Shown: positions 1 through 36,576 of the stretch, one piece after another
How positions within the stretch are numbered: the stretch's first letter is position 1
How the letters are laid out: every line of letters starts with the position of its first letter
Assembly: GCA_028277585.1 (NCBI GenBank)
Contig: JANQFY010000516.1
Coordinates: 1 to 36,576, forward strand
DNA from: Sedimentisphaerales bacterium
GTDB taxonomy: Bacteria > Planctomycetota > Phycisphaerae > Sedimentisphaerales > Anaerobacaceae
Direction: 5' to 3'
Length of the DNA stretch: 36,576 bases
Made by a program: the position numbers and the translations under genes
Notes under the pieces: generated by a model
What the model was told of the DNA's origin: nothing
The model's input: the letters and a program-made list of their open reading frames with translations, nothing else
Database searches by the model: none

Positions 1-11
1 GCGGGGTGGAT

Positions 12-30
12 CGACCGACCCCGTCGGTCG
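12..30. repeat. Short perfect hairpin, 8-bp arms
   Basis: Arms CGACCGAC (12-19) and GTCGGTCG (23-30) flank a 3-nt CCC loop. The hairpin lies about 120 nt beyond the stop of the GH29 gene that is transcribed toward it. No T-tract follows on either strand, so it is at best an RNA 3'-end stabiliser for operon A. I see no gene in bases 1-151. Confidence 0.4.
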
Positions 31-151
31 CCAGCATACGGCAGGGAGGGGCGGACATCAAGAGAGAAGCTCTCCAGCGTGATGGTGCGATCCCGCACAT
101 GAGTCGCGCGTGCTGCCAGCTTTCTGATGCAGACGCCACGCGTAACGGGGA

Positions 152-1978
152 CTAGTCCAGGCCCTCGATCCTGAACGCCCAGGCGTACCGACAGGGCAGG
201 TCGCCCGGATAGATATCACTGAGGTCGATAATCGTCTTGTCCGATTGCCGCTGGCAACCGAGATGCCCCGGTTGGCCCACCAGCGAGACTCGTGCTTGTG
301 TCGAAGGCAGTACGATCGGCAATTCAAGTGTCTTGCCCGGCCAGTCGAAAACCATCGCATACACCGCGCCGTTGTTCTGGGTGTAGCAGATGTGGTGCGC
401 CTTCGATCGATACACGGCGTTCAGTCCATTGCCCTTGGCTAGGTCCTTGCTGGCGAAGAGTTGTGATGTGGGGATGACTTCGCGCGCCTGGCTATTCGAG
501 GAGTAGAACAGTCTGATGGCGGCGCCGTGCGTCTTCTCAAAATACTCTACGCGGATCGGAACCTTCTCGCCCGCCTGCATCTGGACCACGCCGGATAGCT
601 TGGTCTCGCTGGTCTCAGCGTTCGTGTTGCCTTCGCTTGTTGCGGCCGCCTTCTCCCACCGATCCAGGACGAGGTTGTCATCGATCCACAGCCGCATGCC
701 GTCATCCGCTTCGGCCTCGAAACGGTAGGCTTCGGAGTGCTTGGGCATGAAGTACCCGGTCCAGACGGCAGTGAAATGGTCCTCGGCGATGGGTTTGCCC
801 GGCGTGTTCCTCTTCCAGGCAAAATCGATGGTCGGATCGATCCGTTCGAGGGTAACGTCCTTCTGCTCCGAACGTTTCTTCCAGGTGGTGCTTCCGTAGA
901 TGGCTTCGCCGTTGACCTGGAGCCATTGGCCCAGTTGGAGCAGTCGCTCCTGCTGCAGCAGGGGGATCTGTCCATCGGCGCGCGGACCGACATTGATGAT
1001 GATCCCGCCGCCGAAGGCGACCGCCTTGATGAAGAACTCGATCAGGTCGTCCGGCGTCATATAAGCCGAGAGCTTCTCGTTGCGATTCAGGGCGAACGAG
1101 CGACCCAGACCTCGAACCTCGGCCCAGGGGCGATCGGAGTCCTGCAGGCCCGCACTGTATTCCGGCGTGCGGAAGCCGATGTTGCTGCCATGTCCCCACC
1201 GATCGTTGACGATGGCCTCGTCGCCGACGAGGTTGTAGTACCAGGAGATCAGTTCGGCGGCGCGGAAGTCATCTGCTTTGTTGAACCATTCCCCGTCGCT
1301 GAAGATCAGCGAAGGTCGATACGTGCCGACGAGCTCTTTCCACTGAGGATACATGTGTTGCTCTACGTATTTGCCGATCTGATCGTGCGGGTCGGTGTAC
1401 CAGCGGTGCAGAGGGTTGTTCCATTCGGTCAGGGAGTAGTAGAGCCCCATCTTCAGCCCGGTCGCGCGGACAGCACGGGTCAGTTCGCCCACGATATCGC
1501 GCCGCGGCCCGATGTCTACGCTGTTCCAGCCCGGCGCGTACCGGCTGGGCCAGAGACAATAGCCGTCGTGGTGTTTGGAGACCAGGACGACGTAGCGGGC
1601 GCCGCTGCCCTTGAAGATATCCGCCCACTCGTTAGGATCGAACAGTTCGGCTTTGAACAGGGGAGCGTAGTCGCGGTAGGTGAAACTCTCTCCGAACACG
1701 CGCTTCTGGAACTCGACCTGTCGGGAGCTGTTCAGTTGGAGTCCGCGCAGGAACCATTCGCCGTAGCCTTCCTTGCTAGTGTAGGCCGGAACCGAGTAGA
1801 CGCCCCAGTGGATGAAGATGCCCAGTTTCGCGTCGGTGAACCATTTCGGGTAGGGCCTGGAACGCAATCGCTCCCAGTCTGCTTTCCACTCCGCCGATGC
1901 GGCTTGCGGCACGGTGGTCGTCCAGACAGCGGTTGCCGCGACGATCCAGCTCAGGCGACTCCGCAGACGAGTTCTCAT
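152..1978 (-). CDS. Exported alpha-L-fucosidase (GH29) with PA14 domain
   Basis: This 608-aa protein should hydrolyse terminal alpha-L-fucose outside the cytoplasm. Residues 1-29 form a signal peptide ending in ASA. The GH29 barrel follows: KLGIFIHWGVYSVPAY near residue 51, SKHHDGYCLW near 134 and LIFSDGEW at 224-231. D228 sits at the position of the family's catalytic nucleophile, and GGGIIINVGPRADG closes the barrel. Residues about 380-510 look like a PA14 module (WTGYFMPKHSEAYRF, DDGMRLWIDDNLVLDRW), a beta-barrel often found inside or after sugar-active enzymes. It is the last gene of the minus-strand operon. Its start is 2 nt past the symporter stop, with AAGGAG overlapping the symporter's end, which suggests translational coupling. 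Fucosidase is the best call, but GH29 also contains enzymes of broader specificity. Confidence 0.9.
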   Translation of the reverse strand: MRTRLRSRLSWIVAATAVWTTTVPQAASAEWKADWERLRSRPYPKWFTDAKLGIFIHWGVYSVPAYTSKEGYGEWFLRGLQLNSSRQVEFQKRVFGESFTYRDYAPLFKAELFDPNEWADIFKGSGARYVVLVSKHHDGYCLWPSRYAPGWNSVDIGPRRDIVGELTRAVRATGLKMGLYYSLTEWNNPLHRWYTDPHDQIGKYVEQHMYPQWKELVGTYRPSLIFSDGEWFNKADDFRAAELISWYYNLVGDEAIVNDRWGHGSNIGFRTPEYSAGLQDSDRPWAEVRGLGRSFALNRNEKLSAYMTPDDLIEFFIKAVAFGGGIIINVGPRADGQIPLLQQERLLQLGQWLQVNGEAIYGSTTWKKRSEQKDVTLERIDPTIDFAWKRNTPGKPIAEDHFTAVWTGYFMPKHSEAYRFEAEADDGMRLWIDDNLVLDRWEKAAATSEGNTNAETSETKLSGVVQMQAGEKVPIRVEYFEKTHGAAIRLFYSSNSQAREVIPTSQLFASKDLAKGNGLNAVYRSKAHHICYTQNNGAVYAMVFDWPGKTLELPIVLPSTQARVSLVGQPGHLGCQRQSDKTIIDLSDIYPGDLPCRYAWAFRIEGLD

Positions 1979-1980
1979 GG

Positions 1981-3777
1981 CTACTCTCCTTGCTGAGGTT
2001 CAGGAAGGCTGTTGTACCACGTGAATCGAAGGGTGACGATCGCTGCCAGGGCGAGGCCCAACCAGAGGGCGGACTTGGCGTACCAGTGTCCGACCAGGTA
2101 CATGGGGAACAGGTACAAACCTGTGATGGCGACCATACCCAGGACGACGTTGAGTGCCGTTACGCGAAGGCTCTCAGATCCTGCGGTTGGCTCGCTGGCT
2201 GACACTCCGGCTGCTTCCCGGACGGGACGCCAGAAACCGAAGGGCCGCACGGATCGGTAGAACGTTGTGAGAATGCTTGGCTTGACGGGCTTTGTCAGCA
2301 GCGATACCACGACGCTCGTGACCAATGATGCGGTGCAGATGGTCGGGAAGACGACGTAGTCCGACAGATTGGGGAATACCAGTGCCAGAAGGGACAGGAT
2401 AAGACCGGCAAACGTGCCGAAGGCATAGCCGGTCCCGTTCATCCGCCACCAGTACCACCGCAGCACGTTCGGCACAACGACGCCGGCGCTGAGGGCCATC
2501 ATCATCCAGTTCCAGATCTGCGCGATGGACTTGGCGTTGAAGCCGATCACGAGCCCGATCGCGACAATGAGGATCGTGGCGCCGTAGCTGAAGCGCACCG
2601 CCTGATGCTCGGACGCGTTGGGGCGGAAATAGGGCTGCCAGATGTCGCGGACGATGAACGACGCGCCGCTGTTGACGGTGGAACTGAAGGTGGACATAAA
2701 GGCGGCCAGCAGACCGGCCAGGACGATGCCTCGAATGCCGGCCGGCAAGAATTCCAGCAGGACGATGGGCATGACCTTCTCCGAGTCGGTGACGCGAGCT
2801 ACGCCCGTGATGGCCAGCAGTGCGATCCCGGCGCACATCGCCCAGCGGACGATCAGGAAGAAACTCCAGGCGGCGCCGATCTTGGCGGCGTCGCGCGGGC
2901 CCTTGGCGGCCAGGAACCGTTGGGCGTCGTACATCTGGGCCGGACCCCCGAGGTTCAGGAGCAAGCCCTTCATGACCCAGAAGATGACCATGGCGCCGAA
3001 GAACTGGAAGTGGGCGTTGTCGGTGCCCGCCAGTTCGTCGATGCGCCACGGGACGGCCAGCGAACTCCAGTCGGCCGGCACCGAGCCGAGAGCCTCGGGA
3101 GTCAGTCGCGACCAGGCGATGTACGCCACGAATAGGCTGCCAATGGTGAGGATAATCGTTTGGATCACGTCGGTGACGACGACGCTATAGAGGCCGCCCA
3201 GGATAACATAGAGCGTGGTCACTGAGATGACGACCAGCGCCAGGCACGCCGGTTCGTGTTGGGTCACGATGTTCTGGACGAATGCGGACGAGGTGTGTTC
3301 TGCCAGATTCTCCAGGGGAATGTACACGGCGGCGAATTTCCCGATGCCCTGAAACGCGTAACCGATGAAGCACGTGGTGAAGAGGACCGCGATCAGCGCC
3401 GATGTCGTGCGGGCAAGTCTGCCGGACGGGCCCGACCCGAAACGGGTCTGCATCCACTCCGCAGCGGTCATGACATCTGATCGCCGCACCCATTTGCCCA
3501 TGTAGCTCATGAAGAACGCGCCCATGAGGAAGCCCCACATCCAGTGGTGCCACATTGATTTCATGCCGAGCACGTAGAGGATGGAGATAATCCACATCGT
3601 GCCGGTGATGTCGAAATTAGAAACCGAGCCGGACATTGCCAGCGCGAGCCAGTGAAGCGACTTGCCCCCCAGGAAGTAGGAGTCGAGCCCCTTGGAGGCG
3701 CGCTTCTGGAACCAGAACCCCATGCCGATGACGAGTGCGAAGTAAGCGAGGATGAGACAGTAGTCAATGGAAGCCAT
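1981..3777 (-). CDS. Sodium:solute symporter (SSS family)
   Basis: This 598-aa integral membrane protein has about 13 hydrophobic segments. The first spans residues 6-24, and the second begins at the GSVSNFDITGTMW stretch typical of SSS transporters. Family members couple Na+ entry to uptake of sugars, sialic acid, amino acids or other small solutes. The substrate cannot be read from sequence. The gene lies 16 nt after UroD-like protein 1 and 2 nt before the GH29 fucosidase, so a monosaccharide (fucose, mannose or a methylated derivative) released by the neighbouring exported enzymes is a reasonable inference. GGAG lies 9 nt upstream of the ATG. The C-terminal tail after about residue 500 carries a soluble segment and further membrane helices, as in 14-helix SSS members. 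Confidence 0.9.
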   Translation of the reverse strand: MASIDYCLILAYFALVIGMGFWFQKRASKGLDSYFLGGKSLHWLALAMSGSVSNFDITGTMWIISILYVLGMKSMWHHWMWGFLMGAFFMSYMGKWVRRSDVMTAAEWMQTRFGSGPSGRLARTTSALIAVLFTTCFIGYAFQGIGKFAAVYIPLENLAEHTSSAFVQNIVTQHEPACLALVVISVTTLYVILGGLYSVVVTDVIQTIILTIGSLFVAYIAWSRLTPEALGSVPADWSSLAVPWRIDELAGTDNAHFQFFGAMVIFWVMKGLLLNLGGPAQMYDAQRFLAAKGPRDAAKIGAAWSFFLIVRWAMCAGIALLAITGVARVTDSEKVMPIVLLEFLPAGIRGIVLAGLLAAFMSTFSSTVNSGASFIVRDIWQPYFRPNASEHQAVRFSYGATILIVAIGLVIGFNAKSIAQIWNWMMMALSAGVVVPNVLRWYWWRMNGTGYAFGTFAGLILSLLALVFPNLSDYVVFPTICTASLVTSVVVSLLTKPVKPSILTTFYRSVRPFGFWRPVREAAGVSASEPTAGSESLRVTALNVVLGMVAITGLYLFPMYLVGHWYAKSALWLGLALAAIVTLRFTWYNSLPEPQQGE

Positions 3778-3793
3778 CCAGGGGTCTCCGGGG

Positions 3794-5005
3794 TTACTCG
3801 GGATTCACCGCGTCGAACATGGCGACGATATTCGCCGGTGGCACATTGGCGAGGATGTTGTGGACCTGCTGGAAGACAAAGCCACCGCCCGGCGCCATCG
3901 CACTCACCTGGCCGCGGACGTGCTCAGCGACCTGTTCGGGCGTTGCTTCGGTTAGGATCTGGCGCGTATCGCAACCGCCTCCCCAGAAGGTCAGGTCACG
4001 ACCGAATTCGGCTTTCAATTCTGCCGCATCCATGCCCGCGCAACTGATCTGGACAGGGTTGATCGCATCGAGCCCCGCCTCGATCAGGTGGGGAAGCAGG
4101 TCGCGAACCCCGCCGCAGCAGTGGAGCATGACCTTGACGTCGGCCAGTTCCTTGGCGCGGTTCCAGAGCAGCGTGTGACGCGGCTTGAAGAACTCGCCGT
4201 ACATGGCGGGGCTCAGCATGGGACCGGTCTGCATGCCCAGATCGTCGCCGAAGAGAATGATGTCGATCGAGTCTCCAACAGCCGCGAGGAACCGTTCGAG
4301 GTTCGCCAAGTGCATTTCCACCAGGCGATCGAGGAACTGATGCGCCTTCTGGGGTTCACCCGCTAAGAGCATGAAGAAGTTGTCGGCGCGATAGAAGAAC
4401 TGACCCATCTCGAAGAGGTTGCCCCCGAACAGGCCGATGATCGCGCGGTCTGTGCTCGCGCGGAGTTGTTGAGCACCATTGCGGAGCGTCTCCTGATCGA
4501 CCGGTCCGGGCGGGGCTGCGACGCCCGTCCACATGCACTCGCCCAACGCACTGTCCAGGGCGCCGGGACCGTCCGATTCTGCCAGCGGGAAGTAGGTCTG
4601 CTCGAAATAGAGTGTCCCGTCGGGCATATGGGCGAAGACTCTGCCCGAATCGGAGAGGATCACCCATCGGTCGGACCGACGCTCGAGCCGGGTCCAGGCC
4701 GGGACGAAGCACTCGGTTCCGTCGGGCAGCGTCCAGGGCTTCCAGTCGCTGTCCTCGAGGGCGAAACCTCGACCCAGTTCGATGCAGTCGACACCGAACC
4801 GGTCGAGCACATCCTCGTCCACGACGGCCAATTGCTGGATTACGTCATAGACGCGCACGGGTCGCGGCTCCAGGCCAAGATGCTTGCGCAGTTTCGGGTA
4901 CACGATCGCCGCGATGCCTGAGGAGCGATGTCCCGAAAGGTCGATCGGGACGCGGTCCGGTTCGGTGTGATTCAGGGCGGCTAGAACTCTCTCTCTGGGG
5001 GTCAT
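3794..5005 (-). CDS. UroD-fold protein 1, putative methyltransferase
   Basis: This 403-aa protein has the uroporphyrinogen decarboxylase fold. It starts with the family signature MTPRERVLAALNHTEPDRVPID. I chose the ATG at 5005 because AGGAAG lies just upstream, 10 nt after the GH38 stop; an in-frame ATG at 5104 would lie inside the GH38 gene. It is unlikely to make haem: the region around residues 295-297 reads LHCCGG and a further Cys, C345, follows in WGGGCDTRQ. That H-x-C...C pattern resembles the zinc ligands of MtaA/MtbA-type methylcobamide:coenzyme methyltransferases, which share the fold. Context (exported alpha-mannosidase upstream, symporter and fucosidase downstream) points to sugar-related methyl chemistry, but that is inference. 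The fold is certain and the reaction unknown. Confidence 0.85.
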   Translation of the reverse strand: MTPRERVLAALNHTEPDRVPIDLSGHRSSGIAAIVYPKLRKHLGLEPRPVRVYDVIQQLAVVDEDVLDRFGVDCIELGRGFALEDSDWKPWTLPDGTECFVPAWTRLERRSDRWVILSDSGRVFAHMPDGTLYFEQTYFPLAESDGPGALDSALGECMWTGVAAPPGPVDQETLRNGAQQLRASTDRAIIGLFGGNLFEMGQFFYRADNFFMLLAGEPQKAHQFLDRLVEMHLANLERFLAAVGDSIDIILFGDDLGMQTGPMLSPAMYGEFFKPRHTLLWNRAKELADVKVMLHCCGGVRDLLPHLIEAGLDAINPVQISCAGMDAAELKAEFGRDLTFWGGGCDTRQILTEATPEQVAEHVRGQVSAMAPGGGFVFQQVHNILANVPPANIVAMFDAVNPE

Positions 5006-5015
5006 TGCGTTCTTC

Positions 5016-8000
5016 CTATTGGGGCAGTTGAGCTCGTATCGTTGCGATCTGATAGGGCGCCATCTCGATCTTCTCTTCGAGCAAGGCGCACCGCTCTTCG
5101 GCAAGGTTGCTCAGAAACACTCTGCGCGGAGCCGGATCGCTCCAGTTCAGTGTCACTTCGTGACGTTTCTGTGTCGGATTGAACAGGCGCAGAACCCAGG
5201 CTTTGCCGTCCTGCGAAGGTTTGAGGATGGTCGCGATCACGTCTTCCGGCTGAAGGCGCAGCAGTGACGGACGCGGCAGAGAACGCTTCGATCCGGGGAC
5301 GGGAATCAGCGGCTGACCGATTTCGGTGCCGAACTTTGCTGCTTGTGCCCCGTCGAAGCCGCCGTGAGGTCGGATAGCGTAGCGGAACGTCGTTGGCCCC
5401 TCCTGGGTAGCCTTGTAGTTGGTCTCCCAGTAGTTGTTCATGACATAGGAGTAGATCGTGGTCGAAGGTTCGAGCTCCTCGATCCAGCCGACGGAGCGCG
5501 GATCGTTAGTGATTCTGCCGATCTCGATCAGCGGTGCGTCGGGCGTCGCCCATGTCAGACCACATTGGTCGTTCGAGATATCGACCCAGCGCTGGACGGT
5601 GAAGTAGTTCTTGCACGCCCCGGGAATCTGGTCGACTTCCGGCCGCACGACTGCCCAGGGCGTGTCCATTCGCACGATACCTCCCGGGACATTGAACGGA
5701 AAGGCGAGATGGACCGCTTCCTGTTGATAGACTTTTGTCTTGTCGATGGTGTCGATGATCTCGAGCCGATCCAGGTCCGCGACCAGGCGAAGTTCCCGCG
5801 TGAGCTTCTGCGCCCCCGGCGCCTTGGATTCGATCGATACCGAGGCGACCAACGGTCCGTTGTCATTGATCCTGATTGTGGCGGTCCCATTACGTTGGGG
5901 AGTCTTGGGATCGCGACCTCGGACGTAGAAGTAGTCGTTTAGCCGTGCGCCGGCGTCGGTACCGGCCAGGTTGGTGTTTGTCTTCTTGCATCTCAGGTCA
6001 GCTATCGCCCCTGTTGTCCTGTCGAGGGCGACTGTCATGAAGCCGTTCGTTAGATCGACTTGGCCGGCGTAGGCCGGTGCGGCGATCCTGGGGGGGCTGT
6101 CGTTCGTGCACCGGAATCGCTTGGCGCCGAAAGCGGGGACGTCCTCGGCGAGAAAGACGCGTTCTCCACTTGACAGCGTCTGGGATGGGATGTGCCTCCC
6201 ACTGGAATCGGTGATCGAGACGCCCCACAGCTTCCAGTCCTTGGGGATGGTGACCAGATCGGTCCGGGCCCAGGAACAGGTGTTGAAGACGTCGATGATC
6301 TCGACGCGCTTGGCAGCCTTGCTGGTTGCCGAGACGGCTTCCTTGAGAAGCTGGTTGGATTGTGTTTCGGCATCGAGCGCGAAGGCCTGCTTGATCTTCC
6401 ACTGGCTCAGGGCGAACTCGCCTTCCGGTTCGGAGATGCTGTTGTGAGCGCCCCAGGTATGTTCGTCGTAGAGGATCACGTCTCTCCACGCCTGGTAGAA
6501 ATCTTCAGCCGGGTACTCCGTCGGTTGGAGCATGGCGAAGAGCGTCTCGGCTTGGACGAGTCGTTCGGCGGCGGCTCGGTTGATGATGGTCTCGCGGGCG
6601 CTCGACGCGGCGCCGTCTTCCCAGTAGGGGGTGAAGTCCCCCGCCACGGTGGGCAGATCGTTCCCGTAGCGCGCCTCGAATTCCTGGAACATCTCGCGGG
6701 TCGTGGCGACCACGAGCCTGGGGTAGGCGTACTTCTCGTTCCAATCCCGAGCGAAGTCCGCCAGGCCGGGATCGGGTGGACCGTTGTCACCCCCGATGGA
6801 ATAGCGCAGATGAAGCATGTCATAGGGATACTCCGCCTGCTCCAGTCGCTGGAGGTACTCGAAGAGGCGCCCCCCGTCGAGTCGCCCACTGTGGAAGAAG
6901 GAATATCCCTCGCCGGCGACCCAGGTGAGGATTTTGTGTTGGCCGCACGGGCTGCGCCAATAGAACGGCTTGTCTCCCCATTGCGAGAGGGTGTAACCGA
7001 TGCGATGGCCCCGATTGGGCCCCACGCAGAAGTACTTAACCGGCGTGTGGGCGAGCACGGGAACGAGTCCCCAGGTGTAGCCCGGGACGTCGGTAATCAT
7101 CGCCGAGTCGATCGTGACATCGTATTGCTTCCTGAGCTGGCCCGCACAATCTACGAGTCGGACGAGTTCCTCGGGGCGACACAGGGCGGTCAGTTCATTG
7201 CCGTAGAGGGCGTCGAGCCCGATCCATCCCTTCTTGACAGCCTCGATGAACGCGGCTCGTTTCTCAGGGGTGGTTTCCCTCAGATAGCTGTCCACGGCCC
7301 AGAGGACCTCGACGTTCCACTTGAATTGCGACCCCTCCGGGTATTGGGCGGACTCCCGCGCCAGCTCAATCACTTCATCGAAGTACTCATAGTGCTTCTG
7401 GAGGACCTCGGTCTGAACGTGTGTGTAGCCGATATCGACGTGAGAATGGTGGAGGATGTAGATCTCCCACTGGCGGACCGGCGTGATTTCGATGGATTGC
7501 TTGCCGATCGAGGTATTCGCCACCCGTACGTCAACGTCAATGGTGGTTGGCTTCTCGATTGCCGGGACATAGCCTTCGATCGTCTTGTAGCCGACTTGAA
7601 GCGTCTGCTTGATGGGCGGGATCCCCTCAATCCTGATCGTCGCGTCGGTGGGCTCCCCGATGTGCAGGATCGATGCGAGCACCGGCTGGTGCAGCTTCCC
7701 CTCGCGCTTGATGAGGAAGGGCTGTGTGTGTACGTCCAGCAACTCGTTCACCTCTGTCAGCGCGCCAAGTCGTACGGAGTCAGGCGCCGTAAACCAAACG
7801 CAGTCGTAGAGAAACCAACTGCCTCGCGCATTGTTGATCGTGATGCTGTTCGTACCCTTCTTGATAAGTGATGCAGGGAACTCGATCTTCGTACAATACT
7901 CCCGACCCTTCTCCACTTCCCCGAACGCGGACGCGTCGCCCGCCCCTTTGGGCAACTGCCTTTGAAACCGGGTTCCGTTTACCTTGATGTCCAATCGCGG

Positions 8001-8369
8001 CGGGAGATTGCTGTGGGTGTCCACGAGATCCAGGTGCAGCGCGCAGGATCCTTGATCCGGAGCGGACTGAACGCCAAAGAGGATGGTCACCTTATGACTC
8101 TTGCTCCCCGCCCAGGTATCGGCCGGCCCCGGCTGGATGTAGGGCCAGTCCTGCTTCGGATTGGATTGGCCCACGATGTAGATAGCGTCGCGGGGGAACT
8201 TGCCGGCGTACTGACCACTCTGATTGGGCCCGAGGGCGAACTCGGCGGTGTTGTTGTCCGCCCGGCCGATGCGAAACAGCGTGCCCTCGCCCGCGGCGGC
8301 CAGGCCGGCCAGTAGCAGCGAGATCAAGAAGGCGGTGAGGATCACTCGGGACGCGTCTCTTGCGTTCAT
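5016..8369 (-). CDS. Exported GH38-type alpha-mannosidase, large
   Basis: This 1117-aa protein has a signal peptide (residues 1-26, ending LAGLAAAG). Residues about 30-195 look like the C-terminal, carbohydrate-binding-like domain of family 4 polysaccharide lyases (TWAGSKSHKVTILFGV, LDIKVNG, GTNSITINNARGSWFLYDCVW). GH38 starts at about 300 with LHHSHVDIGYTH; H310 and D312 match the family's zinc ligands, and D427 in TDVPGYTWG is the likely nucleophile. A second metal-site His may be in YDEHTWGAHNS. A C-terminal beta-sandwich region follows to the end. GH38 enzymes are retaining, metal-dependent alpha-mannosidases. The gene leads the minus-strand operon: promoter at 8419-8447, AGGAG at 8379-8383. 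It differs from the cytoplasmic GH38 at 15612-18794 and may have drifted in specificity. Confidence 0.82.
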   Translation of the reverse strand: MNARDASRVILTAFLISLLLAGLAAAGEGTLFRIGRADNNTAEFALGPNQSGQYAGKFPRDAIYIVGQSNPKQDWPYIQPGPADTWAGSKSHKVTILFGVQSAPDQGSCALHLDLVDTHSNLPPRLDIKVNGTRFQRQLPKGAGDASAFGEVEKGREYCTKIEFPASLIKKGTNSITINNARGSWFLYDCVWFTAPDSVRLGALTEVNELLDVHTQPFLIKREGKLHQPVLASILHIGEPTDATIRIEGIPPIKQTLQVGYKTIEGYVPAIEKPTTIDVDVRVANTSIGKQSIEITPVRQWEIYILHHSHVDIGYTHVQTEVLQKHYEYFDEVIELARESAQYPEGSQFKWNVEVLWAVDSYLRETTPEKRAAFIEAVKKGWIGLDALYGNELTALCRPEELVRLVDCAGQLRKQYDVTIDSAMITDVPGYTWGLVPVLAHTPVKYFCVGPNRGHRIGYTLSQWGDKPFYWRSPCGQHKILTWVAGEGYSFFHSGRLDGGRLFEYLQRLEQAEYPYDMLHLRYSIGGDNGPPDPGLADFARDWNEKYAYPRLVVATTREMFQEFEARYGNDLPTVAGDFTPYWEDGAASSARETIINRAAAERLVQAETLFAMLQPTEYPAEDFYQAWRDVILYDEHTWGAHNSISEPEGEFALSQWKIKQAFALDAETQSNQLLKEAVSATSKAAKRVEIIDVFNTCSWARTDLVTIPKDWKLWGVSITDSSGRHIPSQTLSSGERVFLAEDVPAFGAKRFRCTNDSPPRIAAPAYAGQVDLTNGFMTVALDRTTGAIADLRCKKTNTNLAGTDAGARLNDYFYVRGRDPKTPQRNGTATIRINDNGPLVASVSIESKAPGAQKLTRELRLVADLDRLEIIDTIDKTKVYQQEAVHLAFPFNVPGGIVRMDTPWAVVRPEVDQIPGACKNYFTVQRWVDISNDQCGLTWATPDAPLIEIGRITNDPRSVGWIEELEPSTTIYSYVMNNYWETNYKATQEGPTTFRYAIRPHGGFDGAQAAKFGTEIGQPLIPVPGSKRSLPRPSLLRLQPEDVIATILKPSQDGKAWVLRLFNPTQKRHEVTLNWSDPAPRRVFLSNLAEERCALLEEKIEMAPYQIATIRAQLPQ

Positions 8370-8418
8370 GGCACAAGGCTCCTAAGAGTACGGAATACGA
8401 TGCTGTACGCAGGGCCTC

Positions 8419-8447
8419 ATTGTAGTCGAGGCTCGTCGTTCAGACAA
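8419..8447 (-). promoter_or_regulatory. Promoter of operon A
   Basis: On the minus strand TTGTCT (8442-8447) and TACAAT (8419-8424) are separated by exactly 17 nt, close to the sigma-70 consensus. The start codon of the exported GH38 gene lies 50 nt downstream, with its AGGAG in between. It should drive GH38, UroD-like 1, SSS and GH29. Confidence 0.6.
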
Positions 8448-8476
8448 CCGTCAGTCTCGTGTCGGGGGCATGGCCC

Positions 8477-8504
8477 TTGAAAAGGCGTGTAGTTTGTGTA
8501 GACT
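8477..8504 (+). promoter_or_regulatory. Putative promoter of block B, with small repeats
   Basis: TTGAAA (8477-8482) and TAGACT (8499-8504) are 16 nt apart, about 75 nt before the ATG at 8578. Between and over the -10 lie a direct repeat GTGTAG (8487-8492 and 8496-8501) and an inverted repeat GTAGT/ACTAC (8489-8493, 8502-8506). These could be a regulator site or chance. Confidence 0.4.
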
Positions 8505-8577
8505 ACCCCAATTGAAAGGCACGGCGGTCGATGAGAACTTGCGGATGGGATCGACCGCTCAAGCTGGAAAGGGTCTT

Positions 8578-11500
8578 ATGCGAAACGAATTGATCTGTCT
8601 GGGCGTCATACTGGCGCTGGCCGTTCCCGTCTCTGCCGGTTTGGTCGAGGATCTGGAGTCCTCGGGCGTCTCGGGCGGTGTCGTCGTTCATCTGGGATGT
8701 GGTGATGGCGCGGAAACCGTCACGTTGCGATGCAACAGCCGGTATATCGTTCAGGGCCTGGAAACGAATGACGCCAAGGTACAGGCCGCGCGGCAGTCGA
8801 TCCGCGCCGCCGATTGCTATGGTCCTGTATCCGTCCGGAAGATTGACGGCGTGACCCTTCCCTATGTGGACAACTTCGTCAATCTGATTGTCGTCAGCGA
8901 ACGCGGGGATGTTTGCGACGCCGAGATCATGCGCGTCTTGGCGCCGCGCGGCGTCGTCGTGGAGAGCGGTCGAAAGACGGTCAAACCCTGGCCGGCCGAC
9001 ATGGACGAGTGGAACCACTTCCTGCACGGTCCCGATAACAACGCGGTCGCTCGCGATCGAGGCGTCGATGCACCTCGATCCATCCAGTGGGTCTCCGGGC
9101 CCCGGTGGGGACGCAGCCATGAGGAACTGGCGAGTATGAGCGCCGCCGTCTCGGCCAAGGGACGCGTCTTCTTCATCGTCGACAAGGCGCCATTGGCGTC
9201 GATCCGATTCGACAGCCAATGGGAACTGGTCGCCCGTGACGCATTCAACGGGACCCTGCTCTGGCGCAAACCGATCGCTCAGTGGAGTGACCATTTGCGT
9301 CACTTCCGCGCCGGTCCCGTGCATCTGCCCCGGAGGTTGGTCGCCAGTGGCGATACGGTTTACGTCACGCCCGGCCTGGACGCGCCGGTAACGGCGTTCG
9401 ATGCTGTCACGGGGCAAATCCAGCGCGTGTATGAGGGAACCGAACGCACCGAGGAGATCCTCTTGCAAGACGGCGTCCTCTATCTCGTGGTCGGAACCTC
9501 GGAACGGTATCGCCAGGGGGAGGGCTTGCACGAACGCGGAGAACCCAAGCCGACTGAGTTTCGATATGTCACGGCGATAAACGCTGCGACGGGGCGGTCT
9601 CTCTGGAAGAGACCCTGTTCCGATGGGGAGTACCTTCTGCCTCTGACCTTGACGGTCAAGGGCGACAAGGTCTTCTACCAGAGTACTTCCGGAGTGGTTT
9701 GCCTCAGTGCCGCATCGGGCGAGCTGAGTTGGAGGGCCAATCGACAGACGCCGGCCCTGCGCATGTCTTTCTCGGCACCCACGCTGGTGGCGACTGACGG
9801 CGTACTCTTCTGTGCCGATCGAATCGCCCCGCAGGAACAAGTGGCGGTCGAGAAGGTTCAGTGGGGCGTTCATGGCTGGAATCAGAGGGGATTCCCCCGG
9901 CGGGGTAAGTCAGTTCTGCGGGCGTATTGCACAGAAACGGGCGACGAACTCTGGAACGTGCCGTGCGGTGAAGGTTATAACTCGCCGGTGGATGTCTTCG
10001 TCGTGGGCGAGACGGTCTGGGTGGGCAGCGACTACAAGGGCTATGATGTCAAGACAGGCCGCCTCGTACGTGATTTGCATTGGAAGGGCGCGCCGGTCGC
10101 CATGCCGCACCATCGGTGCTATCGCAACAAGGCGACGGATCGCTTCATCTTCACCGGTCGCGCCGGGGTCGAGGTGGCGAGTCTGGAGAAGGGCTGGCAG
10201 GGCAACAACAGTTGGATTCGCGGCACGTGCCAGTACGGGATCATGCCGTGCAACGGTCTGCTGTATGCTCCGCCGGACGCCTGCGCGTGTTTCCCCAAGG
10301 TCAAGCTCTCCGGCTTCTTCGCGGCCGCGCCCCGGCGGGGCGCCGATGGTCATATGCCGTTTCCCAAGCAAGCCGTCCTCGAGAAGGGACCTGCTTACGG
10401 GGAATCGATGCGCGTAAGCGCCCCGGATTCGGGCGACTGGCCCATGTATCGTCGCGATGTCACTCGCTCAGGATTGACGCCCACCAGGGTACCACCCTTG
10501 ATCAAGAGGCGGTGGTCGGCTAGTCTGAGCGAGGGATTGACGCAACCGGTGATCGTCGGCGATATCGTGTTGGTTGTCTCCATGGAGACGCACACCCTTC
10601 ACGCACTGAACGCGTCTGATGGCAAGGTGCTTTGGAGCTTCACCGCCGGCGGGAGAATCGACAGCGCTCCGACCGTGTACCAGGGGCGCGTCTTCCTTGG
10701 CTCGCGCGATGGTTGGATCTATGCGTTGCGTCTTTCCGATGGTTGCCTGGCCTGGCGCTTCCGCGCGGCGCCGCAGGATTGGCAAGTGGGTGTGCTGGAT
10801 CAACTGGAGTCCGTCTGGCCGGTCCATGGCGCCGTCCTGATTCAGAACGATACGCTCTACGTCACGGCGGGGCGTTCGACCTATCTGGATGGGGGCATCG
10901 TTCTCTATCGTCTCGACCCGGAGACGGGGCAGGAGCGATCCCGGACGGTGGTTTCGGATCTCGACCCTGAAACGGACAAGCAAACGGGTTTCGAGGCGGG
11001 GCGGGGCTTCGACATGGAGGGAGCGATGTCAGATATTCTCTCCGGCGATGGCGACTCGGTGTTCATGAAGCATCTTCATTTCGACGGGGCGGGCCAACTC
11101 ACCGAAGAAGAGAAGCCGCACCTTTTCTGCATGACCGGATTCCTGGGCGAAGAGTGGTTCGTCCGCTCATACTGGCTAATCGGAACGGACGTTGGCGCCG
11201 GCTGGGGCCGTTGGGCCGATTCCGCCAACATGGTGCCCGCGGGTAGAATCCTTTGTTTCGACGAGGATCGGCTCTATGGGTACGGCCGCAAGAAGGTCGC
11301 CAGCGGGGCGGCCGGACATACCTTGGACGCCTACCATCTCTTCGCGACCCCAAAGGTCCTGATGTCGACCAAGCCTGCACCCAGGAAGCCCAAAGGACGC
11401 AAGAAGACAGAAGAGAAATCGACGCAATTGCCTGAACCTGCACCGAAGGATCTGACCGGTGTCTGGAGTGACGACGAATCGCTGGTTGTCCGAGCGATGG

Positions 11501-11817
11501 TGCTGACGCCGGATACGCTGGTCGTCGCGGGGCCGCCTGATCTGGGGCGGAAGGAATCGGCGTTCCTCGCCTTCAAGAATGGGTCCGAGGCGCTGGCCGC
11601 CTTTCGCGGCGAGAAGGGCGTCTTCCTGCGTGTCTTGTCACGGGCCGACGGGAAACAGTTGTCCGAGTACCGCCTGGGGGCGCTGCCCGTCTTCGATGGC
11701 ATGTCCGCCGCGGGGGGCTGTCTCTATATCGCTCTGAAGGACGGAACGATCGAGTGTTGGGGGCCCTCGCGCGAACAGGGCTGGACGCGCCACGTGCCAC
11801 GACTCTCGAAAAACTGA
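8578..11817 (+). CDS. Exported methyltransferase-like/PQQ beta-propeller protein
   Basis: This 1079-aa protein has a signal peptide (residues 1-20, ending VPVSAG). Residues about 27-125 resemble a class I SAM-methyltransferase core: motif I VVVHLGCGDGAET, then LPYVDNFVNLIVVSE and ILxPRGVVV-like stretches. The rest, from about 150, consists of PQQ/BamB-type propeller blades such as HALNASDGKVLWSF and VFLGSRDGWIYALRLSDGCLAWRF, probably two propellers. A basic, proline-rich linker occupies about 932-958. The ATG at 8578 is preferred over one at 8470: GGAAAGG lies just upstream, the signal peptide begins there, and 8470 lies within the promoter. SAM is not expected outside the cytoplasm, so the methyltransferase part may be inactive or a binding module. 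Role unknown: perhaps a surface-associated sugar-binding or redox protein. The fucosidase starts 10 nt downstream. Confidence 0.8.
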   Translation: MRNELICLGVILALAVPVSAGLVEDLESSGVSGGVVVHLGCGDGAETVTLRCNSRYIVQGLETNDAKVQAARQSIRAADCYGPVSVRKIDGVTLPYVDNFVNLIVVSERGDVCDAEIMRVLAPRGVVVESGRKTVKPWPADMDEWNHFLHGPDNNAVARDRGVDAPRSIQWVSGPRWGRSHEELASMSAAVSAKGRVFFIVDKAPLASIRFDSQWELVARDAFNGTLLWRKPIAQWSDHLRHFRAGPVHLPRRLVASGDTVYVTPGLDAPVTAFDAVTGQIQRVYEGTERTEEILLQDGVLYLVVGTSERYRQGEGLHERGEPKPTEFRYVTAINAATGRSLWKRPCSDGEYLLPLTLTVKGDKVFYQSTSGVVCLSAASGELSWRANRQTPALRMSFSAPTLVATDGVLFCADRIAPQEQVAVEKVQWGVHGWNQRGFPRRGKSVLRAYCTETGDELWNVPCGEGYNSPVDVFVVGETVWVGSDYKGYDVKTGRLVRDLHWKGAPVAMPHHRCYRNKATDRFIFTGRAGVEVASLEKGWQGNNSWIRGTCQYGIMPCNGLLYAPPDACACFPKVKLSGFFAAAPRRGADGHMPFPKQAVLEKGPAYGESMRVSAPDSGDWPMYRRDVTRSGLTPTRVPPLIKRRWSASLSEGLTQPVIVGDIVLVVSMETHTLHALNASDGKVLWSFTAGGRIDSAPTVYQGRVFLGSRDGWIYALRLSDGCLAWRFRAAPQDWQVGVLDQLESVWPVHGAVLIQNDTLYVTAGRSTYLDGGIVLYRLDPETGQERSRTVVSDLDPETDKQTGFEAGRGFDMEGAMSDILSGDGDSVFMKHLHFDGAGQLTEEEKPHLFCMTGFLGEEWFVRSYWLIGTDVGAGWGRWADSANMVPAGRILCFDEDRLYGYGRKKVASGAAGHTLDAYHLFATPKVLMSTKPAPRKPKGRKKTEEKSTQLPEPAPKDLTGVWSDDESLVVRAMVLTPDTLVVAGPPDLGRKESAFLAFKNGSEALAAFRGEKGVFLRVLSRADGKQLSEYRLGALPVFDGMSAAGGCLYIALKDGTIECWGPSREQGWTRHVPRLSKN

Positions 11818-11827
11818 GGATTCTGTC

Positions 11828-13192
11828 ATGACCCTACCCATCCCGCCGTCGTCTGAGACGGAGAGCGATCCCCTGGTATTGGAGAAGCTGGAACGCTTCC
11901 GAGACATAAAGCTGGGCCTGATGATCCACTGGGGGCCCTACAGTGTCTGGGGCGCCGTGGAATCCTGGCCTATCTGCGACGCCGAGCCCTATGGACGCGA
12001 TGCGCTACCGGCCTGGGAGCAGTCGGGCAAAGATGTCGAGAGATTCATGGAGATGTACTTCGCTCTGAATCGGCGCTTCAATCCCGTCGACTTCGACCCG
12101 GAGGATTGGGCGAACACGGCGGCCAATGCCGGCATGAAGTACCTGGTCTTCACCACCAAACACCACGACGGGTTCTCCATGTTCGAGACGCGCCAGACGG
12201 AATACCGGGTCACCCACCCATCGTGTCCGTTCCATCAGAGTCCCACCGCGAACGTGACCCGCGTTCTCTTCGACGCGTTCCGTCGACGTGACTTTCAGAT
12301 CGGCGCTTATCTGTCCAAGGCGGATTGGCATCATTGCGACTACTGGAATCCTGATGCGCCCCGCTTGGCGCGGGAGGCGAACTACGACGTGGACGAGCAT
12401 CCAGCCGCATGGGGTCGCTACGTGGATTTCGTGCACAAACAGGTCGAGGAACTCATGACAGGATACGGGCCGGTCGATATCCTCTGGCTCGATTCGGATT
12501 GGGTGCGCCCGCCTCGCGAGGACATCGACATGCCCCGCCTGGCTGCGATGGCTCGAATGCATCAGCCGGGACTGATTGTCGTGGACCGCGCGGTCGGAGG
12601 GCGGTATGAGAACTACCGAACGCCCGAGCAGACCGTGCCCGACGCGTTTCTGGAGGGCGTGTGGGAAAGCTGCATCACGATGGGTGATCAATGGTCGTTC
12701 AATCCGGTCGACAAATACAAGAGTTCGCGCGATCTGATTCACATGCTGATCCGTATCGTTGCTCGGGGTGGGAACCTTCTGCTCAATGTCGGCCCGGGGC
12801 CGGATGGTAGTCTGCCCCTGGAGGCGCGGGACCGTCTGGCGGAGATCGGCGAGTGGTTGCGAGTCAACGGGGAAGCCATTTACGGCACGCGGCCCATCCC
12901 GCCCTATGAAGACGGTGGCACCTGTCTGACACAGAGGGATGAGACGGTGTACGCCATTGTTCTGGCTGAGGAAGGCCAGTCCGCGCCTCCGTCAGAGGTT
13001 GTGTTCCCCTTCGTCGAAAAGGTCCAGAGCGTCCGCATGGCGGGCGTTGACGGCGATCTGGAGTGGCGGGGCGACAAGGACGGGCTGGTGGTTTCCCTTC
13101 CCCGGGCAATTTGCCAGGCGCCGCCATGCAGGTACGCCTGGACGTTCGCGCTGAGAGGTGCGAAGATCCGCAACAACCCAGACGAAGATTGA
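11828..13192 (+). CDS. Cytoplasmic alpha-L-fucosidase (GH29)
   Basis: This 454-aa GH29 enzyme has no signal peptide. Family landmarks are IKLGLMIHWGPYSVWG near residue 27, FTTKHHDGFSMFET near 108, DILWLDSDW at 217-225 (D222 at the nucleophile position) and RGGNLLLNVGPGPDGSLP. A small C-terminal beta domain ends in CRYAWTFALRG, like the end of the exported GH29 at 152-1978 (CRYAWAFRIEG). There is no PA14 module. GAGG lies 8 nt before the ATG, the upstream stop is 10 nt away and the GH94 gene starts 13 nt after its stop, so the three are co-transcribed. With cytoplasmic GH94, GH38 and GH130 neighbours, it probably removes fucose from an imported oligosaccharide. Linkage specificity (for example core alpha-1,6 versus alpha-1,3) cannot be told. 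Confidence 0.9.
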   Translation: MTLPIPPSSETESDPLVLEKLERFRDIKLGLMIHWGPYSVWGAVESWPICDAEPYGRDALPAWEQSGKDVERFMEMYFALNRRFNPVDFDPEDWANTAANAGMKYLVFTTKHHDGFSMFETRQTEYRVTHPSCPFHQSPTANVTRVLFDAFRRRDFQIGAYLSKADWHHCDYWNPDAPRLAREANYDVDEHPAAWGRYVDFVHKQVEELMTGYGPVDILWLDSDWVRPPREDIDMPRLAAMARMHQPGLIVVDRAVGGRYENYRTPEQTVPDAFLEGVWESCITMGDQWSFNPVDKYKSSRDLIHMLIRIVARGGNLLLNVGPGPDGSLPLEARDRLAEIGEWLRVNGEAIYGTRPIPPYEDGGTCLTQRDETVYAIVLAEEGQSAPPSEVVFPFVEKVQSVRMAGVDGDLEWRGDKDGLVVSLPRAICQAPPCRYAWTFALRGAKIRNNPDED

Positions 13193-13205
13193 GGGATGCA
13201 TCTCT

Positions 13206-15608
13206 ATGCGGTACGGCTACTTCGACGAGAAGAACAGAGAGTATGTCATCGACCGGGTCGATGCGCCCGTCTCCTGGACGAACTATCTGGGCCAGGAGGA
13301 CATGTGCGCGGTGATCAGCCACAACGCGGGAGGGTACGCCTTCTATCGGTCGGCTGAGCGAGGTCGCATCACGCGGTTTCGCCCGAACGGGGTTCCGCTG
13401 GATCGACCCGGTCATTACGTGTACGTGCGTGACGACGACACTGGGGAGTACTGGTCGATCTCCTGGCAGCCGGTGGGCAAGGATCTCAACAAAGCGAAGT
13501 ACACCTGTTGTCATGGTCTCTCCTATTCGCGGTTCCAATGTTGCCACAAAGGCATTCGTGCTGAGCAGACGCTCTTCATTCCCCTGGGTGACGATGTGGA
13601 GCTGTGGGACGTCGTGCTTGCGAACACGAGCAAACGCGTGCGCCACTTGAGCGTGTTCTCTTACGTTGAGTTCTCGCTCCATCAGGTGAGCCTGGACAAT
13701 CAGGATTTCCAGATGGGGCTCTACGCCAGTGGGTCCAGCTATCGGGACGGCGTTATCGACTACGATTTCTTCTACGCGCCGGGGCTGCACCATTTCTTCA
13801 CGGCGAACTTCGAGCCGGACAGCTACGACTGCTTGCGCGACAGCTTCATCGGACCCTATCGTACGGAGACCAACCCGCTGGCGGTTGAGCAGGGGGAGTG
13901 TTCGGGCAGCAGTCAATTGGGAGGCAATCACTGCGGGGCTTTGCACAAACGCCTCACCATTGAGCCCGGCCAGGAGGCGCGTTGCGTCTTCATGTTGGGT
14001 GTGGGCGCCGGCGCCAAGCAGGGTCGGCGGATGAGGAAGAAGTACTCCGATCCGAGCGTTGTAGACCAGGCGTTCGGCGATCTGAAGCGTCACTGGGAGG
14101 GCAAGCTCTCGAACCTCCAATGCCGTACGCCGGATGAGGGCATGAACGCCATGCTCAACACCTGGGCGCTTTACCAGGCGGAGACCTGTGTGACATGGTC
14201 GCGGTTTGCGTCTTTCGTTGAGGTGGGAGGGCGCACCGGACTGGGCTATCGCGATACCGCTCAGGACGCGATGAGTGTCGCCCATTCCAACCCCGCCGGC
14301 GTCAAGCAGCGTCTCCTGGAACTGCTGCACGGCCAGGTTTCCACAGGTCTCGGACTGCATCTGTTTGACCCGCTTCTGCTGATGCCCAAGCAGGAAGGCA
14401 GCGACGCCAAGGCGACGATCCCCACAGTTGTCATGGGTGACGACGCAACCGTCCGCATTCCCACGCTCAAAGACGTGTGCTCGGATGACGCCCTCTGGCT
14501 CGTGGCCACGGTTTGCGAATACGCCAAGGAAACGGGGGATCTCGATTTCCTCGAGACCGTCGTGCCGTTCGCCGACAAGGGCAAGGCCAGTGTATACGAT
14601 CATCTCAAACGCGCGCTGGATTTCTCGGGCCAGCACGTCGGGCCTCACGGCATCGCCGAGGGCTTGCGGGCCGACTGGAACGATTGCATCAACCTGCGGG
14701 GCGGCGAGACCGCGATGGTCTCCTTCATCAACTTCTGGGCTTTGCAGGCGTTCATCGAGTTGGCCGCTCACCTGGGGCGCAAAGCGGATGTCAAGAAATA
14801 CCGGCGTTTCTCGGAGAAGGTCAAGACGGCCTGCGATGAGCAGCTCTGGGACGGCAAGTGGTACCTGCGCGGCTTCACATCCAAAGGGCGCAAGCTCGGC
14901 ACGCGGGCGGACCGCCAGGGCAAGCTGTTCCTCAACGCCCAGAGTTGGGCGGTAATGAGTGGCCTCAGCACAGGGCCGCGCGCGAAGCAGTGTATGGACG
15001 CTGTGGACAAGCACCTGTTCAGTGAGTTCGGCCTGCACCTGCTCTGGCCCGCCTACTCCAAACCGGACGACGATATAGGCTTCGTGACCCGAGTCTATAA
15101 AGGCATCAAAGAGAACGCCGCGATCTTTTCCCATCCGAATCCCTGGGCGGTGATCGCTGAGTGCATGCTGGGCCGGGGTGACCGCGCGCACAAGTTCTAC
15201 AGCGCCATGTTGCCCTACAACCAGAACGACATGATCGAAATCCGCGAGGCCGAGCCCTACTCCTATTGCCAGTTCATCATGGGCAAGGACCACAGCCGCC
15301 ATGGTCAGGCGCGACATCCCTGGCTCACCGGCTCGGCCGGATGGTTCTACCTGGCGGCGACGCAATGGATCCTGGGCGTCCGACCGACCTTCGAAGGCTT
15401 GGTGATTGACCCTTGCATCCCCGAGTCATGGCGCGGCTTCGAGGTCACGCGCCAATGGCGCGGCGCGACCTACCATATCACCATTCGCAACCCGGACGGG
15501 GTCTCCCAAGGCGTTGCTTCCGTCGAACTAGACGGCCAATTCGTGACGGGCCCCATCCCGCCGCAGGGACGCGGCTCAATCAACAAGGTCGTCGTGACCA
15601 TGGGTTGA
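13206..15608 (+). CDS. GH94 phosphorylase, N,N'-diacetylchitobiose type
   Basis: This 800-aa protein is full length for GH94, which cleaves beta-linked disaccharides with inorganic phosphate to give a sugar 1-phosphate. The N-terminus MRYGYFDEKNREYVI, then SHNAGGYAFYRS, GYRDTAQDAMSV (near 350), GLRADWNDCINL (D490 matches the family's general acid) and EPYSYCQFIMGKDH follow the chitobiose phosphorylase pattern. As I recall the families, cellobiose phosphorylases read GFRDSNQD at the second site, which favours GlcNAc-GlcNAc to GlcNAc-1-phosphate plus GlcNAc. The start at 13206 has GAGGG overlapping the fucosidase stop; an earlier in-frame ATG at 13158 would lie inside that gene. It has no signal peptide, so it is cytoplasmic. 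It ends 3 nt from the convergent GH38 gene. Confidence 0.85.
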   Translation: MRYGYFDEKNREYVIDRVDAPVSWTNYLGQEDMCAVISHNAGGYAFYRSAERGRITRFRPNGVPLDRPGHYVYVRDDDTGEYWSISWQPVGKDLNKAKYTCCHGLSYSRFQCCHKGIRAEQTLFIPLGDDVELWDVVLANTSKRVRHLSVFSYVEFSLHQVSLDNQDFQMGLYASGSSYRDGVIDYDFFYAPGLHHFFTANFEPDSYDCLRDSFIGPYRTETNPLAVEQGECSGSSQLGGNHCGALHKRLTIEPGQEARCVFMLGVGAGAKQGRRMRKKYSDPSVVDQAFGDLKRHWEGKLSNLQCRTPDEGMNAMLNTWALYQAETCVTWSRFASFVEVGGRTGLGYRDTAQDAMSVAHSNPAGVKQRLLELLHGQVSTGLGLHLFDPLLLMPKQEGSDAKATIPTVVMGDDATVRIPTLKDVCSDDALWLVATVCEYAKETGDLDFLETVVPFADKGKASVYDHLKRALDFSGQHVGPHGIAEGLRADWNDCINLRGGETAMVSFINFWALQAFIELAAHLGRKADVKKYRRFSEKVKTACDEQLWDGKWYLRGFTSKGRKLGTRADRQGKLFLNAQSWAVMSGLSTGPRAKQCMDAVDKHLFSEFGLHLLWPAYSKPDDDIGFVTRVYKGIKENAAIFSHPNPWAVIAECMLGRGDRAHKFYSAMLPYNQNDMIEIREAEPYSYCQFIMGKDHSRHGQARHPWLTGSAGWFYLAATQWILGVRPTFEGLVIDPCIPESWRGFEVTRQWRGATYHITIRNPDGVSQGVASVELDGQFVTGPIPPQGRGSINKVVVTMG

Positions 15609-15611
15609 ACA

Positions 15612-18600
15612 TCAGGCCGGAACAAGGCGCAAGGTCACGATCTCGTGGGGCTTGACGTAGAGCGTCAGTTCGTTATCACCCACCTCCAGTGACTCGGTGG
15701 TATGTTCGAGGAGATTGGTTTTGTGGGCTGCCCCTAACTCAAAGCCCGTTCGCACGGTGACATTGCCGCGCTGCCGCATGGCCTCATACATTCGGACGAT
15801 GATACCACTGCTATCTTCCGCGCGCTTGATGGTTTCGATCACCATGTTGTCACCATCGACACTCACCAAAGGCTCGATCTGTTTCGTCTGTAAGCTTGGT
15901 CTTGCCGGCTCGAAGACGATTGTTGGATCGTTGAGGGCGTAGGCGGCGGCGATGGTCGCCTGGCCCCAGCGGCCGGCGTGGGGCAGTAGGCTATATGTGA
16001 AGGTATGCTCTCCTTGGTCCGCGACCGGGTCGGGCATGGTCGGGCTGCGCAGCAGCGTGATGCGAATCACGTTGTCCTGAATATCGTGACCATACTTGCA
16101 GTCATTCAGCAAGCTGACCCCGTAGTTGCCCTCGCTCAGGTCCACCCACTTCTGGGCGCATTGCTCGAACCGAGCCCAGTCCCAGCTCGTGTTGCGATGG
16201 GTCGGGCGCTGGACGTGGCCCCATTGGATTTCGTGGGTGGCTTCGTTGGCGTGGATCGCGGCTGGGAAAGCAGCCTTGAGCAGAACGTGCTTCTCGCGCC
16301 AGTCGATCCGGGTCTCAATGTCCAATTGTCGGCTGTTGTGCGCCAGGCGGATGTACTGCGTGTACTCACTGCTAAGGATCTTCCGCTTGATCTCGATGGC
16401 GGCGCGCAGGGGGCCTTCCTCGACCACGCGGATCGCATGGGCCGGTTCGCTGGTCCACATCTTGTCGTCGTAGAAGATGTCGATGTCCCACGCGTCCCAG
16501 TTGATGGGCCGGTCCTCGAAGGCCTGGAACTGGTTCGCCACGGCGCCTTCGGCGAGCACTTCCCGGTCATTCTCCTTGTCGTAGATACTGGCGATATCAC
16601 CGTTAGCGTTGAATTCCACCTGCAGCAGATCGTTTTCCAGACGTGTAGGATGGGCTTCAGCCCATGCTGACGGAGATGTTGCCGTATCGGGGCCGCATGG
16701 GCTGAAGCCCATCCTACCCTGCTCGATAATCACCGGGACGATGCCGAGGGGTTCGATGGCGCCGGCGTCGATCAATGTGCCCGCCTCAGTTCTCTGTGTG
16801 GGAAGGACCTGTCCTGCTGGTCCTGAGAGCGATTCACCTTCCTTGAGTGTACCGGTCCACAGCACCGGTTCGTTTCGCTCGAAGGCAATGGGGTTCGCCA
16901 GGACGATTCGGCCGCCGGTTGCTCGGGCGATATGGTCCAACGCTCGGGTTTTCACGTCGTCTGCGATCCTCCGGACGCGCTCGTATTGCTCCAGCGACTC
17001 GGTGTACACCTCCCCAATCGACGATCCGGGGATGATGTCGTGGAACTGGTTCAGGCAGACGAGTTGCCAGGCTTCGCGCAGATCGGTGTGAGGGTACTGA
17101 AACTCGGCATCGAGAACGCTCGCCAGAGTAGCGATCCATTCGGCGTCGTGGAGCATGAACTCGCTCTTGCGGTTCGCACGTTTGTTTCTGCCATGGGTGG
17201 TATAGGTTCCCCGGTGGTATTCGAGGTACAGTTCGCCGTTCCAGGTGGGCAGTTTCTCTGCGGCGGCCCGGTCCAGTTCCTCGAAGAAATCGATCGCGCG
17301 ACCATGCTGGGTGCGGGGCAATCCGGGGCACTCGCCCATCTCGCGGATGTTCTCCAGCATTTCTCGGGTCGGGCCTCCACCGCCATCACCATAACCGAAG
17401 GCGGTCATGAGATTGCTGTGCGTCTCCTTCTGCTGGAAGTTCTTCCAACTCTTGTGGATCTCCTCGGGGACAGCGGTCCCGTTATACGTCACGCCCTTGT
17501 CCGTCCCCGCTGCCGGTGTGGTGCCCAGGTGCGTCAGGACCTTGGTCCCGTCGATGCCTTGCCACCAGAAGCTGTCGTACGGGAAGCGGTTGTACTGGCT
17601 CCAGGAGAGCTTGGTCGTATAGAAGTAGGTCAGGCCCGCCTGCTTGATCAGTTGCGGCAAGCAATAGGAATAGCCGAACACGTCAGGGAGCCAGAGGATG
17701 GGCGTCTCGGCCTCGGCGCCGAAATGCTCGGCGAAGAAGGTCCGACCCAGCAGGAACTGGCGGGCCAGCGATTCGGGTCCGCTGACGTTGCAGTCGGCTT
17801 CGACCCACATGCCGCCCGTGGCTTCCCAATGCCCCTGGGCAATCCTCCTCTTGATGCGTTCAAACAGTTCGGGGTTGTCTCGTCGCACGTAGTCGTACAA
17901 CTGGGGTTGGCTCTGCGTAAAACGGTACTGTTCGAACTCGTCCATCAGCGCGAGCACCGTGTTGAAGGATCGCTCGCACTTGCGCCGTGTCTGAGCCAAG
18001 GGCCAGAGCCAGGCGACGTCGATATGGCTGTGTCCCACCGCCGTGACATTGGCATCCAGACTCGGGCCCGCCTGGCGCAGTCCGGCTCGGAGCGTCCGGT
18101 GGGCGTCCGGGACACTTCTGTAGAATCGGTCGTCCAGCGGTTCGCGCGTATCCAACACCTTGAACGCCTCATCCAGAGCATTGAGAATTCGCCCCTTGGC
18201 CGGCTGGTTGTCGTCGAGTGTCTGCGCGGCACCCAGGGCAACCCGTACGGCCGCGATGAAGTCCTGGGTCGCTCGGTCGAGCTGGACGAGTTCGCACTTC
18301 TCCATCAGAAGCTTGATCTTGGGCGGGTTCTCGAAATACCCCCATCGGCCCGTATAGCCGTGCAGCGCCAATATATGCTCATTGTCATCGACGAAACGCT
18401 CTGGTAACAGGATGAGGCGATGGTACTTGTCACAGCCGGCGATCGCCTGGGCGTCAACATGGACCAGCGCTTCGGGGTGACAGAAGTCCCAGTTGTGAAT
18501 CTCGCCTAGATTCAGGAGCAGCCCCACTGGCTCCGCGCCATTCCAGTCCTGAGGTCTCCGGAACCGCCCGCGCAGCGTGAAGTTCGTGTTCCACTGGCCC

Positions 18601-18794
18601 CAGTAGGTCCCGGCTTCGACCGCGGGCCAGGAGGAGTCGTCCACTTCGAGACCCACCTGGCCCGGTTCCTCGGGGCCGGCGTGCTCGCAATAACGAAACG
18701 GACCGAGCGGGGCCCGGCGGCGATACATGGAAGGCTCGATCAGCGCCAGGCGGCCCGTGATTTTCGCCAAGGTCAATCGTCTTTCGTGTTCCAT
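15612..18794 (-). CDS. Cytoplasmic alpha-mannosidase (GH38)
   Basis: This 1060-aa enzyme has the full GH38 order and no signal peptide: an N-terminal beta domain (to about 245), the catalytic domain beginning AVGHSHIDVAWLWP (H257 and D259 zinc ligands), LWLPDVFGYS with D371 as nucleophile, QFHDIIPGSS with H585 as a further zinc ligand, then beta domains starting LENDLLQVEFNANGDI. It should remove alpha-mannose from imported oligosaccharides. AGGAG lies 6 nt before the ATG. It is transcribed alone on this strand, divergently from GH130 and convergently with GH94. Residues about 693-717 are encoded by a perfect inverted repeat (16645-16717) that looks like a mobile REP-type element accepted in a linker between domains; the frame stays open across it. 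Confidence 0.92.
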   Translation of the reverse strand: MEHERRLTLAKITGRLALIEPSMYRRRAPLGPFRYCEHAGPEEPGQVGLEVDDSSWPAVEAGTYWGQWNTNFTLRGRFRRPQDWNGAEPVGLLLNLGEIHNWDFCHPEALVHVDAQAIAGCDKYHRLILLPERFVDDNEHILALHGYTGRWGYFENPPKIKLLMEKCELVQLDRATQDFIAAVRVALGAAQTLDDNQPAKGRILNALDEAFKVLDTREPLDDRFYRSVPDAHRTLRAGLRQAGPSLDANVTAVGHSHIDVAWLWPLAQTRRKCERSFNTVLALMDEFEQYRFTQSQPQLYDYVRRDNPELFERIKRRIAQGHWEATGGMWVEADCNVSGPESLARQFLLGRTFFAEHFGAEAETPILWLPDVFGYSYCLPQLIKQAGLTYFYTTKLSWSQYNRFPYDSFWWQGIDGTKVLTHLGTTPAAGTDKGVTYNGTAVPEEIHKSWKNFQQKETHSNLMTAFGYGDGGGGPTREMLENIREMGECPGLPRTQHGRAIDFFEELDRAAAEKLPTWNGELYLEYHRGTYTTHGRNKRANRKSEFMLHDAEWIATLASVLDAEFQYPHTDLREAWQLVCLNQFHDIIPGSSIGEVYTESLEQYERVRRIADDVKTRALDHIARATGGRIVLANPIAFERNEPVLWTGTLKEGESLSGPAGQVLPTQRTEAGTLIDAGAIEPLGIVPVIIEQGRMGFSPCGPDTATSPSAWAEAHPTRLENDLLQVEFNANGDIASIYDKENDREVLAEGAVANQFQAFEDRPINWDAWDIDIFYDDKMWTSEPAHAIRVVEEGPLRAAIEIKRKILSSEYTQYIRLAHNSRQLDIETRIDWREKHVLLKAAFPAAIHANEATHEIQWGHVQRPTHRNTSWDWARFEQCAQKWVDLSEGNYGVSLLNDCKYGHDIQDNVIRITLLRSPTMPDPVADQGEHTFTYSLLPHAGRWGQATIAAAYALNDPTIVFEPARPSLQTKQIEPLVSVDGDNMVIETIKRAEDSSGIIVRMYEAMRQRGNVTVRTGFELGAAHKTNLLEHTTESLEVGDNELTLYVKPHEIVTLRLVPA
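16645..16717. repeat. Perfect 23-bp inverted repeat inside the GH38 gene
   Basis: Arms 16645-16667 and 16695-16717 are exact reverse complements, separated by 27 nt. Each arm also contains a small palindrome, GGGCT-TC-AGCCC. Read in frame it gives RMGFSPCGP...AWAEAHPTRLE, a composition unlike the rest of the enzyme. This two-arm layout is typical of REP/BIME-like elements mobilised by RAYT-type transposases. No second copy is seen in the window. Confidence 0.85.
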
Positions 18795-18853
18795 GTGGAC
18801 TCCTGAATGTGGGGCGTGCCGGCCCGAAACCGTCGGTCTGTCAAGTCGGCCTG

Positions 18854-18882
18854 AGTCTAGCGGAAAAGGTTTGACCGTTCAA
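18854..18882 (-). promoter_or_regulatory. Promoter of the cytoplasmic GH38 gene
   Basis: On the minus strand TTGAAC (18877-18882) and TAGACT (18854-18859) are 17 nt apart, about 60 nt before the GH38 start. Its -35 box lies in the palindrome shared with the divergent GH130 promoter. Confidence 0.5.
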
Positions 18883-18884
18883 AC
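18869..18884. promoter_or_regulatory. Palindrome over both divergent -35 boxes
   Basis: GTTTGA (18869-18874) and TCAAAC (18879-18884) are perfect arms around CCGT. The right arm carries most of the minus-strand -35 (TTGAAC), and the left arm carries the plus-strand -35 candidate TTGACC. A dimeric repressor bound here would shut off GH38 and the GH130 operon together. The symmetry may also be a by-product of back-to-back -35 boxes. Confidence 0.45.
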
Positions 18885-18899
18885 AGATTCATATACCCT
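18871..18899 (+). promoter_or_regulatory. Putative promoter of the GH130 operon
   Basis: TTGACC (18871-18876) is a good -35. The -10 is less clear: TACCCT (18894-18899) is 17 nt away, and TATACC (18892-18897) is a better match but only 15 nt away. The GH130 ATG at 18948 has GAGG at 18937-18940. Confidence 0.35.
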
Positions 18900-18947
18900 A
18901 CTCCGCGACATGACACGCCACGAAACACCTGGTAACGAGGATCTGAG

Positions 18948-19937
18948 ATGACGAAGAAACGGACGATCATTGGGCCCAGCTTGCCGAATATTCCCTGGGA
19001 GGACCGACCGAGCGATTGCAGCACGATCATGTGGCGCTACAGCGCCAACCCGGTCATCCCGCGCGACCTGATCCCCACCTCCAACAGCATCTTCAACAGC
19101 GCGGTCGTGCCGTTCGAAGGCGCTTTCGCGGGTGTCTTTCGTTGTGACGACATGTCCCGTGAGATGCACATCCACGTCGGCCGCAGCCGGAACGGGATCG
19201 ATTTCGAGATCGATCCTGCGCCGATCCAGTTCGTCTGCGACGAGCCGGAGATCGCCGAGCACATCGAGGCTTACGATCCGCGCGTCTGCTGGCTGGAAGA
19301 TCGCTACTATGTCACGTGGTGCAACATCTACCATGGTCCGACGATTGGGATGGCTTACACCCATGATTTCAAAACCTTCCACCAGATCGAAAACGCCTTT
19401 TTGCCGTACAATCGCAACGGCGTTCTGTTCCCGCGCAAGATCGGTGATCGCTACGCGATGCTGAGCCGGCCCAGCGACACGGGGCACACCCCGTTCGGGG
19501 ACGTTTTCTACAGCGAGAGCCCCGACTTGTGCTTCTGGGGTCGGCACCGCTACGTCATGGGAACCAAGGGCGGCTGGCAATCGAAAAAGGTCGGCCCCGG
19601 TCCGGTTCCCATCGAGACGACCGAAGGCTGGTTGATGATCTACCACGGGGTGCTCAATAGCTGCAACGGGTTCGTTTACCACATGGGCGCGGCGCTGCTG
19701 GATCTGGAGAAGCCATGGAAGGTCATGTACCGGGCCAAGCCGTACATCCTTTCGCCGCAGACTCTGTACGAATGCGTCGGCGACGTGCCGAACGTGACGT
19801 TCCCCTGTGCGGCGCTGGCGGATGCCGATGCGGGTCGCATCGCCGTCTATTACGGCTGCGCCGACACCGTGACGGGCATCGCCTTTACGCAGGTGGACGA
19901 GCTGATCGATTTCGTCAAGACCCACTCGGAACTGTAG
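18948..19937 (+). CDS. GH130 phosphorylase, beta-1,4-mannosyl-GlcNAc type
   Basis: This 329-aa cytoplasmic protein is full length for GH130, which phosphorolyses beta-mannosides to mannose 1-phosphate. D110 in EAYDPRVCW is the family's catalytic aspartate. Stretches such as [47 protein letters not shown] and [10 protein letters not shown] match, as I recall them, the GH130_2 enzymes UhgbMP and BT1033, which act on Man-beta-1,4-GlcNAc from N-glycan cores. Subfamily 2 is therefore the likely assignment; mannosyl-glucose phosphorylases (subfamily 1) are less similar. GAGG lies 7 nt before the ATG. It leads a plus-strand operon with UroD-like 2 and the esterase, and diverges from the GH38 alpha-mannosidase, whose product (Man-GlcNAc or Man-GlcNAc2) it would use. 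Confidence 0.9.
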
Positions 19938-19953
19938 ACGGGGCCCGCGGGCT

Positions 19954-20976
19954 ATGACGCCGAGAGAGCTTGTCGTCAGATCGCTGGAGTTCGATGGACC
20001 GGCCCGCATCCCCCGTGAGATGGGGCTGTTGCCCTGGGCGACCTCGCGCTTCGAAGCGCAGGTCCGGCGCATTCAGGAACGGTTCCCGAACGACCTGACG
20101 ATGTCGCACTACTTCTGTCGTGAACCCGTTCCCGGCGCTGGCGATCCCCATGGCGTGGGGACATATATCGACGAGTGGGGTTGCACCTTCATCAACAAGC
20201 AGGCAGGTGTCATCGGCGAGGTGAAAGATCCTCTGGTTGCCTCCTGGGCCGACATGGAGAAGGTCAAAGAACCGGTCGGAGCCCTGACGGCGGACACGGA
20301 CAAGGCCGCCGCGTTCTGCCGCCAGACGGACAAGTTCGTGTTGGCCCCGTGCTGTCCCCGCCCATTCGAGCGGCTCCAGTTCCTGCGCGGCACGGAAAAC
20401 GTCATGATGGATCTGGCGCTGGGCTCGGACGAACTACGTGCGTTGCTCGATCGGATCCACCAGTTCTATCTTAAGGAAGTCCAGTTGTGGTCCAGGACGC
20501 CCGTGGATGGGATCGTCTTCATGGACGACTGGGGGACTCAGCGGTCGCTATTGGTCTCGCCCGCCATGTGGCGTGACTGGTTCAAGCCGTTGTATCGTGA
20601 GTACATCGAGATCGCCCACGCGGCTGGCAAGAAGATCTTCATGCACTCCGACGGCTGGATCACGGAGATCATCGACGATCTCATCGAGTTGGGGCTCGAT
20701 GCCCTGAATGCCCAGGTCTTCTGTATGGGTCTGGAGGAACTTGGCGCGCGGTTCAAGGGACGCATCACCTTCTGGGGCGAACTCGACCGCCAGCACCTAC
20801 TGCCCCATGGGACGCGCGAAGAGATCTTCGAGGCGGTGCGTCGTTTCAATCAGTGCTTCTATGATCAGGGCGGGGTGATCGGCAAACTGGAATTCGGACC
20901 GGGTGCGAATCCGGACAACGTATACGCAGCGTTCGAGGCGTGGGACGCCTTTTCAGAACAGGAGTTCGCCGCATAA
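19954..20976 (+). CDS. UroD-fold protein 2, function unknown
   Basis: This 340-aa UroD-fold protein begins MTPRELVVRSLEFDGPARIPRE. It has VDGIVFMDDWGTQRSLLVSP near 185 and IFMHSDGWITEIIDDLIELGLDALN near 228. At the position where methyltransferase relatives carry H-x-C it has H231-S-D-G, and no later paired Cys is evident (WGELDRQHLL), so a zinc site like that of UroD-like 1 is not supported. It is probably not the haem enzyme: the N-terminal arginine signature is altered and the gene sits between GH130 (17 nt upstream) and an exported esterase (29 nt downstream). Its ribosome site is weak. Proteins of this type recur in sugar-use loci of PVC bacteria without known activity. Cytoplasmic. Confidence 0.8.
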   Translation: MTPRELVVRSLEFDGPARIPREMGLLPWATSRFEAQVRRIQERFPNDLTMSHYFCREPVPGAGDPHGVGTYIDEWGCTFINKQAGVIGEVKDPLVASWADMEKVKEPVGALTADTDKAAAFCRQTDKFVLAPCCPRPFERLQFLRGTENVMMDLALGSDELRALLDRIHQFYLKEVQLWSRTPVDGIVFMDDWGTQRSLLVSPAMWRDWFKPLYREYIEIAHAAGKKIFMHSDGWITEIIDDLIELGLDALNAQVFCMGLEELGARFKGRITFWGELDRQHLLPHGTREEIFEAVRRFNQCFYDQGGVIGKLEFGPGANPDNVYAAFEAWDAFSEQEFAA

Positions 20977-21005
20977 CGGCAGGCGAATCAGTGGAGGACC
21001 AAACC

Positions 21006-24000
21006 ATGAATGGGATCATGAGCAGATGGCGTAGTGCAGTTGTCCTTCTTTGTGTGCTTGGTGCGGCAAGCGCGCCGGGGCAGACTGTCGTCACGGGGGA
21101 CACGACCGAGATCGTTCTGCGCGAGGGACTGATGATCGATGGCGTCGGGCGCTACGGGCGCAGCCCTGTGCATCGCGATGCCGTGGAGGCTCTGATCCTC
21201 AGCGGCGCATGGAAGGAGCCTCAGGAGGGGGACATACTCGAAGACGCCGAGGGCGAGGAGCGAACCTGGCGCAAGACCACCGCCGACGAAGAGGGGTGGT
21301 TCTCCCAGAAGAAGGGGCGCAGTGGGTATATCTATGTCCGGGTGGATTCCGACGCCGCCCGCACGATGCTCTTGCACATGCGGGGCAACAGCATGGCGTA
21401 CGTCAACGGCGTGCCGCGCGTGGGAAGCCGTTACCAGTACCGCGAGGAGGTCGCCCCGTGGGAACCGCACTTCGATTACGTTCAATTGCCCGTCCGGCTC
21501 AAGAAGGGCGCTAACGATCTGCTCCTCAAGCGAACCTGGCGCTCGCGAGGTCGGGTCAAGGCGCGACTGCTCAAGCCCAAGGCACCTGTGCAGTTGAATC
21601 CCAGCGATGTCACTGTACCCGACCTGCTGGTCGGCCAAGCGGCCGAGATGGTTGGCTCAATCGTCTTGATCAACTCGTCCGATGACGTCCAGACAGCTCT
21701 CTCGATCGCCGTATCGGGGCCGAGCGAAAAGCAGGGCGCCGTCGACGTGCCGATCATCCGACCGCGCAGCGTGCGCAAGGTGATGTTCCCGATTCGTTGT
21801 GACACGGACGCCCTGAAGGAATTGGGCAAGCAGACGCTTGAGTTGAAAGTGCTCCGCAAGAATGGGGACGCCTCGATTGTTCTGGATCGGTGTTCGGTTG
21901 GCCTGAACGTCAAGAAGCCCGGCGAGACCCACAAGCGCACCTTCGTCAGCTCGATCGATGGGAGTGTGCAGTACTACGCGGTCAATCCCGCCAAGCCGTT
22001 GCCGGGAGACGACGCGCCGCCGGCGTTGGTTCTGAGCGTTCACGGCGCCAGTGTCGAGGCGATCAATCAGGCGGGTTCCTACAGCTCCAAGAACTGGTGC
22101 AATATCGTGTCCCCGACGAATCGACGGCCCTACGGTTTCGACTGGGAGGACTGGGGACGTGTCGACGCGCTTGAGGTGTTTGAGGACGCCAAAGCGGCTC
22201 TGGGCTACGATCCCGAGCGTGTCTACCTGACCGGTCATTCCATGGGTGGGCACGGCACTTGGATTCTGGGCTCGGAGTACCCCGACAAGTTCGCCGCGAT
22301 CGGTCCCAGCGCCGGTTGGCTGAGCTTCTGGTCGTATCGCGCGGCGACGAAGATCGACGACCCTTCTCCGGTCGAGGCGATCCTGACCCGACCCGAATTG
22401 GCCGGCGATACGATGACGCTCGCCAAGAACCTGACCGACACGGGCCTCTACATCCTCCACGGTGGGGCCGATAAGGTCGTACGCGCCGATCAGTCGCACA
22501 CGATGGTCAAACACCTCGAGACATTCCACAAGGACTTCGTCTATCACGAAGAGCCGGGACAGGGGCACTGGTGGGACCTGTCCGATGAGCCGGGCGCTGA
22601 CTGTGTGGACTGGGCGCCGATGTTCGATTTCTTCGCCCGGCACGCACTGCCGGCGCCGAAGGCGGTGCGCCAGGTCGATTTCGTTACCGTCAATCCGGGC
22701 ATTAGCGCCTGGTCTTACTGGGCCGGCATCGAAGACCAGATCGAGCACTTGAAGCTCAGCTCCATCAGCATCCGGATCGACCCGGGGAAGCGGCGCTTCG
22801 TCGGGACCACCGAGAACGTAGCGCGGCTGAGTCTGAAGCTCGATGTCCTGCCGGAAGGTGAGTCGCTGAGCGTGCAGTTGGACGATCAGACCCTTGCCGA
22901 CATTCCTTACCCCCGCGGCTGCAAGCAGATCTGGCTGGTGCGCAAGGGCGACCAGTGGTCTCTGGCGAGCGAACCGCCCAAGGTCCTGAAGGGGCCGCAC
23001 CGCTTTGGGCCGTTCAAGGAAGCGTTCCGGCACAACATGGTTTTCGTTATTGGCACCGCCGGCACCGAAGAAGAGAACGCCTGGGCTCGCACCAAGGCCC
23101 GCTTCGACGCCGAGCAATGGTGGTATCAGGGCAATGGCTCCGTGGATATCATCGCGGATGTGGACTTCTCGCTCAGGGCCTACGCGGATCGCGGCATCGT
23201 TCTGTACGGCAATTCGGAGACGAACGCCGCCTGGTCGCAACTGCTGAGAACCAGCCCTGTGCAGGTCGATCGCGGCGGTGTGACGATCGGCGATCAGCGC
23301 TTGGCGGGCGACGATTTGGCCTGCTTGTTCCTGCGTCCCAGAACCGACAGTGAGATTGCCTGCGTGGCGGTCGTCAGCGGGACCGGCGTCAAGGGCATGC
23401 ACATGACGAATCGCCTGCAGTATATCTTCGCAGGGTGCAACTATCCTGACTGTTTCGTGATCGGTCCTGAGATGTTGACCGAAGGCACCGAGGGCGTGCG
23501 GGCGGCCGGCGTTTTCGGAAGTGACTGGACCGTGGAATCGGGGACGTTCGCCTGGCGCGACGAGCAGGAGATCCTGAAGGTCGAGGCGACCGAGTCCAAG
23601 GACTTGCCGGCCTATATCGGCCCCGACCCGAGACCGTTCGTCATGCCCCGGGGCTATGTATGCCAGCGGGCTCGAGGCCCCATCGTCGTCGACGGCAAAC
23701 TCGACGAGCCGTCGTGGGACAAAGCCGCCTGGACGGATTATCACGTGGACATTGAAGGACAGATGCGTCCGGTGAAGCCCCGCCACGAGACACGCTGCAA
23801 GATGCTCTGGGACGACGAGTATTTCTACGTCGCTGCCTGGATGGCCGAGCCGCATGTCTGGGGGACCATCACCGAGAGAAACGCGGTGATCTTCAATGAC
23901 AACGATTTCGAAGTCTTCATCGATCCGGACGGGGACAGTCACGCATACTATGAGTTCGAGGTTAACGCTCTCAACACCGTGTGGAACCTGCTCATGGACA

Positions 24001-24656
24001 AGCCCTACAAGCACGGGGGCAACGCCGTCATTCGGGAGATGCCGGGCCAGAAGAGCGGCGTCTTCGTCAAGGGGACGCTGAACAACCCAGCCGACATCGA
24101 TGAGTACTGGACGGTGGAGATTGCGTTCCCCTGGACGGGGATGGCTGAGCATGCCACGTGCCCGTGCCCGCCCAAGAACGGCGACCAGTGGCGCGTCGGG
24201 TTCTCTCGGGTAGAGTGGGGTCACCGCATCGTGGACGGCAAGTACATTCGCTGGCCCGACAAAGAGGAGCGCAAGGACAACTGGCACGAGGACAACTGGA
24301 TCTGGTCGCCTCAGGGCGTAGTCAATATGCATCGCCCCGAAACTTGGGGATACGTGCAGTTCTCCACCAAGAGAGTCGGCGGACGCGCCAAGCTGACTCC
24401 CGATCCCGCGGCCAAGGCGCGCTACCTGTTGCACAAGGTTCTCTACGCTCAGGAACAACACCATCTGAAGCACGATCGTTATGCCACTAAGCTGGCTGCG
24501 CTGGGGCTCGGCAAACTGATGGATGAAACGCTCGCCGAACCGATCACGATGAGGACGACCCAAGCGGGCTGGGAAGCTGTCGCCCGACTGGCCCGTAAAC
24601 GCCAGGGCATTCGGACGCTGCATGTCCGACAGGACGGCAAAGTGTGGGCGGAGTGA
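21006..24656 (+). CDS. Exported alpha/beta-hydrolase (esterase-like) with CBM9-like domain
   Basis: This 1216-aa protein starts at the ATG at 21006: GGAGG lies at 20993-20997 and a signal peptide follows (SAVVLLCVLGAASAPGQ). Residues about 30-200 form a beta-sandwich-like region. An alpha/beta-hydrolase of the prolyl-oligopeptidase/depolymerase type follows: S412 in TGHSMGGHGTW, D489 in HGGADKVV and H521 in GQGHWWD make a plausible triad. The C-terminal part from about 880 (GPIVVDGKLDEPSWDKAAW, YFYVAAW, NDNDFEVFIDPDGDSHAYYEFEVNA) is a CBM9/DOMON-like carbohydrate-binding domain common in environmental glycan degraders. It may remove ester groups (such as acetyl) from glycans; peptidase activity is the alternative. 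Last gene of the GH130 operon. Confidence 0.82.
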   Translation: MNGIMSRWRSAVVLLCVLGAASAPGQTVVTGDTTEIVLREGLMIDGVGRYGRSPVHRDAVEALILSGAWKEPQEGDILEDAEGEERTWRKTTADEEGWFSQKKGRSGYIYVRVDSDAARTMLLHMRGNSMAYVNGVPRVGSRYQYREEVAPWEPHFDYVQLPVRLKKGANDLLLKRTWRSRGRVKARLLKPKAPVQLNPSDVTVPDLLVGQAAEMVGSIVLINSSDDVQTALSIAVSGPSEKQGAVDVPIIRPRSVRKVMFPIRCDTDALKELGKQTLELKVLRKNGDASIVLDRCSVGLNVKKPGETHKRTFVSSIDGSVQYYAVNPAKPLPGDDAPPALVLSVHGASVEAINQAGSYSSKNWCNIVSPTNRRPYGFDWEDWGRVDALEVFEDAKAALGYDPERVYLTGHSMGGHGTWILGSEYPDKFAAIGPSAGWLSFWSYRAATKIDDPSPVEAILTRPELAGDTMTLAKNLTDTGLYILHGGADKVVRADQSHTMVKHLETFHKDFVYHEEPGQGHWWDLSDEPGADCVDWAPMFDFFARHALPAPKAVRQVDFVTVNPGISAWSYWAGIEDQIEHLKLSSISIRIDPGKRRFVGTTENVARLSLKLDVLPEGESLSVQLDDQTLADIPYPRGCKQIWLVRKGDQWSLASEPPKVLKGPHRFGPFKEAFRHNMVFVIGTAGTEEENAWARTKARFDAEQWWYQGNGSVDIIADVDFSLRAYADRGIVLYGNSETNAAWSQLLRTSPVQVDRGGVTIGDQRLAGDDLACLFLRPRTDSEIACVAVVSGTGVKGMHMTNRLQYIFAGCNYPDCFVIGPEMLTEGTEGVRAAGVFGSDWTVESGTFAWRDEQEILKVEATESKDLPAYIGPDPRPFVMPRGYVCQRARGPIVVDGKLDEPSWDKAAWTDYHVDIEGQMRPVKPRHETRCKMLWDDEYFYVAAWMAEPHVWGTITERNAVIFNDNDFEVFIDPDGDSHAYYEFEVNALNTVWNLLMDKPYKHGGNAVIREMPGQKSGVFVKGTLNNPADIDEYWTVEIAFPWTGMAEHATCPCPPKNGDQWRVGFSRVEWGHRIVDGKYIRWPDKEERKDNWHEDNWIWSPQGVVNMHRPETWGYVQFSTKRVGGRAKLTPDPAAKARYLLHKVLYAQEQHHLKHDRYATKLAALGLGKLMDETLAEPITMRTTQAGWEAVARLARKRQGIRTLHVRQDGKVWAE

Positions 24657-24676
24657 TCGCCCAGGGTTGGTCAGAA

Positions 24677-25624
24677 CTACGAAGTTGAGTCGTTGGAGAG
24701 CGACGCCAGGATGCGACGGTACTCGTCGAGCATAATGGCGTAGCTCTCCGGCGGCATGCCCTCGAAGATGCAGTTCGACGTCGAGAAGATGTATGGCTTG
24801 CCGACGCCGCCGTGCTCCATGCAGTAGCGCACGGACTCGCGGATGCGCTGCTCGTCGGTGTCCTGCAGCATGCCGCAGTGAACGTTGCCCATCAGAATCC
24901 AATCGGGGAACCGGGCTCGGACCGCCTGGATGTCCATGTGTCCCTGAGGGTCCACCGATTGGTATCCATCGATTCCCGTTGAGTGGATCTGGTCCAGCAG
25001 ATCGTTGATATTGCCATCCGAATGCAGCAGTGCCTTCTTGCCCAGATTGTGCACGGTTACGACAATCTCCGTCAGATAGGGTGTCACGAACTCGGCGAAG
25101 TGGGCGGGTGAGATGAAGGGCCCACTGTTGAATCCAAAGTCGTAGCACAGCATGAAGAAGTCGGCGCCGGCGTCCACTTGGCGTCGAATCCGCTCCTTGG
25201 CTTCGTCGCACTTCTGCCGCGCCTCGGCGTGCATCTGCTCGGGGTGTTCGAACAGCTTGACGACGAAGTCCATCATCTCCTGGCCGGAAGGCATCCAGAA
25301 GACACCAGCCCAGTCGTGCACACGGACGAGGGCCTTGTCGCCGACCGCCTTCTTGACCTCGCCAATGCCTTGCTCCGGCGGATGCTCGTGACTGAAATAG
25401 GCTGAGGCGTAGCCCAGATCTTCGACGAGTTTCACTTGCAGTTCGATGTGGAGTTTCAGCAGCGCCTCGGCCCGCGCGGATTCGGAGGCGTACGTCTTCG
25501 CTTGCGCCCCTTTGAAATCCAGGCCGAACATCGCCTCGCCCAGTTGGAAGTCGATCTCGAAGTGGGGTGGCTGGTCGGGGACTCCGCCCTCAAGTATTCG
25601 CAGCAATCTGTCCCTGTTGGTCAC
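24677..25624 (-). CDS. UroD-fold protein 3, putative methyltransferase family
   Basis: This 315-aa protein starts at the GTG at 25624, where GGAGAGG lies 7 nt upstream and the product begins TNRDRLLRILEG as is usual in the family. A GTG at 25642 in the same frame has no such site. It shows MLCYDFGFNSGPFISP (near 158), KKALLHSDGNINDLLD (H201-S-D-G) and, at the end of the barrel, LMGNVHCGMLQ and GGVGKPYIFSTSNCIFEGMPPE. The end matches the pattern in UroD-like O- or N-demethylating methyltransferases and in many uncharacterised paralogues. It is only distantly similar to UroD-like 1 and 2. It is the last gene of block E, 44 nt after symporter 2. Reaction unknown. Confidence 0.82.
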   Translation of the reverse strand: MTNRDRLLRILEGGVPDQPPHFEIDFQLGEAMFGLDFKGAQAKTYASESARAEALLKLHIELQVKLVEDLGYASAYFSHEHPPEQGIGEVKKAVGDKALVRVHDWAGVFWMPSGQEMMDFVVKLFEHPEQMHAEARQKCDEAKERIRRQVDAGADFFMLCYDFGFNSGPFISPAHFAEFVTPYLTEIVVTVHNLGKKALLHSDGNINDLLDQIHSTGIDGYQSVDPQGHMDIQAVRARFPDWILMGNVHCGMLQDTDEQRIRESVRYCMEHGGVGKPYIFSTSNCIFEGMPPESYAIMLDEYRRILASLSNDSTS

Positions 25625-25631
25625 GAGTCCG

Positions 25632-25638
25632 CCTCTCC
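25632..25638 (-). promoter_or_regulatory. Ribosome binding site fixing the GTG start at 25624
   Basis: On the minus strand GGAGAGG is followed by 7 nt and GTG (25622-25624). This favours the internal GTG over the one at 25642. Confidence 0.6.
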
Positions 25639-25668
25639 GCACACTAAGTCCGGCCGGACGGGGCCGGG

Positions 25669-27741
25669 CTATTCCTCGTCGCCCACAAGTTCCTCGCCGA
25701 CGTTCTGGTGGTCCACCACGCGTCCGTCATCCAGATCGTTTGCCTGGGCGCCGCCCAGCTTGCGATACAAGTAGATGGTGTCGCGCAGGCCGCCCACGAT
25801 AAACCAGATGGTGACGGCGACGGAACTGGCGAAGATGAACCAGGTCCAGTAGCGCCAGAAGTTCAACCAGGATTCCTTCGGGATGCCGCCGTCGCGCACC
25901 AGGTGCCAGCCGTTACCCACGATGAAGATGAGGAACCAAGCGAGCGGCCAGGCCAGTGTCACGCCGGCGACGATCTTATCCGAGGGGGTGAACTCCTTGG
26001 TCCAGCCCAGCTTCTCCAGGATGGTCTTGCCGTCCTCGTACGATAGCGATTCTTCACCAGCGACCGTGTACTTGCCGCGGTGCAACATCCGATCCATGTT
26101 GAACGATTCCCGGCCGCCCAGCACCGAGACGAGCAGGTAGGAGAGCACGACGACCACAATGATCCAGAAAGACATCTCTTGTCCGGTCAGCTCGAAGATC
26201 GGTCGCAGAAACGCCACGAGTTGTTCGTTCTCCAGACCGGCCAGGAAGCCGGCGCCTTGCTGTTGAATCCAGAACGCGACGACCGTCAGTACGAGTCCAC
26301 TGATCATGCCTGTCCAGGCCGCGGCCGTCGTTCCCCGTTTCCAGTAGAGCCCCCCGATGATCGCAGCGCCGGCGCCGCTGACGAACATATTGGCCGATAG
26401 CGCGCAGAACATCTGGATGCGCTGGGCTTGCTGAAAGAGGAGACTGAAGATGAAGATGAAGACGGCGACCCCGAAGATCGCGGCGCGCAACAGCCACAGA
26501 TGCTGGCTGGCCTTGAGCGGTTTCTTGCGGAAGGGCAAGACGACGTCCTGGACGAACATGCTGCCCCACGAGTGCAGATAGGTGTCGTGCGTGCTGATGA
26601 AGGCGCCGAGCATCGCCGCGCACATCAGACCCAGAATCACCTTGGGGAAGACCAGTCCCATGAACAGCGGCGCCCGGGCCTCGCTGCGCATCTGCGCGAT
26701 GCGCTTTTGGGCATCCGGATCGGCGGTGTCGGCCTGGCCTTCCAGGTCGGGCGGGATCACGGCCGCGATTTTGTCTTTGAGGGCGCTGGATTCTTCGGCG
26801 AAGTCCGGGTGGTGCATGTACGTCCGCAGGCAGATAGGCAAGACAAGAACGACGAGCATCAGGACACGATAGCGCCAGTGGCTGAGCATCATCGCCATCT
26901 TAGATTCATGAGGACTCTTGGCCGAGCTGTAGTAGCCGGCCGTGCCTTGCCAGCCCATCGCGCAGTAGAACATAACGACGATGCTGATCAGGTAGAACCA
27001 GATGTTGAAGTTCTCCTCCTTGCCCATGTCGAACGGATTGACCAGGGACTTGCCCGGATCGGTCGCCATCAGCGTGTCGGAGACCTGGCCCCAATTGAAC
27101 GAGCAGAACAGGAAGATGATGACGACGATGAAAACGACGTAGGCGAAGGAGCCTTGGATGAAGTCGGTGACCATGACGGCGAACTGGCCGCCCAGGAACG
27201 TGAACAGTAGTGCGGTCGCCAGAAGGAAGACCATGATGAGCACAAAGGTGGACATCTCCAGGCCCAGGATGGTCACCGCGGTCGGCAGGCCGCAGTACCA
27301 GATGAAGAATCTCGCTCCGACGGACGGGAAGATGCCAAAGTTGAGAATACCGGCTAGAAACGCGACCAGACCGGCGAAGACGCGGAAGTTTCGGCTGTAG
27401 CGGACTTCGAGAAACTGCGCGAGCGTCAGCGCGCGGGTCTGGCGGAAGCGATAGAAGACCCACCCGGTAATGCCCATGATGATTAGTACCGGGCCTTCCA
27501 TGAAGCCCCACCAGATCGCGTTGTACCCCACGTCGTGATACTGTTCGAGATATCCGACCAGCGTGATGACGCCCATCATCGCCATACTCATCGCTACTGA
27601 GATCAGGTACCGACCGCCGCACCGCTGGGCGGCCAGGAAAGCCGCTACGGTCTTGGTGTGGCGCCGCGTGGAAAGGGCGGCCAGCAGCAGAACCGCTACC
27701 AGGGCGCCGACGATCGTCCAGTCGATCCAGTGCATATTCAT
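25669..27741 (-). CDS. Sodium:solute symporter (SSS family), extended
   Basis: This 690-aa membrane protein has the SSS layout: WIDWTIVGALVAVLLLAAL as the first helix, then SMAMMGVITLVGYLEQYHDVGYNAIWW, GQFAVMVTDFIQG, SANMFVSGAGAAIIGGLYWKRG and two further helices near the C-terminus. A soluble loop at about 310-350 (ALKDKIAAVIPPDLEGQ...) and an acidic tail (DDGRVVDHQNVGEELVGDEE) make it longer than symporter 1, to which it is only distantly similar. The substrate is unknown. It sits between a Tat-exported isomerase-like protein and UroD-like 3, so it repeats the symporter plus UroD pairing of block A. The ribosome site before the ATG at 27741 is weak (GGGAG, about 12 nt away). A strong hairpin lies in the 102-nt gap upstream. 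Confidence 0.9.
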   Translation of the reverse strand: MNMHWIDWTIVGALVAVLLLAALSTRRHTKTVAAFLAAQRCGGRYLISVAMSMAMMGVITLVGYLEQYHDVGYNAIWWGFMEGPVLIIMGITGWVFYRFRQTRALTLAQFLEVRYSRNFRVFAGLVAFLAGILNFGIFPSVGARFFIWYCGLPTAVTILGLEMSTFVLIMVFLLATALLFTFLGGQFAVMVTDFIQGSFAYVVFIVVIIFLFCSFNWGQVSDTLMATDPGKSLVNPFDMGKEENFNIWFYLISIVVMFYCAMGWQGTAGYYSSAKSPHESKMAMMLSHWRYRVLMLVVLVLPICLRTYMHHPDFAEESSALKDKIAAVIPPDLEGQADTADPDAQKRIAQMRSEARAPLFMGLVFPKVILGLMCAAMLGAFISTHDTYLHSWGSMFVQDVVLPFRKKPLKASQHLWLLRAAIFGVAVFIFIFSLLFQQAQRIQMFCALSANMFVSGAGAAIIGGLYWKRGTTAAAWTGMISGLVLTVVAFWIQQQGAGFLAGLENEQLVAFLRPIFELTGQEMSFWIIVVVVLSYLLVSVLGGRESFNMDRMLHRGKYTVAGEESLSYEDGKTILEKLGWTKEFTPSDKIVAGVTLAWPLAWFLIFIVGNGWHLVRDGGIPKESWLNFWRYWTWFIFASSVAVTIWFIVGGLRDTIYLYRKLGGAQANDLDDGRVVDHQNVGEELVGDEE

Positions 27742-27802
27742 GGCGTCGCTCTACTCCCGTACTTGTGGTTGGCTGACTCTCGGGCTCTGGAATGGCACGC
27801 AT

Positions 27803-27833
27803 GTCGCGCCCCGGCGCCTGGCCGGGACGCGAC
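27803..27833. repeat. Strong hairpin between the TIM-barrel and symporter genes
   Basis: The two 13-nt arms (27803-27815, 27821-27833) pair at 12 of 13 positions around the loop GCCTG. The hairpin begins 10 nt after the TIM-barrel stop in the direction of transcription. No T-run follows, so it more likely trims or protects the mRNA 3' end, setting different levels for the two genes, than ends transcription fully. Confidence 0.55.
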
Positions 27834-27843
27834 GGGAACGATC

Positions 27844-28800
27844 TTAGTTGGGCAGTACGCGATTCAGTCGCGCGAGGATGTCGGCCAATCGCTTGCGATC
27901 GCCGCCCCCGACTTCGGCCGTGCACCATCCGGTGAAGCCGATTTCGTCGAGTGCTTCGCGGACGGCGGGCCAGTCAATGGTTCCATCTCCAATTGCCGAC
28001 CAGTTGTTCTTCGCGCGACTGAAGCCCTTGACGTCCAGCTTGACAATGCGCTTGCCCAGGGTCCGGACCCAATCCTGGGGTTGCCCATACTTGTGGTGGT
28101 TGCCGATGTCATAGTACGCACCGACCCAGGGGCTGTTGCACGCGTCGATGAAGGCGGCATAGCGATCCGCTGATTGTTCAGGCTTGCCGTTGTGATCATA
28201 GAACATGTGATTCCACACGTTCTCGATCAGAATGCTGACGCCGAGCTTGGCGGCCAGCGGCACGGCGCCCTGGATGACCTCCAGCGAGCGGGCGATGATC
28301 TCCTCTTCGGGGCCGTCCTTTCCATGTCCCGGCACGAACAGCGCCGACGATCCGCCGCAGTAGTGCGATTCCTTGATCGCCGTCATAAGGTCATTGAGAC
28401 ACTGCTCGCGACGCTTCGGATCCGCCTCGGTGGCGCGGACGCTCCAGTGACGCGAATCGACCACGCCGTGGATAGGCAGGCCGGTCTTCTGGCTGGCTTC
28501 CAGGCATTCCTGCTTGTTCTCGCCACCGGGGGAATTCAACTCGACGCCGTCGTAGCCGAGATCCTGGACGAGCTTGAACTTGTCGAGAATGGGCAGCTTC
28601 TCGCCGATCATGCCGAACTTGAGCGACTTGAGAATCGGCTTGCGCGCCGCTTTCTGTCGCTTGGCGGGTCGAGCGGTCGCGCCCTGCGGCGTCCAGACGC
28701 CGGCGCCGAGCGCCGCCCCGAGGAGAGCCGTGCGGCTCATCATGTCACGTCGGTTTATCTTGGCGTGCTCGCTGGACGGTGTTTGTTTCGGATCGGCCAT
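27844..28800 (-). CDS. Tat-exported sugar phosphate isomerase/epimerase-like TIM barrel
   Basis: This 318-aa protein belongs to the xylose-isomerase-like TIM-barrel superfamily. The N-terminus has twin arginines (INRRDMMSRTALLGAALGAG, R17-R18) typical of Tat signals. The barrel follows: KFGMIGEKLPILDKFKLVQDLGYDGVELNSPGG, LGVSILIENVWNHMFYD, VGAYYDIGNHHKYG, RIVKLDVKGFS and GWCTAEVGGGD. The Glu, Asp/His and final Glu on these strands are the usual metal ligands. I chose the ATG at 28800: GGAGAG lies upstream and the Tat signal starts there. Secreted members of this family are abundant in planctomycetes and act on sugars or inositol-like polyols; the exact reaction is unknown. It lies in block E with the symporter and UroD-like 3. 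Confidence 0.85.
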   Translation of the reverse strand: MADPKQTPSSEHAKINRRDMMSRTALLGAALGAGVWTPQGATARPAKRQKAARKPILKSLKFGMIGEKLPILDKFKLVQDLGYDGVELNSPGGENKQECLEASQKTGLPIHGVVDSRHWSVRATEADPKRREQCLNDLMTAIKESHYCGGSSALFVPGHGKDGPEEEIIARSLEVIQGAVPLAAKLGVSILIENVWNHMFYDHNGKPEQSADRYAAFIDACNSPWVGAYYDIGNHHKYGQPQDWVRTLGKRIVKLDVKGFSRAKNNWSAIGDGTIDWPAVREALDEIGFTGWCTAEVGGGDRKRLADILARLNRVLPN

Positions 28801-28840
28801 GATCGAGTCTCTCCAATGAAAAAGGCCATTCAAGTGGTAC

Positions 28841-28857
28841 AGCACCGCGGGGGTGCT
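28841..28857. repeat. Small hairpin before the TIM-barrel gene
   Basis: AGCACC (28841-28846) and GGTGCT (28852-28857) pair around GCGGG. On the minus strand it lies about 40 nt before the ATG at 28800, in the likely leader. No known riboswitch pattern is recognised. Confidence 0.35.
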
Positions 28858-28868
28858 TTGGAATCGTG

Positions 28869-28911
28869 GGCCCATTCTATCGTTTCCGTGGGGAGAACGC
28901 CAGAATGGGCC
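28869..28911. repeat. 10-bp inverted repeat between TIGR04076 and TIM-barrel genes
   Basis: GGCCCATTCT (28869-28878) and AGAATGGGCC (28902-28911) are perfect arms 23 nt apart. On the plus strand a T5 run follows (28916-28920), but no plus-strand gene ends here. On the minus strand a TAGAAT box falls at the second arm. It may be an operator or an RNA processing site. Confidence 0.45.
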
Positions 28912-28963
28912 GACCTTTTTCGTCGCGGCCCGAGGCCGTCCGGATGGGGCGGGACTGGGGGAG

Positions 28964-29251
28964 TCAGTCGATTTTGCTGATCTCAAAGACCACGGTGCCC
29001 CCGCCGGTGTGGTCGCAGGGGTCGGGGCAGTGGACGTAGGCCTTGCTCTTGTCCTCTTTGCCCTCGATTCCCCATTGGGCCGGTTCGGAGACGCGCAGGG
29101 CGTTGTAGTAGGGCATCAACGCCGCCAGGCCGTGCATGCAGACGGGATTCTCGCTGACGAGTTGATAACCTCTCTTAAGCACGAAGGAATCGCCGACCCT
29201 ATAGGTCGGGCAATGGCCCTTGACTTGCTTGACCGTGACTTTCAGATCCAT
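28964..29251 (-). CDS. TIGR04076-family small protein
   Basis: This 95-aa protein matches the TIGR04076 pattern: MDLKVTVKQVKGHCPTYRVGD at the start, CMHGLAALMPYYNALR in the middle and AYVHCPDPCDHTGGGTVVFEI at the end. The spaced Cys and His residues could bind a metal. Members are found in anaerobes and other bacteria, and no function is established. The ATG at 29251 is chosen because the family begins there; an in-frame ATG at 29290 lies inside the putative -10 box. GGGAG lies 10 nt upstream. It diverges from the MTA phosphorylase and is first in block E, though 163 nt of non-coding sequence separates it from the TIM-barrel gene, so co-transcription is uncertain. Confidence 0.85.
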   Translation of the reverse strand: MDLKVTVKQVKGHCPTYRVGDSFVLKRGYQLVSENPVCMHGLAALMPYYNALRVSEPAQWGIEGKEDKSKAYVHCPDPCDHTGGGTVVFEISKID

Positions 29252-29289
29252 ATCTCCGAAACTCCCATCAATGTCGGATTGCGTTTTCA

Positions 29290-29320
29290 ACTATAGTGGC
29301 GCCACCGCCCGTTTGTTCAA
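29290..29320 (-). promoter_or_regulatory. Weak promoter candidate for the TIGR04076 gene
   Basis: On the minus strand TTGAAC (29315-29320) and TATAGT (29290-29295) are 19 nt apart, longer than ideal. The start codon is 39 nt downstream. Confidence 0.3.
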
Positions 29321-29371
29321 GGCAAATCGAAGCCGGGGTGTTTTCCCGAAGACGTTGGCAGCCAGAAATGA

Positions 29372-29400
29372 TCGACAGGATGGGGCGATCGGGCTATGAT
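29372..29400 (+). promoter_or_regulatory. Promoter of the MTA phosphorylase gene
   Basis: TCGACA (29372-29377) and TATGAT (29395-29400) are separated by 17 nt, and each differs from the sigma-70 consensus at one base. A perfect AGGAGG (29414-29419) follows, 12 nt before the ATG at 29432. Confidence 0.6.
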
Positions 29401-29431
29401 GAGGCCGACAGAAAGGAGGCCAAGTAAGGAT

Positions 29432-30307
29432 ATGGCAGAAGAATTGGTTGGTGTGATCGGTGGAACGGGGCTGGGCGATGCGCTGGCCGAGCAGTTGACC
29501 GGTGTTGAGTTGCGCGAGGAGCAGACGCCCTTCGGTGCGCCCAGTGGACCAATCGTCGTCGGAATGCTGGGCAATCGGCAAATTGCGTTCATTGGGCGGC
29601 ACGGCCCGGGACATCGGTTCGGACCCAGCGATGTGCCCTATGCGGCCAATATCTTCGCGCTGAAACAACTGGGCGTCCACAGCATCATCGCCAGTGGTGC
29701 GGTCGGTTCGCTACGCGATGAGATCGCGCCGGGTGACCTGGTCATCGTCGATCAGTTCATCGACAAGACATCTCGACGCACAAACACGTTCTTCGATGGC
29801 TACGGCGCCGTGCACTGCGAGATGGCGCACCCCACCTGCAGTCGGCTTCGCGAGTCTCTGCTGCGCACCGCCGATCCGATGGACATCAAGATTCATACTG
29901 AGGGGACGTATGTCTGTATGGAAGGGCCGCAGTTCTCGACGCGGGCTGAGTCGTTGATGCATCGCACCTGGGGTGGGGACCTGATTGGCATGACGGCGAT
30001 GCCTGAGGCGAAGCTGGCCCGCGAGGCTCAGATGTGCTACGCCCTGGTGGCTCTGGCCAGCGACTATGATTGCTGGCGACCTCACGACCCATCGAAGGGC
30101 AAGCAGACCCTGCTGCAGGAGATCATCTCGAACCTCAAGACAGCCACCGACAATTGCCTGGCCCTGATCGAGGCACTGTTGGCTGGTGGTGAGTCACTCG
30201 TCTGTGAGGACTGCGACTGTCGCACGAGTCTGGAACTGGCCGTCTGGACCGATCCGAAGCAGATCGACGCCGGCCGCAAAGAGGATCTAGCCGTTCTGTT
30301 TGAGTGA
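29432..30307 (+). CDS. mtnP: S-methyl-5'-thioadenosine phosphorylase
   Basis: This 291-aa cytoplasmic enzyme should cleave 5'-methylthioadenosine with phosphate to adenine and 5-methylthioribose 1-phosphate, in methionine salvage. It belongs to nucleoside phosphorylase family 2: GVIGGTGLGD at the start, the phosphate loop region FIGRHGPGHRFGPSDVPYAANI, IASGAVGSL, YVCMEGPQFSTRAES and MTAMPEAKLAREAQMCYALVALASDYDCW. The RHGPGH and SDYD motifs favour methylthioadenosine or adenosine over guanosine/inosine substrates, though some relatives also use inosine. The start at 29432 gives the usual N-terminus MAEELVGVIGG; an in-frame ATG at 29396 lies in the -10 box. The C-terminal tail after about 245 is longer than usual and has a CEDCDC cluster. 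The lipoprotein gene follows after 99 nt. Confidence 0.88.
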   Translation: MAEELVGVIGGTGLGDALAEQLTGVELREEQTPFGAPSGPIVVGMLGNRQIAFIGRHGPGHRFGPSDVPYAANIFALKQLGVHSIIASGAVGSLRDEIAPGDLVIVDQFIDKTSRRTNTFFDGYGAVHCEMAHPTCSRLRESLLRTADPMDIKIHTEGTYVCMEGPQFSTRAESLMHRTWGGDLIGMTAMPEAKLAREAQMCYALVALASDYDCWRPHDPSKGKQTLLQEIISNLKTATDNCLALIEALLAGGESLVCEDCDCRTSLELAVWTDPKQIDAGRKEDLAVLFE

Positions 30308-30332
30308 AGCGTATCTCGTATTGCGATTTGTC

Positions 30333-30352
30333 ATTCCTGCGCAGGCAGGAAT
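30333..30352. repeat. REP-like hairpin ATTCCTGC-GCAG-GCAGGAAT
   Basis: Eight-base arms flank a 4-nt loop, and the flanks (TGTC before, CCACG after) match the widespread intergenic repeat usually read as GTCATTCC...GGAATCCA. It sits 26 nt after the MTA phosphorylase stop and has no T-run, so it is a repeat element rather than a classic terminator. Confidence 0.7.
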
Positions 30353-30406
30353 CCACGCTCTCGATCGCGCACGACGCGTGACGAATGGGTTCGAAAGGAT
30401 ATCGAC

Positions 30407-30781
30407 ATGACGGGTAAGGCAATCCGATTCGTTGTCGCAAGTTCTATCGCTCTGACACTGATGGCGAGCGGCTGTCATCGCGAGACTACTCCGGGGACGA
30501 AGCAGGCTCGACTCATTGCGGCTGAGAATATGCAGTTGAAGAAGAGCCTGACAGGCCGCCAGTCGGAACTGGATGAACTCAAGGCGCAGCACGCCAAGGA
30601 ATTGCAGCAGAAAGATGCGGAGTTGGCCGCCTGTCGGAAGCGCATCGCGGCCTTGGAGAGCGATCTTGAGAAAGGAATCGCCGAGCGGGTCAGCGGCGTC
30701 ACCGCCGCGGTGATGGATGAGAATGCTCGTCTGCGTCGGGAACTCGAGAAACTCAAGACGCAGCTTCCCCGCAATCCTTAG
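30407..30781 (+). CDS. Small coiled-coil lipoprotein
   Basis: This 124-aa protein has a lipoprotein signal: a charged start, a hydrophobic stretch FVVASSIALTLMASGC, and C23 in the lipobox MASGC. From about residue 33 it is almost wholly helical heptad sequence (ENMQLKKSLTGRQSELDELKAQHAKELQQKDAELAACRKRIAALESDLEK), which predicts a coiled coil, perhaps a dimer anchored in the membrane. No family is recognised. AAAGGA lies about 8 nt before the ATG at 30407. It follows the MTA phosphorylase on the same strand but is separated by the REP-like hairpin, so shared transcription is uncertain. Related small coiled-coil lipoproteins are common in Gram-negative envelopes, and a structural envelope role is a guess. 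Confidence 0.75.
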   Translation: MTGKAIRFVVASSIALTLMASGCHRETTPGTKQARLIAAENMQLKKSLTGRQSELDELKAQHAKELQQKDAELAACRKRIAALESDLEKGIAERVSGVTAAVMDENARLRRELEKLKTQLPRNP

Positions 30782-30798
30782 TTCCGCGCATTCGGACG

Positions 30799-33700
30799 TC
30801 AGTCTCTTTCGATGGTGTACGTGCCGACGACTTCGTGGTCATCCCGCGTCATCGTGACATCCAGTCGGTCGATCGTCGCGTCCACTCGGATCACGACGGC
30901 TCGTCCTGCCTTGGGGGCGCCTCCAATCACGACAGGGTAGTTCTGCACGCCAGCCTGTGGCGCCACGACGGCATAACGGTGCGTGTGCCCACAGATCATC
31001 AGATCGATCCGACCCTCATTGAGGACGGGACGCCATTTGTTGTACGTGTCCATGGGGCCATGCCAGTCCTCTGAGGGCCTGGGGGGCATGTGGACCAGCA
31101 CGACGCGGTAGGGTGCTTTGGCGAACGCATCCGATCGGATTTCACGCTGGAGCCACTGTTTCTGTTCTTCCCGATAGCGATCGAAACCCACGAGTCCGCT
31201 GTACTCGCCGTGGTCATCGGCTTTGTCCTCCCCGCCATCCAGGACGACGAAATGGACGGAGCCATGATCGAAGGAGTAGTAGTACCGATCCCGAGGGGAG
31301 GCGATGTAGTCGGGCAGCATTCGTGCGAATCGCCCCCGCGTCTCGTGGTTGCCTCGGACGTATACGAATGGTGTCTCGGAGGCGAACAGTTCCGTGCAGG
31401 GCGTGAGAACATGGTCGATGACCTGCTGCTGATTCTCTATGTGGCCCAGGATATCGCCATTGAGAAAGACGAGGTCATACGGTTGAGATTTGGCCATCTT
31501 CAACAGCGATTCCAGGATCACGTTTCTCTCGTGGATGTCATTGAGGACGATGAAGGATATCTTCTCCTTCTGACGATCCAGCGTTCTGAAAGTATGGAAT
31601 TCGCTGGTGACTGTGTCACCGTAGGCGACCTTGTAGGGCTCGAACTTGAGGATCTCTTTCGAGCAGACGCGATAGCGGTAGGACTGGCCCGGGCTCAGTC
31701 CAGTGATCTCGATTTTGTGAATCGTCCGGTCCGCATCGATCAGGCCGTGCTCGCTGTGGTAGGCCTTCTGTTTGAGCGGTTCAGCCGCTCCGTACTCGAC
31801 CCAACTCGTGCACTTCTCGTCGGTGATCCACATCACGGTTATCGATGTTTCCGAGGGGCTCTGCAGATAAGGTCCCGCGACGATCTGGACGGCTGGGGCC
31901 TTTGTGATCAGGACCTCCTCATCGGTCGACGTTGGGAAGGTGATGCGAGCACCTGCAAGTCGTTCGGCCATCTGCCCATTTCGCTGGAGTTGGACCTTGC
32001 GGTTGGGCCACGGATTGACCAGGGTGCATGGCCGGCCCTTTTCGCTTCTCATCCGTATGTATTCGACCCTGCCATTGGCCAGGGCGCTGGAGACGAGGAA
32101 GGCGCCCCAGGTGCGGATGTTGTGGAAGCGGGCGTCGCGATCGCGGGGCCAGGCCGCGAAGACGCGCAGCATACCATTATGCCCTGTACACAGCATCTCA
32201 TTGATCGTATTGGGTACGGTCGAGCAGTTCTCGATGCCGTGGGGGTTGTCCTTCTGGAATCCGTTGGGATAGGTGTTCTCGGAGTAGTCCCCGAGTTTCT
32301 GCAGGATCACATTCGGATCGTAGCCGACGCGTACCGCGGCCGGGAAGAAACTGTTCGAACCATTGAAGTCGATCCACCGCCCCATGATGTCGATGGTGTT
32401 GTGCGCGACTTCCAGCAGCTTTGGATCGCTGTCTAGCCCAATCGCACCGGCCGGATAGATCTGTTGGATCCCGAGCGTGTTGTCGCGCCACCAGGCGGTT
32501 CCCTTCTCGGTGTAGCGGAAGACCTCTTTGCCTTCGCGCTGCTGGGTTGCGAAATCGCTCAGGTGGTTCAGGATGTGACGCCACTTGGCGCGTCGATCCG
32601 CGTCGATCTGCAACGTCTGGCTCATGTCGAGTGCCAGAGCGAACGTGTTGTGGAGCAGGCCCAGTGTCAGGATCGGATTCCTGTTCTGACCCGACCCTTC
32701 GTGGATTGCGTCCCCGTAGATGACGTACCGACCCTCCTCGAATCTGAGATAGTCCTCCCAGAAGTCCACCACGTCGCGTACGAAGGGATAGACGCGGCGC
32801 CCGTAGTCCGAGTCGTACGTGCAGCGCCAACGCTGGGCGATGTTGACCAGACAATAGGCGGCGTTGGATCGTTGTTGATAGAAGAGCCCTCCCTTTTCGA
32901 AGTTGGGCGAATTGCGGTAAGGCTCTGCGTTGCGCGTCGTTTCGATTCCAAGCGGCCCGATTCCGACGGGATAGAGTACCCCCCGTGTCTTCGTGACATT
33001 ATCGGCGTACCAGCGGCCCCGCGCTATGAAGTCCAGCAACGGCGTGTCCTGGGGGTCTCCCTGTTCGATCCGATTGGCCGAGTACAAACCGTAGTAGGGC
33101 GCCATGTGGTTGTAGTTCAGGTGGTAGTCGCCGGCCCAGGCGGGTTGGTCCGTCGTGATCCACGAGCCGAAGATGCTGGGCGGGAAGACCGGGTCGCGGC
33201 TGCACGCACCCATGACGTAGAGCGAGCGGTAGTAGTGCAGGGCGACCGGATCGGCCCCGATATCGACGAAGGATTGCGCCCAATACCGGGCCCACCATTG
33301 GGCGTGCGCTGTGCGCAGTTGGCTCAGTGACATCGCGTCCAGTTGCCTGGCATTTCGCTGGGCTCTGGCAAGGTAATCCTCCTGCTCGAATCGGCTCGCG
33401 CTCGTTACTACGACGACCACCGCTCGGCCCGGGGCCAGAGAGAATACCGTCCCCCGGGCACTGCTCGACTTCATGGCGACGGCGGCTTCCACAGGGATGT
33501 CCACATCCTGAACGAATCGCCGGGCCGCCCAATGGACGCCCTCCGAATCGCCTTGCCGCGTTTCTGCCCCGTCTCCTCCGAAAGGCGAGAGATCCAATGC
33601 CACTTCAAAGGTCTTCCCCGTTGCGGATAGTTCGATGACGAGTGCATTGGCTGTCGCGGCCAGCCAACTTCTCATCATCACAGACGAATCGCCCTGTTCA

Positions 33701-34095
33701 AACCGCGCGGTCGCAGCCGGTTCGTAATACGATTGCTCGAGATGATACCTAGTGTCCTGCAGTCCCGGGATCGAGACACTGAGCTTCGCAAGCGGGCGCG
33801 GTCCCGACTTGCCATACTCGGATTTCAGTCGCCAGAAATCGTTCCGCGCGATGTAGAACTGCTGGTGTTCCGGCGGGCCGGCGAAGGTGACCGCCATCTC
33901 GCCGTTTCCCAGCAGGGGGCCATCGACCGAGTGATTTGCCGGTGTCTTGCGTGGCGGCGCCGTCCAGGTGGACTTGAAGGGCCCAATGATTCGCCGGGTC
34001 TCGGCGATCGGGTCATGGTCCGTCGTTGCTAGGGCGGGCCTGCAAATGCAGGCTAAGAGAACGGCAAGGCATTTCAAGGCATTCTGTCGATTCAC
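30799..34095 (-). CDS. Exported fusion: GH95-like glycosidase plus purple-acid-phosphatase-like module
   Basis: This 1098-aa protein has a signal peptide (NALKCLAVLLACICRPALA). Residues about 40-720 resemble the (alpha/alpha)6 GH95 and related glycosidases: VDGPLLGNGEMAVTF, WWARYWAQSFVDIG, YYRSLYVMGACSRD, PAWAGDYHLNYNHMAPYYGLYSANR and GDAIHEGSGQNRNP. Residues about 735-830 are a fibronectin-III-like N-terminal phosphatase domain (PYLQSPSETSITVMWIT, LSPGQSYRYRV). From about 845 a calcineurin-like phosphoesterase has all metal motifs: NDIH, NGDI, GNHE, VLVHMPP and GHTH. I chose the GTG at 34095: AGGAG at 34104-34108 and the promoter at 34139-34167 rule out longer starts. It may act on phosphorylated or fucosylated/galactosylated glycans. 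The fusion is unusual; both halves look intact. Confidence 0.82.
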   Translation of the reverse strand: MNRQNALKCLAVLLACICRPALATTDHDPIAETRRIIGPFKSTWTAPPRKTPANHSVDGPLLGNGEMAVTFAGPPEHQQFYIARNDFWRLKSEYGKSGPRPLAKLSVSIPGLQDTRYHLEQSYYEPAATARFEQGDSSVMMRSWLAATANALVIELSATGKTFEVALDLSPFGGDGAETRQGDSEGVHWAARRFVQDVDIPVEAAVAMKSSSARGTVFSLAPGRAVVVVVTSASRFEQEDYLARAQRNARQLDAMSLSQLRTAHAQWWARYWAQSFVDIGADPVALHYYRSLYVMGACSRDPVFPPSIFGSWITTDQPAWAGDYHLNYNHMAPYYGLYSANRIEQGDPQDTPLLDFIARGRWYADNVTKTRGVLYPVGIGPLGIETTRNAEPYRNSPNFEKGGLFYQQRSNAAYCLVNIAQRWRCTYDSDYGRRVYPFVRDVVDFWEDYLRFEEGRYVIYGDAIHEGSGQNRNPILTLGLLHNTFALALDMSQTLQIDADRRAKWRHILNHLSDFATQQREGKEVFRYTEKGTAWWRDNTLGIQQIYPAGAIGLDSDPKLLEVAHNTIDIMGRWIDFNGSNSFFPAAVRVGYDPNVILQKLGDYSENTYPNGFQKDNPHGIENCSTVPNTINEMLCTGHNGMLRVFAAWPRDRDARFHNIRTWGAFLVSSALANGRVEYIRMRSEKGRPCTLVNPWPNRKVQLQRNGQMAERLAGARITFPTSTDEEVLITKAPAVQIVAGPYLQSPSETSITVMWITDEKCTSWVEYGAAEPLKQKAYHSEHGLIDADRTIHKIEITGLSPGQSYRYRVCSKEILKFEPYKVAYGDTVTSEFHTFRTLDRQKEKISFIVLNDIHERNVILESLLKMAKSQPYDLVFLNGDILGHIENQQQVIDHVLTPCTELFASETPFVYVRGNHETRGRFARMLPDYIASPRDRYYYSFDHGSVHFVVLDGGEDKADDHGEYSGLVGFDRYREEQKQWLQREIRSDAFAKAPYRVVLVHMPPRPSEDWHGPMDTYNKWRPVLNEGRIDLMICGHTHRYAVVAPQAGVQNYPVVIGGAPKAGRAVVIRVDATIDRLDVTMTRDDHEVVGTYTIERD

Positions 34096-34103
34096 GGGGC
34101 CTA

Positions 34104-34108
34104 CTCCT
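34104..34108 (-). promoter_or_regulatory. Ribosome binding site fixing the GTG start at 34095
   Basis: AGGAG on the minus strand is 8 nt before GTG (34093-34095). An ATG at 34113 in the same frame would place this site inside the gene, and the signal peptide reads better from the GTG. Confidence 0.6.
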
Positions 34109-34138
34109 AACATCGAGGCAGCACGCGAGTTTGTCGCC

Positions 34139-34167
34139 ATGCTAACCGCTCGTCGAGCCGCACTCAA
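34139..34167 (-). promoter_or_regulatory. Putative promoter of the glycosidase-phosphatase fusion
   Basis: On the minus strand TTGAGT (34162-34167) and TAGCAT (34139-34144) are 17 nt apart. The GTG start at 34095 lies 43 nt downstream. Confidence 0.45.
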
Positions 34168-34186
34168 GTGGGATCCGGGCGTAGTA

Positions 34187-34215
34187 TTGGCAGATGGTCT
34201 CATTCGCGGTACAAT
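34187..34215 (+). promoter_or_regulatory. Promoter of the DUF2007 gene
   Basis: TTGGCA (34187-34192) and TACAAT (34210-34215) are separated by exactly 17 nt, each one base off consensus. It is followed by a perfect AGGAGGT (34247-34253), 6 nt before the ATG at 34260. This is one of the best promoters in the window. Confidence 0.65.
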
Positions 34216-34259
34216 CGTGGGGAGTCGTTTCCACGTGTGGCGATAAAGGAGGTGGACAT

Positions 34260-34511
34260 ATGGACGAATTCGTTGAGGTTTACACGGCTAGTGACATCAC
34301 GCTGGCCTATCTGATGAAGGCGCACCTCGAAGACGCGGGCATTCCCGTCCAGGTCGCCAATGAGAACGTCTCGGCCGCCTACTGCTTCGACGGCATGGTC
34401 CCACGCGTCCTCGTTCCCGCCTCCCGCGCCCAGGAGGCCCAGCAAGTCCTCGAAGACATCAAGCAGGCCACGCCCGAAGGCGAAGACGACCTGGCCGACG
34501 AAAGCGACTGA
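34260..34511 (+). CDS. DUF2007-family small protein
   Basis: This 83-aa cytoplasmic protein fits DUF2007 (putative signal-transducing protein): it begins FVEVYTASDITLAYLMKAHLEDAGIPVQVANEN and continues VPRVLVPASRAQEAQQVLEDI, an alpha/beta fold of about 70 residues, then an acidic tail EGEDDLADESD. The name of the domain family is historical, and no activity is established. The start at 34260 has a near-perfect Shine-Dalgarno and a strong promoter; an in-frame ATG at 34194 lies within the promoter. It stands alone between two minus-strand genes, so it is probably independently expressed at a high level. Confidence 0.85.
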   Translation: MDEFVEVYTASDITLAYLMKAHLEDAGIPVQVANENVSAAYCFDGMVPRVLVPASRAQEAQQVLEDIKQATPEGEDDLADESD

Positions 34512-34539
34512 TCCGCCCCTTGGCTCTGCGCGTTGCGCG

Positions 34540-36132
34540 CTAGTCCCGCAGCGGTTCCCATTCGGCGAAGACGTCGAAGTGCACCTTGACCTTAGGATCC
34601 ATCTGGTAGGTCTCGTGGTGGTTGTAGTACCAGCCCAGGTATTCCGAATCGCCGCCGCCCTGGGTGGTGATCAAGTAGCGGTTGGCGAGGTTGCCGATCG
34701 CCATGGCTTTGTCACGGGGTTTGGTCTTGTCGCCGGCCTGAGCGTCCATGCGGACCCAGCCGTAGTTGGGCAGATAGACCTCGGGCCAGCGGTGGAACAC
34801 GTCATCGAGACTCGCGTCGTCGCCGCGAACGACATAGGCGCCGACATAGCGGGCGGGCACCCCCGCGGCCCGGCACAGGGCGATGAAGCAGAAGCTGTAT
34901 TCGGAGCAGGAACCCGTGCCTCTCCGCAAGACGACGGGCGCCGTGTTCCAGCCGCCCTCCAGCTTGTAGGTCAGCTTCTTGCCGACGTAGTTGAAGATCC
35001 GCCGGGCGATCGTATAGGGATTCGTTTCATCACCGGCCAACTCTCGAGCGAGCTTGACCATGGACGGGGCCTGCATCTGGTACTTGGTCCCATCGGCACA
35101 ATACCGGTCCCGGATCGCCTGGGGGATGTCGTCCAGCGTGCCGCACCGGTCGGGGAAGATGAAGTAGCGGATCGCCGAGATCTCCGCTTCGACCTCCATG
35201 ACGCTTTGGACCGTTGACTCGGAGGGGATCGCTTCGGTGTGAATCGCGGCGACGGATTGACCCCATCGGTCTTGCTTGATGGCGTGCTCGTCGGGGACCT
35301 TCCGCGAAAGAACCTTCTGTTGGGGGAGGTCCTCGGGGAGGGCGAAGAAGACGTTGAGCTCCTTCACCTGTCCCTGGCCGTAGACGCGAGTCTCATGCGT
35401 TGCGGTGATTCGCGCCCGGCGCGTGTCCATCAACCGGTAGGTATCATCACCCGTGCGCCGCAATCGACTGAGCGTGTCCTTCTGATAGTCCACACTCCAG
35501 AGGTGTGTCCCGTCGAAGGCCAACCCGCGGGGGTACGGTCCCGGCGCGTCGCACAGGATCAGGACCTCGCCCGAATCCGGGTCGATCATGTAGATCTCGT
35601 CGGTCGTTCGGTCGGCGCTCCAGAGATAGGTCCCGTCGAAGCAGAGCCCGTTGCAGGACTGGGCGGGCGAAGTCAGAATCTTGACGGCGGTCCCATCGCT
35701 GAGATCGATTCGCATGATCTTGTTGGTCTTGTCGTCGCCCACCCAGAGGGTTCGTCCATCCCAGCAGAGCCCTTCCGGATGGCGCGAGGGCGCTTCGATA
35801 GTCTTGACCACCGTGCCGTCCTTCGGATCGATCCGGAAGATCATCCTCTGCTCCTTGTCCACATTCCAGAGGTGCGTGCCATCGAAGGCCAGTCCCATAG
35901 GCCAGAACCCGGGCGAGGGGATTGCGCGCACGGTCCGGCCGGTCTTGGGGTTCACCTGGAACAGCTTGTCGGCTTTGTAGTCGGCGATCCAGAGGTTGGC
36001 CCCGTCGAAGGTCAGACCCGTGACGAACTTCCCGGGGGCTGGATGGGATTGCATAACCTGGCCCGTATGGCTCGCATGGAGCGGGGACAATGTGGCGACC
36101 GCAACGGCGATGATGGACGATCTGAAAGACAT
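34540..36132 (-). CDS. Exported beta-propeller/transglutaminase-like protein
   Basis: This 530-aa protein has a signal peptide (residues 1-21, SFRSSIIAVAVATLSPLHAS). Residues about 28-245 hold five repeats of about 42-44 residues with the core GLxFDGxxLWxxD...I-DP-G, a propeller of the NHL/YVTN kind. After a linker domain (about 250-360), a transglutaminase-like domain has C409 in TGSCSEYSF, H447 in VFHRWPEVYL and D463 in WVRMDAQAG, the complete papain-like Cys-His-Asp triad. Such exported proteins may hydrolyse or cross-link amide bonds in cell wall or surface proteins; here the substrate is unknown. AAGGAG lies 8 nt before the ATG at 36132. It is 57 nt downstream of the partial gene to the right, a gap occupied mainly by a REP-like hairpin. 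Confidence 0.85.
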   Translation of the reverse strand: MSFRSSIIAVAVATLSPLHASHTGQVMQSHPAPGKFVTGLTFDGANLWIADYKADKLFQVNPKTGRTVRAIPSPGFWPMGLAFDGTHLWNVDKEQRMIFRIDPKDGTVVKTIEAPSRHPEGLCWDGRTLWVGDDKTNKIMRIDLSDGTAVKILTSPAQSCNGLCFDGTYLWSADRTTDEIYMIDPDSGEVLILCDAPGPYPRGLAFDGTHLWSVDYQKDTLSRLRRTGDDTYRLMDTRRARITATHETRVYGQGQVKELNVFFALPEDLPQQKVLSRKVPDEHAIKQDRWGQSVAAIHTEAIPSESTVQSVMEVEAEISAIRYFIFPDRCGTLDDIPQAIRDRYCADGTKYQMQAPSMVKLARELAGDETNPYTIARRIFNYVGKKLTYKLEGGWNTAPVVLRRGTGSCSEYSFCFIALCRAAGVPARYVGAYVVRGDDASLDDVFHRWPEVYLPNYGWVRMDAQAGDKTKPRDKAMAIGNLANRYLITTQGGGDSEYLGWYYNHHETYQMDPKVKVHFDVFAEWEPLRD

Positions 36133-36166
36133 GGAGTGCTCCTTTTCTTGGTATAGGTGGTCCGAG

Positions 36167-36192
36167 CGGACAAGCACGGGGGCTTGCCCCTA
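36167..36192. repeat. REP-like hairpin with GGGGC-TT-GCCCC
   Basis: GGGGC (36179-36183) and GCCCC (36186-36190) pair around TT, and a second pairing CAAGC (36171-36175) with GCTTG (36182-36186) is possible. On the minus strand it reads GTAGGGGCAAGCCCC and onward, a pattern I recall as a widespread repeat. The TAG within it (36190-36192) is the stop codon of the right-edge gene. Confidence 0.65.
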
Positions 36193-36576
36193 CGCCCGGC
36201 GCGGTCTTGCGAACTGTCGCGTATGTTGGGCGTTCGCGCGGACCTGGTCCTGGAAGCGGGGATACATGCCCACGATCACGCCGTCGGTGGGTTTGAGATG
36301 GTCGAAGGCGAACTTGAACGCCTCGGCGACCTCTTGCTCCCGGGCGCAATGCCGCCCGGCGGCGAGGATCTTGAAACCCAGGCACGGCTGGTCCACCTGG
36401 CGCGCCACTTCGGTCATCCTCAGCGGATCGGAGGCGAAGAAGTTGTAATGGGCGATCTGCAGTGTCTTGGCCGGCGCCATCTTCTTCAACGTTTCGGCCG
36501 GTCGGGTCAGATAGTAGAAGCAGGTCATGAACAGGTCGACCGGCCAGCCCTCGTCCGCGATGCGCTTGATGCAGTC
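36190..36576 (-). CDS. C-terminal part of an oxidoreductase-like protein (partial)
   Basis: The frame is open to the right edge, and 128 residues are visible, from DCIKRIADEGWPVDLFMTC to the end. A Met at 36528 is internal, not a start. Features are DLFMTCFYYLTRPAETLKKM, PCLGFKILAAGRHCAREQEVAEAFKFAF and LKPTDGVIVGMYPRFQDQVRANAQHTR, reminiscent of the last strands and helices of a TIM-barrel protein of the aldo/keto-reductase-like type, with VGMYP as a possible ligand loop. The C-terminus is truncated or replaced by an element: its stop codon is inside a REP-like repeat. It is probably transcribed with the transglutaminase gene, which follows 57 nt downstream. Identity is tentative because more than half is missing. 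Confidence 0.55.
   Translation of the reverse strand, partial: DCIKRIADEGWPVDLFMTCFYYLTRPAETLKKMAPAKTLQIAHYNFFASDPLRMTEVARQVDQPCLGFKILAAGRHCAREQEVAEAFKFAFDHLKPTDGVIVGMYPRFQDQVRANAQHTRQFARPRRA

Follow-up and report, generated by a model that had tools for sequence, protein, structure and literature searches.

Three adjacent genes of the DNA analysed, coding for a GH94 of the chitobiose-phosphorylase type, an Ams1-like alpha-mannosidase (GH38b) and a UhgbMP-like GH130 (together called the block), on balance probably form a cytoplasmic end-stage module for an N-glycan core that retains both of its GlcNAc residues, as judged from sequence and gene linkage. This reading is supported by the valine that GH94 carries at the position corresponding to V631 of the Vibrio enzyme, the UhgbMP-like GH130, the conserved linkage of the three genes, and the presence of GH92 genes in the same genome (G000). 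The window, by which the whole stretch of 36,576 nucleotides is meant, is one complete contig of this 7.17 Mb draft genome (532 contigs, 80% complete), which probably belongs to Planctomycetota, order Sedimentisphaerales. The first-pass annotation had placed a GH29, the GH94, the GH38 and the GH130 side by side, and both the Pfam families and the ORF positions agreed with this. Around the four enzymes lie a second fucosidase (GH29a), a second GH38 (GH38a), two sodium symporters, three URO-D-like proteins, an esterase/peptidase-like protein (EST) and a GH95-like/metallophosphatase protein. The features used below are:

152-1978, minus strand: GH29a, secreted-looking fucosidase with PA14 domain (PF01120, PF07691), possible outer tier
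5016-8369, minus strand: GH38a, divergent GH38, secreted-looking, with CBM-like domain (PF01074, 5.7e-14), possible outer tier
11828-13192, plus strand: GH29b, alpha-L-fucosidase without signal-like N-terminus (PF01120, 1.5e-87; best PDB match 6gn6)
13206-15608, plus strand: GH94, predicted chitobiose-phosphorylase type, block core (PF17167, 2.8e-168)
15612-18794, minus strand: GH38b, Ams1-like alpha-mannosidase without signal-like N-terminus, block core (PF01074, 2.5e-88)
18795-18947, no strand: divergent region between GH38b and GH130, with a weak promoter-like stretch
18948-19937, plus strand: GH130, UhgbMP-like predicted beta-1,4-mannoside phosphorylase, block core (PF04041, 1e-68)
19954-20976, plus strand: UROb, URO-D-like protein, 16 bp 3' of GH130 (PF01208)
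21006-24656, plus strand: EST, secreted-looking esterase/peptidase-S9 with CBM9 (PF00326, PF06452)
24677-25642, minus strand: UROc, URO-D/MtaA-like protein (PF01208), present in genome G436 too (tblastn)
25669-27741, minus strand: SSSb, sodium:solute symporter, candidate importer (PF00474)

The earlier description of the four enzymes as one gene set held for their adjacency and failed for a single operon, since GH38b is on the minus strand. GH29b and GH94 run head-to-tail with a 13 bp gap, GH94 and GH38b meet tail-to-tail with 3 bp between their stops, and GH38b and GH130 diverge with 153 bp between their starts. The listed GH94 ORF has a GTG start inside GH29b; the ATG at 13206 matches residue 1 of 1v7v. 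In a crude Kyte-Doolittle scan of the N-termini (10-mers, a simpler measure than SignalP), the best means were 0.87-1.07 in the four enzymes versus 1.97-2.97 in GH29a, GH38a and EST; none of the four showed a strongly hydrophobic N-terminal segment, in agreement with the claim that they lack signal peptides. A promoter-like TTGAyy-17 nt-TAnnCT stretch, read by eye, was partly conserved across the five block members and was not listed by the promoter scan, which gave 6 sites versus 4.3 in shuffles; the terminator scan gave 10 versus 11.4, and a search for inverted repeats in the divergent GH38b-GH130 region returned nothing of note.

Three URO-D/MtaA-like proteins (3794-5104, minus; 19954-20976, plus; 24677-25642, minus) stand among the glycan genes. 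The one at 3794-5104 contains HCCG and, further on, a Cys, presumably reminiscent of the zinc site of corrinoid methyltransferases, and the other two have HSDG at the HCCG position; demethylation of O-methylated sugars would be a guess at their role. The minus-strand gene at 30799-34203 codes for a fusion of a GH95-like catalytic domain with a purple-acid-phosphatase/metallophosphatase domain, and the plus-strand gene at 29396-30307 for an S-methyl-5'-thioadenosine phosphorylase (TIGR01694 above cut-off), probably unrelated to the glycan genes around it.

The best PDB match of the window GH94 was ChbP of Vibrio proteolyticus (1v7v, 1126 bits; next match 551 bits), with 58.3% identity across 796 residues, and in the alignment the catalytic Asp492 and Val631 (VpChBP numbering) were both kept. 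According to the available text of PMC10318527, ChbP has V631 where cellobiose and cellodextrin phosphorylases carry Tyr, a position crucial for chitobiose specificity. Reading of the V631 column was restricted to GH94 matches whose tblastn segment reached E<=1e-100, in an alignment whose 128 rows included 109 distinct ones, three of these being PDB references; coverage led to the removal of three of 128 segments, and no segment came from ten of the fetched GH94 loci. Among the 109 distinct rows the residue was V in 83, F in 17, Y in six, M in two and I in one, V being present in the window, G436, G486, G287 and both copies of G516. PDB names alone would have misled, because 8bou, listed as a diacetylchitobiose phosphorylase, has Tyr at this column and acts, per the available text of its own paper, on cellotriose and mixed-linkage oligosaccharides. 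The chitobiose-type assignment made on first pass was thus borne out, both by the identity to VpChBP and by the valine, and the window GH94 is a predicted chitobiose phosphorylase type. Its closest named relative among the matches listed was in a Sedimentisphaerales MAG (locus L003, 76%), which appears to be G436, a genome of the same family, the match coordinates being in agreement.

For GH38b the best PDB matches were named Ams1 and alpha-mannosidase, and the H-x-D, W-V-E-A-D and QFHD motifs were kept in the block members; in the G486 copy one His of the GHSHID stretch is Asn, with H-x-D kept. The window GH130 was 67% identical to UhgbMP, 65% to RaMP2 and 57% to TM1225, scored 432-528 bits against GH130_2-like enzymes and <=135 against other GH130s, and aligned its Tyr109-Asp110 with the catalytic YD pair. 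With UhgbMP closest and the non-phosphorylase GH130s scoring far lower, the GH130_2-type call was upheld. In the GH130 tree (32 rows), the five block GH130s fell on one side of a branch opposite the other labelled group (100/99) and formed, together with that of G516, a clade of their own (98/92), and four placed partners of GH94s with another residue at the V631 column (non-V) grouped with G520 and TM1225 (97/92). The tree joined the block to neither UhgbMP nor RaMP2, the latter being nearly as close by identity as the former.

Gene order and strands of the GH94-GH38b-GH130 block were identical in G000, G287 (L119), G486 (L196), G495 (L201) and G436, which represent five genera and two families of the order. 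In G436 the block is split over two contigs, the ends of which share 83 identical nt in an overlap within GH38b, and in G495 the contig start cuts GH94. Relative to the window copies, GH94 was 68-76% identical where full-length, GH38b 57-73% and GH130 74-84%. Both the GH94 tree (which drew a long-branch warning for 3qde and 8bou) and the GH130 tree gave ((G000,G436),(G486,G287)) with G516 outside; this last genome has two GH94 genes with the valine (GH94-V) and a GH130 on other contigs, unlinked, which fell beside the block clade in the two trees. A single origin of the five block copies is compatible with these trees and is probable, so the copies are not independent; the weight of the comparative support lies in the linkage surviving the divergence among the carriers.

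Two neighbours accompany the block. By tblastn, EST adjoins it in four of five genomes, namely G000 (where a URO-D gene intervenes), G287, G436 and G495, and in G486 a Melibiase-family protein occupies the EST position. The EST copies (window 21006-24656, L119:15403-19080, L197:6274-9939, L201:4719-7838 and L230:2021-3694) showed 57-68% identity, and an EST homologue in G503 adjoins GH38b, not GH130. Four of the five genomes have SSSb in the vicinity of the block, and in G495 the contig stops short of the SSSb position. GH29 matches were absent from the fetched flanks of the four other block copies, two of which (G436 and G495) are on contigs that end at or inside GH94, with the upstream side unseen. 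The linkage of GH94, GH38b and GH130 proved conserved, which supports in part the four-enzyme core pathway first put forward, and a fucosidase gene beside the block was seen in this window only; GH29b could be a local addition in this genome, with a predicted role in removing core fucose.

Among 161 genomes of the order, matches were obtained for GH94 (E<=1e-100) in 21, for GH130 (E<=1e-60) in 46 and for GH38b (E<=1e-80) in 26; for the co-occurrence counts, GH38b and GH130 were taken at >=50% identity, a cut of our own that gave 12 and 30 genomes. GH94-V (n = 6, G495 being included through a 134-aa C-terminal fragment with 64% identity that does not span V631) occurred with GH38b in five of six genomes (expected 0.45, hypergeometric p 5e-6) and with GH130 in all six (expected 1.1, hypergeometric p 3e-5), p-values that treat genomes as independent, which genomes of one order are not. 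Non-V GH94s (n = 16, read directly in 14 genomes and assigned by 39% and 37% identity alone in G433 and G501) occurred with GH130 in 11 genomes (expected 3.0) and with GH38b in one (expected 1.2). Seven genomes carry GH38b without GH94-V: GH38b and GH130 are on separate contigs in G441, G503, G521, G535 and G536 and far apart on one contig in G127, and no GH130 was found in G531. An alpha-mannosidase and a beta-1,4-mannoside-cleaving family stand together, as adjacent GH38b and GH130 genes, in five genomes, and this adjacency was seen only in genomes that also have GH94-V.

A sample of the phylum had GH94 in 14/392 genomes, GH130 in 17/392 and both in 8/392. The fetched flanks of the best 80 GH94 loci among the matches listed for other genomes, many of them cut by contig ends, contained GH130 in one case (L054) and GH38b in one (L003). 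L054 (Oscillospiraceae) was considered as a second block lineage and rejected, its GH130 and GH94 being 8.6 kb apart on a single contig, with intervening ORFs that look unrelated by eye. At L058 and L004 the GH94 adjoins a phosphohexomutase, which fits the use of GlcNAc-1-P.

A second kind of pairing was formed by non-V GH94s and GH130s, which co-occur in 11 genomes of the order and, in 10 of the 11, share a contig at a distance of at most 2.7 kb. These pairs differ from the block in having Phe at the V631 column (11/11), a GH130 of the TM1225 clade (four pairs placed in the tree), GH38b in only one genome, and MFS sugar transporters beside the pair in G261 and G157 (loci scanned). Pairs of a Phe-type GH94 and a TM1225-like GH130 were seen at L120, L121, L122 and L211; they are perhaps a compact glucomannan module. 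The notion that any GH94-GH130 pair denotes N-glycan use was discarded on these counts: the pairing alone is not an N-glycan marker, because non-V GH94s pair with GH130 in 11 genomes and GH38b is present in just one of the 16 genomes with a non-V GH94.

From the families, key residues and linkage, all of which were observed directly, we infer the substrates, the order of the steps, the uptake and the fate of the sugar phosphates as follows. GH29b could first strip the core fucose (in this genome only) and GH38b would take off the last alpha-mannose(s) of Man-alpha-Man-beta-GlcNAc2, after which GH130 would convert Man-beta-1,4-GlcNAc2 and phosphate to mannose-1-phosphate and chitobiose, and GH94 would convert chitobiose and phosphate to GlcNAc-1-phosphate and GlcNAc. 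Mutases would pass both sugar phosphates into central metabolism, and one activation step would be saved per bond, because both cleavages yield sugar phosphates that enter in this way. Uptake may proceed through SSSb, which gave a single PDB match (E=0.68); sodium symporters are, to our knowledge, not established as importers of tetrasaccharides. In the available text of PMC9522356, plant N-glycan breakdown leaves Man-alpha-1,6-Man-beta-1,4-GlcNAc-beta-1,4-GlcNAc, for the alpha-1,6-mannose of which no enzyme had been reported at the time; the beta-mannose of the core can be removed by GH2 and GH130 enzymes, and hydrolysis of the remaining chitobiose is reported for a GH20 without being restricted to GH20. 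A GH38 of B. longum cleaves the core alpha-1,6-mannose according to PMC10154615, the available main text of which does not contain the word chitobiose. GH38b, GH130 and GH94 would fit the three core steps, two of them phosphorolytic.

The release of the glycan was looked for in the wider genome, where the first-pass annotation had proposed that an endoglycosidase or PNGase be sought. The search covered PNGase and GH18 and found neither in G000, an absence that is soft because the genome is 80% complete. PNGase A was found in none of the five block genomes and glycosylasparaginase in one of five; in a search of four genomes that included two block carriers, the PNGase F C-domain gave no match, and neither did its control. 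These results weigh against the N-glycan reading, as do the unlinked GH94-V and GH130 of G516, the GH38b genes of the seven genomes that lack GH94-V, and the two GH18 genes of the block carrier G287. A minus-strand gene at 34540-36177 codes for a secreted-looking protein with a beta-propeller and a transglutaminase core; it was rejected as a PNGase, its match to 2f4m (E=0.001) being slightly weaker than that to the generic transglutaminase-like 3isr. Because PNGase A gave no match in any of the five block carriers and glycosylasparaginase none in four, a dedicated, doubly phosphorolytic Man-GlcNAc2 pathway fed by an unrecognised N-glycan-freeing enzyme that keeps both GlcNAc residues could be proposed, a version that we consider improbable; EST, beside GH130, is a candidate partner in freeing N-glycans. 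Free N-glycans, or glycans freed by other organisms, could also serve as food. G000 further carries four GH92 genes and two of DUF4838, which we take to be GH163. An endoglycosidase of this type would leave one GlcNAc, so that GH130 would act on Man-GlcNAc and GH94 on chitobiose from elsewhere; the DUF4838 genes and the absence of PNGase matches speak for it, but it is very improbable, given that the 99%-complete, single-contig genome of the block carrier G287 had no DUF4838 match and that the persistence of GH94 with GH38b and GH130 would be left unexplained.

Chitin and mannan co-occur in fungal walls, and scavenging of such or mixed material, with GH94 acting on chitin-derived chitobiose and GH38b and GH130 on mannosides in parallel rather than in series, is a rather unlikely explanation that draws on a related GH94 standing beside GH18, GH2 and GH20 at L007, as for chitin, and on the two GH18 genes of G287. 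Among the four genomes searched for GH18, however, G000 had none, which makes chitin a less likely source of chitobiose there; neither GH18 nor GH20 was among the annotated ORFs of the window, and the strict linkage of GH94, GH38b and GH130 would be left unexplained. Alternatively, GH130 may act on beta-1,4-mannooligosaccharides, the vicinity of GH38b and GH94 reflecting general salvage of mannose and hexosamine. RaMP2, a mannooligosaccharide enzyme, is as similar as noted above, and the sister-clade GH130s of G418, G534 and G521 adjoin GH5 and GH2 genes, that of G418 (the only sister locus whose importer was family-scanned) also an oligopeptide-type ABC importer; these loci look like beta-mannan use and therefore count against an automatic N-glycan call for GH130. 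This explanation is nonetheless unlikely in view of the separate clade formed by the GH130s of the block and G516, the restriction of GH38-GH130 adjacency to genomes with GH94-V, and a window in which no endo-mannanase-like gene was annotated.

If the N-glycan core reading is correct, chitobiose would be phosphorolysed where PNGase-based breakdown, as described in the available literature, hydrolyses it, and for each core two glycosidic bonds could be conserved as sugar phosphates by energy-poor environmental bacteria; GH94 with Val631, GH38b and GH130 side by side would then be a genomic marker of glycoprotein turnover. The statement that the pairing of GH94 with GH130 is not standard agreed with the literature consulted, in that no account of it for N-glycans was met in the open-licence papers examined. 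Among known systems, Vibrio ChbP shares V631, the catalytic Asp and 58% identity with the window GH94 and is known, in the text available, from chitin catabolism (in work on Vibrio furnissii), whereas the window GH94 is linked to GH38 and GH130 and not to chitinolytic genes. UhgbMP and BT1033 of gut bacteria act on Man-beta-1,4-GlcNAc or Man-beta-1,4-GlcNAc2 to give Man-1-P, and the available descriptions give them no chitobiose phosphorylase partner; the window GH130, close to UhgbMP and with a predicted activity, has the GH94. Plant N-glycan breakdown in Bacteroides, in the available text of PMC9522356, involves the same core tetrasaccharide, with GH29, GH92 and GH130 encoded in related loci, but differs in that chitobiose is hydrolysed, a PNGase is present and uptake is of the SusC/D type.
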